Assembly: GCF_009184865.1 (NCBI RefSeq)
Contig: NZ_CP045096.1
Span: 62,001-126,000 of the forward strand
Source: Streptomyces phaeolivaceus
Lineage (GTDB): Bacteria > Actinomycetota > Actinomycetes > Streptomycetales > Streptomycetaceae
Direction of reading: 5' to 3'
DNA: 64,000 nt
The notes under the pieces are model-generated. The model ran no database searches. It had not been told where the DNA came from and worked only from the letters and a program-made list of their open reading frames with translations. Below, in pieces: positions 1-64,000 of the stretch (positions are counted from its first letter, which is position 1; each line of letters opens with the position of its first letter). The position numbers and the translations under genes are program-made.

Positions 1-1
1 C

Positions 2-97
2 GTGCGTGTGGAGACCGGCAACGGCCCCGTGTGGCTGCATCCCGAGGAGGCCGTGACGCATCCGGCCACCCGGCGCGGTACCCCCACCGCGCGCTGA
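2..97 (+). CDS. C-terminal end of an unidentified protein (partial)
   Basis: The window opens inside an open frame that stops at TGA 95-97 and encodes about 31 residues, with GNGPVWLHPEE in the middle. It reads like the basic C-terminal tail of a larger protein whose body lies before the window. I do not recognise the family. It shares its reading frame with the monooxygenase remnant that follows, but nothing in it looks like that family, so I treat them as separate. The piece is too short to exclude a shadow frame. Confidence 0.35.
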   Translation: MRVETGNGPVWLHPEEAVTHPATRRGTPTAR

Positions 98-145
98 CAA
101 GCCTCTGATCAGCGGTCAGGGGCCGTACCGTAGCCGTCCCGCCCA

Positions 146-394
146 ATGAGACACCACCCGCGGACCGTGGCCGACAGCATCCAGCAGTGGTTCGAGGCCG
201 GCGCCTTCGACGGCATCAACCTCGCCTTCCGTACCGAGGAGGAGCTGAACTACTTCGTCGACGGTGTCGTCCCGCTCCTCCAGAAGCGCGGGCTGTTCCG
301 CACCGAGTACACGTCCGACACCCTGCGCGGCAACCTCGGCCTGCCGATCCCCGCCAACCGGCACACTCGCGAGCCTCGGCTCGTGAGCGACTGA
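146..394 (+). pseudogene. C-terminal remnant of an NtaA/SnaA/DszA-type FMN-dependent monooxygenase
   Basis: The 82 residues match the extreme C-terminus of the NtaA/SnaA/DszA group of reduced-flavin monooxygenases: VADSIQQWFEAGAFDGINL, then VDGVVPLLQKRGLFRTEY and TLRGNLGLP are the closing signature of that family as I know it. Intact members are about 430-460 residues, so more than 80 percent of the protein, including the flavin and substrate barrel, is gone. The ATG at 146 has no ribosome binding site and is only the first in-frame Met after the truncation. It sits 10 bases before an FAD monooxygenase gene and is probably the tail of the original first gene of a flavin monooxygenase cluster. 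Confidence 0.75.
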
Positions 395-404
395 GGGCCG
401 CCGC

Positions 405-2186
405 ATGAGTGAGCTGTCGTCCGTGGTCGAACCGTCGGTGGCCGACCTCTCGGTCACAGGCGGCCGTGACGTGCACACCGTCCGCTTCCCGTCCGCCACT
501 CCCCCGGCGGCGGTGGACGTACTGATCGTCGGCGCGGGCCCGGTGGGCCTGGCGGCGGCGGTCGAGCTGACCTCGCGCGGGGTCGGGGTCGCCGTCGTCG
601 AGCGTGCCCGCACCGCGAGTCTGGTGCGGGCGGGGGCGATGGGCCACACCCCGCGTGTGGTGGAGCATCTGAGGCGCTGGCGACTGCTCCAGCGCGTCCG
701 CGATGCCTGGACCTATCCGCCGGAGTGGCACCAGGGCACCAAGCTGGTCACCTCCCTCGTCGGACACGAACTGGTGTCCGCACCCCGCCCGTCCTTCACC
801 GACCGGGGCAGCCGCCTCGGCCACTCCTCCGACGAGGCCCTGCGCCGGCCGCAGACCGTCTTCCAGCAGGTCTTCCTCGACCATCTGGCCGAGCAGCGCG
901 TGAGCGTGGCCGGCGGCTGGGACCTGACGGCGCTGCGCGAGGACGCCGAGGGGATCACCGCCGAGGTCGTCGACACCGACCTGGGGGCGTCCCGTACCGT
1001 CCGCGCCGCCTACGTCCTCGGCACGGACGGAGGCAGCAGCACCACCCGGCGGCTGGCCGGCATCGGCCGGGAAGGGGAGCACGCCACCGAGAAGCGGCTG
1101 CGTCTGGTCGTACGCACCGGAGACATCGCCGGGCGGGTCGGTCCCGCGCCGAGCGCCACCAACATCGTCGTCAACGCCGAGGCCTCGGGCTTCCTGGCCG
1201 CCATCAGCTCCCGTGAGTGGCGGGTGTACGCCGGTCCCTACCCGCTCGAACACGAGCCGACCGAGGAGGAGTTGCTGACGGTGGCGCGGGCGGCGTTCGG
1301 GTTCGACGCCGACCTCGAACTGGCGTCGGCGACGACCTTCTACCACGCGACCCGGATCGCCGAGACCTTCCGCCGGGGACGCGTGCTGCTCGCCGGGGAC
1401 GCCGCCCATGTGCGCACGCCCGGCGGCAACTTGGGCGAGGGCATCGGCGATGTGGCCAACCTGGGCTGGAAGTTGGCCGCCGTCATCGGCGGCCACGCCC
1501 CGGAGTCCCTCCTCGACACCTACGGCCAGGAGCGCCGCCCGCACAACCGGCGGGTCGCCGACCACTCCCTGGAACGGTCCCGCCGTACGCAGGACACCCT
1601 CGCGGAGATCCGGGCCGGCGGCATCCCCGACGACGCGGACCGCAGCGCCGGGGCGGATCGGCGCCGTACGGAGATCGCCTCGCGGCTGCGCGAGGACCGC
1701 TTCGGCTACGACGGGGTTGCCTTCGACGAGCGGTACGACGCCTCGGTGGCCGTCTGGTACGAAGCGGGGCAGCTCGACGACGAACCGCCCTGGCGGGCCG
1801 ACGTCTACGAGGACGACCCGCGTCCCGGCCACCGCGCACCGGACGGTCCCGTCGACCCGGGTGGTGGCACGCTCTACGACCGCCTGGGCACGTCCTTCGG
1901 CCTGCTGGTCCTCACCGAGGACCGGACGGTCGAGGAGGATTTCACCGCCGAGGCCGCCGCGCGCGGCCTGCCCTTCACGGTCGTCCACCTCACCGACGCG
2001 GCGGCCCGCGCCGTGTACGGCACCGCCAACGTCCTGATCCGCCCCGACCAGCACGTCGTCTGGCGCGGTGCGCGACTGCCCGAGGGCGGTGCCGCCGAGG
2101 TGCTGGACCTGGTGCTGGGGCATGCCGGTGCGGAGGCCGCGTACTCCGGCGTACTCACGGCGGGCGCGGCCACGACCGCCGCCTGA
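405..2186 (+). CDS. FAD-dependent aromatic monooxygenase (PHBH/TfdB-like)
   Basis: 593 residues. A single-component class A flavoprotein hydroxylase, which uses NAD(P)H and O2 to hydroxylate an aromatic or related substrate in the cytoplasm. The FAD Rossmann motif VGAGPVGLAAAVEL lies at residues 42-55. The second FAD motif GDAAHVRTPGGNLGEGIGD is near residue 331; the usual P-x-G-Q-G is altered to T-P-G-G-N, a variant I cannot judge further. A thioredoxin-like C-terminal domain from about residue 480 is typical of the phenol hydroxylase/TfdB branch. The GAGGG-type site before ATG 405 is modest. The gene is intact although monooxygenase remnants lie on both sides. The substrate cannot be predicted; an accessory role in the sulfur or xenobiotic cluster suggested by the neighbours is inference. 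Confidence 0.85.
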   Translation: MSELSSVVEPSVADLSVTGGRDVHTVRFPSATPPAAVDVLIVGAGPVGLAAAVELTSRGVGVAVVERARTASLVRAGAMGHTPRVVEHLRRWRLLQRVRDAWTYPPEWHQGTKLVTSLVGHELVSAPRPSFTDRGSRLGHSSDEALRRPQTVFQQVFLDHLAEQRVSVAGGWDLTALREDAEGITAEVVDTDLGASRTVRAAYVLGTDGGSSTTRRLAGIGREGEHATEKRLRLVVRTGDIAGRVGPAPSATNIVVNAEASGFLAAISSREWRVYAGPYPLEHEPTEEELLTVARAAFGFDADLELASATTFYHATRIAETFRRGRVLLAGDAAHVRTPGGNLGEGIGDVANLGWKLAAVIGGHAPESLLDTYGQERRPHNRRVADHSLERSRRTQDTLAEIRAGGIPDDADRSAGADRRRTEIASRLREDRFGYDGVAFDERYDASVAVWYEAGQLDDEPPWRADVYEDDPRPGHRAPDGPVDPGGGTLYDRLGTSFGLLVLTEDRTVEEDFTAEAAARGLPFTVVHLTDAAARAVYGTANVLIRPDQHVVWRGARLPEGGAAEVLDLVLGHAGAEAAYSGVLTAGAATTAA

Positions 2187-2213
2187 CAGCGCGACACGAG
2201 AGGCGTACCAGCC

Positions 2214-2706
2214 ATGTCGATCGAGAGACCACGCCTCCGGCTCGGTTTCCTCACCCGTGCCCAAGGGCGCGACGGCGACATCGCCCGCACCTACCGCAAC
2301 GCACAGGGCCTCTTCGTCGCCGCCGACGAACTCGGGTTCGACATCGGATGGGTCGCCCAGCACCACGTCCCCCTCGGGGGCGGCGGACCGTCCTCGCCGT
2401 GGACCTTCCTCGCGCACGCCGCCGCGCGCACGACCCGGATCAGGCTCGGCACCGCCGTGACCGTGCCGCAGCCAACCGCGAGGTGCGTACGCCGGGGTTC
2501 CGGATCCAGCCCGAGGCCGGCGACTTCGACGACCGTGTCTGGCAAGGCGTGTTCAGCTCGCCAGGGGCCGCGTACGGCTTCGACGCCCCCACCGACGGGG
2601 GGCAGCGCCCCGGGGCCGACGCCTGTCTCGACGCCTGGGACCGGCCGCGCCGCCCGCGCCACGAACCCCCAACCACGAACCCGCATCCGCATCCGCATCC
2701 GCATCC
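2214..2706 (+). pseudogene. Broken luciferase-like FMN-dependent monooxygenase (KPN_01858-type)
   Basis: From ATG 2214 about 80 residues read as the start of a bacterial-luciferase-like monooxygenase: RLRLGFLTRAQ, then LGFDIGWVAQHHVPLG, SSPWTFLAHAAARTTRIRLG and TAVTV. Near 2465-2475 the homology stops in this frame and resumes in another frame with FDDRVWQGVFSSPGAAYGFD, which normally lies about 100 residues further into the protein. Everything after that is missing, and the remnant runs into a hexanucleotide repeat just before the next gene. At least one internal deletion with a frame change and a C-terminal loss have therefore occurred. The family is normally about 330-350 residues and uses reduced FMN; in intact clusters it sits beside an alpha/beta hydrolase and an FMN reductase, both still present here. 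Confidence 0.75.
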
Positions 2707-2710
2707 GCAG
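2681..2710 (+). repeat. CCGCAT hexanucleotide tandem repeat
   Basis: Four exact CCGCAT units plus a fifth ending CCGCAG. The array abuts the ribosome binding site (CAGGAG) of the hydrolase gene starting at 2720, so copy-number change would alter the leader without touching the coding frame. Confidence 0.9.
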
Positions 2711-2719
2711 GAGTGTGAA

Positions 2720-3487
2720 ATGACCGATCACAGCGACTACTTCGGCCCCGAGGGCCTCCTTGTCCGGGGCACCGTCATCGTGGTGCCGGGGCGCGGCGAG
2801 ACCCAGGGAACCTACACCCGCTTCGGCAAGCGGCTCGCCGCCGACGCCTACCGCGTCCGGGTGGTCGACGCCCCGGTCCTCGAACAGGCGTATCCCGACG
2901 CCTCGTTGACCGCGTTCGCGTCCCGTCTCGCCGACGCCGTCGAGGGCACCGCGCCCGAGGACGGTGTCGCCCGGCCCGTCGTCCTGGTCGGAGCCGACTC
3001 GGGAGCCGCCGCCGTCGCCGCGCTCCTCGGCCGGGCCGACGTACCGGCCGCGCTGCGGCCCGACGCCGTGGTCCTCGCCGGTCTGCCCGGTCGCGCCGCC
3101 TACGCCGGCGCCACCTGGGACGACGAACTCGACGTCCGCACCTCCTGCCCGACCCACCGCGGCGCGCTCACCCGGGACCCCGAGGTCCGGCGGGGCACCC
3201 TGGCCGACGCGGTCCCCGACGCCGTACTGACCGCCTTGGACGAGGGCGCGGTCGACATCCCCGTACTGCTCCTGGCCGGTGGCGCCGATCCGCTCGCCGA
3301 CCACGAGGCACTGGAGCGCGCGGCCAAGTCCCTGTCGAGGGCCCGCCTTTCGGTCGTCCACGGCGCCCATCACGACGTGCTCAACGACCTCCAGCACCGC
3401 TCGGTGGCCGCCGAGGTCGTCTCCTTCCTCGAAACACTCCGCAACGAACTGCGGCCACTGATCTCCGTGCGGTCGAGCGCCTGGTGA
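2720..3487 (+). CDS. Alpha/beta hydrolase
   Basis: 255 residues, cytoplasmic. ATG 2720 is chosen because CAGGAG lies 7-8 bases upstream and homology begins there; the frame stays open much further upstream only as a shadow. An oxyanion region VVPGRGETQGTY at residues 18-29, a nucleophile elbow G-A-D-S-G near residue 93, an acidic residue in LLLAGGADPLADHE and a terminal His in VVHGAHHDVLND give the Ser-Asp-His layout of the fold. This hydrolase type accompanies KPN_01858-family luciferase-like monooxygenases, and here it follows the remnant of one and precedes an FMN reductase. Its substrate is unknown. With its monooxygenase partner broken, it may be a stranded but still intact gene. Confidence 0.8.
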   Translation: MTDHSDYFGPEGLLVRGTVIVVPGRGETQGTYTRFGKRLAADAYRVRVVDAPVLEQAYPDASLTAFASRLADAVEGTAPEDGVARPVVLVGADSGAAAVAALLGRADVPAALRPDAVVLAGLPGRAAYAGATWDDELDVRTSCPTHRGALTRDPEVRRGTLADAVPDAVLTALDEGAVDIPVLLLAGGADPLADHEALERAAKSLSRARLSVVHGAHHDVLNDLQHRSVAAEVVSFLETLRNELRPLISVRSSAW

Positions 3488-3592
3488 GTGCCCGGCGAGC
3501 ACCCGGTGAGCAGCCGGTGACCACCAGCAGCAGCACGAGTTGTCCACGACCCCCTCGACGTATCTGAACCCCACTCCCCGGAAGGCTCTCCC

Positions 3593-4150
3593 ATGGCCGC
3601 CGTCCTGTCCGTCTCCGGAAGCCCCTCCCCCACCTCCCGCACCTCACGTCTGCTGCGCCATCTCGACGAACGGCTCCGACAGCAGGGCCATGACGTGACC
3701 CCGTTCGACGTCCGTACGGTGCCCGCCGAGGCCCTGCTCGGCGCGGACTTCAAGCATCCGGCGATCATCGCCGCCACCGATCTCTTCGCCCGTGCGGACG
3801 GGGTGGTGATCGGCACGCCCGTGTACAAGGCCTCCTACTCGGGCCTGCTGAAGTCGCTGCTCGACCTGCTCCCGCAGTACGCCCTCGCCGGTAAGACGGT
3901 GCTGCCGCTGGCCACCGGGGGCAGCACGGCCCATGTCCTCGCCATCGACTACGCGTTGCGGCCCGTGCTGAGTTCCATGGGGGCGTCCCACATCGTGCCC
4001 GGCTGGTTCACCCTGGACAGGGACATCGCCACCGACGACCACGGCACACCGGTCGTCGCGCCCGCTGCCGCCGAGGCACTGGAGCAGGTCACGGACCACT
4101 TCTCCGCCGCGTTGGGCGGACGAATCGGCGCACTCCGCCGCACGGCATGA
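3593..4150 (+). CDS. NAD(P)H-dependent FMN reductase (SsuE/MsuE family)
   Basis: 185 residues, the usual size for the family, which supplies reduced FMN to two-component monooxygenases. The flavodoxin-like phosphate loop SGSPSPTSRTSRLL is at residues 7-20. The family signature GTPVYKASYSGLLKSLLDLL follows at about 78-97 and LPLATGGSTAHVLA at about 104-117. A GGAAGG site lies 9 bases before ATG 3593. A 105-base gap separates it from the hydrolase, but orientation and family pairing argue for one functional group. Its original client monooxygenases appear to be the two remnants at 146-394 and 2214-2706, so it may now serve other flavin-dependent enzymes. The family call is firm. Confidence 0.9.
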   Translation: MAAVLSVSGSPSPTSRTSRLLRHLDERLRQQGHDVTPFDVRTVPAEALLGADFKHPAIIAATDLFARADGVVIGTPVYKASYSGLLKSLLDLLPQYALAGKTVLPLATGGSTAHVLAIDYALRPVLSSMGASHIVPGWFTLDRDIATDDHGTPVVAPAAAEALEQVTDHFSAALGGRIGALRRTA

Positions 4151-4548
4151 GTCGGGTGTCGCCGTGAGTCGTCCCCGGCTCGGTCGCGATCACGGTGGCC
4201 GTGCGGACCGAGCCGGACAAGCGGGTCCGGCTCGGCGAGTTCACCTGGTGCGAGGACGGTTCCGCCTGGGAAGGCCGATCGCTTTCTCTTTCGTCCCGGT
4301 GCCCCTTGTTGGACATCTGGCCTGTGTGACAGGGTGGTTCACACCCGAAACATTCCGTGACAGGTTTATCGGCTCGCACAGGTCATGCGTTGCCCGCTCC
4401 CCCACAAGGCGGTCGCGCGGCATGCCCCAGGCGGTCACCAGCTGAACATCTCTCTCCGCACGGCCACAGCCAGGTCCGCGCTGCCGCCGTTCCCGCATCG
4501 GCCCGGGATGAGGCTGCCAGTGCGGCCCTGGGAGAAGGAAAGCCCCCT
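4151..4548. other. Intergenic region with a short coding-like stretch
   Basis: No complete gene. On the plus strand around 4186-4275 one frame reads VAVRTEPDKRVRLGEFTWC and continues with EDGSAWEGRS, which has a coding-like composition and may be a gene fragment; I do not recognise it. The second half (4300-4400) is AT-richer and is the likely promoter area for the gene starting at 4549. No terminator is evident. Confidence 0.35.
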
Positions 4549-6069
4549 GTGCCTTTCGCTCACCCGCTTCCCGCAAGCCCGGCCCCCGACCCCGAGACCG
4601 CTCCGGGGATGTCCGACGACGCCCTGGTCGCCGCGCTGAGAATGTCCCGGACCGTCCAGGGCACAACCCCAGTCGCGGCGTTGATGGCGCGACACGGACC
4701 GTCGGTCACCGACTATGCGGAGATCTGCGCCTTCGGTTCACCCGCGCTGTCGCGCGCACTCGCCGCCTCGGCGTTTCGCCATGTGATACGGGACCTCCAG
4801 AAGGCCGGACCCACCGACGCCCTGCGCCCTCGCCTCCTCGTCGCCGTGCGCGACGCCGCCCGTGCGCGCGCCCAGAGCACCGGCACCGCCTCGGGGCCGT
4901 CGTACGACCAGGCCGGAACCGCCGACAGGGACAAGCCACCCCCACACTCGATCGCCGAGGACCGGCACCTGACCCACACCGCCTTTCTGCGGCTCCCGAG
5001 GAGCACCCAGTACCTTCTGTGGCACCTGGAGGTAGAAGCCGAGTCGTCGGCCGTCCCCGCGGCCTTGCTCGGTTTCGAAGAGGACATACCGCCCTTCGAG
5101 TTGGACCGGGCGCGGGAGCAACTGCGCTCAGCGCTCCTGCGTACGCATGTCGAGAACGCGGTCGGGAGAGAGTGCCGGGACTACAGCCGCCTCCTCGACG
5201 CACCCGCGCTCGGTTCCACGCTGCCCGAGGTGCAACTGCATCTGGATCAGTGCTCCTACTGCCGACACACCGCCGAACAGCTCAGGCTCTGCGCCACGAA
5301 ACCGGGTGTGCTGCTGGCGGAGGCGCTCCTCGGCGAGAGCGCACATCCCTATCTGGCCGCCTGCCGGACACGCCCGTCGCGGAGAGCGTCCGTGGCCGCG
5401 GCAGCCGAGAGAGCCGACGCCCGCCACCCGGACGCCCCGCAGACGCCACAAAGACCGGCCCGGCAGGGAAAAACCGGTACCACCCGCAAGGGCACGAAGA
5501 TCCTCATCGCCGGGATCGCCGCCGGCTCGGCCGCTGTCGCGGCAGCACTCGTCGTGACCGGCACTTCGTCCGACAACACCGCACCGCCTCCTGCGACACA
5601 GCTGCCCACGCCCACGCCGTCCCCCTCTTCCCCCGCGACCGCGACCGCCCTCCCTGTCGCCCCGGAGAGCGGCCGACTGCGCAACGCCGCCGCCGACCTG
5701 TGCCTGGACGTCCGTGGAACACCGCCCGCGCGCGGCGCGGAGGTCACCCTCTCCGCCTGCTCGACCGCCAGTACCCAGCGGTGGACCTACCTCGACGACG
5801 GACTCCTGAGCAATCTCGCCGAACCGGATCTGTGCCTGGACGCCGGAGGGGACGACGAGATCCTGGATCTGGAGCTCTGCGACTCCGCGGGCGACCTCTC
5901 GTTCGGCCTCCGCTTCGAGCTGAGCGCCGAAGGAGAACTCCTCACACGCGACGAGAGAAACCTCGTGATAGCCCCCGCCTCACCCGAGGCCGGCACCGTC
6001 CTGGTCCCCAGCCCCCGGAACGGAGACGCGGAACAGCGATGGCTGGTCGAGCCGATCGGGGATGGATGA
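4549..6069 (+). CDS. Membrane protein with sigma-like region, zinc-binding anti-sigma motif and ricin-type lectin domain
   Basis: 506 residues from GTG 4549, chosen because GAGAAGGAAAG lies about 8 bases upstream; an ATG at 4357 is in frame but has no such site. The N-terminal 150 residues resemble ECF sigma regions 2 and 4 (for example FLRLPRSTQYLLWHLEVE). Near residues 231-238 lies HLDQCSYC, an H-x3-C-x2-C motif as in zinc-binding anti-sigma domains. One transmembrane helix (ILIAGIAAGSAAVAAALVV, about 318-336) is followed by a Pro/Thr/Ser linker and a C-terminal beta-trefoil with CLDVRG, STQRWTYLDDG and AEQRWLVEPI (Q-x-W repeats). The lectin domain should face outside. The role is unknown; coupling of extracellular carbohydrate binding to a sigma/anti-sigma-like cytoplasmic part is inference. 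It overlaps the next gene by 8 bases. Confidence 0.8.
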   Translation: MPFAHPLPASPAPDPETAPGMSDDALVAALRMSRTVQGTTPVAALMARHGPSVTDYAEICAFGSPALSRALAASAFRHVIRDLQKAGPTDALRPRLLVAVRDAARARAQSTGTASGPSYDQAGTADRDKPPPHSIAEDRHLTHTAFLRLPRSTQYLLWHLEVEAESSAVPAALLGFEEDIPPFELDRAREQLRSALLRTHVENAVGRECRDYSRLLDAPALGSTLPEVQLHLDQCSYCRHTAEQLRLCATKPGVLLAEALLGESAHPYLAACRTRPSRRASVAAAAERADARHPDAPQTPQRPARQGKTGTTRKGTKILIAGIAAGSAAVAAALVVTGTSSDNTAPPPATQLPTPTPSPSSPATATALPVAPESGRLRNAAADLCLDVRGTPPARGAEVTLSACSTASTQRWTYLDDGLLSNLAEPDLCLDAGGDDEILDLELCDSAGDLSFGLRFELSAEGELLTRDERNLVIAPASPEAGTVLVPSPRNGDAEQRWLVEPIGDG

Positions 6070-6799
6070 GTCGTCCCTGCCTGGTGGCTCTGTCAATCAC
6101 GTCGTGCGTGTCGGTGCCACGGTGCGTCGGCCCGGGTCGGCCGGTACGGAGTTCGTCGGCGACCTGCTGAGGATGCTTGAGGCCGACGACCGGCCAGGTG
6201 CACCGCGCTACCGAGGCATCGACGAGAAGGGCCGGGAGGTCCTCACCTACGTCGACGGACATGTGGCCTGGGAGCCGCGGCAGCCGCCGGCCGTGTACTC
6301 CGACGAGAGTCCGCTTCGGGTCACGGAGCTTGTGCGGGAGTTCCACGACCTGACGGCAGGCACGGCACTGGCCGGATCGCATGAGGTCGTATGCCACAAC
6401 GACCTCGCGCCCAAGAACACGGTCTGTCGCCCCGTAAGCGGCGCCCTGCGCCCGGTGGCCTTCATCGACTGGGACCTGGCAGCCCCGGGCGCGCGTATCC
6501 ACGATGTCGCCCACGCGTGTTGGCAGTACCTCGGACTCGGGCCGCGCGTCGACGACACCTCCGAGGCCGCGCGCCGGTTGAGGTTGATCGCTGACGGTTA
6601 TCGGCTCGCTGACCGGCGTGCGCTCGTCTCCACGATCTTGTGGTGGCAGGACAGATGCCGGCGCGGCATCGAGGCCGCCGCTGACTCCGGAGACCTCGCG
6701 ATGATCCGTCTCCGTGACGCCGGGGCGGTGACAGAGGTGCGGGAGGCCTCTCAGTGGGTCGCCGATCACCGGCTCGCCTTGGAGCGTGCCTTGCGCTGA
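6062..6799 (+). CDS. APH-family phosphotransferase
   Basis: 245 residues. A kinase-fold small-molecule phosphotransferase related to aminoglycoside phosphotransferases and choline kinases. The Brenner motif appears as VCHNDLAPKNTV (about residues 109-120) and the metal-binding DFG equivalent as FIDWDLAAPGARIHDVA (about 137-153). The length is slightly short because the N-terminal lobe is compact, starting VNHVVRVGATVRRP. The start overlaps the preceding stop by 8 bases, so translation is probably coupled. The substrate cannot be deduced; resistance to an antibiotic is possible, but many Streptomyces paralogues have no such role. It is followed by a convergent ABC operon with a 57-base gap and no clear terminator. 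Confidence 0.8.
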   Translation: MDESSLPGGSVNHVVRVGATVRRPGSAGTEFVGDLLRMLEADDRPGAPRYRGIDEKGREVLTYVDGHVAWEPRQPPAVYSDESPLRVTELVREFHDLTAGTALAGSHEVVCHNDLAPKNTVCRPVSGALRPVAFIDWDLAAPGARIHDVAHACWQYLGLGPRVDDTSEAARRLRLIADGYRLADRRALVSTILWWQDRCRRGIEAAADSGDLAMIRLRDAGAVTEVREASQWVADHRLALERALR

Positions 6800-6856
6800 C
6801 CGACCGGGTGCCGGCCCTCTCGCGCACAAGAACTGGTCACCGAGACGCCCTCGGCT

Positions 6857-8095
6857 CTACCTTCGCAGCGCTTCGGCGGGTTCGACGCGGGAGGCCCGCC
6901 AGGCCGGGTAGAGGCCCGCCAGTACGCCGGTGACGAGGCCGATGAGAGGGGCCGCGGCCACGGTGCCGGGGTGGATGACGGCCGTCCAGTTCCGTACGAC
7001 GGCGACCGTCAGCACGGTGAGTACCCCGAGCGAGGTGCCGACCAGCCCGCCCAGCATGCCCAGCGCCCCGGACTCCGCGAGGAACTGGCCCAGGATGTGC
7101 CGCCCCCGCGCCCCCAGCGAGCGGCGCAGACCGATCTCCCCGGTGCGTTCCAGTACGGCGACGAGCGTGGTGTTGGCGATGCCCACGGCCCCGATGACCA
7201 GGCAGATCGCGGCGAGGACCAGGAAGAGCTGGTCCAGGTCGGACGTGACCGACGTACGCAGGGATTTCGGGTCGGGCGGCGGTACGGCCCTGAAGTGGCC
7301 CGGCACGTCCGGGCGCAGGGCGAGCGGGGCCTCCTCGGCGATCTGCACGGCCGCGCCGACCCGCGTGGAGATCAGCATCCCGGCGCGGTTCTGGGCGGGC
7401 GGCCCCCACAGCTCGGCCGCGGTGGTGCGCGGCACGACCACGGAGAGCAGCAGATCCGCCTTGCGTTCCACGTCCGCGACGATGCCCACGACCGTGAAGG
7501 GGACCTCACCGATGAAGACGGCGGGGCGGGTGTCCAGGGTGGTGATGCCGAGCCGGGCCGCCGTGCCCGTGCCGATCACGGCGACCCGCTGCCGCTCCCG
7601 GTCGTGCCAGGAGTCGAAGACCCTGCCCTGTCCGACGGTGGCCCGTGCCGCCCTGAGCACACCGGAGGACGCGGCGAGGACCGGGATCTCGTCGCCCCGC
7701 GCCCCGTCCCCGACCGGAGCGGCACGCACCCGGCGGGCGGCGGGGGCGTCGACGGTCCAGTAGACGCCGGCGGCCTCGACCCCGCCCAGCCGCTCGATCC
7801 TGCGGTCGGCGTCGTCCGGGAAGGAGAGGGCTGCTTTCACGGGGGCGTCGCCGCCGGTGTCCTCGACGGTCACCTCGGTCGCGGTCAGGGAGTTGAAGCG
7901 GGAGTCGATCTGTGAGGAGGCCGTCGCGGTCAGCCCGAGGATCGCCACGAAGGTACCGACACCGAGCACGGTTCCGAGCGCGGTGAGCGCGGACCGCCCG
8001 GGGCGCTGGAGCACACCGGCGACGGCTTCGGAGAGGAGGTCGCGAAGCGAGAGCCGGGAGCGGTCGACGACCCGACCGGCGGGGGTGGTGGTCAT
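6857..8095 (-). CDS. MacB/FtsX-type ABC transporter permease
   Basis: 412 residues. The membrane subunit of a mechanotransmission-type ABC exporter. The first helix lies at about residues 40-60 (LGVGTFVAILGLTA), a large extracytoplasmic domain at about 65-275, then three helices: LFLVLAAICLVIGAVGIANTT, LGMLGGLVGTSLGVLTVL and LIGLVTGVLAGLYPAW, ending with the family tail WRASRVEPAEALRR. ERTGEIGLRRSLGARGRHI between helices two and three is the FtsX-family signature. The start overlaps the ATPase gene stop by 4 bases. It is the last gene of the four-gene minus-strand operon from 11343. What it exports is not visible; related systems handle lipoproteins, peptides or drugs. Confidence 0.93.
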   Translation of the reverse strand: MTTTPAGRVVDRSRLSLRDLLSEAVAGVLQRPGRSALTALGTVLGVGTFVAILGLTATASSQIDSRFNSLTATEVTVEDTGGDAPVKAALSFPDDADRRIERLGGVEAAGVYWTVDAPAARRVRAAPVGDGARGDEIPVLAASSGVLRAARATVGQGRVFDSWHDRERQRVAVIGTGTAARLGITTLDTRPAVFIGEVPFTVVGIVADVERKADLLLSVVVPRTTAAELWGPPAQNRAGMLISTRVGAAVQIAEEAPLALRPDVPGHFRAVPPPDPKSLRTSVTSDLDQLFLVLAAICLVIGAVGIANTTLVAVLERTGEIGLRRSLGARGRHILGQFLAESGALGMLGGLVGTSLGVLTVLTVAVVRNWTAVIHPGTVAAAPLIGLVTGVLAGLYPAWRASRVEPAEALRR

Positions 8096-8871
8096 GCCGG
8101 GGCTCCTCGTTCCTGGCTCGCCGGCTCCTGGCTCGCCGGCTCCTCGCTGAGCACTCCGTCCCGGATGGTGACGGTGCGTCTTCCCCGGGCGGCGACGGCG
8201 GGATCGTGGGTGATCACCACGAGGGTCATCCCGTCGTGGTGCAGCGCGTCGAGGAGGCGGAGCACGGACTCGGCGGTCGCGGTGTCCAGGCTGCCGGTGG
8301 GTTCGTCACAGAGCAGGAGCGAGGGGCGGGCGACGAGGGCGCGGGCGATGGCCACGCGCTGGCGTTCACCACCCGAGAGCCGTGTGGGCGGCGCATCGGC
8401 GCGCGGACCGAGCCCGACCCGTTCCAACGCCTCCCGCGCACGCGCCGCCCGAGCCGCTCGCCGTAGACGGCCGCCGTACATCATCGCCAACTCGACGTTC
8501 TCGCGTGCGCTGCGGTGGGCGAGGAGGTGGAAGGACTGGAAGACGAAACCGATGCGCCGGCCCCGCAGCGCCGTGCGCTCGGCGTCCTTCAGCGCACCGG
8601 TGTCATGACCGTCCAGCAGACACACGCCCGTGGTGGGGGTGTCGAGCAACCCCGCGATATTGAGGAACGTCGACTTCCCCGAGCCGGAGGGCCCGACGAC
8701 GGTGACGTACTCACCCCGTTCCACCCGCAGATCACATGGCTTGAGGGCTTCCACCGGGGGCGGGCCGGGGTAGGTGAGCGCGGCACCGCGGAGTTCGAGC
8801 ACGGGAGTGGGGGGCGCATCGGCCTCGGGCGGAGCGGTGGTGGGCTGGTTCGCGCCCACGGGTTCCGTCAT
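8092..8871 (-). CDS. ABC transporter ATP-binding protein (MacB/LolD type)
   Basis: 259 residues. It carries Walker A GPSGSGKST (about 59-67), the Q-loop in FVFQSFHLL, the signature LSGGERQR, Walker B LLLCDEPTGSLD with the catalytic Glu, and the H-loop VITHD. It groups with the LolD/MacB family of ATPases that pair with FtsX-type permeases. The C-terminus carries a duplicated EPASQ pentapeptide encoded by two 15-base direct repeats around 8109-8142. Four-base overlaps link it to the adaptor gene upstream and the permease downstream, so all three should be co-translated. Confidence 0.95.
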   Translation of the reverse strand: MTEPVGANQPTTAPPEADAPPTPVLELRGAALTYPGPPPVEALKPCDLRVERGEYVTVVGPSGSGKSTFLNIAGLLDTPTTGVCLLDGHDTGALKDAERTALRGRRIGFVFQSFHLLAHRSARENVELAMMYGGRLRRAARAARAREALERVGLGPRADAPPTRLSGGERQRVAIARALVARPSLLLCDEPTGSLDTATAESVLRLLDALHHDGMTLVVITHDPAVAARGRRTVTIRDGVLSEEPASQEPASQERGAPA

Positions 8872-10421
8872 CCCCCGTTCTCCCCGGCCCCGTCGCCGCC
8901 CGTCTCCCCGCCCGCCGTCCCGCCCGCCGTCCCGCCCGTCGCGCCACCCGTCGCCCCACCGGTGTCACCGGTGGCACCGACGATCACGCGGTCGCCCTCG
9001 CGGAGGGACGCTCGGCCGACGGGGCGTACGGCGACGAAGCCGTTGCCCGTGGTGCCGGTCGTCACCTCCGTACGGCGGTGGCCGCCGCCGGGTCCGTACA
9101 CCGTGACGACCGCCTTGCCGTCGGCGCCCGAGGAGATCGCACTCACCGGTACGATCAGCACCATTTCCTTGGAGGAGCCCGCGGTCACGGTGAGCCGGAC
9201 GTCCTCACCTGCGAGCTTCGCGGGAAGCTTCTTCGTGGGGTCGACCAGCACGACATAGCCGCCTCCACTTCCCTCGCCCGAGCCGCCGTCCCCGGAGTCC
9301 TGGCTGTCGCCGGTGTTCTGGTCGGGCTGTTCGGACACGGTGGTGACGGTGCCGTCGGCCGTCGTGCCGGTGGCCTCGGAGAGGATCTCCACCTGCTGCC
9401 CGGCCCGGACGAGTGCGCGTTGCTCGGGTCCGAGCGCGCCCTGGACGACCAGGTCGCCGGAGGACACGGTGAGGAGTTCGGTGCCGGGCCCGGCCTCGGT
9501 GCCGACCCGGGTGCCCAGTCGGTCGACCCGGGCGGGGAGGCTGCGCAGGAAGACCACCTCGGCGGCGGGCAGCATGGGCCCGTCGATCGCCTCCAGCGCG
9601 GCGCGTTCGGCCCTGGCCGCGGCCAGGTCCTCGGCGGCGCGGCTCTTGGCCTTGCCTTTCGGGGCGTCCTCCCAGGCGCGCTCGGCCTGGGTCACCGTGC
9701 GTTCGGCGGCGGTCAGCGCGGCGCCGCCGTCGGCTGTGGCGGGCAGGGGGTCGTAGCCCCGGGAGGCGTAGAAGGCGGTGAGGGCCCGTTTGGTCCCGGC
9801 GCCGAACGTGCCCTTCGTGTCGGGGCCGGTGGTGTGGCCGAGGCGGGCGAGTGCCTGTTGGAGTTGGGTGACGTCCGCGCCGTGGGCGCCGGGCTTCAGA
9901 TCGCGGTAGGCGGGGAGGGTGCCTTGCAGGGCGAAGAGGGGGCGTCCGGAGATCTCGATCAGGTTCGAGCCCGCCTTGACGCCGACGCCCTCCCGGAGCG
10001 GGGTCCTGGTGACCACCGCGCGTACGGCGTCCCCGCCGCCCGCCGAGAGGGCCGCGATCTCGACGGTCTGGTCGGCCCGTACCGTGCCGCGCAGCACGAC
10101 GGAGTCCTTGAGCACCCGGTACTCGACCGGGGCGGTCAGCACATCGGCCGGGGGTGGCGCCTCCGAAGCGGCCCGTTCCGCCGGGGACTTGACCAGTCCG
10201 GCCGCCCCGATGCCGCCGGCCGACAGCACCACGGCCGTCGCGACGACGGTGATCAGCAGAGTCCGCCGCCGCACCACCACGGCCCGCGCACCCACCGTCT
10301 CCACCGACGTTCCGTCCGACCCGCCAATGGATGCCTCCCGGGACGAGGGCTTCTCCCGGGACGAGGACTCCTCGTCCCCGGACTCCCCCTGGGACTGCTC
10401 GCCCTCGCGCCTCTCAGGCAC
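8868..10421 (-). CDS. Peptidoglycan-binding periplasmic-adaptor-like subunit of an ABC exporter
   Basis: 517 residues. A basic cytoplasmic N-terminus is followed by one transmembrane segment (TLLITVVATAVVLSAGGIGA, about 54-73) and an extracytoplasmic HlyD/MacA-like part. A peptidoglycan-binding-1 domain is inserted at about 170-215 (GADVTQLQQALARLG, then GTFGAGTKRALTAF). A short alpha-helical hairpin follows (VTQAERAWEDAPK to ARAERAALEAI). The C-terminus is a low-complexity Gly/Thr tail (TGGATGGATGG). In monoderm actinobacteria such adaptors probably link the exporter to the cell wall; this is family knowledge. The gene overlaps the lipoprotein gene by 8 bases and the ATPase gene by 4 bases. 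Confidence 0.88.
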   Translation of the reverse strand: MPERREGEQSQGESGDEESSSREKPSSREASIGGSDGTSVETVGARAVVVRRRTLLITVVATAVVLSAGGIGAAGLVKSPAERAASEAPPPADVLTAPVEYRVLKDSVVLRGTVRADQTVEIAALSAGGGDAVRAVVTRTPLREGVGVKAGSNLIEISGRPLFALQGTLPAYRDLKPGAHGADVTQLQQALARLGHTTGPDTKGTFGAGTKRALTAFYASRGYDPLPATADGGAALTAAERTVTQAERAWEDAPKGKAKSRAAEDLAAARAERAALEAIDGPMLPAAEVVFLRSLPARVDRLGTRVGTEAGPGTELLTVSSGDLVVQGALGPEQRALVRAGQQVEILSEATGTTADGTVTTVSEQPDQNTGDSQDSGDGGSGEGSGGGYVVLVDPTKKLPAKLAGEDVRLTVTAGSSKEMVLIVPVSAISSGADGKAVVTVYGPGGGHRRTEVTTGTTGNGFVAVRPVGRASLREGDRVIVGATGDTGGATGGATGGTAGGTAGGETGGDGAGENGG

Positions 10422-11343
10422 CGCTGCCCGCCAGTCGTCCCGAGTTGCGGAGGACGGCGTCGACCGTGTGTTTCACGTCGGCCATGCGTTCGGCGTTCTT
10501 CTCGATGTACTGCTTCTCGTACGCGGCCTGTACGGCCCACCACACGCCGACGACGTTGGTCCTCCGCTTGCAGTCGACGTCCGCCTTGGCCACCTGGATC
10601 TCCGCCCCGCCCGCCGGGGCCGGGGTCTTCCAGCGGTCGTCGTCGTTGGCCTGCATCGGGTCGTCGTAGTCATAGCCCGACTTGTCCATACAGGTGCTCC
10701 ACTCCGCGAAGACGTCCCGTACGCGTTCGTCGGCGTCCACGCGGGCTCGGATCGCCACCCGCTCGTTGGGCAGCTTCATGAACGTGGCGGTGCCGTCCTC
10801 GCCGAGGGTCGCGCGGTTCGCCTCTCCCTGGCAGCCGCCCTTCGGGACGCGCTCGCCCGCGACCTGCTTGCCGGCGTTGCTGCCGGCCAGGACCGCGCGC
10901 TCCGCCGCCGTCGGGGTGGTGTCCTCCCCGCTGCCCTCGTCGTTCCCGCCGGAGGGAGTCCGGTCGGGCGCCCGATACCCGGACGCTGCCGCCGAGTTCG
11001 CGTCGACGAGGAAGTAGTAGCGGGTCTTGTCGGGGCGCAGATCGGGCACCTTCTCGGGGTCGAGCACCACGTCCAGGGCCCGGAAGTCGAAGCCGAACCG
11101 GGACATGCACTCCCGGATCAGCAGCCGCTGTGCCTTGAGATAGGACTGGTACTGCTCCTTGGTGAGGACATAGGCGTCCAGCGGCAGATCGGGGATGTCG
11201 GCGCTGCCGCGCACCCGCGGTACCTCGCCGAGTTCCGGCGCGGACGCGCCCGACGCGTCGCCGTCCGCAGAGCAGCCCGACACGAGAGCGGCGGCGGCCA
11301 GGGCCAGGGCCGGCAGCGTGACAGGGAACCGAATCCGGCTCAT
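10414..11343 (-). CDS. Lipoprotein of the MacB-type ABC operon
   Basis: 309 residues from ATG 11343, which has GGAGGT about 9 bases upstream; a longer frame to 11427 lacks such a site. The signal peptide ends in a lipobox (LVSGC), so the protein should be lipid-anchored outside the membrane. The body contains two CM motifs (RECMSRFGFDF and STCMDKSGYDYDD) and a C-terminal helical part with CKRRTNVVGVWWAVQAAYEK. I recognise the arrangement, lipoprotein first in a lipoprotein-adaptor-ATPase-permease operon, as recurrent in Streptomyces, but the function of this lipoprotein family is not known to me. It is the first gene of the operon. Confidence 0.85.
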   Translation of the reverse strand: MSRIRFPVTLPALALAAAALVSGCSADGDASGASAPELGEVPRVRGSADIPDLPLDAYVLTKEQYQSYLKAQRLLIRECMSRFGFDFRALDVVLDPEKVPDLRPDKTRYYFLVDANSAAASGYRAPDRTPSGGNDEGSGEDTTPTAAERAVLAGSNAGKQVAGERVPKGGCQGEANRATLGEDGTATFMKLPNERVAIRARVDADERVRDVFAEWSTCMDKSGYDYDDPMQANDDDRWKTPAPAGGAEIQVAKADVDCKRRTNVVGVWWAVQAAYEKQYIEKNAERMADVKHTVDAVLRNSGRLAGSGA

Positions 11344-11444
11344 GGGTGGTCCGAACCTCCGGGTGGGGGGAACCTTCTGGGAGACTTCCGTCCAGTGGCG
11401 CCGGCGGATTCCGGCCGTCGGCGCCACCGCTCACCGCGTGAGGA

Positions 11445-11849
11445 TCAGGAGTTCTGGGACGACGAGGTCTTGTCGTTCATGGCGTCGCCCACGTAACTGC
11501 TGTTCGTGTAGGCGCCGTAGTTGGCCCCGCCGTAGTTGTCGTGCTCCCAGACCCTGGTCTGGCAGTCGGAGTAGCCGAGGAAGGACGACACGATGTCGTT
11601 CCATCCGGAGGACGAGTACGAGCCGAGCTGCCAGTCCACATCCGCGTTGGTGTCGCAGCCGTAGTCGCCGTTCAGGGTGAACGACGCACCGCCGTAGTTG
11701 CCGTGCTGGTAGAGCACGACGTGTACGACCGCGAGGGCGCCCACGTCCTGGTCCGTGTCGTTGGTGGGCGCCGCCTGGGCCGGGGCCACGGCCCCGAACA
11801 CCGCCGCACCGGTAAGTGCGGCGGAGGCGAGTAAGGATCTGACGCGCAT
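11445..11849 (-). CDS. Secreted beta/gamma-crystallin-like protein (peptidase inhibitor I36-like)
   Basis: 134 residues. A clear Sec signal peptide (MRVRSLLASAALTGAAVFG, cleavage after AQA) precedes a small domain with two Greek-key-type motifs, VVLYQHGNYGGASFTL and TRVWEHDNYGGANYGAY, separated by a Cys-containing stretch (YGCDTN and SDCQT). This matches the Streptomyces I36/crystallin family, whose members include metalloprotease inhibitors; inhibitor function here is only possible. GAGAGGAAA lies 5 bases before the ATG. It lies upstream of the ABC operon on the same strand with a 101-base gap; whether they are cotranscribed is unclear. Confidence 0.85.
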   Translation of the reverse strand: MRVRSLLASAALTGAAVFGAVAPAQAAPTNDTDQDVGALAVVHVVLYQHGNYGGASFTLNGDYGCDTNADVDWQLGSYSSSGWNDIVSSFLGYSDCQTRVWEHDNYGGANYGAYTNSSYVGDAMNDKTSSSQNS

Positions 11850-12245
11850 GACTGTTTCCTCTCACTCATGTGACGAGATGGAACGGAAACGTGCTGCGAA
11901 CGACTCCGGGGCCGCACAAGCCCCCGGAGGGTGGAGCCGCCTCACTGTGATGCAGGCAAATGCTCCGGGCAAACCGCCAACTCGCGTTCCGGACAAGGGA
12001 ATTGACTGATCATTGAGGAGTCTCGGGACCATCGCCCCGGCCCTCACGGACCACCAGCGCCGCAATACACAGGGTACTTACAGATACTCGACGGAAACTT
12101 CACACGCCGCCCAAACGGCATGCCCACGGGCGAAGGTGGACCGGAAACACTCCCTTGCCGAGAACACCCGCGTCACCCCACAAGGCCGGAAAGTGGCGAG
12201 CCGAGGCCGACAACATGTCCTTCGGGTGTCCGGGCGCCCCTCCGT
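11850..12245. other. Intergenic region upstream of the crystallin-like gene
   Basis: No gene seen. It contains an imperfect GC-rich hairpin (CTCCGGGGC 11904-11912 with GCCCCCGGAG 11920-11929) and an AT-richer stretch around 12000-12110 that could hold the crystallin-gene promoter. The right end abuts the tail of the hydrolase remnant. Confidence 0.4.
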
Positions 12246-12545
12246 TCACTGCCGTTCGAGGAACTCGACAGCGGTCTCCACGAACTGCTCGTGAAACTGG
12301 AAGATGCCGCCGTGACCGGCGTCCGGGTAGATCACCAACTCGGCGTTCGGCAGCCGTCGCGCGAGGTCGGCCGAGTTCTTCGACGGAACCATTCTGTCGC
12401 TGTCGCCGTTCGCGACGAGCACGGGCTGCCGGATGACGGAGAGATCATGGGGCCGCCCCAGGCCCCAGCGGTGAATGGCCTTGAGCTGACTGCTGTACGC
12501 GACGGGGGACATCGCCCTGTCCCGGTCGGTGGTGCGCTCCTTCAG
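12246..12545 (-). pseudogene. C-terminal remnant of an alpha/beta hydrolase
   Basis: About 97 residues on the minus strand read as the last third of an alpha/beta hydrolase: RQPVLVANGDSDRMVPSKN with the acidic triad residue, LARRLPNAELVIYPDAGHGG with the catalytic His, then a helix ending EFLERQ. The oxyanion loop and nucleophile elbow are absent. Homology starts near KERTTDRDRAMSPV at about 12542; the few codons before it belong to the antisense of the neighbouring regulator. The 5' part was therefore lost at a junction near 12540-12550. Confidence 0.8.
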
Positions 12546-13332
12546 GCCCTGTTCGTGCTGGTCACGGAGCAGGCGCATACGGATCTGGGGCTGGGCCAGG
12601 CGATCGGTTCGGCGTTGCGCAAGGTGATGGTGGCGCTGCCGGCGCCCTTTCGCGGGGACGCCGATCTGGCGAGCCGGCGGATCATGATCGATCCGGTGCG
12701 CTGGCGCACGAGCCCGCGCCCTTCGACGTCGACCTCGGAGTCCTCCAGGCGGCGGTGTTCAACGACCGGCGGCTACGGCTGCGCTACCGGCACGGCCGTG
12801 ACGCCCGGGTGCGCTCGTACACGCCGGATCCCTATGGGCTGGTGAGCAAGGCCGGGGCCTGGTATCTCGTGGCGGACCATCGGGGGCAGCCGATGATGTT
12901 CCGGCTCGACCGGATGCTGTCGGCGTCGGTGGCCGACGAGCCGGTGCGCCGCCGTGCCGGGGTCGAGCTGGCGGACGTGTGGGAGGCGCTGCGCCGCCGC
13001 GTCGACCGGATCCCGGCTCCGGTGCGGGTGGTGGTGCGAGTACGGCGGTCGGTGCTGGCCCGGTTCCTGCGCTATCACGAAGCCGATCTCGCCGGGCCGG
13101 TCTCGGTCTTGGAGGAGGCTGGGGCTGGGGCTGGGGCCGAGGCCGAGCCTGGGCCGGCGGTGAGGGGGAACCGGTGGAACTGGAGCTACGGTTCCCGGCG
13201 CTTCGCGCGGCCGAACAGTTGCTGGCGTTCGGCCCGGCGGTGGAGGTCCTGGAGCCCGCTGAGCTGCGCGAGGCCGTGATGCGGCGGGCTCGGGACACGG
13301 TCTCCCTGTACGCGGAGGGTCACGGCGACTGA
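12546..13332 (+). pseudogene. WYL-domain transcriptional regulator, 5'-truncated and frameshifted
   Basis: Starting at the junction, the plus strand reads LGLGQAIGSALRKVMVALP and RRIMIDPVRW in one frame. A frame change near 12700-12706 follows, then FDVDLGVLQAAVFNDRRLRL, the WYL core DPYGLVSKAGAWYLVADHRG and MFRLDRMLSASV, then a second frame change near 13150. The end reads EPVELELRFPALRAAEQLL to the stop at 13332. This is the C-terminal two thirds of a YafY/PafC-like regulator of about 320 residues; the N-terminal helix-turn-helix is missing. The first frameshift is explained by one missing base in a GC run. The second lies beside a GGGGCT repeat (13118-13145) encoding AGAGAGAEAE, a plausible slippage site. 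Confidence 0.8.
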
Positions 13333-13440
13333 CGCCCCACCGCTGAGCTGCCTGACCAACGGCCGCTGGCCAATCGCCAGTAGCCAGTAGCCGTGAGGCG
13401 AATCGGCCTTCGGGCGAGTGGGGCGAGCACCCGGTCCGCT

Positions 13441-13458
13441 CATGGACGCGCGTCCATG
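13441..13458. promoter_or_regulatory. Perfect 18-bp palindrome, possible TetR-type operator
   Basis: CATGGACGCGCGTCCATG is a perfect inverted repeat without spacer. Size and symmetry fit a TetR-family operator. It ends on the ATG (13456) of the SfsA-like frame, so it would also overlap the translation start. No TetR gene lies next to it. Confidence 0.4.
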
Positions 13459-13959
13459 ACGACCTGGATCGGCATCAACCAGACCGCGGCCAACCGCTAT
13501 GTCGAACAGGCCCTCGCCGGTGGACTCCTGTCGCGGATCGTCACCGCCGAGTCCGTCCGACGGGAGACGTTCCTCGGGCGGTCACGGCTCGACTTCCTCA
13601 TCGACGGCGACACCTATGTCGAGGTGAAGACTCCCCTGGACAACCTCCAAGTGCCCCTCGGCGACCACGTCCGCACCCGGCCGCGTCCGCCCCTGGCCTC
13701 GACCGAGCGGCTCGTCAAGCACATCGGTGAACTCGGCCGCAGTCTCGAAGCGCACCAACGGGCGATCCTCCTCGTCCGCTTCCTCTACGACAACCCCGGC
13801 TTCCAGGCCCGCGAGAGCAGCCGTCACAGCGAAGTGAGAGACCAGGTCGCGCGGGCGGTGGAACGCGGCGTCGAGATCTGGCAGGTCAACTTCACACTCG
13901 ACCGTTTCGGTGTGCGCGTGAGCCGGCAGTACGAGCTGACGCCGGGGTTCCTCACCTGA
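13456..13959 (+). pseudogene. SfsA-like nuclease, N-terminal domain missing
   Basis: 167 residues match the C-terminal nuclease-like domain of SfsA (sugar fermentation stimulation protein, reported as a DNA/RNA nuclease family): WIGINQTAANRYVEQAL, ESVRRETFLGRSRLDFLI and YVEVKTPL with the E-V-K catalytic-type motif, then the ERLVKHIGELGR helix. SfsA proteins are about 230-250 residues with an N-terminal OB fold of about 80 residues; nothing of it is found upstream in any frame. The segment corresponding to the F-P-D-A-x-T-x-R-G loop is altered to RTRPRPPLASTER. It could be a short functional variant, but truncation is more likely given the decayed neighbourhood. Confidence 0.6.
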
Positions 13960-14051
13960 CCGACCCGTTGTCACTCGCGAGGTGGAGCCGGGGCGGGGGC
14001 CAACCCCGGCCCGGCGGCTGTGCGGCGAGGCCCGCCTGACATCCTCACCCC

Positions 14052-14585
14052 ATGGACGCCGACACCGTGCCCCCGGTCCACCTCGCCAAGGTGCTGGACG
14101 GGTTGGCGACGAATCCCGCCCTGCCGGCACACCTGGTCCGGCGGCTGTTCGCGTGGCGGCGGAGTGGGGGGAAGGTCGCGAGGCGTCCGGACCTCACCGA
14201 CGACATGTACGCCGAGATGATCGCGACCGCCGAGAGCATCGAGCGCCGTTATCGCCGACGGGACAAGTTCACGTTCTGGTGGAACGAGGCGGCGGTCCTG
14301 ACGTTCTCCTCAGAGGTCCTGCGCCGCTTCGTGACCGACCCGGTGCCCCGGCTCCGCTCCTTCGCGCCGCGCGATCCGAACCTGCCGGCGGCCCTCGCCG
14401 AGAAGCTGGCATCCGACCCCGAAGAACGCGTCCGCCGCGCGGTCGCGCCGCACCGCAATCTCCCGCTCCCGTCGCTGCTCCGGCTCCTGGCCGACCCCTG
14501 CGAACGCGTCGCGGAGGCCGCCGGTGCCTCACCGTTCCTCCCCGCCGCGCACATGGAGTGGCTGCTGACCCGAGCGGGCCTGTAG
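14052..14585 (+). CDS. Leucine-rich-repeat-variant (LRV/HEAT-like) protein
   Basis: 177 residues, soluble. The C-terminal half holds at least two helical repeats of LRV type: RLRSFAPRDPNLPAALAEKL, VRRAVAPHRNLPLPSLLRLL and VAEAAGASPFLPAAHMEWLL. The N-terminus is predicted helical (VHLAKVLDGLATNPALPAHL). Such small LRV proteins are common in Streptomyces and have no assigned function. The gene is convergent with the RHS giant gene. An immunity role toward the RHS toxin is conceivable by position only; its opposite orientation speaks against it. No strong ribosome binding site precedes ATG 14052. Confidence 0.7.
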   Translation: MDADTVPPVHLAKVLDGLATNPALPAHLVRRLFAWRRSGGKVARRPDLTDDMYAEMIATAESIERRYRRRDKFTFWWNEAAVLTFSSEVLRRFVTDPVPRLRSFAPRDPNLPAALAEKLASDPEERVRRAVAPHRNLPLPSLLRLLADPCERVAEAAGASPFLPAAHMEWLLTRAGL

Positions 14586-14599
14586 CCGCCGGCCCGCAC

Positions 14600-14632
14600 G
14601 AGCCCCGCCGGAGCCCCGCCGGAGCCCCGCCG
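14600..14632. repeat. Three copies of GAGCCCCGCCG
   Basis: Three perfect 11-base direct repeats in the convergent intergenic region between the LRV gene and the RHS gene, directly before a hairpin. Confidence 0.85.
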
Positions 14633-14638
14633 AACGAC

Positions 14639-14677
14639 CGAGCGGGGTGGCGCGCGACCTCCGCACCACCCCGCTCG
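14639..14677. terminator. GC-rich hairpin between convergent genes
   Basis: CGAGCGGGGTGG (14639-14650) pairs perfectly with CCACCCCGCTCG (14666-14677) across a 15-base loop. It lies between the ends of the LRV gene and the RHS gene and probably terminates one or both transcripts. There is no T-run, which is usual for Streptomyces. Confidence 0.6.
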
Positions 14678-14752
14678 ACCCCGTCCGACACGGGCGGACA
14701 TGGGCACTCCCGTAACCGCCCAGGGGCGGTTCCAGGAACCGTCATGGACGGC

Positions 14753-17700
14753 CTAGACCATATTCTTTCCCTTTGCGTTGGATTTCAGCTTGTGCTTTTT
14801 GACCGCGTCCTTGCAGAAGCGGCAGGCGGTTTCCTTCGCCTTTCCGTACGTCCAGGCCGTGATCTTCCCTCCCAGCTTTCTTCCGACCTTGTTGTTGAAC
14901 TTGTCGGCCGCGGAATCACGCCTCGCGGCCTCGCCGCTTCCCGCGTTCTTCTCGTGGGCGTTACCGAGAGCCTTGGCCAGGGAGGAACCGACAGCCCAGG
15001 TCAGCATCGCCTGCCAGATGCAGTGGCGGTAGGCATTCTGCTTCGCCCCCGAATACCTCTTCTTGGCCTCACCGAGAGCCCAGTACGTGATGTAGGCCAT
15101 GTCCGCACACCACAGCAGGAACAGGGCGCATATCGCGGCTTCGGGGACCAGGCCGTTGATGCTGTAGTTTCCGCTGATGTCGTAGCAGTTCACCGGGTCG
15201 GCGAAGCAGTAGTCGTAGGAACTGGCGTTCCCTCCGACAATGCGGTCGACGGACAGGAACCGCCCGGTGTCCGAGTCGTAGAGGCGAACCCCCATGAGGG
15301 TGACCGCGCTCGGAGTCTCGGACGAGCGCTGCTCTGCGCCGAGCCAGCCGTAGCGGGCCTCGTCGGTTCCGGGAAGGAGGTTGCCGTACTCGTCGTAACT
15401 GTTGACGACGGGTGTGGTGGCGTCGACCAGGGGAATCTGTGTGGCGATGTCGCCGTGGATGTTGGCGAGTTGGAGGACCACCTCGGCGGAGGTCGCGCCG
15501 GTGGTGGCGATCAGGCCTCCGGTCAGGTCGGACAGGTTCCGGGTGATCTTGTCGTCGCCCTCCCCGATCCAGGTGGGGTTGTCCCCGTCGGCCCCGTAGT
15601 GGCTGCGCGTGGTCGCCGTGGTGGACCAGGCGCCGTTGTCGTCCTGACTCTCCTTCGTGGAGGAAGCGAGGCGGCCGGTCGCGTCGAGGTTCCAGGTGGT
15701 GCGCTCGCCGCGCGCCGTGATCCTGCGCACCAGGTCGTTGGCGTAGTACGCGTTCTCGGCACCGCTCGACTGGGTGGTCGTACGGCCGAAGGCGTCGTAG
15801 GCGGTGCCGGTGGCGATCAGTCGGTCGGCGCTGTCGTAGGAGGAGTTGACCGTCGTGCTGGTGGGCGCTCCTCCGTCCACGTCGTCGACCGTCGTCACCA
15901 GGGACGTGCGGTTGGTGTTGTCGTCGAACCCGTAGCCGCGGTGGGTCGTGACACCGGTCTGGGTGTCGTCGGCCCTGGTCAGCCGGCCGGCCGCGTCGTA
16001 GGTGTACTCCTGGTACGCGCCCCCGCCCGTGTATGTGGTGCGGGAGACGACCTGGCCGTGGATGTTCTCGCTCAGCGACTCGCCCTGGACGGTCCAGCCG
16101 GACTCCCAGTGCCAGTAGCGTGAGGTCTCGGCTCCCGTGGGGTCGAGGTTGAACTCGACGTCCATGTTCCAGGGCAGCTTCTGCTTGTACAGGCGCCCGT
16201 CGGAGTCGTAGGAACCGGTGACGTCGCCGATGCCGCCCATGACGGAGTCGTGTATGCGGGTCGCCTGGCCGGTCAGACTGTCGTAGCTGTAGGTGGTCTC
16301 CGAAGGAGCCGAGTCGGCTCTTCTGGTGACGCGGTCGCGTGCGTCGTACTCGGTGCGCGTGACGTTGCCCGCACCGTCGTCGTACGAGATCTCACGACCG
16401 AGTTTGTCGGCGCTGTGCCGAACCGTCGTGGCGCCGTCGGACATGGTGGCCACCTGGCCGTTGGCGGAGTCGAAGGTGATGGTCTGTGTCGGTACCGCTG
16501 TGCCGACACCGCCACTGATCTGGATCTGCTTCCCTCGTCCGGCCGCGTCGTACGTGGTGACGGTGGTGCGCGTCACCCCGTTGGCGGCTTCGGTGACCTT
16601 GCTGACATTGCCCCAGCGGTCGTATTCCAGGGTCTTGGTAGGCAGTTCATCGGGGTTCGAGCCGCCACCGGTGATCTTTCCCGCGGGGCCGCTGGAGCAG
16701 AGCAGGTCCGCCCATTCGGGGCGGCCCGAGCACGCTCCGGTGCCACCGGCGGACCAGTACTGGGAGACCAGCGTCCCGGCATCGGTTCCGTTGGACTTGG
16801 GCTGGCTGTTCTTGGTGACGCGTCCCTGGGCGTCGAACACGGAGGTACGGGTCAGCTTGAGCCCGTTCGGGTCCGTCACCGTGCTGGTGGGCAGGCCCTT
16901 CACCCAGTCGTAGCCGGTGGTGCTGGTCCGGATGTCGCCGTCGGTCGGGTAGTCCTCGACGAAGGCGCCGGTCGAGGACGTGGTCGGCTGGTCCATGACC
17001 AGCGCGGACCCGTCGGTGGGACGGCCTTCGTCGTAGCGGGTGACGGTGTGTCCCCGCGCGGGCACCTGGGTACCGGCCGGAATGTCCGGGCTGTCCGAGT
17101 CGCCTTGGAGTTGTTTGGTCAGCGTGACCAGATGCAGCGGTCCGAGCCGGTCCACGATCCGTCTGCCGTCGGCGGAGTACTTCGCGACCGTGGCCAGCTT
17201 CTGGGCCCGCTCGGCCGGCGAATCGGAGAGGATACCGAGTTCGCTCTGCGTGTTGACCTGGTACTCCGCGCTGCCGAGGGCGAGTTCGCGGTTGGTGGCC
17301 CCCAACTCGAGGACGACGTTGCCGAACGCGTCGTACTGGGTCGTCGTCAGGTGCCGACCGGGCAGGCCGGTGTTGACCTGGAGTCCCGAGGCGTTGGTGT
17401 AGGTGGTGGTCGCCTTGTCGTAGTCGCCCGCGCCGAGGTCGGTGCCGTTGTGCGAGGCGGGCACCTGGTCGGCGGGGAAGACGGCGGTGGCGTCCGTGGG
17501 GGCGTCGGTCTGGGCCCAGGTCCTGGCGTCGGCCGGGGACACCTGGTTGGGCGCCTTGGTGCCGGAGAGCGGCACGTCGTAGACGAGGGAGACGGCGGCC
17601 CTGCCGCCGTCGGGCTCGTCCTTGCTGCCCGGCTTCAGCGTGGGCCGGGAGACGGACAGCAGCATGCCGTCGCCTGCCACGGAACTGGCGCCCGCCTTGC

Positions 17701-20700
17701 CGTACTCGAACGTCCACGCCAGCTCGCCCGGCGGGGTCTGGGTGACCACGCGGCCCGCGCTGTCGTAGGTGTAGGCCGTCTTCAGCGCCGGGGAGATCCG
17801 CGGATCCCACTGCTCACGCAGCCGGCCCGAGGCGTCGTACGCGTAGCTGGAGATCACCGTGGCGGTGGCGGTGGACGCGCCCGGGTCGGTGGACCACAGA
17901 CGGAGCCGGTAGACCTGCCCGGCGTAGTCGCCGAGCGTGCTGCCGGTCGCCGTGGTCGTGGCGGCGTACTGGTACTCCAGGATGCGGCAGCCCTTGGTGG
18001 ACGGGGCGTTGGCGCAGGTCTCGTTGCTCACCGCCGACGAGGGGGCGATCACGTACTTCGGGCGGGCCAGCACGGTGCCGCCCACGGTGACCTTCTCCGA
18101 GTACAGCGAGGTGGTGGAGTTCTCGGTCGAGAGCGAGGTCTTGGAGAGCTGCCAGGTCGTCGCCGCCGCGTCGATCTTGGTGAACTGCGATGTGGTGCCC
18201 TCGGTGTCCTTCAGGGTGAAGGAGCCGGTCAGGCTGCCGGTGAGGGTCAGGGCCTCGGCGCCCTCCTCGGGCTTCCAGCCGCCGCCGCTGGTCGCGGTGA
18301 ATCCGGTCTCGTCGCCTTCGATGTCCACCAGGGCGACCGAGGTGTCCGACGTCCTGCGCAGGTACAGCGACTCGGAGTCGGTGAGTTCGGCGGTGGTGCC
18401 CGCGGTCCACTGCGGACCGAAGACGGCGACCTGGCCCTCCTGCTGTCCGCCCGCTGTCGGACGGCGTGAGGACGCGGTGCGGCTCGCGGTCAGGCCGAAC
18501 GCCGAGGCGTCGGTCGCGGAGAGCGAGTGGTCGCCGGTGAGCATGTTCACGTCTCCCGGGCCGGCGGCCTGGGTCGGCGCGGCGCCCGCGTCACGGTCGA
18601 CGGTGATGGAGGCGGCCGGGGAGGCGTCGGTGCTGGAGCCGTCGGTGAAGACCGCGCGGATGTCCACCGGACCGTCCTCGGCGAGGGTGTCGGTGATGTT
18701 CCACACCAACTCCTCCGGCAGACCACCGGTCACCTTCACCGGCCAGGCGGCGACGGCCGCGTTGTCCGACTTGCGGCGCACGTCGGCGACGGGCACGTCC
18801 TTCCAGGAGTCGGTCTCGCCGCGCCGGTACTGGTAACGGACCCCCGTGTCGGCGGTCTTGCCCTGACCGGACAGTACGGTCCGCCGCGCCGGGCGGTCCC
18901 CCTGCGCCGGGGTCAGCAGTGCCGCGCCCGAGCCCGCGTAGTAGACGAAGGTGGTGGTGGCGGATGCGTTGCCGGCGGCGTCCTTGGTGCGGGCGGACAG
19001 GGTGTGCCTGCCCGCGCGGAACACCGGCTTGGCCGTCACGGCGGCGCCGGTGGTGGCGATCGACTGCCAGGCGCCGCCGTCCACCTGCCACTGGACCTCC
19101 TTGACGTCCGAAGACGGCGGAGTGAGCGTGAAGCCTCCGGTGAAGTCGCCGCTGCCGTTCGGAGTGCCGGACCACTGTCCGGCGGGGAAGTCGGTGGAGG
19201 CGACCGATGTCGCGGCAGGGGAGGCGGTGTCCACTGTCAGGGTACGGAAGGCCGACCATGCGCTGGTGGCGGAGCCGTCACCGGCGCGGACCCGCCATTT
19301 GTAGGAGCCCGCGGCGAGTGCGGCCGGGGTCCAGTTGGCCTGGGCGCCGGAGGCGACCGCGGCGCTGGAGCCGGTGCGCAGGGCGGCGGTTCCGGTGGAG
19401 GTCCACACCTCGTGGTCGAGGGTGACCTGCGAGCCGTCGCCGTCCAGGGCCTTCGCCGACAGCGTCGGGGTGGTGTCGTTGGTGGCGGCCCCGCTCAGCG
19501 GGGCGATCAGGGTCGGCAGTTCGGGGACCGAGTTGTACGTCACCGACAGGTAGGGCGTGTTCGAGGCGGCGTTGCCGGAGTAGAACCGCTTCCAGCCGTA
19601 CGGGTCGGTCTCGTCCGTGGCCCGCACGCCCAGGTGGTTGGTGGCACTGCCGTTGGCCGCCCACGCCTTGGCCAGGGAGGTCACGTCGGCGTTGACCCAG
19701 CCGTCGGCGCAGGCACTGGAGAAGCCCTTGGTCTGGGTGCTGGTGGCGTATCTCGTCCCCCAGGAAGGCTGTGCCGACCAGCGCGAGGACGTGGTCGCGG
19801 CGCCGGTGGACCACACCTCCCAGCTCTTCTCGGTGCAGGACCACGAGTGGTAGGCGAACAGGTTCAGTTTCGCCGCCGAGACCTGTTTGCCCGTGATGTT
19901 CTTCATCGGGAACGACAGGAACGAACGCGCCACCTGCGAGGAGCCGTTGTTGCCGAGCTTGAGGTCCGTGGACGCGGACTGGTCGGTCGTGGTCCCGTCC
20001 TGGACGAAGGTGTCGAAGCTGGCCCCCACGTTGATCGCGGGGTCGATCGTCACCGGGAACCGCGTCGCGCTGTCGGCCAGGAACTTCGCGTCCGGTGTCA
20101 GGGTCAGGGTGACGGTGTCTCCGTCCTGGGCCGCCTTCACCCCGACCGGGGCGGTGCGCTTGTGCTCACCGGACTTGGCGTCGATCTGGGCGTCCCACAT
20201 CACCGGTGTCGGCAGCACCCCGACGCGCTTGCCCTTGGCGTCGGCGAAGGAGACCGAGCCGTCCTTGTTCTCCTTCGCGGTCAGGCCCTTGGCGGTCAGG
20301 CTGTAGGTGATCGCGCCGCTCGCGTCGACAGCGGAACGGTCCTTCAGTTCCAGGAACTGCTCGTAGCCGGTACGCGTCGACTCGACCAACAGGTCGGTCG
20401 AGGGGAGGGCGCTCCGGTAGCGGGCGACGTTGTCCTCCTCGCCCTCGATCACCGGCGCGGGAAGGGCCCCGTACCAGCCCAGTTGCATGCGCTGTCCGGT
20501 CCGGCCCTCCAGTGTCACCAGGGGGACACCGGCCGAACCCGTGCTCTCGCCGACGCTCTTGAGCCCCTTGGGGGCCGTGGTCCTCCCGGCCAGGCGCAGC
20601 CCGTGCGGATGCTGTCGGGCGCCCACCGCGCCGTCCGAAAGCTTCCGCAGCGAGACGTCGATGTCCTGCCATCGGTCCTGGTCGTCCTGGAACCGGATCG

Positions 20701-21067
20701 GCCCGGCGTATGCCTCCTCGGTCACCGAACCGTCCGGGTTGACGTACACCGTGGACGTCTCGGTACGGGCGTCCAGCGCCTCGATCCGACGGTTCTGGAT
20801 CTTCGCCTTCAGCCGGGCGGCGGCCACCGATCCGGCGGTCGCGGACCCGAGGTCCTTGGCCCGCTTGCCCCGGTCGGCGGCAGGCGCTTCGCGGCCCAGG
20901 CCCACCGCGACGGTGGAGGTTCCGGCGATCAGGGCGGTTTCGAAGGCCATCGCCAGGACGACGGTCGCCGCCACCGAACGGAGGCGTCTTCGCCGGGCCG
21001 GAGGAAGGAAGGGCCGGACGGACGGTCTGTCCGCTCTCCGCCCGGGTCTGAGGAACGTGGCTATCAA
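14753..21067 (-). CDS. Giant secreted DNRLRE/RHS-repeat protein with a variable C-terminal toxin-like domain
   Basis: About 2104 residues from TTG 21067, preferred because AAGGAG lies 5 bases upstream; an in-frame ATG at 21121 lacks a site. A basic N-terminus and hydrophobic segment (VVLAMAFETALIAGTSTVAV) give export. A DNRLRE module lies about 19530-20040 and Ig/FN3-like modules about 18900-19500. Some 60 RHS/YD-type segments fill about 15200-18500, for example YDAAGRLTRADD and YDSADRLIATGTAYDAFGR. The RHS core signature RLYDSDTGRFLSVDRIVGGN is near 15230-15290. After CYDISGNYS comes a unique 130-residue tip with NAYRHCIWQAMLT, GNAHEKN and FNNKVGRKLGG, resembling the DUF6973 motif set (RHxxW, HE, NNxVGR). 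The tip is visibly AT-richer than the rest. By family this is a contact-dependent or secreted polymorphic toxin; toxicity is unproven. Confidence 0.85.
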   Translation of the reverse strand: MIATFLRPGRRADRPSVRPFLPPARRRRLRSVAATVVLAMAFETALIAGTSTVAVGLGREAPAADRGKRAKDLGSATAGSVAAARLKAKIQNRRIEALDARTETSTVYVNPDGSVTEEAYAGPIRFQDDQDRWQDIDVSLRKLSDGAVGARQHPHGLRLAGRTTAPKGLKSVGESTGSAGVPLVTLEGRTGQRMQLGWYGALPAPVIEGEEDNVARYRSALPSTDLLVESTRTGYEQFLELKDRSAVDASGAITYSLTAKGLTAKENKDGSVSFADAKGKRVGVLPTPVMWDAQIDAKSGEHKRTAPVGVKAAQDGDTVTLTLTPDAKFLADSATRFPVTIDPAINVGASFDTFVQDGTTTDQSASTDLKLGNNGSSQVARSFLSFPMKNITGKQVSAAKLNLFAYHSWSCTEKSWEVWSTGAATTSSRWSAQPSWGTRYATSTQTKGFSSACADGWVNADVTSLAKAWAANGSATNHLGVRATDETDPYGWKRFYSGNAASNTPYLSVTYNSVPELPTLIAPLSGAATNDTTPTLSAKALDGDGSQVTLDHEVWTSTGTAALRTGSSAAVASGAQANWTPAALAAGSYKWRVRAGDGSATSAWSAFRTLTVDTASPAATSVASTDFPAGQWSGTPNGSGDFTGGFTLTPPSSDVKEVQWQVDGGAWQSIATTGAAVTAKPVFRAGRHTLSARTKDAAGNASATTTFVYYAGSGAALLTPAQGDRPARRTVLSGQGKTADTGVRYQYRRGETDSWKDVPVADVRRKSDNAAVAAWPVKVTGGLPEELVWNITDTLAEDGPVDIRAVFTDGSSTDASPAASITVDRDAGAAPTQAAGPGDVNMLTGDHSLSATDASAFGLTASRTASSRRPTAGGQQEGQVAVFGPQWTAGTTAELTDSESLYLRRTSDTSVALVDIEGDETGFTATSGGGWKPEEGAEALTLTGSLTGSFTLKDTEGTTSQFTKIDAAATTWQLSKTSLSTENSTTSLYSEKVTVGGTVLARPKYVIAPSSAVSNETCANAPSTKGCRILEYQYAATTTATGSTLGDYAGQVYRLRLWSTDPGASTATATVISSYAYDASGRLREQWDPRISPALKTAYTYDSAGRVVTQTPPGELAWTFEYGKAGASSVAGDGMLLSVSRPTLKPGSKDEPDGGRAAVSLVYDVPLSGTKAPNQVSPADARTWAQTDAPTDATAVFPADQVPASHNGTDLGAGDYDKATTTYTNASGLQVNTGLPGRHLTTTQYDAFGNVVLELGATNRELALGSAEYQVNTQSELGILSDSPAERAQKLATVAKYSADGRRIVDRLGPLHLVTLTKQLQGDSDSPDIPAGTQVPARGHTVTRYDEGRPTDGSALVMDQPTTSSTGAFVEDYPTDGDIRTSTTGYDWVKGLPTSTVTDPNGLKLTRTSVFDAQGRVTKNSQPKSNGTDAGTLVSQYWSAGGTGACSGRPEWADLLCSSGPAGKITGGGSNPDELPTKTLEYDRWGNVSKVTEAANGVTRTTVTTYDAAGRGKQIQISGGVGTAVPTQTITFDSANGQVATMSDGATTVRHSADKLGREISYDDGAGNVTRTEYDARDRVTRRADSAPSETTYSYDSLTGQATRIHDSVMGGIGDVTGSYDSDGRLYKQKLPWNMDVEFNLDPTGAETSRYWHWESGWTVQGESLSENIHGQVVSRTTYTGGGAYQEYTYDAAGRLTRADDTQTGVTTHRGYGFDDNTNRTSLVTTVDDVDGGAPTSTTVNSSYDSADRLIATGTAYDAFGRTTTQSSGAENAYYANDLVRRITARGERTTWNLDATGRLASSTKESQDDNGAWSTTATTRSHYGADGDNPTWIGEGDDKITRNLSDLTGGLIATTGATSAEVVLQLANIHGDIATQIPLVDATTPVVNSYDEYGNLLPGTDEARYGWLGAEQRSSETPSAVTLMGVRLYDSDTGRFLSVDRIVGGNASSYDYCFADPVNCYDISGNYSINGLVPEAAICALFLLWCADMAYITYWALGEAKKRYSGAKQNAYRHCIWQAMLTWAVGSSLAKALGNAHEKNAGSGEAARRDSAADKFNNKVGRKLGGKITAWTYGKAKETACRFCKDAVKKHKLKSNAKGKNMV

Positions 21068-21243
21068 GCTCACTCCTTGCAACGGTGCGGGGTCTTCCCG
21101 CAAGCACCTGACGATCTTCACAGCGTGCTTACAGAAGTCAATCCGTTACATGACAAGTGGTCGCTTCAAGCCAACGTTGGCCGATAGTCGTGGACTTGCT
21201 CACCCACACCGTCGGGCCGCGCGCTCCATCCGGCGGGTCGACC

Positions 21244-21807
21244 TCAGTCTGAGCAACTGGTCGCGGAGCCGTCGGCCGTGGCGTTGACGGCGACGAGGTA
21301 ACCGGCTCCGGAGTCGAACTCGGGCCCGGCTTCGGCCCCTTCCGCGTCGAGAACCGACTCGGTCAGGAAGTAGACGTCCAGCGTCGTGGAGTCGTCCTTC
21401 TCGCCGAGGGTGAAGCACAGGCTCGCGGGCTTGTCCTCCTTCGCGGACTTCCGGGTGGCCGGAGACGGCTTCCACCCTTCGCGCTCCGCTGCGGCGCGGT
21501 AGTACCGGGTGACGTCGGCCCTGTCGCCGGGGAAGGCATAGGTGCGGTTGGCATACACCCACGCTTCGCCGCTGTCCTCCCAGCAGCCTGCGTCCAGAGC
21601 CTCGAAGCCCTTGGGCACGACGGCCCCCTGGGGCCGGGAGTCGAGAACGCCGTACGCCTTCAGGTCGTCGACCCGGCTCTCGGTACCCTCGCAGCCCTGG
21701 GTGGAGGCGGCGTCCGCGAAGGTCTGACACCCGGTGAGCGCCCCGGTCGCCGACGCGACCGCCAGCAGGAGGGTGGCACACCAGCCGGTTCCCTTACGAG
21801 GTGTCAA
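21244..21807 (-). CDS. Lipoprotein upstream of the RHS gene
   Basis: About 187 residues from TTG 21807, preceded by GGGAG at 5 bases. Alternatives in frame are GTG 21819 and ATG 21867; the TTG gives the most normal lipoprotein signal (basic TPRKG, hydrophobic CATLLLAVASATGA, lipobox LTGC). The mature part carries several Cys (QGCEGTES, AGCWEDS, SLCFTLGE and a terminal TSCSD) and VYANRTYAFPGDRADVTRYY; I do not recognise a family. It lies 176 bases upstream of the RHS gene on the same strand and may be cotranscribed. A surface-anchored partner or immunity-type role for the RHS protein is inference from position. Confidence 0.7.
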   Translation of the reverse strand: MTPRKGTGWCATLLLAVASATGALTGCQTFADAASTQGCEGTESRVDDLKAYGVLDSRPQGAVVPKGFEALDAGCWEDSGEAWVYANRTYAFPGDRADVTRYYRAAAEREGWKPSPATRKSAKEDKPASLCFTLGEKDDSTTLDVYFLTESVLDAEGAEAGPEFDSGAGYLVAVNATADGSATSCSD

Positions 21808-21867
21808 GTCGACTCCCACGGTTGACGCGCCGAGGCAGCCGATCTCACTGCCTGATACCAAATACAT

Positions 21868-22380
21868 GCGATCAGTGACATTACCATTTCTTCCGGTGAT
21901 CGCCGACCGTATCCAACTCCCCTGCCCCTCGGGGGTGTTCGGCGGTTCGCGGCGCGCCGGTGCGCCATGCGCCGGAGCCCGCACTAGACCAAGATCGATA
22001 AACCTCTTACCCAACCCTCCGAGGCATGTGATGTGCGACACACGCGCGAGGCGCGCGCGGAGGCCCGCGCGCCTCGGCCGCGAGCGAGGCGACGAAGTCT
22101 CGGCGCTCGCCCTGATTTCCCTCAACACCCTTGCGGCAAAGCTGATGTGACGATCCGTCAGATCATCCGGGAGCGAGCGGATCGGTTCGATCAGGTGGTG
22201 GACCGCCCACCCTGGACATCCCTCCCCGCGTGAACATTTAATGGCTGAGCAAGGTGAACTTTGCGTTTCTCATGTGTCGAGAGGGATCGTTTCGGCCCTA
22301 GATTTCGCCCTGTAGACCGTGAACAATGCACATTTCGCCCACATGTTTGGGCAAAGCTCCGGGGTGGGGGTTCTGGGTTC
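21868..22380. promoter_or_regulatory. Divergent regulatory region with a strong hairpin
   Basis: About 510 bases between the minus-strand lipoprotein gene and the plus-strand glycosyltransferase gene. It contains a perfect 11-bp stem (CGAGGCGCGCG 22047-22057 with CGCGCGCCTCG 22066-22076). An AT-richer stretch at 22225-22345 has three GTGAAC motifs and a small dyad GCCCA/TGGGC (about 22338-22353). It probably holds the promoters of both directions and a long leader for the polysaccharide operon. No known riboswitch consensus was recognised. Confidence 0.5.
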
Positions 22381-23673
22381 GTGTCGGATTTTTTCGACGA
22401 TCTCTGGTCGTGGATAGTCATGGCGACCGCCGAGACATCATGGCGTGAGTTGATGCCACTGGGTATCGCAGGCGCCTTCGTCTGGGGCTTGTGGCTCTAT
22501 CGTGCGGTGCTCTCCCGGTTCGCCAAACCCGTGGTGAACAACTACCGGACCACGGTGTCCGTGGTGGTCCCCGCGTACCGGGAGGACGCGGACATCCTGC
22601 TCGACTGCCTGGACTCATGGCTGGAGCAGGGGCCGGCCGAGGTCATCATCGTCCCGGACGTCGAGGACACGGAGGTCCTGCGCAGGCTTGCGCAGGTGAA
22701 CGATCCCCGCGTCCGGGTGCTGGCGTTCGAACACCGTGGGAAGCGGTCGGCGCTGGGAGTGGGGATCCGGGCCGCGACGAGCGAGCTCGTGGTGCTGGTG
22801 GACTCGGACACGCGGTGGGAGCCGGGGCTGCTGGCCGCCGTCCAGATGCCGTTCGTCGATCCCGAGGTCGGCGGTGTCGGCACCCAGCAGAACGTCTACC
22901 AGCGCCGGACCAGCGTCTGGCGGCGTATCGCGGACTGGCTGGTCAACCTCCGGTACTACGACTACGTGCCGGCCATGGGCCGCGCGGGCGCCGTGGCCTG
23001 CCTCTCCGGCCGGACGGCGGCCTATCGGCGGGCCGCGATCGAGCCCGTGCTGGAGAACCTGGAGAACGAGTTCTTCCTGGGCCGGCGTTGTGTCGCCGGC
23101 GACGACGGACGGCTGACCTGGCTGGTGCTGGCCTCCGGTTACAAGACCGTGCACCAGTCCTCCGCGCGGGCGATCTCGATGTTCCCCTCGTCCTTCCGCG
23201 CCTTCGTCAAGCAGCGGGTGCGCTGGAGCAGGAACTCCTACCGCTGCTATCTGACCGCCCTGTACAAGGGCTGGCTCTGGCGGGTCCCGCTGGTCACCAA
23301 GATCACCGTGCTGCAGATCCTGCTGACGCCGATCACGATGGGCATGGCGCTGGGGTATCTGCTGTTCAGCCGGCTGGAGCTGACCGGGCGGGGCATCGTC
23401 CTCGTACTGATCTGGCTGCTCGTGGGACGCGGCATCCGCGGTTATTCGCATCTGCGCAGACATCCGCAGGAGGTGCTGCTGCTGCCGCTGCTGGCACTCG
23501 TCGTCATCATGATCTCGCTGCCGATCAAGCTGTTCGCCTTCATCACCATGAACAAGCAGGGCTGGCTGACGCGCACCAGCGACAGTGTCGGCGGAGAGGG
23601 GCAGGACTCCGCCTCTCTGCGAGGCGCGACGCGGGTCACGGCCAACTCGTGGCCGGAGGTGCAGCAGTCATGA
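22381..23673 (+). CDS. Processive family 2 glycosyltransferase (Alg8/hyaluronan-synthase-like)
   Basis: 430 residues from GTG 22381, with a G-rich site (GTGGGGG) upstream. A membrane polysaccharide synthase. An N-terminal helix (LMPLGIAGAFVWGLWLYRAV) precedes the GT-A domain. VSVVVPAYRED, the D-x-D motif VLVDSDTRWEPG, the acceptor-side GDDGRLTWLVL and the processive signature KQRVRWSRNSY (Q-x-x-R-W type) are all present. Three or four C-terminal helices follow (ITVLQILLTPITMGMALGYLL, GIVLVLIWLLVGRG and VLLLPLLALVVIMISLPIKL). This layout fits Alg8 and hyaluronan synthase. The stop overlaps the next start (ATGA). With a UDP-glucose dehydrogenase in the same locus, UDP-glucuronate is the likely donor; that is inference. 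Confidence 0.9.
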   Translation: MSDFFDDLWSWIVMATAETSWRELMPLGIAGAFVWGLWLYRAVLSRFAKPVVNNYRTTVSVVVPAYREDADILLDCLDSWLEQGPAEVIIVPDVEDTEVLRRLAQVNDPRVRVLAFEHRGKRSALGVGIRAATSELVVLVDSDTRWEPGLLAAVQMPFVDPEVGGVGTQQNVYQRRTSVWRRIADWLVNLRYYDYVPAMGRAGAVACLSGRTAAYRRAAIEPVLENLENEFFLGRRCVAGDDGRLTWLVLASGYKTVHQSSARAISMFPSSFRAFVKQRVRWSRNSYRCYLTALYKGWLWRVPLVTKITVLQILLTPITMGMALGYLLFSRLELTGRGIVLVLIWLLVGRGIRGYSHLRRHPQEVLLLPLLALVVIMISLPIKLFAFITMNKQGWLTRTSDSVGGEGQDSASLRGATRVTANSWPEVQQS

Positions 23674-25595
23674 CACGTCAGCACCTTCCGTCCGCTCTGC
23701 GGATGCTCCGGGGCGCGGTCGTGCTCCCTCTCGCCGCCGGTCTGCTCTTCACCTCCGCCTCGGCCGTCCCTGCCGCCGACGGCGACGACAAGCCGCAGGT
23801 CAACGCCGCCGACGCGGAGAACGAGACCGCGCTCGTGGCCGCCGAGGACCACCGTCTGGACCAGGTCCGCGCGGTCGCCGCCGTCGCCCCCTTGAAGGGG
23901 GGCGAGTGGAAGGCGCCGTACCGACTGGACACCGGGGACGGCTACACGCTGGTCCTGACCCAGCGCAGCAACGCCTACACCGTCTCCGACCTGCTCGAAC
24001 TGGCTCCGCAGACGTTCGTACGCGAGCGGGACGGTTCGTATCTGCTGACCGAGAACATCTATCTCAACGCCGGTGCCAAGCTGAAGCTGTCCAATCCCGG
24101 TGGTCTGACGCTGAAGATGGCCAGCAGCAACAGGGGCTTCGTCAGCATCGTCTCGTTCGGTGGCCGGCTCACTCTGGCGGGCACCAAGCAGGCGCCGTTG
24201 AAGGTCACCAGCTGGGACGACAAGAAGAACAAGCCCGACACGGACGTGCGGGACGGCCGGGCCTACATCCGTGCCATCGGCGGTCAGTACGCCATGGACT
24301 ACGCCAAGGTCAGCGACCTCGGGTTCTGGAGCGGTCGCACGGGCGGCCTGAGCCTCACCGGAACCGACCGTCCCGACACCGGCAACGTCGACGACACGAC
24401 GGTCGCTCCGGGCACGAAGGGCGGCAACGGCGGTGTGGTGGCCCAGCCCTCCGGTTCGCTGGCCACACCGGACACCCGGTTCTCGGTGCCCAGCCTGTCC
24501 TACGTCTCCGCGGAGATCGCGCACTCCACTCTCACGGGCAACGCCTTCGGACTGTTCCTGTCCGGCGCCAACGGCGTCAGCATCAGTGACAGCACCGTGC
24601 AGAAGAGCCTGGAACACGGCCTGGTACTGCACCGGTTCGTCACCAACGCCGTGGTCGAGGGGACCGTCTCCAGGAACAACGGCGGCGACGGCTTCGTGCT
24701 GGCCCGTGCCACCGAGCAGGTCCGGGTCAGCGGCTCCACCGCCGAGGGCAACGGCGGCAACGGGTTCACGCTCAGCGGGCGGCCGCTCGCCAGCGGCCCC
24801 TCGGCCTCGGGCGAGTCCATCAGCAGCTACGGCTCCAACTCCGTGTCCGACAGCACCGCCAGGGACAACGGCCGCTACGGCATCGAGATCTTCGGCGGCA
24901 AGGACGTCGGGGTGCAGAACAACCGCGTCGAGGGCGGCGACATGGGCATCGTGGCCCGCAAGGACGCCACCAAGGTCGCCATCACCGGCAACCGGCTCGT
25001 CGGCCAGTCACGGCAGGGCATCTCGGTGCGTGACGGAGTGAGCGCCGCGACGATCACCGGCAACATCGTCGAAGGCACCGAGACCGGCATCTACATACGG
25101 GACTCGGTGGGCGAGATCCGCGGCAACACCGTCCAGGACGGCACCAACCACGGGATCACCCTGGTCGGCGGCGTCGAGGAGTCGGTCATCACGTACAACG
25201 TGATCTCCGGGGTCGGCCCGAGCGCCGTGGACACCACGCGCGCCCACGGCGACATCACGGTCAAGCAGAACCAGACGTTCGCCTGGCACGACACCAGCTC
25301 CTTCTGGGTCAAGTTCCGGCACTACGCCAGCCCGATGACGCTGCTGTGGACCTTCATCCTGCTGCTCATCCTGTTCTCCGCCGTCCTGGGCCGACGCCGC
25401 CGAGGAAACCGCCGAGGGCGACGTCCCGGCAGCCATCCGTACGAGGACAAGAAGCCGGTGACGAACAGCGCGTCCGTCGTCGAGATCAGCGTCCCGCGTA
25501 CCTCCTCCTCCGGGCACGACTGGTTCTCCAAGGACGACGAGGACACCACCGCGCTGCGCGCCCTGACCCCTCAGTCCGTCCGCCCGCCCCGATGA
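23670..25595 (+). CDS. AlgG-like right-handed beta-helix protein with C-terminal membrane anchor
   Basis: 641 residues. A signal peptide (LPLAAGLLFTSASAVPAADG) leads to a domain resembling the alginate C5-epimerase AlgG. YTVSDLLELAPQTFVRERDG, LKLSNPGGLTLKMASSNRG and VTSWDDKK with DVRDGRAYIRAIGG match its N-terminal part. A parallel beta-helix of NosD-type turns follows (HGLVLHRFVTNAVVEGT, GDGFVLARATEQVRVSGS, GIYIRDSVGEIRGNTVQDG). From memory of AlgG, its catalytic Y-G-x-D-P-H-D segment aligns with HGLVLHRF, keeping the His but not the Asp residues. Near the C-terminus is a transmembrane helix (LLWTFILLLILFSAVL) with an Arg-rich cytoplasmic tail, unlike soluble periplasmic AlgG. The predicted role is modification or guidance of the nascent polymer at the membrane; activity is uncertain. 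It overlaps both neighbours by 4 bases. Confidence 0.8.
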   Translation: MTRQHLPSALRMLRGAVVLPLAAGLLFTSASAVPAADGDDKPQVNAADAENETALVAAEDHRLDQVRAVAAVAPLKGGEWKAPYRLDTGDGYTLVLTQRSNAYTVSDLLELAPQTFVRERDGSYLLTENIYLNAGAKLKLSNPGGLTLKMASSNRGFVSIVSFGGRLTLAGTKQAPLKVTSWDDKKNKPDTDVRDGRAYIRAIGGQYAMDYAKVSDLGFWSGRTGGLSLTGTDRPDTGNVDDTTVAPGTKGGNGGVVAQPSGSLATPDTRFSVPSLSYVSAEIAHSTLTGNAFGLFLSGANGVSISDSTVQKSLEHGLVLHRFVTNAVVEGTVSRNNGGDGFVLARATEQVRVSGSTAEGNGGNGFTLSGRPLASGPSASGESISSYGSNSVSDSTARDNGRYGIEIFGGKDVGVQNNRVEGGDMGIVARKDATKVAITGNRLVGQSRQGISVRDGVSAATITGNIVEGTETGIYIRDSVGEIRGNTVQDGTNHGITLVGGVEESVITYNVISGVGPSAVDTTRAHGDITVKQNQTFAWHDTSSFWVKFRHYASPMTLLWTFILLLILFSAVLGRRRRGNRRGRRPGSHPYEDKKPVTNSASVVEISVPRTSSSGHDWFSKDDEDTTALRALTPQSVRPPR

Positions 25596-26833
25596 CGACG
25601 CCTTCCGCCGATCCGGAGCCGCCCCGCATGTCCGAGTCCGATGAGACGCCGACCACCACCTCGTCCCCCGCACCTCCCCAGCCGGGGAACGGTCCCGCCC
25701 GGCAGCCGGCCGTCTGGCTGGCGGGGGGCGCGTTCCTGCTCGCCCTGATCGCGCTCGTCGTGGCGGTGGCGAACAGCGGCGACTCGGGCCCGGAGGTGAC
25801 GGCCGGGGCCACCACGGCCGGACCCAGGGTGCCCGAGGCGTCGGCGGCCGAGGACGAACCGTCGGCCGAGCCGACCCGGTCGGAGGTCGAACCGACCCCG
25901 ACCGCGCGCGCGTCCAGCGGTTCGGTGCCGTCGTCCGCCGTCGACTGTCCGAAGGCGTCCGTCGAGGTGAACGACACGGCCTCGCTGGAACAGGCCCTCG
26001 CCGGGGCGCGGCCCGGGGACAGCATCGCGCTGGGCAACGGCACCTACGTGGGCAACTTCACCGCCGAGGCCTCCGGTTCCGCCGAGAAGCCGATCTTCCT
26101 GTGCGGTGGTTCCGGAGCGGTCATCGACGGTGGCGACACCGACGACGGCTACGCCTTCCACCTGGACCGCGTCAGCCACTGGCGGCTGGTGGGCTTCACC
26201 GTCCGCAACGCCCAGAAGGGCGTGATGGCGGACGGCACGGTCGGCAGCGTCATCCAGGGCCTCACCGTCGAACAGATCGGCGACGAGGCCATCCACCTGC
26301 GCAACTTCAGCTCGGACAACATGGTCCGGGACAACACCATCCGCACCACCGGGCTGCGCCGCGAGAAGTACGGCGAGGGCATCTACATCGGCACGGCCGA
26401 GTCCAACTGGTGCACCGTGAGCGACTGCAAGACGGACGCCAGCGACCGCAATGTGCTGCTCGGCAACGACATCAGCGACACCACCGCCGAGTCCATCGAC
26501 ATCAAGGAAGGCACCAGCGACGGCAAGGTCATCGACAACACCTTCGACGGATCGAAGCTGAGCGGCTCCCACAACAACGACTCCTGGGTCGATGTGAAGG
26601 GCAACGGCTGGCTGCTCCAGGGCAACACCGGCAGCCACTCCACGGAGGACGGCTTCCAGACCCACAAGATCGTCAACGGCTGGGGGACCCGGAACATCTT
26701 CCGGGGCAACACCGCGAACGTGGACGGGCCCGGCTACGGCTTCCGGCTCACGTCCGACGGCAACACAGTCACCTGCGACAACAAGGCGAACGACGCGGGT
26801 GAAGGCCTCGCCAACGTCGACTGCACCTCCTGA
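25592..26833 (+). CDS. Membrane-anchored parallel beta-helix protein, polysaccharide-lyase-6-like
   Basis: 413 residues. An N-terminal cytoplasmic Pro/Thr stretch and one helix (AVWLAGGAFLLALIALVVAV, about 40-59) form a signal anchor, then a Pro/Ser/Thr linker. The extracellular part begins with the lyase-6/chondroitinase-B-like opening SLEQALAGARPGDSIALGNG and TYVGNFTAEASGSAEKPIFL. Beta-helix turns follow (WRLVGFTVRNAQKGVMADG, GLTVEQIGDEAIHLRNFSSD, EGIYIGTAESNWC). By family it would cleave or bind an acidic polysaccharide outside the cell, comparable to AlgL in alginate clusters, which clears mislocalised polymer. I cannot confirm catalytic Lys/Arg residues. It overlaps the preceding gene by 4 bases, so it belongs to the same translational unit. 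Confidence 0.8.
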   Translation: MTTPSADPEPPRMSESDETPTTTSSPAPPQPGNGPARQPAVWLAGGAFLLALIALVVAVANSGDSGPEVTAGATTAGPRVPEASAAEDEPSAEPTRSEVEPTPTARASSGSVPSSAVDCPKASVEVNDTASLEQALAGARPGDSIALGNGTYVGNFTAEASGSAEKPIFLCGGSGAVIDGGDTDDGYAFHLDRVSHWRLVGFTVRNAQKGVMADGTVGSVIQGLTVEQIGDEAIHLRNFSSDNMVRDNTIRTTGLRREKYGEGIYIGTAESNWCTVSDCKTDASDRNVLLGNDISDTTAESIDIKEGTSDGKVIDNTFDGSKLSGSHNNDSWVDVKGNGWLLQGNTGSHSTEDGFQTHKIVNGWGTRNIFRGNTANVDGPGYGFRLTSDGNTVTCDNKANDAGEGLANVDCTS

Positions 26834-26842
26834 CCCACATCC

Positions 26843-26886
26843 GCCCCATCGCCACCGCGGGCCAACCCTGGCCGGTGCGGTGGGGC
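26843..26886 (+). terminator. Intra-operon hairpin before the UDP-glucose dehydrogenase gene
   Basis: GCCCCA (26843-26848) pairs with TGGGGC (26881-26886), flanking CCACCG/CGGTG-type pairing and an inner perfect stem GGCCA (26860-26864)/TGGCC (26869-26873). No T-run follows. It may attenuate read-through into the dehydrogenase gene, whose ribosome binding site begins about 17 bases later, or act as a partial terminator. Confidence 0.45.
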
Positions 26887-26916
26887 GTCATGCCCGAAAC
26901 ACCTCTGGAGACCACC

Positions 26917-28263
26917 ATGACCTCTTCGGACGACACCGAAAGAACCGCTCCCCGCCTCACCGTCATAGGCACCGGCTATCTCGGCGCCACCCACGCCATC
27001 TGCATGGCCGTCCTGGGTTTCGACGTCCTGGGTGTGGACGTCGACCCGGACAAGATCGAGCGGCTGAACTCGGGCGAGGTGCCCTTCTTCGAGCCCGGTC
27101 TGCCCGAACTGCTCGCGAAGGCCCTCGACAGCGGGCGGCTGCGGTTCACCACGAGCTTCGCCGAGGCCGGGGAGTTCGGTGACGTCCACTTCGTCTGCGT
27201 CGGCACTCCCCAACTCCCGGGCTCCTTCGGGGCGGATCTGCGCTATGTCGACAGCGCGGTGGGCGAACTCGCCCAGCATCTGCGCAGGCGCACCCTGGTG
27301 GTCGGCAAGTCCACGGTTCCGGTGGGCACCGCCGCGCGGCTGACGGAGATCGTCCGGAGCACGGCCCCGGCCGGGGCGGACGTCGAACTCGCCTGGAACC
27401 CGGAGTTCCTGCGCGAGGGCTATGCCGTGGACGACACCCTGCGGCCCGACCGGCTGGTCTTCGGCGTCGCGTCGGAGTGGGCCGAGGAGCGGCTGCGCGC
27501 CGCGTTCGCCCCGGTGATCGCCCAGGGCACCCCGGTGGTCGTCACGGATCTGCCCACCTCGGAACTCGTCAAGGCCGCCGCGAACTCCTTCCTCGCCACC
27601 AAGATCTCCTACATCAACGCCATGGCGGAGATCTGCGAGGCGACCGGCGCCGATGTCACCGCGCTCGCCCAGGCGCTGGCGTACGACGACCGGATCGGCG
27701 GCCGGTTCCTCAAGCCCGGCCTCGGCTTCGGCGGCGGCTGCCTGCCCAAGGACATCCGGGCCTTCAGCCACCGCGCCGAGGAACTGGGCGTCGGCCAGGC
27801 CGTCTCCTTCCTGCGCGAGGTCGACGCCATCAACCAGCGGCGCCGGGCCCGCACCGTGGACCTGGTACGCGAACTGGCGGGCGGCGAGTTGGCGGGCGCC
27901 CGGGTGACCGCGCTGGGGGCGGCGTTCAAGCCCAACTCCGACGACATCCGTGACGCTCCCGCCCTGGACGTGGCCCGTACCCTGCACCAGGCCGGCGCCG
28001 AGGTGACCGTCATCGATCCGGCGGCCGTCGACAACGCCCGCCGGGCCTACCCCGACCTCCAGTACGGCACGGACGTCCTCGCCGCGGCCACCGGGGCCGA
28101 TGTCGTCGTACTGCTCACCGAATGGGCCGAGTTCCGGGAGATCGACCCGCACGCCCTGGGCGCGGTCGTCGCCCGGCGCCGGATCGTCGACGGCCGCCAC
28201 GCCCTCGACCCCGCACAGTGGCGTGCCGCCGGATGGGACTACCGCGCGCTGGGCCGACCCTGA
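26917..28263 (+). CDS. UDP-glucose/nucleotide-sugar 6-dehydrogenase
   Basis: 448 residues from ATG 26917 (CTGGAG at 7 bases). It oxidises a UDP-hexose twice with NAD+ to the uronic acid, most likely UDP-glucose to UDP-glucuronate. The NAD motif GTGYLGATHAICMAVLGFDV is at 11-30 and FFEPGLPELLAKAL at about 62-75. EFLREGYAVDDTLRPDRLVF follows, then the catalytic Cys in GLGFGGGCLPKDIRAF (about 268-283) and the C-terminal domain LGAAFKPNSDDIRDAPALD. PFFEPGLPELL favours UDP-glucose over GDP-mannose specificity, but the two cannot be separated safely by eye. It supplies the sugar donor for the synthase at 22381. A 83-base gap with a hairpin separates it from the three coupled genes. Confidence 0.92.
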   Translation: MTSSDDTERTAPRLTVIGTGYLGATHAICMAVLGFDVLGVDVDPDKIERLNSGEVPFFEPGLPELLAKALDSGRLRFTTSFAEAGEFGDVHFVCVGTPQLPGSFGADLRYVDSAVGELAQHLRRRTLVVGKSTVPVGTAARLTEIVRSTAPAGADVELAWNPEFLREGYAVDDTLRPDRLVFGVASEWAEERLRAAFAPVIAQGTPVVVTDLPTSELVKAAANSFLATKISYINAMAEICEATGADVTALAQALAYDDRIGGRFLKPGLGFGGGCLPKDIRAFSHRAEELGVGQAVSFLREVDAINQRRRARTVDLVRELAGGELAGARVTALGAAFKPNSDDIRDAPALDVARTLHQAGAEVTVIDPAAVDNARRAYPDLQYGTDVLAAATGADVVVLLTEWAEFREIDPHALGAVVARRRIVDGRHALDPAQWRAAGWDYRALGRP

Positions 28264-28409
28264 CGGCGGACTCGTTCGCTGTCGGGGGTGCTGCCGTGCT
28301 CGGCGCGGACGTCGAGCACGGCGGTGGTCGCGGCCACCGTCCGCGCGCGTCCCGGTTTCGCCCTCCCGTGGTCATGATCGGCGCCCGCATACTCGGCGGA
28401 ACGAGATCG

Positions 28410-28760
28410 ATGGACGCGTTCCGTGACACAGCCCGTGGCCGTGACTTGCCGCAGGACGAGGTCGAGCGGTGGCTCGGTACCGTGCGTCGCTGCCCGACGC
28501 CGGGCGTCTCCGGGCAGGTGCCGCCGGACGGGCCGGTGGTCGGACGGATCGGCGGGCTGCCGCCGATGCCCGAGGGCGAGCCCGTTCCGGAGCTGCCGTT
28601 CCTCGCCGCGATCGACCTCGCGGCCCTCCCCGCCGACGCGACGGACCTCCCGCCGCCGAAGGACGGCACACTGCTCTTCTTCGCCGACACGGAGGACCCG
28701 TGGAGCGGCGACGGCTGGGCCCGGCTCGTGTACGTCCCGGTCGGCACGCCCGTCTCCTAG
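28410..28760 (+). pseudogene. DUF1963 (YwqG-like) protein, C-terminal half missing
   Basis: 117 residues from ATG 28410. DUF1963 features: RDLPQDEVERWLGTVRRC, GPVVGRIGGLPPMPEGE, PELPFLAAIDLAALPADATD and LPPPKDGTLLFFADTEDP, ending VPVGTPVS then TAG. Intact members are about 250-280 residues, so the second half is absent. The following 200 bases contain no continuation of the family in any frame that I can recognise. A slightly earlier ATG (28374) is possible. Function of the family is unknown. Confidence 0.65.
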
Positions 28761-28769
28761 CACGCCGTC

Positions 28770-28972
28770 GGCGGCGAGTGGCCGACGGCAGGGAGCCGGG
28801 CTCGGTGTGGTGGAAGACCTGCGGGGAGACGCCGTCGGACGGGCCGGTGCGGCTCGGGGGCGAGGACCTCACCGCAGGGGATCTGGGTGTCGTCCAGTGG
28901 GTGATCCGCCGGGACGATCCGGCCGACCGCCGCTTGGACCGGGCACGGGCCGGCTTTGACATCGTCGGCTGA
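28770..28972 (+). pseudogene. Unidentified coding fragment
   Basis: One frame reads GSVWWKTCGETPSDGPVRLG and VVQWVIRRDDPADRRLDRAR, ending IVG then TGA (28970-28972). It has a coding-like composition but no start or upstream homology. I do not recognise the family. It sits between the DUF1963 remnant and a TetR remnant and looks like the tail of a third broken gene. Confidence 0.4.
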
Positions 28973-29297
28973 CACGACCGGCGGGCGGGGCGTCGAGTTC
29001 CGCGTCCTTCAACTCCTCGGCTTCCACGGCTGCCCGTTCGTACGGGCCGGGCTGGAGCTGCCGCCGGGACATCCGGGGCGGGAGATCGTACGCGACCACA
29101 AGGCACGCTTCCGGGCCCGGCTGCGCGCGCTCGCCCTGGCGCTGCCCGCGGCGGATCCGGCGTCCCTGGCCTGGCAGTTGGCCACACTCGCCGACGGCGC
29201 CGCCGCCTGCGTACTGCAGGGCAGCGGCACGCCCGCCCGCGCCGCCCGCACGGTGGCGTTGCTCGCGCTCGACGCGGCGGAGCGCGAACGGGATTGA
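28956..29297 (+). pseudogene. TetR-family regulator remnant lacking the DNA-binding domain
   Basis: The frame to 29297 carries the typical TetR C-terminal ligand-binding half: GFHGCPFVRAGLELPPGHPG, REIVRDHKARFRARLRALAL, LAWQLATLADGAAACVLQGS and ARAARTVALLALDAAERE. The N-terminal helix-turn-helix of about 50 residues is absent; homology begins near FRVLQLLGFHG (about 29000). The ATG at 28956 overlaps the previous fragment and is not a genuine start. The gene is a 5'-truncated remnant. Confidence 0.7.
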
Positions 29298-29333
29298 CCA
29301 CGCACACCAAGCGCGTCCCTCGCGCCCCTCGGG

Positions 29334-30533
29334 TCAGAGGAAATCGGCGAGTCCTTCGAGGAAGCGGTCCGCGTCGTCGGTGGTGTTGTAGGGGGCCAGG
29401 CCCGCGCGGAGGGCGGGGTTTTCGAGCTTGAGCGCGCTGAAGGGTTCGTAGGCGTAGAAGGAGCCCGCCGGCGCCACCACGCCGCGTGCCGCCAGGTGGG
29501 TCTGGGCCTCACGGGCGTCGCGGCCTTCGAGGGTCATCAGGAGGGTGGGCGTGCGGTCGGCGGCCTTCGAGTGCAGGGTGAGGGCGTCGCCCAGGGATGC
29601 GAGGCCCTCCTGCAGCCGTGCGCGCAGCGTCAGTTCGTGCGCGTGCAGCGAGTCCAGGGAGCGGGTGAGGCGCTCCCTGCGCGTGGCCCCCGCGCCGGGG
29701 TCCAGGTCGGCGAGGAAGTCGACGGCGGCGGTGGCGCCGGCCAGGGTCTCGTACGGCAGGGTGCCGAACTCGAAGCGTTCGGGGACCGTGTCGGGGGAGG
29801 GCATCAGCTTGTCCGGGCGCAGGGTTTCGAGGAACTCGGGCGCCGCGGCGAGGACTCCGCAGTGCGGTCCGAGGAACTTGTACGGCGAGCAGACGAACAT
29901 GTCGGCTCCGAGGGCGGGTACGTCCACGAGGTGGTGCGCGGCGTAGTGGACGCCGTCCACGTACACCAGGGCGCCGGCCTCGTGCGCGCGGTCGGCGATC
30001 CGGCGGACGGGCGGCTTGGTGCCCAGCACGTTCGACGCGGCCGTGACCGCGACCACCCGGGTGCGGGAGGTCAAGGCCCGTTCGTACGAGTCGAGATCCA
30101 GCTCCGTGGTCTCCGGGTCGATCTCGATCCAGCGGACCGTCGCTCCGGCGCGTTCGGCGGCCTGGATCCAGGGGCGGACGTTGGCGTCGTGGTCGAGGCG
30201 GCTGAGGACGATCTCGTCGCCGGGGGTCCAGGTCTTGGCGAGGTGGCGGGAGAAGTCGTAGGTGAGCTGGGTGGCGCTGCGGCCGTGGACGACACCGTTC
30301 GCGGGCACGTGGAGAAGATCGGCGTAGGCGGCGCGGAAGTCGGCGACGGCGCGTTCGGCGTTGACCTCGGAGGCGCTGACGGTGCCCCGGTTGGAGAGCG
30401 GGCCGGTCAGTGTCGCGGCGACGGCTTCGGCGACGGGGCGGGGCGTCTGGGTTCCGCCGGGGCCGTCGAAGAAGGCGAGGCCCGTGTCGAGGGAGGGGAA
30501 GTGGGCCCGCAGGGCGGTGAGGTCGATGGCCAT
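29334..30533 (-). CDS. Cysteine-desulfurase-like PLP enzyme (class V aminotransferase fold)
   Basis: 399 residues from ATG 30533; a longer frame to 30620 is not supported by homology. A fold-type I PLP enzyme of the VC1184/TIGR01976-like cysteine-desulfurase group. FFDGPGGTQTPRPVAEA is at about 23-39. NRGTVSASEVNAER follows, then VYVDGVHYAAHHLVDVPALG with the PLP-interacting Asp and His, and CSPYKFLGPHCGVLA with the Schiff-base Lys near residue 219. These proteins are often annotated cysteine desulfurases, but the true substrate of this branch is poorly known. It is divergent from a LysR regulator 92 bases away, which probably controls it. It is complete and in good codon bias. Confidence 0.85.
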   Translation of the reverse strand: MAIDLTALRAHFPSLDTGLAFFDGPGGTQTPRPVAEAVAATLTGPLSNRGTVSASEVNAERAVADFRAAYADLLHVPANGVVHGRSATQLTYDFSRHLAKTWTPGDEIVLSRLDHDANVRPWIQAAERAGATVRWIEIDPETTELDLDSYERALTSRTRVVAVTAASNVLGTKPPVRRIADRAHEAGALVYVDGVHYAAHHLVDVPALGADMFVCSPYKFLGPHCGVLAAAPEFLETLRPDKLMPSPDTVPERFEFGTLPYETLAGATAAVDFLADLDPGAGATRRERLTRSLDSLHAHELTLRARLQEGLASLGDALTLHSKAADRTPTLLMTLEGRDAREAQTHLAARGVVAPAGSFYAYEPFSALKLENPALRAGLAPYNTTDDADRFLEGLADFL

Positions 30534-30568
30534 GGTCTCGCTTTCTGTCGGGCGCGGTGCCCCTACTC

Positions 30569-30587
30569 TGTCGTCGAGCGCGCGACA
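30569..30587. promoter_or_regulatory. Dyad in the LysR/desulfurase divergent promoter region
   Basis: TGTCG (30569-30573) and CGACA (30583-30587) form a perfect 5-bp dyad with a 9-base spacer in the middle of the 92-base intergenic region. It is the best candidate operator for the LysR regulator, which typically binds such a shared site. Confidence 0.4.
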
Positions 30588-30625
30588 CGTAAAGCGATGG
30601 ATCACGAAGAGAAAGTTCATGAACC

Positions 30626-31588
30626 GTGAGGTCCCAGCCGGATCTGAAGCTGCTGGCCACCTTTCTGGCCGTGGTGCGCCGGGGCTCGATGGCCGAGGCC
30701 GCCGCGGAGCTCGGCTATGTGCCCTCCGCGGTGTCCCAGCACATCGCCGCGCTCGAACGCGATCTGGGCGTCGAGCTGATCGTCCGCCGCCCCGGCAGCC
30801 GGCTGATCCTCACGGCGGCCGGACGCTCCCTCGCGGGGGCGGCCGAGACGCTCTTCGACGCGACCGCGCGGTTCCAGGACGCGGCCCACGCCATCGCGGG
30901 CCGGGAGGTCGCCGAACTGCGTGTCGGGATCTATCCCAGTGCGATGACCTATCTGCTGCCCCGGGTGCTGGCCATGCTCAGGGCCCGCCGCCCGGGTCCC
31001 CGGATCCGTCTCGTCGTCGTGGAGACCGACGGGGGTGTGCCGAGGGTGCGGTCGGGTGACCTCGATCTGCTCGTCGCCTACCGCTATCTGCCCGAGGATC
31101 CACCGGCCGCGTCCGAGGCGCTGACCATCACCGTGCTGGGGCGCGAACCGCTGGTGCTGGTCGCGGGCGCCGATCCGCCGCGGCGGCGCCCGGTGGGGCT
31201 GGCCGAATGCCTGGAGCAGGAGTGGGTCTCCGGTCACGCGCACAACCCCGACCGGCGGCTGCTGCGCCGCTGGGCCGGGGAGCTGGGGATCGCGCCCCGG
31301 GTGACGCTGGAGACCGAGGATCTGCACAGCATGCTCGCCATGATCCGGGCCGGACTCGCGGTGGGCCTGATCCCGGCCACGCTCCTCGGCGGCGACGGCG
31401 CGGGGCACGACGCCGGAGTGGACAGGGTCGTCCTGCCGCCGGGGGTCGCGCCGCTGCACCGCGAGATCCTCGCCGTCAGCCGTCCCGGCGCACGGCCCCC
31501 GGTCATCGACGAGCTGGTCACGCTGCTGGCCCGTGCCGTGGAGAGCGTACGGGCCGGTACCGGGCCTTCGGGCAGGCACGGGCGCTGA
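30626..31588 (+). CDS. LysR-family transcriptional regulator
   Basis: 320 residues from GTG 30626. The winged helix-turn-helix occupies residues 5-62: LKLLATFLAVVRRGSMAEAA, ELGYVPSAVSQHIAALERDL and LIVRRPGSRLILTAAGRSL. The two-lobe periplasmic-binding-like effector domain follows, with GREVAELRVGIYPSAMTYLL at its start and the hinge around LDLLVAYRYLPEDPP. It is divergent from the PLP enzyme gene and is probably its activator as well as its own repressor; this follows the usual LysR arrangement. The inducer is unknown. Confidence 0.92.
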   Translation: MRSQPDLKLLATFLAVVRRGSMAEAAAELGYVPSAVSQHIAALERDLGVELIVRRPGSRLILTAAGRSLAGAAETLFDATARFQDAAHAIAGREVAELRVGIYPSAMTYLLPRVLAMLRARRPGPRIRLVVVETDGGVPRVRSGDLDLLVAYRYLPEDPPAASEALTITVLGREPLVLVAGADPPRRRPVGLAECLEQEWVSGHAHNPDRRLLRRWAGELGIAPRVTLETEDLHSMLAMIRAGLAVGLIPATLLGGDGAGHDAGVDRVVLPPGVAPLHREILAVSRPGARPPVIDELVTLLARAVESVRAGTGPSGRHGR

Positions 31589-31635
31589 GAGGATCCCGAC
31601 GGCCGGCATGGCTCGCCACGAACGTCACGGGCGGC

Positions 31636-32532
31636 TCAGCGGGAGGTGAGCGGGGTCTCGTGCTCGACACGGGTCAGTTTCTCGGGGTTGCGGACGTAGT
31701 AGAGGCCGGTGACGCGGGCGTTCTCCACGCGGAAGGCGAGCACGCCGTCGATCTCGCCGTCCAGGCGCAGGACGAGTCCCGGGTTGCCGTTGACCGTCGT
31801 GTGCTCTCCGACGAGAATGCCGCCGGCCTTGGCGAGGCTGCCGACCATGTAGCGGAGCACCTTGTCGGCGCCGACGACCGGTCGGGGCGCGGCCAGCTTG
31901 AGGCCGCCGCCGTCGCTGACGAAGACGACGTCCGGGGCGAGCACATCGAGCAGTCCCTGCAGATCCCCGGTCACCAGCGCGTTCTGGAACGAGTCCAGCG
32001 CCACCCGGGTCTCCTGCGGGGAAGCCGCCGTACGCGGTCGGCGCGCGTCCACGTGCCGGCGGGCGCGGTGGGCGATCTGGCGTACGGCGGCGGGGCTCTT
32101 GTCGATCGCGGCGGCGATGTCGTCGTAGCCGAAGTCGAAGACCTCGCGCAGGACGAAGACGGCTCGTTCGGTCGGCGAGAGGGTTTCGAGGATGAACATC
32201 AGGGCCAGCGACAGGTTCTCGGACAGCTCGACGTCCTCGGCCACGTCCGGCGTGGTGAGCAGCGGCTCGGGCAGCCAGGGGCCGACGTAGGCCTCCTTGC
32301 GCCGATTGAGGGTGCGCAGCCGGTTCAGTGCCTGCCGGGTCGTGATCCGTACCAGGTAGGCGCGCTGGTCGCGCACCTCCGCCGGGTCGACGTTCACCCA
32401 GCGCAGCCAGGTCTCCTGGAGGACGTCCTCGGCGTCGGCGGCCGAGCCGAGCATCTCGTAGGCGACGGTGAACAGCAGATCGCGGTGGGCGACGAAGGCC
32501 TCCGTCGCGGGGTCGGTGACGTCGTCGTTCAT
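31636..32532 (-). CDS. ECF41-group RNA polymerase sigma factor (SigJ-like)
   Basis: 298 residues. Sigma region 2 lies at about 10-75 (YEMLGSAADAEDVLQETWLR) and region 4 at about 108-158 (LSPTERAVFVLREVFDFGYD). The linker carries GPWLPEPLL, and the C-terminal SnoaL-like extension of about 130 residues carries SDGGGLKLAA and VRNPEKL. W-L-P-E-P, D-G-G-G-K-like and N-P-D-K-L-like motifs are diagnostic of ECF41, in which the C-terminal extension, instead of an anti-sigma factor, controls activity. ECF41 genes are linked to an oxidoreductase, epimerase or carboxymuconolactone decarboxylase gene; here the flavin oxidoreductase upstream on the same strand fits. No ECF41-type promoter was seen directly before this gene. 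Confidence 0.93.
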   Translation of the reverse strand: MNDDVTDPATEAFVAHRDLLFTVAYEMLGSAADAEDVLQETWLRWVNVDPAEVRDQRAYLVRITTRQALNRLRTLNRRKEAYVGPWLPEPLLTTPDVAEDVELSENLSLALMFILETLSPTERAVFVLREVFDFGYDDIAAAIDKSPAAVRQIAHRARRHVDARRPRTAASPQETRVALDSFQNALVTGDLQGLLDVLAPDVVFVSDGGGLKLAAPRPVVGADKVLRYMVGSLAKAGGILVGEHTTVNGNPGLVLRLDGEIDGVLAFRVENARVTGLYYVRNPEKLTRVEHETPLTSR

Positions 32533-32645
32533 CTCGTACGCTTCGCTCTCCGCTGGTCGGGCCCTTGGGCCCGGAGCGGGCCAGGGAACATGTACCCGCT
32601 CCGGTCACCCATCCGGTCACAAGGTCGGCGGCGGCCGCTCATCGG

Positions 32646-33869
<1,224 letters not shown>

Positions 33870-33901
33870 CATGTCTCCCTCGGTTCTGGACTCGACATGG
33901 A

Positions 33902-33928
33902 GACACCGGCCGCGTGACGGCTGTGACA
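33902..33928 (-). promoter_or_regulatory. ECF41-type promoter upstream of the oxidoreductase gene
   Basis: On the minus strand TGTCACA (33922-33928) is followed after exactly 16 bases by TGTC (33902-33905). The ECF41 consensus as I know it is TGTCACA in the -35 region and CGTC in the -10 region, so the match is complete at -35 and three of four at -10. The predicted start of transcription lies about 25 bases before the coding start at 33869. Confidence 0.55.
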
Positions 33929-34084
33929 GCCCTCGGACGAGACGTGGCTCACATCGCCGTTTCCGTCGCCCGGAGACGACGAGCGACCGACGGGGGCGGC
34001 GGGGACGGCGGGGACGGCGGTGATCGGATTCGGCCACCAACACCTCCTGCGGGGGCTGTCGGTGGCGGGAACTATGCTCCCGCC

Positions 34085-35938
34085 ATGAACGAGGACGACA
34101 GAGGGCCCGGTAGACGAGTCGTCGACGGGCGCTTCGAGTTGGAGACCCGCCTCGGCGGTGGCGGGATGGGGACGGTCTGGCGGGCCAGGGACCTGGTGCT
34201 GCACCGGCTCGTGGCCGTCAAGGAGGTCCGCCCGCCCGACCGGGACCTCGCCGAGTACGACCCGGACGGCGCCCGGACGCTGCGCGAGCGGGTGCTGCGG
34301 GAGGCGAGGGCCCTGGCCCGCATCGACCATCCGAACGTCGTCACCATCCACCACATAGTCGACGGCGGCGACGGCACCTATCCGTGGATCGTGATGGAGC
34401 TGGTCAGCGGCGGCTCGCTGGCCGACCGGCTGGCGCGGGGCCCGATGCCGCCGGCCGAGGCGGCACGGCTGGGCCGGCAGGTGCTGGCCGGGCTGGCCGC
34501 CGCGCACGAGGCCGGTATCCAGCACCGCGACGTCAAGCCCGCCAATGTGCTGCTGCGCCCCGACGGGCGTCCCGTCCTCACCGACTTCGGTATCGCCGCG
34601 ATCCGTGAGACGACCGGTCTGACCGCGACCGGTTCCGTCATCGGTACGCCCGACTTCATGGCGCCGGAGCGCATCTCCGGGCACGAGGGCGGGGCCGCCT
34701 CCGACCTGTGGTCGCTGGCGATGATGCTGTACACGGCGGTGGAGGGCCACCACCCGCTGCGCCGGGGCAACACCCTGGCCACCCTCGCAGCGGTCCTCAA
34801 CGACGACGTCGCGCCTCCGGTGCGCGCCGGCGCGCTGGGCGACGTCCTGATGAGCGTGCTCGTACGGGATCCGGCGGCGCGGCCGTCGGCCGCCGTGCTG
34901 GACCGGCGGCTCGCCGAGATCGAGTCGGCTCCGGCCGCTCCGGCGGTGTGGGACGAGCCGACGTCGTACCCGCTGGTTCCGCCGTCCTCCGCCGCGCACC
35001 CGGCCGCGCCGCCCTCGGGCGGTTTCACCTCGCCGACCACGTTCGGGCAGGCCGGGGTGCCCGCTTCGCCGCCCGTCGCCCCCGGGGGCGGGCACGGGGA
35101 CGGGGTCGGGTTCGGCCCTTCCGGGCCGACAAATGCCTTCCCGGCCAAGGGATTCGGGCCGCCGCCCGTACCGGCGCAGCTGGGGCAGGCTCCGTTCCAG
35201 CTGACCACCGCGCCCGTGCGAGCGGTACCCCGGCGGGCGCCGCGCCGGGCCGCCCTGCTGAGCGTGGCGGGGGCCTCGCTCGCCGGTGTCCTGGTGCTGC
35301 TGTGGTGGCTGCTGCCCCCGGGAGCGGACGCCGACGGCTCGGAGGCGCGCGGCTCGTCGACGGTCTCGCCCTCGGCCTCGGCACCGAAGTCGACCGCGTC
35401 GACGCCGAAGTCGACGGCCTCGCGGGCCGGTGACGCCGAGGCGACCGAGGAGCCGACCGAAGAGTCGACGGACGCCGAGACCGGCGACATGCTGACTCCG
35501 GACGGCATCCGCACCGCGATCAAGGCGTTCAAGAAGGAGACCGGCCGGAGCATGTTCGGTGACTTCTCGGTCTACCCGGACTTCGTGTCGGCCCAGCTCA
35601 TGGTCGAGGGCAGTGACACCAAGTACGACACCTACACCTACCGCCCCGGGCAGGGCGTGGAGAAGGGCATCATCAAGGGCACGCTCGCCGGTGGTGAACA
35701 GCCCGTCAGCCTCGACGACTTCAACTGGGACAAGGTTCCCGCGCTGCTCAAGGAGGCGGACAAGAAGCTGAACGTCGACGAGCCCGAGAACCGCTATCTG
35801 CTGGTGAGACAGCCCAACGACATCTTCGGCACCCCCGCCGGAATGGCCGTCTACCTGAGCGACGAGTACAACCAGTCCGGCTATCTGGAGGCCGACACCG
35901 ACGGCAAGGTGACCCGTGTGATGCCGGCGGGGGACTGA
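34085..35938 (+). CDS. Membrane-bound PASTA-less Ser/Thr protein kinase
   Basis: 617 residues. The N-terminal Hanks kinase domain (about 15-280) has all key elements: glycine loop GGGGMGTVW, VAVKEV Lys, catalytic HRDVKPANVLL, DFG in TDFGIAAIRETTGLTATG and MAPERISG. A Pro-rich linker (about 300-380) leads to one transmembrane helix (LLSVAGASLAGVLVLLWWLL, about 395-414). An extracellular Ser/Thr-rich stretch and a folded domain of about 140 residues follow (MLTPDGIRTAIKAFKKETGR, FGDFSVYPDFVSAQLMVEGS, YTYRPGQGVEKGIIKG). The outer domain is not PASTA; I do not recognise a named sensor, though this type recurs in Streptomyces kinases. It ends convergently, overlapping the aldolase remnant. Confidence 0.92.
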   Translation: MNEDDRGPGRRVVDGRFELETRLGGGGMGTVWRARDLVLHRLVAVKEVRPPDRDLAEYDPDGARTLRERVLREARALARIDHPNVVTIHHIVDGGDGTYPWIVMELVSGGSLADRLARGPMPPAEAARLGRQVLAGLAAAHEAGIQHRDVKPANVLLRPDGRPVLTDFGIAAIRETTGLTATGSVIGTPDFMAPERISGHEGGAASDLWSLAMMLYTAVEGHHPLRRGNTLATLAAVLNDDVAPPVRAGALGDVLMSVLVRDPAARPSAAVLDRRLAEIESAPAAPAVWDEPTSYPLVPPSSAAHPAAPPSGGFTSPTTFGQAGVPASPPVAPGGGHGDGVGFGPSGPTNAFPAKGFGPPPVPAQLGQAPFQLTTAPVRAVPRRAPRRAALLSVAGASLAGVLVLLWWLLPPGADADGSEARGSSTVSPSASAPKSTASTPKSTASRAGDAEATEEPTEESTDAETGDMLTPDGIRTAIKAFKKETGRSMFGDFSVYPDFVSAQLMVEGSDTKYDTYTYRPGQGVEKGIIKGTLAGGEQPVSLDDFNWDKVPALLKEADKKLNVDEPENRYLLVRQPNDIFGTPAGMAVYLSDEYNQSGYLEADTDGKVTRVMPAGD

Positions 35939-36267
35939 GCGACCGCCCGGCGGATCGCGCCGAGGAGTTGGTCCACGTCCTCGGGGGTGTGGGAGAAGGC
36001 GGTGACGAAGCGGACGACGCCGGGTTCCCAGCGGTCGTGGTAGAAGGCGTACCCCTCGGCCAGGAGGCTTTCGGTGACGTGCTGGGGCAGGCGGCAGAAG
36101 AGGATGTTGACCTGTGGTGTCGCGAGGAGGCCGATGTCGGGGATCGTCTTGAGGCCGTCGCCCAGCCGGGTGGCCATCGTGCTGGCCCGGCGGGCGTCGC
36201 GCAGCCACAGGTCGTCGGGGAGATGGGCGGCGAGCTGGGCCGTGTGGAAGCGCGTGAGCCGCCGCGC
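35881..36267 (-). pseudogene. C-terminal remnant of a threonine-aldolase-like PLP enzyme
   Basis: The minus strand reads LTRFHTAQLAAHLPDDLWLR, then ASTMATRLGDGLKTIPDIGL, VNILFCRLPQHVTESLLAEG, FYHDRWEPGVVRFVTAFSHT and EDVDQLLGAIRRAV. This is the small C-terminal domain of low-specificity threonine aldolases and related beta-eliminating lyases. The PLP-binding large domain is missing. The remnant starts directly behind the TAG stop of the GntR gene, in the same frame and without a start codon, so the join is a deletion or rearrangement point. Its tail overlaps the kinase gene by 58 bases. Confidence 0.75.
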
Positions 36268-36924
36268 CTAAGGGCGGCCTTCGCGGTCCTCCAGGGCGCC
36301 GATGGCGGTGGTGCTGAGGCTGTGGGTGATGTGGTCCCGCATGAGCTGTGCCGCCCGCTCCGCCCGGTGGTCCGCGATGAGGTCGACCAGCCGGTGGTGT
36401 TCTTCCAGGTCGCGGGTGCGGGGCTCGTCGCCCGGCGGCAGTTCGAGCCCGAGGCGGCGGTAGCGGTCGGACTTGTCCCAGAGGTCTTCGAGCAGGCGGA
36501 TGAGGATGTCGTTGTGCGAGGCGCGGTAGACGGTCTCGTGGAAGGCGCGTGTGCCGTGAGCGCTTCCTCGCCCCACTGGCGGGTGACGGGGAGCAGCTTG
36601 TCGACCGCGGCCCGCATCGCGGCCAGGTCCGCGTCCGTGCGCCGTACGGCGGCGAGTTCGGCCGCGGTGGGGTCCAGCGAGAGGCGGACTTCGAGGAGTT
36701 GGCGGGCCTCGTCGGAGTTCATGGGAGAGACGCGGACGTCGCGGTGGGTGTCGACCTGGAGCAGCCCCTCGCCTGAGGCGCCGGATCGCCTCGCGCAGGG
36801 GTGTGATGCTCATGTTGAGGGACTCGGCGAGGTCGTACCGCGCGAGGCGTGAGCCGGCGGGGAGGCTGCCGGAGAGGATCCGGCCGCGCGGCTCCGCGTA
36901 GGCGAGATCGCTCTTGGACGTCAC
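36268..36924 (-). pseudogene. GntR-family (FCD) regulator with compensating frameshifts
   Basis: From GTG 36924 the helix-turn-helix reads GRILSGSLPAGSRLARYDLA and SLNMSITPLREAIRRL. Near 36770 homology moves to another frame (GLLQVDTHRDVRVSPMNSDE, ARQLLEVRLSLDPTAAELAA). Near 36552 it returns to the first frame (AFHETVYRASHNDILIRLLE, DLWDKSDRYRRLGLELPPGD) and ends at TAG 36268-36270. Two missing bases at the first site and one at the second, all in GC runs, restore a normal GntR/FCD regulator of about 220 residues. It could be a recent pseudogene or an assembly with indel errors. Truncated genes abut it on both sides. Confidence 0.7.
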
Positions 36925-37071
36925 CTGGTCGCGGCCCTCCCCGCCGCCCAGAACCGCTACAGCTACGCCTCCCAGTACCGCACGGCCGAACAGCTGGCCC
37001 GCGAGTCCGTGCTCCTCTCCACCCTCCTGTCCGTGCCCGCCCTCGTGGTGATCGCGGCCCTCCTCGGCTGA
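36922..37071 (+). pseudogene. C-terminal remnant of an AEC-family (auxin efflux carrier-like) transporter
   Basis: The plus strand reads LVAALPAAQNRYSYASQYRT, then AEQLARESVLLSTLLSVPAL and VVIAALLG followed by TGA 37069-37071. LPxAQN with the following Tyr-rich turn and the final hydrophobic helix are the end of AEC-type permeases. About 250 residues are missing and there is no start codon. The piece begins exactly where the divergent GntR gene begins, which marks a second rearrangement point next to that regulator. Confidence 0.65.
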
Positions 37072-37090
37072 GCGGCTCCCTCGGGCGGAA

Positions 37091-37717
37091 TCAGGCGGTG
37101 GCGCGGGAGTGCACGCTCACGGCGTAGCCGCAGCCTTCGCGGTAGGGGGCGCCGCTCCAGGTGGCGTGGCGCCGGCGCAGGGTCAGTCCGGCCTCGGCGC
37201 ACCAGTGGTCGAAGTCCGGCAGGGTCACCGGCGGTTCCGGCAGCGGGAGGTGCGCCGCGTCGAGTCCCATGCCGGTGACCAGCAGGCCGCCGGGGCGCAG
37301 TGCGGCGGCCAGGTGCTGGATGACGGCCGGTTCGGTGCCGGGCGCCAGCAGGGGGATGACGTTTCCGGCGGCGAGCACCAGGTCGAAGCCCGGGGGCAGG
37401 TCGAGGGCGTCCAACCGGGCCAGGTCGCCGAGGAGCCATTCCCGCGCGGGCGCTTCGCGGCGGGCGACGGCGAGCATCGAGGGGTCGACGTCCACACCGG
37501 TGCAGTGGTGGCCCAGTTCGGCGAGCCGGATCGCGATCCGGCCGGTGCCGCAGCCGGCGTCGAGGATCCGGGCGGCGGGCTCCAGCAGCGCGGTACAGAA
37601 GGTGGCCTCGCCGTGGATGTCCTGGCCCGATTCGGCGAGCCGCGCGAACCGTCGGGCGTACTCCTCTCCGGCCTCCCCGCCGGTCAGTTCGGCCCAGCGG
37701 TCGCGTTGCCCGGTCAT
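37091..37717 (-). CDS. Class I SAM-dependent methyltransferase
   Basis: 208 residues from ATG 37717 (GGAAGG about 10 bases upstream). SAM-binding motif I is ARILDAGCGTGRIAIRLAEL (about 49-68), followed by CTGVDVDPSMLAVARREAP, LGDLARLDALDLPPGFDLVL and PGGLLVTGMGLDAAHLPLPE. It is the size of small Streptomyces methyltransferases. The substrate is not predictable. It has no clear operon partner; the next downstream item is the AEC remnant on the other strand. Confidence 0.85.
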   Translation of the reverse strand: MTGQRDRWAELTGGEAGEEYARRFARLAESGQDIHGEATFCTALLEPAARILDAGCGTGRIAIRLAELGHHCTGVDVDPSMLAVARREAPAREWLLGDLARLDALDLPPGFDLVLAAGNVIPLLAPGTEPAVIQHLAAALRPGGLLVTGMGLDAAHLPLPEPPVTLPDFDHWCAEAGLTLRRRHATWSGAPYREGCGYAVSVHSRATA

Positions 37718-38121
37718 GTTCGGCGTGCCTTCCGGTCGGCCTCGCCCGGCGGGGGCGAGAACGCTGTGAGCGCCGTCGGGCGCCGAGGGACGCGGATCTC
37801 GCGGCCCGCTACGAAGGTACACAGGGCGACGCGTGGACAGCGGTCCGGCCGTGCGCTGCTCGGCACCCGTGTCCCGACCGCTCGACGACATGGCCGTCCT
37901 CCCTCACCAGGACGGTGTCGGCGTCCGCGAAGCCCGGGGGCACCGACTCGGTGGCGTACGAGCGGGCGGACCCGCTGAAGGACGCGGACTACGTCATCCG
38001 TTGCGCGAACAGTGACGGGTCTCCCGCCAACAACATCCAGAAGCTCCTCGTCCTGGGCAAGTCGTGAGCGCGTAAGGGGGACCCAGGAACCGGTGCCCGG
38101 CGACGGCACCGGACAGCCCGC
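37718..38121. other. Intergenic region with a short coding-like tail
   Basis: No intact gene. On the plus strand one frame reads TDSVAYERADPLKDADYVIR and then CANSDGSPANNIQKLLVLGK S, stopping at TGA 38065-38067. It looks like the C-terminus of an unknown lost gene; I cannot name it. The left part holds the methyltransferase promoter. Confidence 0.35.
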
Positions 38122-38160
38122 TTGACACATGTCAGATTACGGCTAATCTGACATATGTCA
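38122..38160 (+). promoter_or_regulatory. Promoter embedded in a 38-bp palindromic operator upstream of the exporter gene
   Basis: TGACACATGTCAGATTA (38123-38139) and TAATCTGACATATGTCA (38144-38160) are inverted repeats of 17 bases with one mismatch around a CGGC centre. Each arm contains a smaller dyad (TGACA-CA-TGTCA and the perfect TGACATATGTCA). A consensus -35 TTGACA (38122-38127) and a -10-like TAATCT (38144-38149), 16 bases apart, lie inside. A repressor on this operator would block the promoter of the DHA2 exporter gene starting at 38301. No regulator gene is adjacent. Confidence 0.7.
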
Positions 38161-38300
38161 GAGCGTTCACGGGAGTGCGATCCGACTGTCGGCTCACCGG
38201 TGACCACGCCGACCGGAACAGGTGACGGACCGCGACGAAGCAGCCGTCCCTCCGCGCACCAGCCGACCTCCCCTCGTCCCGCCATTCCTGGAGTTCCGCC

Positions 38301-39809
38301 ATGTCTCACACCGCGACCGACACACCGGACACGCCCGCCGTGTCCGCATCCTCGCCCGCCGACACACCACCCCCGCACCGCTGGTGGATCCTCGCCGTCA
38401 TCGGTCTGGCCCAGCTCATGGTCGTGCTGGACGCGACGATCGTGAACATCGCCCTGCCCTCGGCCCAGCAGGACCTCGGGTTCTCCGACGGCGACCGCCA
38501 ATGGGTCGTCACCGCCTACGCCCTCGCCTTCGGTAGCCTTCTCCTGCTCGGCGGACGCATAGCGGACCTCTTCGGCCGCAAGATGACGTTCCTCGTGGGA
38601 CTGGTCGGCTTCGCCGGTATGTCCGCCCTGGGCGGCGCCGCGGGCAGCTTCGAGATGCTCATCGTCGCCCGCGCCGGGCAGGGTGTGTTCGGCGCGCTCC
38701 TCGCGCCGGCCGCGCTGTCCCTGCTGACCGTGACGTTCACCGACGCCAAGGAGCGGGCCAAGGCCTTCGGCGTGTACGGCGCGATCGCCGGGGCCGGCGG
38801 TGCCGTCGGTCTGCTGCTCGGCGGGGTGCTGACCGAGTACCTCGACTGGCGCTGGACCCTCTACGTCAACCTGGCCTTCGCCGCAGCCGCGTTCGTCGGC
38901 GGGGCGATCCTGCTCCAGCGCACCACCCGCGACAAGACGGCCAAGATCGACGTACCGGGCGCCCTGCTCGTCGGCGGAGGACTGTTCTGCCTGGTCTACG
39001 GCTTCGCCAACGCCGAGAGCCACGACTGGGGTTCGCCGCAGACCTGGGGCTTCCTGCTCGCCGGAGGCGTCCTGCTGGCCGCGTTCACCTGGTGGCAGAC
39101 CAAGGCCGCGCACCCGCTGCTGCCGCTGCGGATCCTCCTCGACCGCAACCGCGCCGCGTCCTTCATCTCCGTACTGATCATCGGCGCCGCCATGTTCGGT
39201 GTCTTCCTCTTCCTCACCTACTACCTGCAGCAGACCCTCGGCTACACGCCCATCAAGACCGGCCTGGCGTTCCTGCCGATGATCGCCGCGCTGATGGTGA
39301 CCTCCACCCTCGCCACCACGTCACTGATCCCCCGGTTCGGCCCCAAGCCGGTCGTGCCGCTGGGCATGGGCATCGCCGCCGTCGGCATGGTCTGGCTCAC
39401 CGGTCTCGGCCTCGACAGCACCTACGCCGCCCACATCCTGCCCCCGCTGATCGTGGCCGGACTCGGCATGGGTCTGATCATGGCGCCCGCCATGAGCCTG
39501 GCCACCGACGGGGTCGCGGCGGAGGACTCCGGCGTCGCCTCGGCCGCCGTCAACACCATGCAGCAGGTCGGCGGTTCCCTCGGTACGGCGCTGCTCAACA
39601 CCCTGTTCGCCAGCTCCGTCACCTCCTACCTCGAAGGCAGGAACCCCAAGGACCCGATGGTTCTCGCCCAGGCCGGCCTGGAGGGCTACTCCACCGCCTA
39701 CTGGTGGTCCGCCGCGTTCTTCGTCGCCGGTCTCGTGATCAGCGCCCTGCTCTACCGGCGCGGCGCGCCCGTCCACAACCCCGACGCCGCACCCGTCGTC
39801 CACATGTAG
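38301..39809 (+). CDS. DHA2-family MFS drug exporter (EmrB/QacA type)
   Basis: 502 residues, 14 predicted transmembrane helices. TM1 signature WWILAVIGLAQLMVVLDATI with VNIALPSAQQDLGFS, then the inter-helix motif GGRIADLFGRK (motif A) and the antiporter motif GAIAGAGGAVGLLLGGVLTE are present. It exports hydrophobic or aromatic compounds by proton antiport; the ligand is not known. CTGGAG lies 8 bases before ATG 38301. Expression is probably repressed through the palindrome at 38122-38160. A strong hairpin follows at 39843-39882. Confidence 0.95.
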   Translation: MSHTATDTPDTPAVSASSPADTPPPHRWWILAVIGLAQLMVVLDATIVNIALPSAQQDLGFSDGDRQWVVTAYALAFGSLLLLGGRIADLFGRKMTFLVGLVGFAGMSALGGAAGSFEMLIVARAGQGVFGALLAPAALSLLTVTFTDAKERAKAFGVYGAIAGAGGAVGLLLGGVLTEYLDWRWTLYVNLAFAAAAFVGGAILLQRTTRDKTAKIDVPGALLVGGGLFCLVYGFANAESHDWGSPQTWGFLLAGGVLLAAFTWWQTKAAHPLLPLRILLDRNRAASFISVLIIGAAMFGVFLFLTYYLQQTLGYTPIKTGLAFLPMIAALMVTSTLATTSLIPRFGPKPVVPLGMGIAAVGMVWLTGLGLDSTYAAHILPPLIVAGLGMGLIMAPAMSLATDGVAAEDSGVASAAVNTMQQVGGSLGTALLNTLFASSVTSYLEGRNPKDPMVLAQAGLEGYSTAYWWSAAFFVAGLVISALLYRRGAPVHNPDAAPVVHM

Positions 39810-39842
39810 AACGCGCCCCACGGCCCCCACGGGGACGACCCC

Positions 39843-39882
39843 ACCGCCACGGCCCGCCGGATGTCCGGCGGGCCGTGGCGGT
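39843..39882. terminator. Strong hairpin terminator after the exporter gene
   Basis: ACCGCCACGGCCCGCCGGA (39843-39861) pairs perfectly with its complement at 39864-39882 around a two-base centre. It lies 34 bases after the exporter stop. No T-run, as is common in Streptomyces. Confidence 0.85.
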
Positions 39883-39948
39883 GCGTCGCTCCGTCGATCC
39901 GACCTCTCGACTTCCTCACCGCCCTGTTACTACCGTCGCACAGCATTT

Positions 39949-39978
39949 CGAACACCGTTCGCAATTTCGAACATTTCG
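39949..39978 (+). promoter_or_regulatory. Paired CGAA...TTCG operators upstream of the glycoside hydrolase gene
   Basis: Two dyads follow each other: CGAAC-ACC-GTTCG (39949-39961) and CGAA-CAT-TTCG (39968-39978), with ATTTCGAACA occurring twice. They lie 36-65 bases before the likely start codon. CGAA-type dyads are known upstream of Streptomyces hemicellulase genes, bound by LacI-type repressors; the link here is inference. Confidence 0.45.
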
Positions 39979-40013
39979 AGCCACCGCATGAGTGCCCAAT
40001 GGAGAACACCTCT

Positions 40014-41262
40014 ATGCGTCGTCCCCTCAGACGAGCGGTCGTGCGCTGGCCGCCCTGTGCTGTTCGGTGTTGTCCGTCAGCCTGTTGTCGGCCGGCCCGG
40101 GTGCGGGGCCCGCGCGGGCCGCCGACGACCCGAACGCGGTCGCGCTGGACAAGGACGCGATCCTCGCCGCCAACCAGCTGGACGAGCGGCAGTGGTACAA
40201 GGACGACATCCCGTTCCTCGACACCCCCGACAACGACATCGACGAGGTCTACTACTACCGCTGGAGCACGTTCAAGCGCGCGCTGCGCTACACCGTGCCG
40301 GGCACCGGGTACGTGTCGACCGAGTACGACGTGCCGATCGGGTACGCGGGGAACCCGTACACGGCGCTGCCGGACGCGACGGGCCACCACCTGCTGGACG
40401 GGCGCTGGCTGCACAACCGCGACTACGCGGGCGACTATCTGGACTTCTGGCTGCGCGGGGCGGGCAACTCGGGGGCGCGGAACTTCAGCGAGTGGATCAC
40501 CCGTGCCGCGTACCAGCGCTGTCTGGTGACCGGTGACGCCGCGCAGATCAAGTCCGCGCTGCCGCACCTGATCGCGCTCTACAAGCGGTGGGACTCGAAC
40601 TTCGACACCGACGTCACGGTGAACGGCACGCGGTCCACGAGCGATCTGTTCCACCAGACGCCGCTGTCCGACGCCACGGAGTACACCGAGACGTCGACGC
40701 ACAGCAGCAACTGGTTCAGCGGCGGCCGGGGTTACCGGCCCACGATCAACGCGTACATGTTCGCCGCGGCCCAGGCGATCAGCAGGATCTCCACGCTGAA
40801 CGGGGACACGGCGACCGCGAGCGAGTACGACGCGAAGGCCGCGCAGCTGAAGGCCGCCGTGCAGAACTCGCTGTGGGACCCGCAGCGGAACTTCTTCATG
40901 CAGGTCTACAACACGGACGGCACCAACGGCACGCTGAAGCAGACCCGGACGACCTGGCGCGAGGCGATGGGGTACGCCCCCTGGGCGTTCAACCTCCCCG
41001 ACGCGCAGTACTCGTCGGCGTGGAAGTACCTGACCGACGCCAAGCGGTTCAAGGCGCCGTTCGGGCCGACGACGCTGGAGCGGGTGCACGACTTCGAGGC
41101 CGAGCAGGCCACCGTCGTCCACGCGAACACCCACAACGCGACGTCCGCGTCCAACGGCAAGTACTCGGGCAGATCGACTACGACGACAGTGCGGTCACCT
41201 TCACCGCCGACCATCTGTGGAAGATCACCGCGGAGGACGGGTCCACCCCGTTCACCTCCTGA
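40014..41262 (+). pseudogene. Secreted glycoside hydrolase (MGH1/trehalase-like), frameshifted
   Basis: ATG 40014 with GGAGA upstream encodes MRRPLRR, but the signal peptide continues in another frame (TSGRALAALCCSVLSVSLLS, cleavage near ARAADDP), so a frame change lies near 40030. The main body, about 370 residues, is an alpha/alpha-barrel hydrolase: VYYYRWSTFKRALRYTVPGT, WITRAAYQRCLVTGDAAQIK, FHQTPLSDATEYTETSTHSS, GYRPTINAYMFAAAQAISRI, LWDPQRNFFMQVYNTDG and MGYAPWAFNLPDAQYS. After ATSASNGKYSG a second frame change near 41167, explained by one missing C, leads to QIDYDDSAVTFTADHLWKIT and a stop at 41262. The carbohydrate-binding C-terminus appears shortened. Substrate is unknown. With two frameshifts the protein is probably not made intact. 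Confidence 0.75.
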
Positions 41263-41271
41263 TCGCACGAC

Positions 41272-41313
41272 GTCCGCCGCGGCCCTCCCCGAGGGCCGCG
41301 GCGGACCCTTTTT
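41272..41313 (+). terminator. Intrinsic terminator after the glycoside hydrolase gene
   Basis: GTCCGCCGCGGCCCTC (41272-41287) pairs perfectly with 41291-41306 across a CCC loop and is followed by CCTTTTT (41307-41313). It is a classical terminator on the plus strand and lies just before the end of the convergent nuclease gene. Confidence 0.92.
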
Positions 41314-41332
41314 CGGCAGGTCGTGGAAGACC

Positions 41333-42175
41333 TCAGTCCGGGGCCGGTTCCAGGTCGGCGCGCACCGGATCGTGGTCCGAGTACGCGGAGGGCCGCACGC
41401 CTTGTTCACGTGCGGTGACGCCCCGCAGGAAGGTGTAGTCGAACTTGCTCTGCCAGTCGGTGGTCACCTCGCAGTCGCCGTCGGCCGGGGGCCGGCACCC
41501 GGGGTCCGCGTCCGTGGCCAGCTCCCACATCGGGGCGAGTTCGGGAGCGTCCGGCACGGCGTTGAAGTCACCGAGGACGACGGCACGGTCGTACCGGGAG
41601 ACGGCCGAGGCGAGGACCCGGATCTGCCCCTCCCGGACCGACTCCTGACGTCGTTGGGCGAGGTGGGTGTTGAAGACCCGCACGGACCGGCCGCCGACCG
41701 TGGTGGTGACGGCCAGATAGCCACGGTCCTCGGAGCCGCCGTCGGGGTATTCCACGCTGACACGGTCCGTCATCGGCGCCGCCGACAGGATCGCCTGACC
41801 GAAGCCTCCCGGGCTCCACGGCACTCCCCCGCAGCGGCCCCAGTGCCGCAGGACCGGGCCGTACTCGACGTGGTAGACCAGCCCGTGCAGGCTCTCCAGA
41901 TACTCCCGGATGCGCTCGACGTCCCGGACGCACGCCTCCTGCAAGCCGATGACCTGGGGCGCGTACGCGGCGATCTCCGCCGCCCGGTCGACGTTGCTCA
42001 CCTCGCAGGGGTTGCAGATGTTCCACGTCATGACCCGGTTCGGCATGACCTCCCGGTCGGCGTCGGCGGGGAGCGCCCCGGCGAAGAGACCGTCACCGGG
42101 GGCGCTGGGGCCGACGAGCACCACGCAGGCCAGGGTCACGGCGCCCGCCAGCCACCGCGTGCCCCTTGCCACCAT
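41333..42175 (-). CDS. Secreted endonuclease/exonuclease/phosphatase-family protein
   Basis: 280 residues. A signal peptide (RWLAGAVTLACVVLVGPSAP) precedes a complete EEP fold: VMTWNICNPCEV, QVIGLQEACVRDVERIREYL, VRVFNTHLAQRRQ, AVVLGDFNAVPDAPELAPMW and the final SAYSDHDPVRADL. The Asn, Glu, His, Asp-x-Asn and terminal Ser-Asp-His residues of the metal-dependent phosphoesterase site are all present. Substrates in this superfamily include DNA, phospholipids and inositol phosphates; secreted Streptomyces versions are often DNases or sphingomyelinase-like. It is separated by 105 bases from the tryptophanase gene upstream and is probably an independent unit. Confidence 0.88.
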   Translation of the reverse strand: MVARGTRWLAGAVTLACVVLVGPSAPGDGLFAGALPADADREVMPNRVMTWNICNPCEVSNVDRAAEIAAYAPQVIGLQEACVRDVERIREYLESLHGLVYHVEYGPVLRHWGRCGGVPWSPGGFGQAILSAAPMTDRVSVEYPDGGSEDRGYLAVTTTVGGRSVRVFNTHLAQRRQESVREGQIRVLASAVSRYDRAVVLGDFNAVPDAPELAPMWELATDADPGCRPPADGDCEVTTDWQSKFDYTFLRGVTAREQGVRPSAYSDHDPVRADLEPAPD

Positions 42176-42280
42176 CGTCGCCTCCTCGCGGGGATCCCGC
42201 CCATGTCGTTCGGGTGTGCCCCAGCACGAGACTAAGCGACGAGGCTGTGAGCGACACCGGCTCCCCTCCGTTCCCCTCGG

Positions 42281-43648
42281 TCACACGTCCACGGGCGCCA
42301 GCCTGGAGCGGAACTGACGCAGGAAGGCGGGCTGTTCGGTGATGCGCAGGCCGGGGACGAGGTGGGCGTCCCGGGCCACGCGGGCGAGGGCGCGTCCGAC
42401 GTGGTCGAAGTGGCCACGGGTGTACGTCCGGCGGGGAATCGCCAGGCGCAGCAGCTCGTACGGCGCGCTGGTGAGCGGGGCACCCTGCTCGTCCTCGGTG
42501 CCCAGATAGAGGGAGCCGAGTTCCACACCGCGGATGCCGCCCTCCAGATACAGTCGGCAGGCCAGTGCCTGGCCGGGGAACCGGTGGGGCGGGATGTGCG
42601 GCAGCAGCCGGCCGGCGTTGAGGTAGAGGGCGTGCAGGCCGGGTGGCTCCACGATGTCGACGCCGGCCGCCCGTACCAGGTCCGCCAGGTACGCGGTGTC
42701 CTCGGCCCTGGCGCGCAGATAGCGGGGGTCGGTGACCTCGTGCAGGCCCCGGGCGACCATGTCCAGGTCACGGCCCGCCAGTCCGCCGTAGGTGGGGAAG
42801 CCCTCGGTGGCGATGAGCAGCAGTTCGCAGCGCCGGGCCAGTTCGGTGTCGTGCAGGCCCAGGAAGCCGCCGATGTGGGCGATGCCGTCCTTCTTCGCGC
42901 TCATCACACAGCCGTCGGCGAGCCGGAACGCGGCCTCGGCGACCTGCCGGGGGCTGTGTTCGCGGTGGGCGGGCTCCCGCTGGGTGACGAGCCAGGCGTT
43001 CTCCGCGAACCGTGCCGCGTCCAGGATGAGCGGCACACCGTGCTCCCGGCACAGCGCGGAGGTCAGCGTCAGATTGGCCATGGACACCGGCTGGCCCCCG
43101 CCGCCGTTGTTGGTGAGCGTCATGATCACCGCGCCGACGCGGGCGCCGTCCGGCCCGTCCAGGACGGCCTTGAGACGGGTGGTGTCGATGTTCCCCTTGA
43201 ACGGCTCGGCGCTGTCCAGGTCCGCCGCCTCGGGGCACGGCAGGTCCCAGGCCTCGCCCCCGCACAGGGCGACGTTGGCCCGCAGGGTGTCGAAGTGCGT
43301 GTTGCTCAGGAAGAGTTTGCCGGGGCCGAGGAGCGTGGCCGTCAGGAGCCGCTCGGCCGCGCGTCCCTGGTGCACGGGCAGGATGTGCGGGTAGCCGGTC
43401 AACTCCCGCACGGTGTCGTGGAAGCGGTGGAAGGAGCGTGACCCGGCGTAGGACTCGTCGCCGTCCATCGCGGCGGCCAGTTGGGCGGCGGACAGCGCGC
43501 CGGTTCCCGAGTCGGTGAGCAGGTCGACGGTGACCTCGTCGGCGCGCAGGTCGAAGAGGTTGTGGTGGACGCGGGCGAGCGCGGCCTGCCGCTGCTCGCG
43601 GGTGGTGACCGGGATCGGCTCGACGACCTTGATCCGGTACGGCTCCAT
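42281..43648 (-). CDS. Tryptophanase (tryptophan indole-lyase)-like PLP enzyme
   Basis: 455 residues from ATG 43648 (AAAGGA upstream). A beta-eliminating PLP enzyme that would split tryptophan or a substituted tryptophan into indole, pyruvate and ammonia. The family opening MEPYRIKVVEPIPVTTREQR is very close to tryptophanases. DLLTDSGTGALSAAQLAAAM, SFHRFHDTVRELTGYPHILP, VHQGRAAERLL, LTNNGGGGQPVSMANLTLTS and LILDAARFAENAW follow. The Schiff-base Lys lies in MSAKKDGIAHIGGFLGL. It is the second gene of an operon after the aromatic prenyltransferase (38-base gap). This pairing resembles the IptA/IptB pair of Streptomyces sp. SN-593, in which prenyltryptophan is cleaved to prenylindole products. 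Confidence 0.92.
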   Translation of the reverse strand: MEPYRIKVVEPIPVTTREQRQAALARVHHNLFDLRADEVTVDLLTDSGTGALSAAQLAAAMDGDESYAGSRSFHRFHDTVRELTGYPHILPVHQGRAAERLLTATLLGPGKLFLSNTHFDTLRANVALCGGEAWDLPCPEAADLDSAEPFKGNIDTTRLKAVLDGPDGARVGAVIMTLTNNGGGGQPVSMANLTLTSALCREHGVPLILDAARFAENAWLVTQREPAHREHSPRQVAEAAFRLADGCVMSAKKDGIAHIGGFLGLHDTELARRCELLLIATEGFPTYGGLAGRDLDMVARGLHEVTDPRYLRARAEDTAYLADLVRAAGVDIVEPPGLHALYLNAGRLLPHIPPHRFPGQALACRLYLEGGIRGVELGSLYLGTEDEQGAPLTSAPYELLRLAIPRRTYTRGHFDHVGRALARVARDAHLVPGLRITEQPAFLRQFRSRLAPVDV

Positions 43649-43686
43649 GGTGTCGGTGTCCTTTCGGGGTGTTCGGGGGTGCGGTC

Positions 43687-44904
43687 TCAGTCGGTGGGTG
43701 AGGTGTCTCCCCGGGGCGGGAGGACGCCGTACGCCTCGGAGGAGAGGTAGACGGTGATACGCGGGGCCCGTCCGCGCGCCTGGACGAGGCTCAGGTAGGA
43801 GATGAGGCCGCGCCCGGCGGTCAGCGGCCGGGTGGTGAGCGCGGCGAGGGCGCGGTCGAGCGGGGCGTCGGCCACGCCGTACTGGCGCAGGAGCCGCACG
43901 GCGTGGTCGCGGGCCTCCTCGTCGTCGCGGACACAGGCGCGGACGGGGACGTAGAGGGTGTGGCCGGTGGGCCGACCGGTGTCGGTGCCCGTGAACGAGT
44001 AGCCGGAGATGAGGGGCAGCCCGGCGAAGGGCCCGTCCCCGCCGATCCGGCGGCACACGTCCGCCACACGCTCCGGAGAGGCCCCGGGCACCAGGCGGGC
44101 CGCGTCCGCCGCGTCGGCGGCGGTGGCGTGGTGGTGGACGACGTAGACCTTCACCCGGGGTTCGGCCCACGGGCCCACGTCCAGGGCGAAGAACATGAGG
44201 CCGGCCCGTTCGGGGAAGCGCGGCTCCAGGTGCCGTCGTACGGGCTCGAAGGCGGGTGCGTGGCCGAGCCTCGCCATGGCCTCGGCGACGGTCTCCAGGC
44301 TCCGCTCGGCGCCCCGCGCGCCCGGGTTGAGATACAGCTTGAGTCCCGGTGGGCCGTCCGGCCGCAGGTCGAGGGCGCACCACAGGGTCAGCGGTCCGTG
44401 CGGCGCCGGCGGCAGGAAGAGGTCGGTGATCCGGGTCAACCCCTGCAGCCCGACCCCCCATTGGGCCGCCAGCCGCCCGACTGCCGCCCAGGCCGTCCGG
44501 GCGTTGTCCGGCAGGGCCCGGACGGCGCAGCCCGGGTCGGCCAGCACCCGCAGGACCGGAGCGGCGCCGACGGGGAAGGTCAGTGAGAACTCCACCGGCG
44601 TGTGGTCGTCGGCGACGAACGACGGCGAGGGCGGCGGGGCGGCCAGGGGCCGAGCGGCGGCCGGGCCCAGCAGTTCGGACAGCACCCGCTGATGGGCGAT
44701 CCGGCGCCGCGCGTCGATCCCGACGACATCGCACAGCCGTCCCAACTGCCCGGCGGTGAATCCTCCCAGCCGTAGGGGGTCCGTGAGTGAGGCGGGCTCC
44801 GTGACCGGATCGGGGTCCGGCGGGGGCGGCGGGTCCGCCGGTGGGGGCGGGGTGCCCGCGGCCCTGCCCGGCCATCCGGCGCAGTGCCGTGTGCAGGCGT
44901 TCAT
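43687..44904 (-). CDS. DMATS-type aromatic (indole) prenyltransferase
   Basis: 405 residues from ATG 44904 (GGGAGGA at 7 bases). A soluble ABBA-fold enzyme that transfers a prenyl group, typically dimethylallyl, to an indole. TPVEFSLTFPVGAAPVLRVL, LTLWCALDLRPDGPPGLKLY, LNPGARGAERSLETVAEAMA, RAGLMFFALDVGPWAEPRVK and YVVHHHATAADAADAARLVP match bacterial DMATS enzymes, including K-L-Y and K-V-Y basic/aromatic pairs that hold diphosphate. The N-terminus has an unusual Pro-rich extension (PPPPADPPPPPDPDP). The tryptophanase behind it suggests tryptophan as substrate. Regiospecificity (5-, 6- or 7-) cannot be read from sequence by eye. It is divergent from the nSTAND1 gene. Confidence 0.88.
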   Translation of the reverse strand: MNACTRHCAGWPGRAAGTPPPPADPPPPPDPDPVTEPASLTDPLRLGGFTAGQLGRLCDVVGIDARRRIAHQRVLSELLGPAAARPLAAPPPSPSFVADDHTPVEFSLTFPVGAAPVLRVLADPGCAVRALPDNARTAWAAVGRLAAQWGVGLQGLTRITDLFLPPAPHGPLTLWCALDLRPDGPPGLKLYLNPGARGAERSLETVAEAMARLGHAPAFEPVRRHLEPRFPERAGLMFFALDVGPWAEPRVKVYVVHHHATAADAADAARLVPGASPERVADVCRRIGGDGPFAGLPLISGYSFTGTDTGRPTGHTLYVPVRACVRDDEEARDHAVRLLRQYGVADAPLDRALAALTTRPLTAGRGLISYLSLVQARGRAPRITVYLSSEAYGVLPPRGDTSPTD

Positions 44905-44960
44905 GTGGTCCTCCCGATCGGTTGTGGGGATTCCGGTCCTCCGTGCGGGACCTGACGCAC

Positions 44961-45026
44961 CGTTTGTAGCCGCGTCGCGTTGTTCACGATCGGTGGGCTG
45001 GCGCTGAACAAACGCATGGTGAACAA
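44961..45026. promoter_or_regulatory. Nested inverted repeats in the prenyltransferase/nSTAND1 divergent region
   Basis: CGTTTGT (44961-44967) pairs with ACAAACG (45008-45014), and TTGTTCAC (44980-44987) pairs with GTGAACAA (45019-45026). The heptamer TGAACAA occurs at 45005-45011 and 45020-45026 and inverted at 44980-44986. These are likely operator sites serving both divergent promoters. Confidence 0.6.
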
Positions 45027-45056
45027 TCCCGAACGGCTCGGGGGAGGTGCGTGCAG

Positions 45057-47966
45057 GTGCCACGTGGAGAACGCCCGCTGGAGGCGGAGGGCGGTCCGCT
45101 GCTGGAATTCGCCGCGCGATTGAGGAAGTTGCGGGAACAGGCCGGAGGTCCCACTTACCGGGACCTCGCCCGGCGGGCGCACTATTCCATCGCCGCGCTC
45201 TCCGCTGCCGCCGCCGGACGTCAACTGCCCACGCTGGCCGTCACCCTCGCATACGTCCGCGCCTGCGGCGGCGACGAGCGGGAATGGGAGCTGATCTGGC
45301 GCAGGACGGCAGCGGAATGCTCCACCGGAACCGGAGCCGGAGCCGGAGCCGGATCGGGAACCGTGATCGAGACCGGGGGCGAATCCCGGGACAAGGTTTC
45401 CGCGCCCTATGCCGGTCTGGCTTCCTTTCAGCAGTCGGACGCCGACACTTTCTTCGGCCGTGAAAGACTCACCACCCGGATCGTCGAACACCTGAATGCG
45501 AAAAGATTCCTTGTTCTGTTCGGGGCTTCCGGGTCCGGGAAATCATCGGTGTTACGCGCCGGAGTGCTCCCCCGATTCCCGGGTGATCCGGCGCTAGTTC
45601 TCACGCCCGGTGCGCACCCTTTGGAGGAATGCGCGATCCAGCTGGCGGCCCGCGCCCGTCTCACCCCGGGCTCGGTGTACACCGAACTCGCCGCGGAGCC
45701 GCGCGCCCTGCACCGCGTGGTGCGCCAGATCCTGGCCGGTTCGCCGGACCCGGCGGCCGAACTCATCGTCGTCGTGGACCAGTTCGAGGAGGTGTTCACC
45801 CTCTGCCAGGACGCGGCGGAACGTGACGCCTTCGTCGCCGCCCTGCTGCACGCCGCGCGCACCCCCGACAGCCGGTGCCGTGTCGTGCTGGCCGTGCGGT
45901 CCGACTTCTACACGCACTGCACCCGGCTGCCCGCCCTCGTCGACGCGCTTGCCGACGCCCATCTGCCGGTCGGCCCGATGACGCTCGACGAGCTGCGGGC
46001 GGCGATCGTACGGCCCGCCGCCCGCGCGCGGCTGACGGTCGAGGGCGCCCTGCTCGCCGCCCTCACCGCCGACGCCCACGGCCGTCCCGGCGCGCTGCCC
46101 CTGCTCTCGCACGCGCTCCTGGAGACCTGGCACCGCCGGCGCGGCAACGCCCTCACCCTCGCCGGGTTCCAGGCGGCGGGCGGCTTCGAGGGCGCCCTCG
46201 CCCAGACCGCCGAGGCCTTCCACTCCGGCCTCAGTGACAGCCAGCGGAACATCACCCGCCGGCTCTTCCTGCGGCTCATCGCCCTCGGCGACGGCACCGA
46301 GGACACCAAACGCCGTGTGCCGCGCGGCGAACTCGACGACACCCCCGACACCGCTCTCGTCCTCGAACAGGCCACCCGGGCACGGCTGCTGACCGTCGAC
46401 CGCGACCATGTGGAGATCACCCACGAGGCCCTGATCCGCTGCTGGCCCCGTCTGGGCCGCTGGCTGGGCGAGGACCGGGACCGGCTGCGGCTGCACCGCG
46501 CGCTCACCGAGGCCACCGCCGTCTGGGAATCCCTGGACCGCGATCCCGACACCCTCTACCGGGGCATGCGTCTCGCCTCCGCGAGGGACCTTCCCGACGA
46601 GGCGCTGACGGTCCGCGAGCGTGCCTTCCTCGCCGCCGGTGAGACGGCGGAACGGGCACATGCGCTGCGCGCCCGCCACCACATCCGCCGGCTGCGCCGG
46701 CTCGTCGCGGCGCTGGTCGCCCTGCTCGTCTGTGCCACGACCGCCGTCGGCTTCGCGGTGCGCTCCCAGCGGACCGTCACCGAGCAGCGCAACCACGCCC
46801 TCGCCCTCAAGGCGGCCGACACCTCCTCCGCCCTGCGCACCCGCGACCGCCCCCTCGCCGCCCAACTCGCGCTGGCCGCGTACCGGTTGGACTCCGGCCG
46901 AGCCACCCGCGACAGTCTGCTCAGCGTCGCCCCGCGCACCCTGACCCGGCGCGTGCACGCCACCGCCGTCACCCCGGACGGCCGGACGCTGGCCACCGCC
47001 CGTGACGACGGCGGCCTCAGCCTGTGGAATCTGACCGATCCCCGGCGCCCCGCGCTCCTGGGCGAGAACCGCCGACGCCCCGACAGTTTCCACACCCTGG
47101 TCTTCGGCCCCCGCGGCGAAACGCTGGCCGGTCTCAGCCAGGACGGCGAGATCAGGCTCTGGGACACGGCCGACCCCGGACACCCGCGCCTGGTGTCGAC
47201 CACCCCGACCCGTCACACCGAACTGGTCTTCTCCCTGGCCATGAGCCCGGACGGCCGCACACTCGCCACCGGCAGCTACGACGACACCGTCCGGCTGTGG
47301 AGCATCGCCGACCCGGCCCGCCCCCGCCTGCTGAACTCCCTGACCGGTCACCGGCTCAACGTCAAACCGGTCGCCTTCAGCGCCGACGGCACCACCCTGG
47401 CCTCCGGCTCCGACGACCGCACCGTCCGCCTGTGGGACGTCACCGATCCACGCGACGCGCCGACGATCGCCGTCCTCGAAGGCCACGACAACTTCGTCTC
47501 CGCGCTCGCCTACAGCCGGGACGGCCGGACGCTCGTCTCCGGCAGCGACGACCACACCGCGCTCCTGTGGAACGTCGCCGATCCGCGCCGCCACCGGCGC
47601 CTCGGCCGCCTCCACGGCCACACCGATGTGATCACCTCCGTGGAGTTCACCCCCGACAGCCGCCTCGCCGTCACGGCCGGACTCGACGGCACGACACGTG
47701 TGTGGGGTACGGCCGACGGCCCGCTCCCCACCGAACGGGCCACCCTCACCGGCCTGTCGGGAGGACTCGCGACCGCCGTCCCCCTCCCCACCCACGACGC
47801 CGTCGTCACCCTGAGCAACGACCACACCGTCGAGATCTGGGACACCGACCCCGTCCGGGCACGGACCCACGCCTGCGCCCAGGTGCGTACCCCCCTCACG
47901 GCCGCCCAGTGGGCACGCCACTTCCCCGACCTCGCGTACGACCCGCCCTGCGACGACCCCACCTGA
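45057..47966 (+). CDS. HTH-nSTAND1-WD40 membrane-tethered signalling protein
   Basis: 969 residues from GTG 45057, 9 bases after GGAGG; GTG 45051 in the same frame is only 3 bases away from the site. An N-terminal helix-turn-helix (FAARLRKLREQAGGPTYRDL, AHYSIAALSAAAAGRQLPTL) is followed by a (GA)n linker from a GGAGCC repeat. The nSTAND1 NTPase opens with YAGLASFQQSDADTFFGRER and carries the P-loop LFGASGSGKSSVLRAG, Walker B ELIVVVDQFEEVF and the sensor-type VVLAVRSDFYTHC. A transmembrane helix (LVAALVALLVCATTAVGFAV, about 555-574) precedes about seven WD40 repeats (for example LASGSDDRTVRLWDV). STAND proteins are ligand-triggered switches; roles in regulation or defence are both possible. 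Position opposite the prenyltransferase operon suggests a regulatory link. Confidence 0.88.
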   Translation: MPRGERPLEAEGGPLLEFAARLRKLREQAGGPTYRDLARRAHYSIAALSAAAAGRQLPTLAVTLAYVRACGGDEREWELIWRRTAAECSTGTGAGAGAGSGTVIETGGESRDKVSAPYAGLASFQQSDADTFFGRERLTTRIVEHLNAKRFLVLFGASGSGKSSVLRAGVLPRFPGDPALVLTPGAHPLEECAIQLAARARLTPGSVYTELAAEPRALHRVVRQILAGSPDPAAELIVVVDQFEEVFTLCQDAAERDAFVAALLHAARTPDSRCRVVLAVRSDFYTHCTRLPALVDALADAHLPVGPMTLDELRAAIVRPAARARLTVEGALLAALTADAHGRPGALPLLSHALLETWHRRRGNALTLAGFQAAGGFEGALAQTAEAFHSGLSDSQRNITRRLFLRLIALGDGTEDTKRRVPRGELDDTPDTALVLEQATRARLLTVDRDHVEITHEALIRCWPRLGRWLGEDRDRLRLHRALTEATAVWESLDRDPDTLYRGMRLASARDLPDEALTVRERAFLAAGETAERAHALRARHHIRRLRRLVAALVALLVCATTAVGFAVRSQRTVTEQRNHALALKAADTSSALRTRDRPLAAQLALAAYRLDSGRATRDSLLSVAPRTLTRRVHATAVTPDGRTLATARDDGGLSLWNLTDPRRPALLGENRRRPDSFHTLVFGPRGETLAGLSQDGEIRLWDTADPGHPRLVSTTPTRHTELVFSLAMSPDGRTLATGSYDDTVRLWSIADPARPRLLNSLTGHRLNVKPVAFSADGTTLASGSDDRTVRLWDVTDPRDAPTIAVLEGHDNFVSALAYSRDGRTLVSGSDDHTALLWNVADPRRHRRLGRLHGHTDVITSVEFTPDSRLAVTAGLDGTTRVWGTADGPLPTERATLTGLSGGLATAVPLPTHDAVVTLSNDHTVEIWDTDPVRARTHACAQVRTPLTAAQWARHFPDLAYDPPCDDPT

Positions 47967-48062
47967 ACCGGCCCCTCCGGTGGCAGAACGGGGCTGTGAT
48001 CGGCATCACGTGCGACAACCGGGTTTCGGGCCCAACGAGGTTCCACGGAAAGGGAGTTGGAC

Positions 48063-48190
48063 ATGGCGGCGGAGAACATCGACGAGGTCGTGGACGGGCT
48101 TGCCGGGGTCGTGCGGGAGGCGGTGCGCGCCGGTGACCGGGTCGGGTACTTCGCGGCGCTGTACCGGCAGGTGACCGTCGAGGTGCCAGC
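48063..48190 (+). pseudogene. DUF5995 gene, only the first 41 codons left
   Basis: ATG 48063 has a good AAGGGAG site. The first residues, MAAENIDEVVDGLAGVVREA and VRAGDRVGYFAALYRQVTVE V, match the N-terminus of DUF5995 proteins, which are normally about 230 residues. At about 48187 the match ends and the DNA is the antisense of the cyclase remnant. The gene has lost its 3' part in a fusion with its convergent neighbour. Confidence 0.65.
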
Positions 48191-48786
48191 TCCAGCCGGC
48201 AGCCCACGCCGAGTGCCGACACGCCCGACCACACCGGGCGCAGGGACAGGGGCCAGGGCGGGACCGGGGTCAGCAGACGCAGCGCGAGCAGATCCCGGTC
48301 GACGGCCGGGAACCGGTCGACGGTCAGGAACCGGTCGATGGCAGGGAAGGGGGAGGTGCCGTCCCTGGCCGCGCCCGCCCACTCCGCGAGCGGGCGCGGG
48401 CCGTCGGCGGCCACGGTGACGCCTCCGACGTCGGCGTAGAAGATCTGCCGCGCGGTGGACACACTGCCCTGGGCGCGCGTCCACCCGTCGAAGGAGGCCA
48501 CGAGATGGAAGCAGCCGGGCAACGAGCGTGCCACGTCGTCGAGTCGGCCCGGTGTCCGCGCCTCGGCCAGCGCACGTTCCACACGGTGCCCGTCCACGGT
48601 CGAGCGGCGCGGGACGGCGAGGCGCCGCGCCCCGGCGCTCACCACTGTCACCTCCGTGTCCGCCCAACGGCCCACGAGCCAGGGGCGCCCCGAGGCGTGC
48701 CGGACCACCCGGACACCGGGGGCGCGGGTCAGTGGCTCGGCCAAGGCCGGGGCGGCCGGGCTGTCGGGCAACACGACGAAGTCCAT
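48187..48786 (-). pseudogene. N-terminal remnant of an asparagine-synthase-family macrolactam/lasso cyclase
   Basis: From ATG 48786 about 200 residues read as the N-terminal, amidotransferase-like half of the asparagine-synthase-related cyclases found in albusnodin/lasso-type clusters. MDFVVLPDSPAAPALAEPLT is the opening, then GVRVVRHASGRPWLVGRWAD, SLPGCFHLVASFDGWTRAQG, VSTARQIFYADVGGVTVAAD, LLALRLLTPVPPWPLSLRPV and WSGVSALGVGCRLELA. The ATP-pyrophosphatase half with the S-G-G-x-D loop is missing; homology ends at about 48190, where the DUF5995 remnant begins on the other strand. No precursor peptide, protease or transporter of a lasso cluster was found nearby. The frame stays open to 47896 only as antisense. 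Confidence 0.65.
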
Positions 48787-48828
48787 GTCGGGGCAGGTCC
48801 CTTCGTACGGATCGGGGCTGCTCGCCCG

Positions 48829-49560
48829 TCAGGTGCGGGAGGGGAGGCGCGGGCGGGAACGGCACGGTGGTGGAGGACGTACGGCCCTCCACCACCGGCC
48901 GGCGGCGCTCAGCAGGCGGGCGCGGTGACGCGTCCCGCCGGTGTGGCGGTCCGCCACGCGGAGCTTGGCGAAGACGCGCGAGACGTGGTTGCGTACGGTC
49001 TTCTCCGACAGCACCAACTCACGGGCGATACGGCGGTTGCTGAGGCCGCGGGCGACCAGGTCGAGCACTTCGCGCTCGCGCTCGGTGAGATCGGGAAAGG
49101 CGGCCCCCACCGGCAGTTCCTGGACGGCGGAGAAGTAGCCGCCCAGCCGGTCCGCGACGGACGCGCTGAACACCGCCCCGCCCTGCGCCACCGTCCGTAC
49201 GCCGCGCACCAGTTCCTCGCCCGGGGCGCCTTTCACCATGTAACCCCGCGCCCCCGCGCGCAGGGCCGCCACGACCGCGTCGTCCTCGGCGGACCCGGAG
49301 ACGAACAGCACCCGGGGCGCGTCGGGGCCGGTGGATGTCTCGGCGACGATGGCCCGGGTCGCCTCGATGCCGGAACAGCCGGGGAGCAACAGGTCCATGA
49401 GGACGACATCGGCGACGACATGGCCGTCCCGCGGTGCCACGACCGCCTCCTCCCCCGTGGTCGCCTCCCCCGCCATCTCCAGATCCACCGCGTCCCCCAC
49501 GACCTGTCGCACACCGGCCCGGAAGAGAGGGTGACCGTCGACGACGAACACCCGCGCCAT
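48829..49560 (-). CDS. NarL/FixJ-type response regulator
   Basis: 243 residues from ATG 49560. The receiver domain (2-120) has the phospho-acceptor Asp in VVLMDLLLPGCSGIEATRAI and Lys in RAGARGYMVKGAPGEELVRG. The acidic pair near the start appears as VFVVDGHPLFRAGVRQ, with one Asp and Gly instead of two acids. The LuxR helix-turn-helix is FPDLTEREREVLDLVARGLS with NRRIARELVLSEKTVRNHVS and RVFAKLRVADR. After that an Arg/Pro-rich tail of about 40 residues (RHRARLLSAAGRWWRAVRPP) replaces the usual short end; a frameshift in the last codons is possible. No histidine kinase gene is adjacent, so it is an orphan in this window. Confidence 0.85.
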   Translation of the reverse strand: MARVFVVDGHPLFRAGVRQVVGDAVDLEMAGEATTGEEAVVAPRDGHVVADVVLMDLLLPGCSGIEATRAIVAETSTGPDAPRVLFVSGSAEDDAVVAALRAGARGYMVKGAPGEELVRGVRTVAQGGAVFSASVADRLGGYFSAVQELPVGAAFPDLTEREREVLDLVARGLSNRRIARELVLSEKTVRNHVSRVFAKLRVADRHTGGTRHRARLLSAAGRWWRAVRPPPPCRSRPRLPSRT

Positions 49561-49580
49561 CACGACCGTCTCCGTAATAC

Positions 49581-49624
49581 TCCAGGTGATCCAGGTGATC
49601 CAGGTGATCCAGGTGATCCAGGTA
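49581..49624. repeat. Nine-base tandem repeat TCCAGGTGA upstream of the response regulator
   Basis: Four exact copies of TCCAGGTGA and a partial fifth lie 21-64 bases before the response-regulator start codon. The array sits where the promoter or leader should be, so copy number could alter spacing and expression. Confidence 0.92.
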
Positions 49625-49760
49625 CTTCCGTTTTCCCCCGCACCGTCACGTCGTCCCTCCATGTGCCGATTGTCCTCAGGTTCGCACTGTGACGGACGGC
49701 ACGGAAACAATTCGACGAGGCTCGAAGCGACGAGTGGTCCGGCCCGACGCTCAGGTCAAG

Positions 49761-50549
49761 TCAGGTCAGGGTCTGGGCGGCGTACAGGGCGCCGAGGGCC
49801 GTGGCGAGGGTGCCGAGGAGGAGGCGCAGGGCTCGTTCGGGGACACGGGGTTGGAGACGGGCGCCGAGGTAGCCGCCGATCAGACCGCCGGTGCCGCAGG
49901 CGAGACCGAGCCACCAGTCGGGGGCGACGTCGCCGGGGCTGACGAGCGACAGCAGGGCGTACGCGGCGGCGCCGACGAGTGACGTGGCGAAGGTGGCGGC
50001 GAGCGCGGCCGGGGCGACGCGGGAGACGGGCAGGCCACGGCCGACGAGGATCGGGCCGAGGAGGGAACCGCCGCCGATGCCGTAGATGCCGCCGACCACA
50101 CCGACCGCCAGGGCGAGCCCGGTCAGGGTGCGTGGCCGCAACTCGCCTGCGGGCGGCGGCGGGTGGTGGCGGGCCGGGCTGACGCTGCGCAGGCAGAGCC
50201 AGACGCCCAGGGGCAGGAGGAGGGCGGCGATCAGGAGGCGGAAGACGTCCGGGCCGGGCAGCGCGAAGACGCGCACGGCGGCGCCGAGGACGACACCGGG
50301 CAGCGTGCCCAGCACCAGACTCCGGGCGAGGCCGCCGCGCAGGGCACCGTCGTGGCGGTAGCGCCACAGGGCCCCCGGTCCGGCGACGACGTTGAAGAGC
50401 AGGTTGGTCGGGGTGACGGCCGGGTTCGGTACGCCGAAGACGCTCAGCTGGACGGGCAGCAGGAACACCGCGCCGGACACACCGACCGGGGCGGTCACGG
50501 TCGCGATCAGCAGACCGGCCACCAGCCCTCCGGGCACCGTCCAGTCCAC
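49761..50549 (-). CDS. TauE/SafE-family anion exporter
   Basis: 262 residues from GTG 50549 with CGGAGGA upstream. Seven to eight hydrophobic helices and the two family half-repeats are visible: APVGVSGAVFLLPVQLSVFG with PTNLLFNVVAGPGALWRYRH, and GVVGGIYGIGGGSLLGPILV with ATFATSLVGAAAYALL. The G-x-G-G-G motif and the following Thr-rich helix are typical. The family exports sulfite, sulfoacetate or other organosulfonates. No sulfonate gene is adjacent; the broken flavin monooxygenase cluster is 45 kb away, so no link is claimed. Confidence 0.9.
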   Translation of the reverse strand: MDWTVPGGLVAGLLIATVTAPVGVSGAVFLLPVQLSVFGVPNPAVTPTNLLFNVVAGPGALWRYRHDGALRGGLARSLVLGTLPGVVLGAAVRVFALPGPDVFRLLIAALLLPLGVWLCLRSVSPARHHPPPPAGELRPRTLTGLALAVGVVGGIYGIGGGSLLGPILVGRGLPVSRVAPAALAATFATSLVGAAAYALLSLVSPGDVAPDWWLGLACGTGGLIGGYLGARLQPRVPERALRLLLGTLATALGALYAAQTLT

Positions 50550-50726
50550 CGCAGTCCTCCGCGATTCCTCCCGCCCGCCTCGATCACCCGGCCAGTATCA
50601 GCGTCCCGCAGAGGGTGAGGTGCGCCCGCAACAAGATGTTCACGATCACCCACCCCGCAGACGCCGACGGCCACCGTCTCCCGTCCTCGCCCTGTCTCCG
50701 CCTGACGGCGGCGGGAGCGAAGGCCG

Positions 50727-52019
50727 GTGGGACCCCGGGTGATCCGAGTCGGGCCGTGGCGAGGATACTGGTGGGCGCACGTGCCCCTGCTTCCCGATGG
50801 ACTTATGCCGACCTCCCGCACAGCCCGTCCCGTGACTCCCCCGACGGTGTGGCCGGCTCGTGGCCGCCATGTCGGGCCCGACGCCGAAGACGCACTCCGT
50901 CGCACCCTGCGACAGCTCAAGGACACCCAGGTCATCGACGACTTCCGGGAGGCGCCCGATGCCGGCGGCGACTCACCGGAGCGGGTCTTCGAGGCACGAT
51001 GGCGGGTTCCCGACGAGGTGACCGTACGCGCCCGGCTGAGCCTGGCGCCCGATCTCGGCGGCGGGCGGGAGTGGACGCTGCTCGCGGAGGCGGAACAGGC
51101 GTGGGACCCGGCCTGGCCCTCCCCCGTCACCCGGTTCTGGCCGGAGTACGGCGACTGGGACCACGACGCCGCCACCGGCCTGTCGCTGAGCAGGATCAAC
51201 GCCCTGCCCGAGGAGGACAAGGACGTACGGCGCCTGCTCAGGGACTCGGGGCGCGGCGGATGGTGCGTCCATGTCGTCGTCCACGAGGCCATGACGACGG
51301 ACGAGCGCGGTCGGCTTCCCCTCGCCCGCTGGCTGTCGCCGGGCCTGCGTCACCGCGTGGTGGAGCACCGGGCCGCGCCGCATCAACTGCGGGTCGTGAA
51401 CTGGGCGCTGCGGGACTTCGACGCGGAGGTGCCGCGCGGCGGAGCCGTGGTGCTGCCCGGCACGCCGGGCCCGTCCGGTTACGACGCCGAGGACTTCGCC
51501 GTACGTTCGGTGTTCCTGGACGGTTCGGAGCCGACCGACCTCGTCCGGGCGGTGACACGGTTCGCCGCGCTGTCGCGACCGCTGCCGGACGGCGCCGACG
51601 CGGCTCTCACCGCGCTCCGTGACGACTGGGACCTCCTCACTCTGGAGGAGGAACTCGTCCGGGAACGGAAGCGGGTGGCCTCGTACGCCGAGGCGCTGGA
51701 GGCCATGACGAAGTCCCGGGACCTGTACCGGGAGGCCACCGAGCGCGCCCATGAGGCGCTCGCCGCCTACCGCGAGTCCGCCGAGGCCGCTCCCGCCGCG
51801 CACACGCAGCCACCGTCCGGGACACCGGCGACGACGTCCGCGTTCCAGCAGCTGACCCGCACGCTGGAGCGCCTGAGGGGCGGCGCCAAGTCCCTGCGCC
51901 CCGCCGCCCCCGCCAAGTCCCAGAGCAACGAGGGCAAGGAAGACGCGGGTCCGGACACGAACACGGATACGGATACGGATACGGATACGGATACGGGGGC
52001 TACCGACTCCGGGCGTTAG
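50727..52019 (+). CDS. Hypothetical protein with C-terminal coiled coil and DT repeat tail
   Basis: 430 residues. I do not recognise the family. An N-terminal globular part contains VWPARGRHVGPDAEDALRRT, REWTLLAEAEQAWDPAWPSP, WPEYGDWDHDAATGLSLSRI and WCVHVVVHEAMTTDERGRLP. A long helical stretch follows (LTLEEELVRERKRVASYAEA, SRDLYREATERAHEALAAYR), likely a coiled coil. The end is low complexity, with five Asp-Thr pairs encoded by a GATACG repeat. No signal peptide or membrane helix. GTG 50727 follows GAAGG closely; ATG 50805 is an alternative that would drop 26 residues. Confidence 0.65.
   Translation: MGPRVIRVGPWRGYWWAHVPLLPDGLMPTSRTARPVTPPTVWPARGRHVGPDAEDALRRTLRQLKDTQVIDDFREAPDAGGDSPERVFEARWRVPDEVTVRARLSLAPDLGGGREWTLLAEAEQAWDPAWPSPVTRFWPEYGDWDHDAATGLSLSRINALPEEDKDVRRLLRDSGRGGWCVHVVVHEAMTTDERGRLPLARWLSPGLRHRVVEHRAAPHQLRVVNWALRDFDAEVPRGGAVVLPGTPGPSGYDAEDFAVRSVFLDGSEPTDLVRAVTRFAALSRPLPDGADAALTALRDDWDLLTLEEELVRERKRVASYAEALEAMTKSRDLYREATERAHEALAAYRESAEAAPAAHTQPPSGTPATTSAFQQLTRTLERLRGGAKSLRPAAPAKSQSNEGKEDAGPDTNTDTDTDTDTDTGATDSGR
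51966..51995 (+). repeat. Five GATACG hexanucleotide repeats
   Basis: Five exact units encode alternating Asp-Thr at the C-terminus of the hypothetical protein. The unit length keeps the frame whatever the copy number. Confidence 0.92.
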
Positions 52020-52078
52020 GGCGGGACAGCGCGGGCCGCTTCGGCTCGGGAATTGAGGGGCGCCGGGTTGCCGCATGC

Positions 52079-52106
52079 CGTGTCCGGTGTGCGCGCGGGT
52101 CGTTGA
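52079..52106 (+). promoter_or_regulatory. BldN-type promoter candidate for the chaplin gene
   Basis: CGTGTC (52079-52084) and CGTTGA (52101-52106) are 16 bases apart. The BldN sigma factor consensus, as I recall it, is CGTAAC-N16-CGTTGA, giving four of six at -35 and six of six at -10. Chaplin genes are known BldN targets. The leader would be about 65 bases. Confidence 0.5.
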
Positions 52107-52177
52107 GTGGGCGATTGGATGATCTTGCTGTGTGGTCATCGCAATGGCTGCTCAGCAGGCCTATGAGAGGAGAAAGC

Positions 52178-52417
52178 GTGTCTCGTGTGGCGAAGTCGGT
52201 GACGGTGACCCTCGGGGTGGCGGGGGTCGTGCTCGCCGGTGCCGGAGTGGCGGGGGCCGACGCCGGGGCCCGGGGTGAGGCGCTGGGCTCGCCGGGGGTC
52301 GCTTCGGGCAACACCGTTCAGGTGCCGGTGCACATCCCGGTCAACGTGTGCGGCAACTCGGTGAAGGTGATCGGGGTGCTCAACCCGACGTTCGGCAACG
52401 TCTGCGTCAACGACTGA
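52178..52417 (+). CDS. Short chaplin
   Basis: 79 residues from GTG 52178, 6 bases after AGGAGA. A signal peptide (SVTVTLGVAGVVLAGAGVAG, cleavage after GADA) is followed by one chaplin domain: LGSPGVASGNTVQVPVHIPV, NVCGNSVKVIGVLNPTFGNV and CVND. The two conserved Cys of the domain are present, as in ChpD/F/G/H-type short chaplins. Chaplins assemble into amyloid fibrils that let aerial hyphae break surface tension. No sortase signal is present, so the protein would be secreted and free. Expression is probably developmental (see the promoter at 52079-52106). Confidence 0.95.
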   Translation: MSRVAKSVTVTLGVAGVVLAGAGVAGADAGARGEALGSPGVASGNTVQVPVHIPVNVCGNSVKVIGVLNPTFGNVCVND

Positions 52418-52534
52418 CGGTGCGGCGAGATGCCGGTGGCCCGAGTCCTTCGGGCCACCGGCGGGGCCGGGCTTCGGCAAGCCTCGTCCCGGGGTCTTGT
52501 TCCGAGCGGGCCCGTGCCTGGAAGATCGTCGATC

Positions 52535-54121
52535 ATGCGTCTCGACGAACTCAACGCCCGTGAACGTCAGTTGTGGAACTCCTTCGCCCACGGGGGCGCC
52601 GTCGATGTCCGCGACGGCGCGCGGACGGAGGAACCCACCGTGCGGGCCGAGGTCGTCGCCGCGCTGCTGCTGGGCGCCGGGGCCGAGCCCGCGCCGGGGG
52701 ACCGCCCGGCACTGCGGTTGACCGGCGCCCGCGTCACGGGCGTGCTGGATCTCCGGTTCGCCGAGATCCCCGTACCGGTGGTGCTGGACGAGTGCCGCTT
52801 CGACGAAGCGCCCCTGCTCGGCGGGGCCACGATCCGGGAGCTGGTCCTCACCGGATGCGACCTGCCGGGTCTCGCCGCCGACACGACCCAGATGGGCAGT
52901 CGGCTGGTTCTGTCCCGCTGTCGGCTGACCGGGCCGCTCGTGCTCACCCGCGCCCAGATCCACGGCGACCTGGACCTCCGGGGCACGGTGATCACCGCGC
53001 CCGGGACCGAGGCGATATCCGCCGTCCATCTCGTGGCGGGCGGCAACGTCCTGTGCACCGGCCTGACGGTCCGGGGCACCTTCCGCTGCTCCGGCGCCAC
53101 CGTATCCGGCGAGTTCGACCTGGAGGGCGCCTCCCTGCACAACCCCGGTGGCCACGCCCTGGACGCCTACCACGTCCAGATCACCGAGGACTTCACCTTC
53201 CACCCGGGCTTCAGCGCGGACGGGCGGATCATCCTCTCCGGTGCGACGGTCGGGGCGGCGATCGGCTTCTGCGGTGCCCGGCTGAACAATCCGGGCGACG
53301 TCGCCCTGGAGGCCGTGGACGTCACCGTCGCCCGCAACTTCGACCTCGGCCGCGGCCTGCGCGTCGACGGCGGCGTCACACTCGACGGCAGCGGCGTCGG
53401 CACACGGCTCAGCTTCCACGAGGCCACGCTGACGAACCCCGCCGGGACCGCCCTGTCCCTGCGGCTGGCCCAGGCCCGGGAGACCGATCTGCGTACCCGG
53501 CGGCCGATCGACGGCACCGTGGACGCGAGCGGCGCCCGGTTGGGCACCCTGTACGACGCCCCCGACACCTGGCCCTCGGACCTCCGACTGGCCGACACCG
53601 TCTACGACGCCCTGGCCACTCCCCTGTCGGCAGCCGAGCGGCTCGGCTGGCTCCGGCACGGCACCGCCGCCTATCTGCCCCAGCCGTACGAGCAGCTCGC
53701 GGCGACCTACCGGCGGCTGGGACACGAGGACGAGGCCCGTACGGTGCTCCTCGCCAAGCAGCGCCACCACCGTGCCTCGCTCCCCCGCCACACCCGCCTC
53801 TGGGGCTACGTCCAGGACGCGACCGTCGGCTACGGCTACCGCCCACTGCGCGCCACCCTCTGGCTGGTGGCCCTGCTCGCCTGCGGCGCCCTCTACTTCG
53901 CGGCCCACCCTCCAGCCCCCCTCGAACCCTCGAAGGCACCACCGTTCAACGCCCTCGTCTACGCCCTCGACCTCCTCATCCCCCTCCCCGCCTTCGGCCA
54001 GGACCTGGCCTTCGCCCCACACGGCACCGCCCAATGGCTCGCCTACACCCTCACCGCCGCCGGCTGGATCCTGGCCACGACCACCGCCGCCGGAATCTCA
54101 CGGGCGATCAACCGCCAGTGA
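52535..54121 (+). CDS. Membrane protein with pentapeptide-like beta-helix domain
   Basis: 528 residues from ATG 52535. Residues 60-360 are a repetitive beta-solenoid: ALRLTGARVTGVLDLRFAEI, VVLDECRFDEAPLLGGATIR, LVLSRCRLTGPLVLTRAQIH and GDLDLRGTVI. The C-terminal part has two hydrophobic helices (ATLWLVALLACGALYFAAHP and WLAYTLTAAGWILATTTAAG). Databases often call such Streptomyces proteins membrane-associated oxidoreductases, but I see no cofactor motif that would support an enzymatic name. The stop overlaps the next start (GTGA). Function unknown. Confidence 0.75.
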   Translation: MRLDELNARERQLWNSFAHGGAVDVRDGARTEEPTVRAEVVAALLLGAGAEPAPGDRPALRLTGARVTGVLDLRFAEIPVPVVLDECRFDEAPLLGGATIRELVLTGCDLPGLAADTTQMGSRLVLSRCRLTGPLVLTRAQIHGDLDLRGTVITAPGTEAISAVHLVAGGNVLCTGLTVRGTFRCSGATVSGEFDLEGASLHNPGGHALDAYHVQITEDFTFHPGFSADGRIILSGATVGAAIGFCGARLNNPGDVALEAVDVTVARNFDLGRGLRVDGGVTLDGSGVGTRLSFHEATLTNPAGTALSLRLAQARETDLRTRRPIDGTVDASGARLGTLYDAPDTWPSDLRLADTVYDALATPLSAAERLGWLRHGTAAYLPQPYEQLAATYRRLGHEDEARTVLLAKQRHHRASLPRHTRLWGYVQDATVGYGYRPLRATLWLVALLACGALYFAAHPPAPLEPSKAPPFNALVYALDLLIPLPAFGQDLAFAPHGTAQWLAYTLTAAGWILATTTAAGISRAINRQ

Positions 54122-54489
54122 CGACCCGAAAGACATTGGCGGATCCGGGACGGCACCAGTTGAATGCCGCCGTGGAGAACACCTGGACACCCGCCCATCA
54201 GGCCGTCGAGAGCGACGAAGTGGAAACCCTCGCCCAACTACTGGCCCAGGGAACCGACCCCAACGAGGTCTGCGACAACTTGACGCTCCTGACCCACGCC
54301 ATCGACACGGAGGCCGACAGCGCGTTGCAGAGCGGCAGCCCGCTGACCGTGCATCTCACGGCCGTACTCCTCGCGTTCGGTGCCGACCCGCGGCTGCCGG
54401 GCCCAAGCGGCGAGACCCCCATGGACATCGCCCTCCACTACGGCCACGACCTGGCAGTGAACCTGTTGCGGCGCCACATCGGCGAGTGA
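54118..54489 (+). CDS. Small ankyrin-repeat protein
   Basis: 123 residues from GTG 54118, which overlaps the previous stop by 4 bases; GTG 54171 is a later alternative. Two to three ankyrin units: TPAHQAVESDEVETLAQLLA with QGTDPNEVCDNLTLLTHAID, then HLTAVLLAFGADPRLPGPSG and ETPMDIALHYGHDLAVNLLR. No signal or membrane segment. The coupling to the membrane-protein gene suggests a partner role. Function unknown. Confidence 0.75.
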   Translation: MTTRKTLADPGRHQLNAAVENTWTPAHQAVESDEVETLAQLLAQGTDPNEVCDNLTLLTHAIDTEADSALQSGSPLTVHLTAVLLAFGADPRLPGPSGETPMDIALHYGHDLAVNLLRRHIGE

Positions 54490-54692
54490 GACGGCGCGGG
54501 CCGGGGGTGGGCCTGGCGCGGCCGGACTGTGCGGACCCCCGGCAGGACGGAAATGAATTCACTTCACTTCATCTGCATCGCAAGGCTGGTACTCCCTTCC
54601 GCCATCAGGCACCCTGGTAGCCCCGCTGGAGCGCGTCGTGGCGCGCCCCTCGTCGGAATGTGAAGTCATCTCAGGTGGTGAGAAGGGGCTGA

Positions 54693-56066
54693 GTGCGGAT
54701 GCCGGATGAGACGGTGGTCGATCTGCTCGTCATCGGGGCAGGGATGGCAGGGCTGACCGCGGGCGCGAGGGCCGTCCGTGAGGGGCTGTCTGTCGTGGTC
54801 GCCGAGGTCGGTGACGACGTCGGGGGGTCCGCGCGCTACGCCGGCTACGCCTGGACCGCCCCGAGCCACGAGGTCATGGAGCGGCACAACCCTCGCGGCG
54901 AGCCCTCGCTCACCCGTGCCCTCGTGGACCGTTTCGCGGACGGCATCGCCTGGATCGGAAGCACGGGGGTCGAGGTCAAGGACGCTCAGCCCGTCCTCGG
55001 CTTCGGCCAGGGCCACCAGTTCGACACCAACCACTACCTCGACACCTGCCGCCGTATCGTCGTCGCGGCGGGCGGCGAGGTCCTGACGGCCACCGACACC
55101 GAGCGGCTCCTGCTGGAGGACGGGGCCGTGACCGGGGCGGAGCTGGTCACGGGCGACGGCACGCGACGCGTCGTACGGGCCGGCTCGACGCTTCTGGCGA
55201 CAGGCGGCTTCCAGGGGGACCCGGAACTCCGCAACAGGTTCGTCCATCCGCACGCCGACCGCATGGAACTGCGCTCCAACCCGCACAGCCGCGGCGCCGG
55301 ACACCGCCTCGCGACCTCCGCCGGGGCGGCGACGGGGCTCACCGGAGCCGGCTTCTACGGGCATCTCATCCCGAGCGGCATCCCGTTCGCGGACCCGTCC
55401 GACTTCGTCGACCTGTCGCTCTACTACAGCGAGCACGCGCTCCTGTTCAACCTGCGCGGTGAGCGGTTCACCGACGAGACGCTGGGCGATCATCTGACGA
55501 CCATGGCGCTCCTGGAGCAGCCCGAGAGCCGAGGGCTGCTCGTCGCCGACTCCCGGGTCTTCCGCGACTGGGTGGTGGGGGCGTATGTGAAGGGCGCGGT
55601 CGCCGTGGACAAGTTCGCGCTGGCGGCCAGGCGCGGCGGGCGGGTCGGCTTCGCGGAGAGCCTCGACGAACTCGACTGCCTGCCCGAGGAATGGGGTTAC
55701 GACGGGCCGGTGATCCGCGCGGCCGTCGAGGAGTTCAACGCCGTCGCGGCGAGCGCGGCGGCGGGCGCGGCCCCCACACCGGGCCGGCTGCTGGACCCGG
55801 CACCGCTGGACCGGCCGCCCTACTACGTGGTCGAGGCGGTGCCGGCCATCACCTTCCCGTTCCACGGGGTCCGTATCGACGACCGGGCCCGCGTCCTGGG
55901 CGAGGACGGACACCCCGTGCCAGGCCTCCTCGCGGCCGGCTCGGACACCGGGGGCCTGTGGCACCGGGCCTACGCCGGCGGTATCGCGTCGGCCCTCGTG
56001 TTCGGCCTCACCGCAGCCGAGACCGCGACCCGGACAGTCGCGCCCCACAAACACGGGTGGGCATAG
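54693..56066 (+). CDS. Flavin-dependent dehydrogenase of the fumarate-reductase/KstD superfamily
   Basis: 457 residues from GTG 54693; ATG 54699 is equally possible with GAAGGGG upstream. FAD motif VIGAGMAGLTAGARAVREGL near the start, DDVGGSARYAGYAWTAPSHE with the typical G-G-S-A turn, STLLATGGFQGDPELRNRFV and the closing FPFHGVRIDDRARVLGEDGH with PGLLAAGSDTGGLWHRAYAG. These are features of 3-ketosteroid-dehydrogenase/fumarate-reductase/tricarballylate-dehydrogenase-like flavoproteins. The substrate is not clear; neighbours give no pathway context. It is a soluble protein and complete. Confidence 0.85.
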   Translation: MRMPDETVVDLLVIGAGMAGLTAGARAVREGLSVVVAEVGDDVGGSARYAGYAWTAPSHEVMERHNPRGEPSLTRALVDRFADGIAWIGSTGVEVKDAQPVLGFGQGHQFDTNHYLDTCRRIVVAAGGEVLTATDTERLLLEDGAVTGAELVTGDGTRRVVRAGSTLLATGGFQGDPELRNRFVHPHADRMELRSNPHSRGAGHRLATSAGAATGLTGAGFYGHLIPSGIPFADPSDFVDLSLYYSEHALLFNLRGERFTDETLGDHLTTMALLEQPESRGLLVADSRVFRDWVVGAYVKGAVAVDKFALAARRGGRVGFAESLDELDCLPEEWGYDGPVIRAAVEEFNAVAASAAAGAAPTPGRLLDPAPLDRPPYYVVEAVPAITFPFHGVRIDDRARVLGEDGHPVPGLLAAGSDTGGLWHRAYAGGIASALVFGLTAAETATRTVAPHKHGWA

Positions 56067-56236
56067 CGCGTTCCGGCGGAACACAGACGGGATGGCGGCG
56101 GGACACAATCGAGACGTAGGCGGGATGCCGATCGCGGCCCGGCGACGGCGCCGGTCACGTCTCCGGGACCGCGCGGACGCTCACCGTCCTCTCCCCGGGC
56201 TCGCCCATGCCCACATCGATCCACCCCCTCACATCA

Positions 56237-56285
56237 CTTGAAGTTTCAAGCGCAGTCGGCCAGGATCATGTTTGAGATTTCAAAC
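56237..56285 (+). promoter_or_regulatory. Two dyads upstream of the DUF6069 gene
   Basis: CTTGAAGTTTCAAG (56237-56250) and GTTTGAGATTTCAAAC (56270-56285) are perfect dyads with centres 34 bases apart and share the TTGA/TCAA half-site. They stand out in an otherwise GC-rich area 92-140 bases before the start codon and are probable operators of one regulator. No regulator gene is adjacent. Confidence 0.6.
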
Positions 56286-56376
56286 CCGTAGCCGTACCCC
56301 GTCATCCGTACTCCGAAATCCGTATACCCGTACGCCGTGTCTCGCGGTCGTACCTGTCGCAGCTCTGGAGTCCCCC

Positions 56377-56790
56377 ATGTCCGCAGTCACCCAGACGTCC
56401 GCCACGCGCCGCGGTCCCCTCGTCGTGGCAGGCGGCGTGCTCGCCGCGATCGTACTGTCCTCGCTGGCGAACGCCCTGATCGCGGTGGTCGCGCGCGCGA
56501 TCGGCGCGCCCGACGACTTCCAGCCCCTGGACCCGGGCTCGTACATCTTCCTGACCACGGTCGGCGTGGTGGCCGGCGCCCTCGGCTGGGCCGCCGTCCG
56601 CAAGCTGTCCGGGGATCCCGAGAAGCTGATCCGATGGCTGGCCCCGGTGGTCGTCGCGGTCTCCTTCGTCCCCGACTTCTTCCTCTTCGGCCCCGGCGGA
56701 GCGACCGGGGTCGTGGCCCTGCTCCTGATGCATGTCGCGGTCGCGGCACTCGCGGTCACCGCCTACCGCAAGGTCATGCCGCTGAGCTGA
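56377..56790 (+). CDS. DUF6069 small membrane protein
   Basis: 137 residues from ATG 56377 (CTGGAG at 7 bases). Four hydrophobic helices: PLVVAGGVLAAIVLSSLANA, SYIFLTTVGVVAGALGWAAV, LIRWLAPVVVAVSFVPDFFL and VVALLLMHVAVAALAVTAYR. FVPDFFLF and the MHVAVA helix are typical for DUF6069. Function unknown; genes of this family are often under TetR- or ArsR-type control, consistent with the dyads upstream. Confidence 0.85.
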   Translation: MSAVTQTSATRRGPLVVAGGVLAAIVLSSLANALIAVVARAIGAPDDFQPLDPGSYIFLTTVGVVAGALGWAAVRKLSGDPEKLIRWLAPVVVAVSFVPDFFLFGPGGATGVVALLLMHVAVAALAVTAYRKVMPLS

Positions 56791-56794
56791 CCGT

Positions 56795-57958
56795 TCAGCC
56801 GGTGTGCAGGATCCGGAAGCGTCCGGGCTCCGCCGGATCACGGTCGACGACCTGGATCGGCGGCCCGGCCCACTGCCAGACACCGATGCCCGGCATCCGG
56901 GAGAACCGGATCCACCCACGGGTGCCTTCGACCTCGACACCCGGCCAGGACTCGGCGATACGCGCCCGGTCCGTGCCGTGCGCGCGCAGTACGTCGGCGA
57001 GGACCGCGACCGTGTCGTACCCCTCGAAGGCGACGAAGGACGGCGAAGCGCCCAGCCGCTCGCGGAGGGCCTTCTCCACTCGTGTGCCGAGGGGGCCGAG
57101 GCGCTCGGGCAGATAGCGCAGGAACGGGATCCCGGCGCCGTGGTCGCCCAGCGACAGCGCCCACTCGGCGAACTCCGGCTGCCCGGCCGGGGCACCGATC
57201 ATGACCTCCACGAGGCGACCGTCGCGGCGGACGGACTCGACGAGCGGTACGGCCGGCTCCGGGGTGCCCACCAGGAGAAGCAGCGCTGTCGCGCCCTGCT
57301 CGGCGAGTGCGTCGCAGACGGCGGCGGGGGTGAGCACGCTCATGTCGAGTTCGCTGACCGTGCCGCCGCGTGGCGTGAGGTGGTCGCGCAGGATACGGGT
57401 CCCGGAGGCCCAGTAGAGGCCCGGCTGGGTCGCCACGGCGATACGGCGGTGGCCCGCGCCGAGGAGGAAGTCGGCGTAGGTCCGCCAGCCCCGGGACTGC
57501 GGCGGGGAGAGCCGGGCGACCCGTTCCGTCGGCTGTCCGGTGAGCGCGTCGAGCACCGCCGACGAGCAGAGGTACGGCAGGCCGAGGGCGTCGGCCCTGG
57601 TGGCGACGGCGCGGGCGACGACGCTGTGGTACTCCCCCGCCACGGCGACCACGCCGAGACGGGACAACTCGTCCACTGCCGTCGCGGCTCGCTCGGGATC
57701 GGCCGCGGTGTCCCGCACGACCAACTCGACCGGCCCGCCGCCGATCCCGCCCGCGTCGTTGACTTCGCGCACGCCCAACTCAAGCCCGGCGAGCAGGTGT
57801 TGACCTGCCTCGACCCAACCCGGCCGCGTGAGCGGAACGAGTGCGCCGATCCGGACGGACGACTCGACGGACGAACCGAGGGACGATTCGTCCGATGTGC
57901 CGGTCGGCTCTGCTCCGGTCGGCTCTGCTCCGGTCGGCGAGGGCGGCGTCGTGGACAT
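56795..57958 (-). CDS. Amide/branched-chain-amino-acid-type solute-binding protein without signal peptide
   Basis: 387 residues. A type I periplasmic-binding fold of the LivJ/AmiC/UrtA type: RIGALVPLTRPGWVEAGQHL, LAGLELGVREVNDAGGIGGG, VELVVRDTAADPERAATAVD, GVVAVAGEYHSVVARAVATR and SFVAFEGYDTVAVLADVLRA. Instead of a signal peptide the N-terminus is a Ser/Pro/Thr stretch with a duplicated GAEPT segment from a 15-base direct repeat near 57903-57932. No transporter genes are adjacent. It may be a cytoplasmic sensor like AmiC rather than a transport component; that is inference from the missing signal. Confidence 0.82.
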   Translation of the reverse strand: MSTTPPSPTGAEPTGAEPTGTSDESSLGSSVESSVRIGALVPLTRPGWVEAGQHLLAGLELGVREVNDAGGIGGGPVELVVRDTAADPERAATAVDELSRLGVVAVAGEYHSVVARAVATRADALGLPYLCSSAVLDALTGQPTERVARLSPPQSRGWRTYADFLLGAGHRRIAVATQPGLYWASGTRILRDHLTPRGGTVSELDMSVLTPAAVCDALAEQGATALLLLVGTPEPAVPLVESVRRDGRLVEVMIGAPAGQPEFAEWALSLGDHGAGIPFLRYLPERLGPLGTRVEKALRERLGASPSFVAFEGYDTVAVLADVLRAHGTDRARIAESWPGVEVEGTRGWIRFSRMPGIGVWQWAGPPIQVVDRDPAEPGRFRILHTG

Positions 57959-58100
57959 GCGCGGGTGTCTCCCCTGTGACGGATGCGGCTACGACGAATG
58001 CGGCACGGCCGACCCGGGTCGGAGCGGCGGTCGTTCGGTGCGTGAGAGTCTTGCACCGATCATGATCCGCGTGGAGTCCGGAAGGCAACGAAGGCAACGC

Positions 58101-58745
58101 ATGACCATCAACCGACCGGGGCTGCCCGGGGATCTGCCGTCGGCGGAGGTGCTGTGGGCGCGCTGGGCGCTCGTCGCCGTACTGGAGGCCACCGCGAAGG
58201 ACGAGCGGGCGGGCCGTCACCGCACGGGCACATGGGTGGACGACCAGGGGCTCCATCTGGACGACTCCGGCTGCACCTGGTGGGGGTTCGCGCGGCGCGG
58301 CGAGGGCCGGTACGTGCTCTTCGGCGAGGACGAGTCGAGCGGCGTCAAGTGGCACCGGCCACCGGTCGACATGCTCGTGGGCGCCCCGGACTGGCTTCCC
58401 CACGAGCAGCTGCGGGACCTGCTGAGCGGCAATGAACTGGGCTGTGTCTACTGGTACGAGAACGGCGCCTGGACCCGGGCGCCGTACCCGGCCTCCCTCG
58501 ACGACGACGGACTCGACTGCGGGATGAGCCGTTTCGTCGACAGGAAGGACGTGCTCAGGACCATCGCCGACGAGGACCACGCCGCCGTGCCGGCCCACGA
58601 CGCCGAGACGCTGCTCGGCCACGCCGAGGCCTACCGACTGTCACCGGCCCTCCTGATGTCCCTCATCACGGCGCCCGACTGGCGGGAACCGGACCGTCCC
58701 GCCATGACCGGGGCACTGGAACTCGCGGGCCTGCACCGGGCGTAG
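58101..58745 (+). CDS. Hypothetical protein
   Basis: 214 residues from ATG 58101, preceded by two GAAGGCAAC repeats that include a usable AAGG site. I do not recognise a family. Visible segments: SAEVLWARWALVAVLEATAK, WVDDQGLHLDDSGCTWWGFA, RYVLFGEDESSGVKWHRPPV, LGCVYWYENGAWTRAPYPAS and MSRFVDRKDVLRTIADEDHA. Rich in Trp and acidic residues, without signal or membrane helices. Codon use is like its neighbours. It is probably a genuine cytoplasmic protein. Confidence 0.75.
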   Translation: MTINRPGLPGDLPSAEVLWARWALVAVLEATAKDERAGRHRTGTWVDDQGLHLDDSGCTWWGFARRGEGRYVLFGEDESSGVKWHRPPVDMLVGAPDWLPHEQLRDLLSGNELGCVYWYENGAWTRAPYPASLDDDGLDCGMSRFVDRKDVLRTIADEDHAAVPAHDAETLLGHAEAYRLSPALLMSLITAPDWREPDRPAMTGALELAGLHRA

Positions 58746-58770
58746 CCCCACGCTGCCGGCGTTCGCCGCG

Positions 58771-59895
58771 CTACTCGCGGCGTTCCCACTCCCGGCCGCC
58801 GTCCCGCGAGATCCACAGCCCTTCGCCCTTCACGAGGTCGTACGTCGCCGTCGTCGCGTCGGCGATGCCGTAGAGCGTGTCGTCCTCGACGGTGAGCGAG
58901 GTGAAGGTCGCCGGTGTCTCCAACTCGTGGAAGGCGTTGTTCTCGTCGTCGTCGGCGAGCCAGTAGCGGCCCCCTTCCCCGCCCACGAGCAGCCGTCCGT
59001 CCGCGAGCAGTTCCAGGATCAGCAGGCCGGGGCCACCGTCCAGGCTCTCCCAGGGGATGCCGCCGGCCAGGAGCGTCCGCCAGGACGTGCCGTCGTCCGT
59101 GGTCACCATCAGGCCGCGCACGCCCTCGTCCGTGGCGAGGGCCAGCGCGGCGGTGCCGCCCCGGGCGACGAGCGGGCCGCCCGAGTACGACTTCGGGACG
59201 TCGACGGAGCCGAGGGTGCGGCCGTCGCGCTGCCGTACGACACGGTTGGGTTCGTCGGTCAGGGGCTGGTCCAGGCTCCACACCGTGCCGCGTTCGTCGA
59301 CGGCGACATCGACGGCGGCGTCGGACAGGCCGGCCGGGGGCGCCAGGGTGCGTGTGGCGGGGCGGTAGACGAGGGTCGGTTCCCGTGCGGAGAGCAGGAT
59401 GTCACCGGCCCGGGTACGCGACGGAGCCTCGGCGAGGACGACCTCGTGCCGCTTGCCGCGCAGATCGAGGCCGGTCCCCTCCCCCGGCGGCACACTGACG
59501 AAGCCCCCGGGCACCCCCTTGAACGCGGCGGGCACATCCTCCGCGTTGGCGTGTTCCGCGTGCTCGGCGACCGTACGGCCGTCGGGTCCGAGGAGGCGCC
59601 AGGCGGTGGCGGCCGGCCCCTCGTCGTCCTCGACGTTGTCGGCGTCGTACGTCAGCAGCAGCGAGCCGTCGCCCGCGCGGGACACCCCGGACGGTGCGCC
59701 GGCCATCTCGATGACGTCGGCGGGGGTCGGGCGCGGGTCCTCGATGACCCGCTTGTACTTCGCCTCACGGCTCTCGGGGGCCTTCTCCGCGGAGGCGCTC
59801 TGGCCGCAGGCGGTGAGTGCCAACGCCGCCGCACCGGCCACCCCCACGAGTCCGGCCGTCCGCCGCCCGTGTCTCTTCAGCCACTCCATCGCCAT
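58771..59895 (-). CDS. Secreted lipoprotein with BNR/sialidase-like beta-propeller
   Basis: 374 residues. Signal peptide with lipobox (GAAALALTAC, then GQS) gives a lipid-anchored exoprotein. The mature part is a beta-propeller with Asp-box-like turns: MVTTDDGTSWRTLLAGGIPW and GLWISRDGGREWERRE at the end, plus YRPATRTLAPPAGLSDAAVD and RGTVWSLDQPLTDEPNRVV. S/T-x-D-x-G-x-x-W is the sialidase/BNR signature, but no sialidase catalytic residues are visible, so a binding or structural role is more likely. It stands alone between the hypothetical gene and the sox operon. Confidence 0.82.
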   Translation of the reverse strand: MAMEWLKRHGRRTAGLVGVAGAAALALTACGQSASAEKAPESREAKYKRVIEDPRPTPADVIEMAGAPSGVSRAGDGSLLLTYDADNVEDDEGPAATAWRLLGPDGRTVAEHAEHANAEDVPAAFKGVPGGFVSVPPGEGTGLDLRGKRHEVVLAEAPSRTRAGDILLSAREPTLVYRPATRTLAPPAGLSDAAVDVAVDERGTVWSLDQPLTDEPNRVVRQRDGRTLGSVDVPKSYSGGPLVARGGTAALALATDEGVRGLMVTTDDGTSWRTLLAGGIPWESLDGGPGLLILELLADGRLLVGGEGGRYWLADDDENNAFHELETPATFTSLTVEDDTLYGIADATTATYDLVKGEGLWISRDGGREWERRE

Positions 59896-60039
59896 TCCGT
59901 CGCCACTCCATCACCACATCGTCACCCGGAGCGCCGACCGCCCGGCGGCGGCCCAGGCCCCAGGCCCACTCGAACTGTTCAGCAGATACTGCCAGTCGGT
60001 GGGCCGTCGAGGGTGCCGGGGGCGCGTCGGCGGGTGCCG

Positions 60040-60705
60040 TCACGCGACCTCGTCGGCGCCGTACTCGGTCATCGCGTCGAGGAGCCAGCGAGCCAGGTAG
60101 TCGGCGAAGGAGGCGCGGGGGAAGAGCCGGTACGTCGGGGCGTCGTCGACCTGCCAGAGCAGTACCGGGACGGGGCCGACCGTGGTCGACACCGCCTGCC
60201 CGGGGGCGAAGGCCCGGGGATGGAGGTCGAGCGGGCAGCCCTTCTCCAGGACCTCGCGGGCGGCCGGGCCGGTCAGCTCCAGTGTGGTGCGGTTGGCCGA
60301 GACGTCGACGACCGAGCCCGGTGCCTGGGCGAGTGCCTCCCTCGACTCGGCGGCCACGGTGGCCGCTTCGCGGTGGGAGAGCACGAGCCATTCGTCGGGG
60401 CCGAGCCACAGGGCCGTGTGGAGGCCCGAGGTGGTGGTGTCCCCGCACCGCCGCGGAAGGGGTGCCCCCAGCGCCTTCCCGATCCGGTCGGCCGCCTCGG
60501 ACTCGGGGTCGACCCGCAGGTTCAGCATGGTGAGACACTGCCACTCGGTCAGCTCGACCCCACGGGCGCCGGTCACGGTGGCGGCCCGCATCCGCTCTTC
60601 GAGGTGGGTCAGGGGGCTGACGCGCAGCGCCACCGGCCCCGACTCCACACCCGTGTCCACACCCGCACCCGTGCTCGTGCGCGCCTCGATCGTCGGCTCA
60701 GCCAT
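60040..60705 (-). CDS. soxG: Sarcosine oxidase gamma subunit
   Basis: 221 residues. The small gamma subunit of heterotetrameric sarcosine oxidase, which helps the alpha subunit bind folate and form 5,10-methylene-tetrahydrofolate. [97 protein letters not shown] and [20 protein letters not shown] match SoxG closely. The start overlaps the alpha-subunit stop by 8 bases. It is the last gene of soxBDAG. Confidence 0.93.
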
Positions 60706-63604
60706 CTCGCTTGGTCCCTTCGGGGTCGTAGAGCACGAAGTCGGCCACCTCGACCGGCACCAGGTTCTCGCCCACCGGGGCGAGGAGGGTCTCGCCGATC
60801 CTGGCCCGCCCGTCGGCGACGAGGGCGAGGGCGAAGGGGCGGCCGAGGGCCGGGCTGTGGTAGCTGGAGGTGACATGGCCGAGCATCGGCACGGGCCCCG
60901 CCCCGGGCGTCAACGGCACGCCCGGTGCGACCAGTTGGGTGCCCTCGGGCAGCCGGGTCGTGCGGTCGGCCGGCAGCAGCCCGACCAGCTGCTTGCGGTC
61001 GGTGCGGGAGGTGTCGGCGCGGGCGAAGGACCGCTTCCCGATGAACTCCTTCTGCTTCGACACCACCCACGACATGCCCGCGTCCTGCGGGGTGACGGTG
61101 CCGTCGGTGTCCTGCCCGACGATGATGTACCCCTTCTCGGCCCGCAGGACGTGCATGGTCTCGGTGCCGTACGGGGTGATGTCGTACGGGCGGCCGATCG
61201 CGTACACCTCTTCCCAGACCGCGAGGCCGTACCACGCCGAGACGTTGATCTCGTAGGCGAGTTCGCCGGAGAAGGAGATCCGGCAGATCCGGGCGGGGAC
61301 GCCGGAGGCGAGGGTGGTCTCGCGGAAGGACATGAAGGGGAAGGCCTCGTTCGACAGGTCGACGTCCGGGGCCAGTTGGGCGACGACCTCGCGCGACTGC
61401 GGGCCGACGACCGCGATGGTCGCCCACTGCTCGGTCACCGAGGTGCAGTGGACGTCGAGTTCGGGCCACTCGGTCTGAAGCCACTCCTCCAGCCAGTCCA
61501 GGACGTTCGCGGCACCGCCGGTCGTGGTGGTCATGAAGTAGCGGTTGTCGTCCAGGCGCAGGGTCACACCGTCGTCGAAGATCATGCCGTCGGGCTTGCA
61601 CATCACGCCGTAGCGGGCGAGGCCGGGCTTGAGCTTCTTGAAGGCGTTGGTGTAGATCCGGTTGAGGAACTCGCCCGCGTCCGCGCCCCAGATCTCGATC
61701 TTGCCGAGGGTGGAGGCGTCCATGAACGCCACCCCCTCCCTCGCCGCCCGGCACTCGCGGGCCACGGCGGTGTCCATGTCCTCTCCGGCCCGGGGGTAGT
61801 ACCAGGGGCGCTTCCACTGTCCGACGTCCTCGAACTCCGCGCCCTGCGCGACATGCCAGCCGTGGATGGATGTGGTGCGCTCGGGGTCGAACAGGTCGCC
61901 GCGCTCGCGCCCGGCCAGGGCGGCGAAGGCGACCGGGGTGTAGGGCGCCCGGTAGGCCGTGGTGCCGATCTCGCCGGGGGACGCGCCCGCGCCGAGTGCC
62001 TCGGCGATCACGCCGATCGCGTTGACACCGGAGGTCTTGCCCTGGTCGTTGGCGGTGCCGAGGGAGGTGTAGCGCTTGACGTGTTCGACGCCGCGCATAC
62101 CGGCGCCGGTCGAGCGCCACACGTCGGCGACGGTGACATCGCGTTGCAGGTCGACGAAGTGGGTGTCCCAGCCGCCGGGTTCGCCGTCGGGGCCGGGCAC
62201 CAGCCACAGGGCGCGCACCTCGGGCCGCGTCCCCTCGTTCCGTGTCCCCTCGGGCGGGGCCGTGGGCAGCGGCACCGGGAACCCGGCGTCCGTGGCGGCC
62301 CGCGCACCCGCGTCCGCGCCCTCGCCCAGACAGCCGTCGAGGTCGTACGTGCCGCGCGCCGCGCCCACGACCCGCTGGTCCCGTACGGTGCCGTCGGGGA
62401 CGAAGGCGACGAGGTCCTCGTCCCAGCGCAGCCGGCCCTGGCGCTGGCTGTGCAGATGCGCCACCGGGCTCCAGCCGCCCGAGACGGCGAGCAGATCACA
62501 GGCGAACGACTCGGGGACGCCGGTGAGTCGACCGTCGGCGTCGAGTCTCTGGACAGCGACCCCCGCCAGCCGGCCGTCCCCGTCCGTGCCGACGACCGTG
62601 CTGCCCGTCAGCACCCGTGCCCCGGTCGCCACGGCGATCTCGGCGGCCCGGTGGGAGAGTTCGGGGCGCGCGTCCACGACGGCGGCGATCTCGATCCCGG
62701 CCGCGTGGAGATCGGCGACCGTGTCGTACGCGCTGTCGTTGGTCGTGCTCACCACGGCGCGTGAGCCCGGGGCCACGGCGTACCGGTTGAGGTAGGAGCG
62801 CACGGCGGCGGCGAGCAGGATGCCGGGGCGGTCGTTGCCGGCGAAGACCAGGGGGCGTTCGTGCGCGCCGGTCGCCAGGACCACCTGGCGGGCCCGGATG
62901 TGCCACAGCCGCTGGCGCGAGACGCCGGAGGACGGTTCGGGGGCGTCGGTACCGAGGTGGTCGGTGCGCCGCTGGAGGGCCAGTACGTAGTTGTCGTCGT
63001 ACGAGCCGAAAGCGGTGGTGCGGTGCAGGACCACGACCTCGGGGGCGGCGTCGAGTGCCGCGCGGACCCCGGCGACCCACTCCAGGGCGCTCTGCCCGCC
63101 GACCCGCTCGGTGCTCGCGGAGAGCAGTGAACCGCCGGGCTCGGGCTGGTCGTCGACGAGGACGACGCGGGCGCCGGAGCCCGCGGCAGCGGCGGCTGCG
63201 GCGAGCCCGGCCGGTCCGGCGCCGACGACGAGGACGTCGGTGTGGACGTACTTCTTGTCGTAGACGGCGGGGTCGGGGGTCGGGTCGAGGCGGCCCATCC
63301 CGGAGACCGTGGTCGCGGACAGGCCGTCGTACAGCTCCACGGTGGTGGCCGGGAGCATGCCCTCCGAGCACGGACCACCGATCTGCAGCAGGGCGTTGGG
63401 CTCCTCGACACCCGCCGAGACGATGCCGCGCGGGCGCCCCCGGTAGAGCGACGGGGCGACCTCGACGACGCCGTTGGCCAGCATCGCCGAGGCGACGGTG
63501 TCGCCGGGGTGGCCGGTCAGTTCCCGGCCGTCGACGGTGAAGCGCAGCACGGTGTCGCGGTCGACACGGCCGCCCTGCCGGAGCCGGAAGTGCTGGTCGG
63601 TCAT
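60698..63604 (-). CDS. soxA: Sarcosine oxidase alpha subunit
   Basis: 968 residues, full length for the family. The N-terminal 2Fe-2S-like/ferredoxin-type fold domain ([20 protein letters not shown]) is followed by the NAD+/FAD-type domain ([20 protein letters not shown], about 125-144) and [20 protein letters not shown]. The C-terminal aminomethyltransferase (T-protein-like) folate domain begins with [20 protein letters not shown] and includes [20 protein letters not shown] and [20 protein letters not shown]. The enzyme oxidatively demethylates sarcosine to glycine and passes the methyl group to tetrahydrofolate with H2O2 release. Start ATG 63604 overlaps the delta-subunit stop by 4 bases. 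Confidence 0.96.
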
Positions 63605-63897
63605 CGGTTCCCTCCGGCCTGGGGCAGTGCGGGGCGGGGCTCGTCGAGCCGGTAGCTGGTCAGGACCTCGTAACTGACGGTGTCCCGCAGGACGTTGAAC
63701 CAGCGGCGGCAGCCGGTGCCGTGCATCCACCGCTCGGCGAAGGGGCCCTTGGGGTTGTCGCGGTAGAACACGTACTCGGCCCACTGCTCGTCGGTGAGGT
63801 CGGCGGGGTTCTCGGGGTAGGGGACGTGGGCCTGTCCGCCGTAGTGGTACTCGGTCTCGTCCCGCGGCCCGCACCAGGGGCAGGTGATCAGCAGCAC
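63601..63897 (-). CDS. soxD: Sarcosine oxidase delta subunit
   Basis: 98 residues, the usual size. The zinc site is formed by CPWC near residue 6, a His in YHYGGQAH and a Cys in [34 protein letters not shown] is the highly conserved core. SoxD is the zinc-containing structural subunit of the heterotetramer. It overlaps soxA by 4 bases and follows soxB by 17 bases. Confidence 0.96.
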
Positions 63898-63914
63898 GGT
63901 GTTCTCCTCGTCCG

Positions 63915-64000
63915 TCAGTGGGCCACGGCCGCGGCGCCGTGTTCGTCGATCAGCGCGCCCGTCGCGAACCGTTCCAGGGCGAAGGGGGCGTTCAGCGGAT
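63915..64000 (-). CDS. soxB: Sarcosine oxidase beta subunit, C-terminal end (partial)
   Basis: The last 27 codons read [20 protein letters not shown] and HGAAAVAH before the stop at 63915-63917. N-A-P-F-x-L-x-R-F and [12 protein letters not shown] are the typical end of SoxB, the FAD/FMN-binding catalytic subunit. The rest of the gene lies beyond the window. Gene order B-D-A-G is canonical. Confidence 0.92.

Follow-up and report, generated by a model that had tools for sequence, protein, structure and literature searches.

A conserved four-gene operon of Streptomyces and other actinobacteria predicted to make a glucuronan-like polyuronate

The window analyzed here, a stretch of 64,000 nucleotides (positions 62001 to 126000 on contig 2 of the 10.18-Mb Streptomyces phaeolivaceus genome), carries an operon of four genes on the plus strand (positions 22381 to 28263; ORF calling in the window) encoding a GT2 synthase, an AlgG-fold beta-helix protein (BH2), a PL31 lyase, and a UDP-glucose dehydrogenase (UGD) (Table 1). 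We propose, with moderate confidence, that this operon makes, extrudes, modifies, and trims a surface-bound or secreted glucuronan-like polyuronate, most likely beta-1,4-linked, in a monoderm host. The operon is defined by its gene content and order, its conservation, the predicted folds of its products, and their conserved active-site residues, from which we infer the sugar, its linkage, its epimerization, export by the synthase alone, and a biological role.

Table 1. Features of the operon, with positions numbered within the window
Feature	Position	Strand	Description
GT2 synthase	22381..23673	+	430 aa, GTG start; DSD 141-143, GDD 240-242, QxxRW 278-282
BH2, AlgG-fold right-handed beta-helix	23670..25595	+	641 aa; signal sequence and C-terminal membrane helix
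BH2 His321-Arg322 codons	24630..24635	+	Invariant in 45/45 rows; His321 on DPHD His in one of two registers (hhalign)
BH2 Arg346 codon	24705..24707	+	Invariant in 45/45 rows; aligned with AlgG Arg345, same register as His321-on-His
PL31 lyase	25592..26833	+	413 aa; N-terminal membrane anchor, extracellular beta-helix domain (predicted); 6kfn PsAly E 1.6e-46
PL31 Tyr265 codon	26384..26386	+	Corresponds to PsAly Tyr184, catalytic; 79/79 copies
PL31 Lys305 codon	26504..26506	+	Corresponds to PsAly Lys221, catalytic; 79/79 copies
PL31-UGD gap	26834..26916	.	83 bases
UGD, UDP-glucose 6-dehydrogenase	26917..28263	+	448 aa; catalytic Cys275

A preliminary description of this DNA had reported four consecutive ORFs, the first three coupled by 4-base overlaps, and these are present as claimed, with ATGA overlaps joining GT2 to BH2 (positions 23670-23673) and BH2 to PL31 (25592-25595). 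For UGD, the ATG at 26917 was chosen as the start, with the GTG at 26875 and the ATG at 26890 as alternatives. Hydropathy peaks correspond to an N-terminal signal sequence and a single C-terminal membrane helix in BH2 (hydropathy window from residue 556) and to a single N-terminal membrane helix in PL31 (from residue 41). Because of these membrane segments, both beta-helices should lie outside the cell, in agreement with the earlier suggestion that the two proteins are membrane tethered and face outward. A Pfam scan of the eight neighboring ORFs revealed no export, alg44, acetylation, outer-membrane, or uptake genes, consistent with the earlier statement that outer-membrane export parts are missing. 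No Rfam family, whether a riboswitch, c-di-GMP or other, reached its gathering score within positions 14000-34000, and when the 330 bases 5' of the start were aligned (14 sequences), close likeness was confined to near relatives.

The four-gene order was sought across actinobacteria, a check proposed in the preliminary description. BH2 was searched against 391 genomes of the order, the window's own included (match threshold, E 0.001), and matched in 16 of them, 14 strongly (own plus 13; E 3.7e-165 or better); all 13 other loci were inspected, and every one has the order GT2-BH2-PL31-UGD. A scan of GTDB contigs with a GT2 alignment retrieved 218 relatives. We kept the best 80 and examined 79 of them, leaving out one (L163) that is titled Vibrio cholerae and is probably misassigned. 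Among these best 80 of 218, all four genes occur in the same order in 65 of the 79 named loci, including L144, which the script flagged solely because of a 48-base overlap of two matches. In six loci (L101, L109, and L115-L118), the first three genes are present and UGD is absent from the fetched stretch; in seven, the contig ends before gene 3, and one (L155) has GT2 alone. Since the order recurs in both sets of genomes, the four-gene set is not a product of chance. Genera with the GT2 locus include Streptomyces, Streptacidiphilus, Actinoplanes, Catellatospora, Herbidospora, Actinomadura, Nonomuraea, Kribbella, and Arthrobacter, and the nearest named relatives at the locus among the best 80 of 218 are Streptomyces stelliscabiei, S. 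scabiei, and S. europaeiscabiei (synthase identity, 94-95%). By the script's thresholds, 35 of the 79 loci have a doubled BH2 and 8 a doubled PL31 gene; the extra PL31 copy of L107 sits beyond UGD.

Sequence and structure matches place the GT2 protein in the hyaluronan synthase (HAS)/NodC class, with hyaluronan synthases as its nearest solved relatives (confidence of the predicted model is middling; pLDDT, 72.3). The fold, topology, and DSD/GDD/QxxRW motifs of class I hyaluronan synthases are all present, and all 79 named synthases retain the motif residues D141/D143, D241/D242, and Q278/R281/W282, as expected from the earlier claim of a processive GT2 with DSD and QxxRW motifs. Nor does the synthase group with lipid or cellulose-like glycosyltransferases that do not use uronic acids, a grouping named at that time as counting against a uronic-acid polymer. 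Its description as the counterpart of Alg8 is not supported as one of descent, the matches being hyaluronan synthases and NodC; no Alg8-named match occurred among those listed (VIA-align and Foldseek), which in itself is no evidence of difference. Against the curated NodC model TIGR04242, GT2 scored 143.9 bits, below the cut-off of 550. Hyaluronan synthases use two sugars (UDP-GlcA is among the donors) and NodC uses GlcNAc, and membership of this class therefore fails to fix the donor. The fold, motifs, and membrane topology are thus common to GT2, class I hyaluronan synthases, and NodC, whereas GT2 differs in its partners, the AlgG-fold BH2 and the PL31 lyase, and in lacking an SGPLGMYR-type sequence, the acceptor motif in class I hyaluronan synthases; the window reads SGRTAAYR there, and all 35 rows have the same S209-G210-R211-T212. 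A Sinorhizobium match (H40; 27.6%) was considered as a glucuronan synthase and dropped; it lies on the pSymA plasmid in an unannotated record, and we take it to be most likely nodC.

UGD scores over the cut-off for PF03721, PF00984, and PF03720 and reaches 418 bits against TIGR03026 (cut-off, 189.8), and Cys275 is kept in 65 of 65 sequences. With 339 bits against the UDP-glucose dehydrogenase 4a7p versus 181 bits against the GDP-mannose dehydrogenase 1mfz, it is predicted to act on a UDP-glucose type of substrate rather than on GDP-mannose, which favors UDP-glucuronate over GDP-mannuronate as the precursor, as the preliminary description had supposed. Since three more UGD-like genes occur in the window's genome, the linked copy would be convenient rather than essential.

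The third protein had been described as a lyase of the lyase-6 type and proved instead to be a PL31 lyase. Its residues 129-403 form a beta-helix domain homologous to that of PsAly (6kfn, PL31; E 1.6e-46), whereas the PL6 enzyme AlyGC matched at only E 0.035 and Chondroitinas_B at 15.1 bits (cut-off, 24). PsAly, the alginate lyase from Paenibacillus sp. FPU-7 whose structure is 6KFN, has been placed in PL31 (PMC8286568), and its Tyr184 and Lys221 were reported to be catalytic by mutagenesis (PMC6796002). The counterparts of these two residues are kept in the window, as are those of PsAly Lys128, His154, Arg156, Asp250, and Lys252, reported as fully conserved (here K209, H235, R237, D334, and K336). 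Y265, K305, K209, H235, R237, and K336 occur in 79 of 79 copies, and D334 occurs in 78. Also kept in the window are the first cation site (Glu181, Glu216, and Asp219), Asp246, Gln276, and His278 of PsAly. The 79 copies, which come from 71 named loci, agree at all 13 kept positions except Asp334 and Gln356 (78 each); in the L039 copy, the Asp246 and Asp250 places are changed, the latter reading Asn. The window protein therefore resembles PsAly in its beta-helix domain, catalytic pair, and first cation site but differs in being membrane anchored, in being encoded with a synthase, and in not keeping Asp188, Lys191, Tyr195, and Tyr244. Its predicted activity is on a beta-1,4 polyuronate; the PL31 substrates reported in the literature covered are polymannuronate, alginate, and beta-1,4-glucuronan, the last of which the PsAly study itself does not mention in its main text (PMC6796002). 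PL31 matches were found in 18 of 41 relatives (E 0.001), and among ten PL31 loci inspected, UGD and BH2 were nearby only in the window's own and in L002; the other eight, with short flanks, had neither.

The best PDB structural match of the predicted BH2 structure is AlgG, followed by AlgE6 and AlgE4, so that the likeness to AlgG claimed for the second gene was borne out by the structure comparison proposed along with it. BH2 has the AlgG-type right-handed beta-helix, scores 11.6 bits against the curated AlgG model NF038177 (cut-off, 700), and is without DPHD, as the YGxDPH[DE] motif occurs in none of the 79 loci of the window's type (type I). All 45 rows share His321, Arg322, Arg346, Glu406, Arg454, and His494. 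Profile-to-profile (hhalign) and profile-to-sequence alignments of BH2 with AlgG lie one coil apart: the former sets DPHD on VLHR (residues 319-322), with His321 on the catalytic His, an Arg at the place of the Asp, and Arg346 on AlgG Arg345, which we take to be catalytic, and the latter sets DPHD on LFLS (residues 295-298), with no His at the catalytic place. By choice, we prefer the hhalign register, because His pairs with His and Arg with Arg. The His and the Asp of DPHD are both named as catalytic in PMC11468063. BH2 is probably a C5-epimerase-like protein.

In the proposed pathway, UGD would convert UDP-glucose to UDP-glucuronate, and the HAS-class GT2 would polymerize it and extrude the chain via its own membrane channel, with no export pore. 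Membrane-tethered BH2 would then bind the emerging polyanion and probably epimerize some residues at C5 (GlcA to IdoA), and the membrane-anchored PL31 lyase would trim or release chains, as AlgL does in the making of alginate. This role of AlgL is also mentioned in PMC11468063. The polymer would most likely be beta-1,4-polyglucuronate given UDP-GlcA as the predicted donor and the action of PL31 enzymes on beta-1,4 polyuronates. Several observations were counted against this reading: 6 of the 79 loci have no adjacent UGD, the window's genome has other UGD-like genes, BH2 is without DPHD, the class of the synthase alone leaves the donor unfixed, PL31 genes also occur apart from the operon, and some PsAly residues are not kept in the window protein or in L039. 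The silence of the PsAly paper on glucuronan and the middling confidence of the GT2 model were counted in the same way.

The main competing reading is a heteropolymer in which GlcA is joined by another sugar, either hyaluronan-like (GlcA/GlcNAc) or similar to the type 3 capsule of pneumococci (GlcA/Glc), with a HAS-class synthase of dual specificity as its maker. We consider it unlikely, as hyaluronan is not among the substrates reported for the partner lyase family in the literature covered (polymannuronate, alginate, and glucuronan) and the HAS motif SGPLGMYR/GGPLGAY is replaced in the window by SGRTAAYR. True alginate, with mannuronan made from GDP-mannuronate, would also fit the AlgG fold of BH2 and the activity of the PL31 family on polymannuronate, but the linked dehydrogenase is of the UDP-glucose type (339 bits versus 181 bits for GDP-mannose), and we hold this reading to be very improbable; in the type II loci described below, the one enzyme tested (134 versus 126 bits) does not separate the two substrates. 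Hardly more plausible is a catabolic locus degrading foreign uronic polymers: PL31 genes stand alone in other Streptomyces-like genomes, and a PL31 in S. tardus has been read as catabolic (PMC8371330), but a processive synthase and UGD accompany the lyase as overlapping or adjoining genes in 65 of the 79 loci, the lyase and BH2 are predicted to be membrane tethered rather than freely secreted, and the eight neighbors scanned include no uptake genes.

A further alternative concerns BH2 alone and is compatible with the glucuronan-like reading, namely, that it is a noncatalytic guide or protective scaffold with the AlgG fold and no epimerase. The missing YGxDPH[DE] motif (0 of 79 type I loci) and the profile-to-sequence register would both agree with such a protein, whereas the six residues invariant in 45 of 45 rows and the placement of His321 on the catalytic His in the hhalign register argue for a catalytic one; we regard a mere scaffold as rather unlikely.

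The preliminary description had called the locus alginate-like, which stands for its logic (synthase, AlgG-like protein, lyase, and dehydrogenase) and fails for its parts and its likely sugar. As in the alginate operon of Pseudomonas and Azotobacter (alg8, algG, algL, and algD), a processive synthase, an extracytoplasmic protein of C5-epimerase fold, a lyase, and a dehydrogenase are encoded together. In contrast, the operon described here has four genes only, with a HAS/NodC-type synthase, PL31 in place of PL5, a UDP-glucose-type dehydrogenase, and membrane-tethered processing enzymes, and the neighbors scanned have no acetylation or outer-membrane genes. Judged by its sequences, the locus appears to be an operon for a synthase-dependent uronic-acid exopolysaccharide, with its parts drawn from other families, and to be new in those terms. 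In the literature on glucuronan/polyglucuronic acid, Streptomyces uronic exopolysaccharide, and Gram-positive alginate, we found no published description of it, subscription papers being mostly outside the coverage. The glucuronan producers Sinorhizobium meliloti M5N1CS and Peteryoungia rosettiformans are described as making beta-1,4-polyglucuronate with a glucuronan lyase active during production, and the same 2023 account states that the genes or loci for glucuronan biosynthesis remain unknown (PMC10180729). Among synthase-dependent exopolysaccharides of Gram-positive bacteria, only PNAG was listed as characterized both genetically and structurally in a 2020 survey (PMC7112194), to which a companion paper adds Pel. 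If the glucuronan reading is true, these may be the first candidate biosynthesis genes for glucuronan, and PL31, so far treated as degradative in the literature covered, would have a biosynthetic role; the operon would also offer a candidate route to GlcA/IdoA polymers. With four genes to express, both the glucuronan genes and the Gram-positive exopolysaccharides become directly testable.

The GT2 search also led to six genomes whose synthase is 39-41% identical (type II; L070-L075). All six loci have an NDP-sugar dehydrogenase and a PL14-like lyase motif (Pfam PL14 confirmed in the 2 tested), and five of the six have a DPHD beta-helix epimerase; therefore, a second alginate-type lyase family recurs in the same setting; we assume that PL14 acts on glucuronan. 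The sequence CLSGRTA[AV]YRR is common to type I and type II synthases, where HAS reads SGPLGMYR or GGPLGAY. Types I and II thus share a related GT2, an NDP-sugar dehydrogenase, beta-helix proteins, and an alginate-type lyase, but type II differs in its true DPHD epimerase, in having PL14-like proteins in place of PL31, and in its dehydrogenase, which in the one case tested is nearly equal in score to the UDP-Glc enzyme (134 bits) and the GDP-Man enzyme (126 bits). A PL14 search of the window's genome gave no match, but it gave none in control genomes either. Tentatively, and with less confidence than we place in the glucuronan-like product, we suggest that BH2 is a diverged AlgG-type epimerase with VLHR for DPHD that would give an iduronate-containing polymer trimmed by the tethered PL31 lyase, and that these glucuronan synthase operons of monoderms, together with the PL14/DPHD loci, may form a family of actinobacterial alginate analogues.

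The DPHD branch of type II may be kin to the actinobacterial sequences nearest to brown algal mannuronan epimerases, and these loci bear on the origin of the brown algal alginate enzymes. According to a 2024 report, the nearest bacterial relatives of the brown algal epimerases are in Actinobacteria, at about 30% identity, and bacteria with PL41 homologues, mainly Streptomyces, have no known alginate pathway (PMC11468063). In a third type (L079-L083 and the Curtobacterium plasmid pTCL, L165), a 31-34% identical synthase occurs with GH26-like proteins, assigned by Pfam for three proteins of two loci, by clustering for five loci, and by a "glycosyl hydrolase" annotation for L165; UGD is present at L079, L083, and L165. 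In the GT2 tree, each of the three types is a single group (support, 98/96 for I, 99/94 for II, and 99/99 for III), but the two NodC rows are nested within type I at the end of a very long branch, flagged as a possible artifact, and PgaC is a very long outgroup; tree depth was not used. The depolymerase family therefore tracks the synthase clade, which suggests that each depolymerase processes the polymer of its own synthase.

The type II loci (fetched loci L070-L075), each combining an NDP-sugar dehydrogenase, a GT2 related to the type I synthase, and a beta-helix protein, represent an alginate-like locus in actinobacteria. A C5-epimerase with the true DPHD motif is encoded in five of the six and a PL14-like lyase in all six, and these loci may be related to the bacterial sequences that lie closest to the epimerases of brown algae. 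In the type III loci (L079-L083 and L165), one or more GH26-like proteins are paired with the GT2, and half (3/6) carry a UGD gene; the plasmid-borne locus L165 has overlapping genes.

Among the 79 type I loci, drawn from the best 80 of 218 GT2 relatives, 35 carry a tandem pair of genes for the AlgG-fold protein BH2. Such pairs occur across L119-L160, many of which are Streptosporangiales-type loci, and are absent from the Streptomyces loci among the 79. Five Catellatospora loci (L109 and L115-L118) share a common neighborhood around a type I operon without an adjoining UGD gene, and UDP-GlcA would therefore have to be supplied from elsewhere in the genome. The actinobacterial operon is also present on contig WNZI01000020.1 (L163; synthase identity, 68%), whose title gives Vibrio cholerae strain 35D as the source; this record probably reflects contamination or a wrong label.

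Genes flanking the operon in the window and the plasmid-borne type III locus
Feature	Sequence	Position	Strand
RHS-repeat protein (2122 aa; Ig-like stretch; C-terminal DUF6973 domain), adjoining the operon	Window	14753-21121	-
Divergent pair, class V aminotransferase (-) and LysR regulator (+)	Window	29334-31588	
Serine/threonine protein kinase, extracellular part C-terminal	Window	33914-35938	+
Type III locus L165	Curtobacterium sp. TC1 plasmid pTCL	24179-28750
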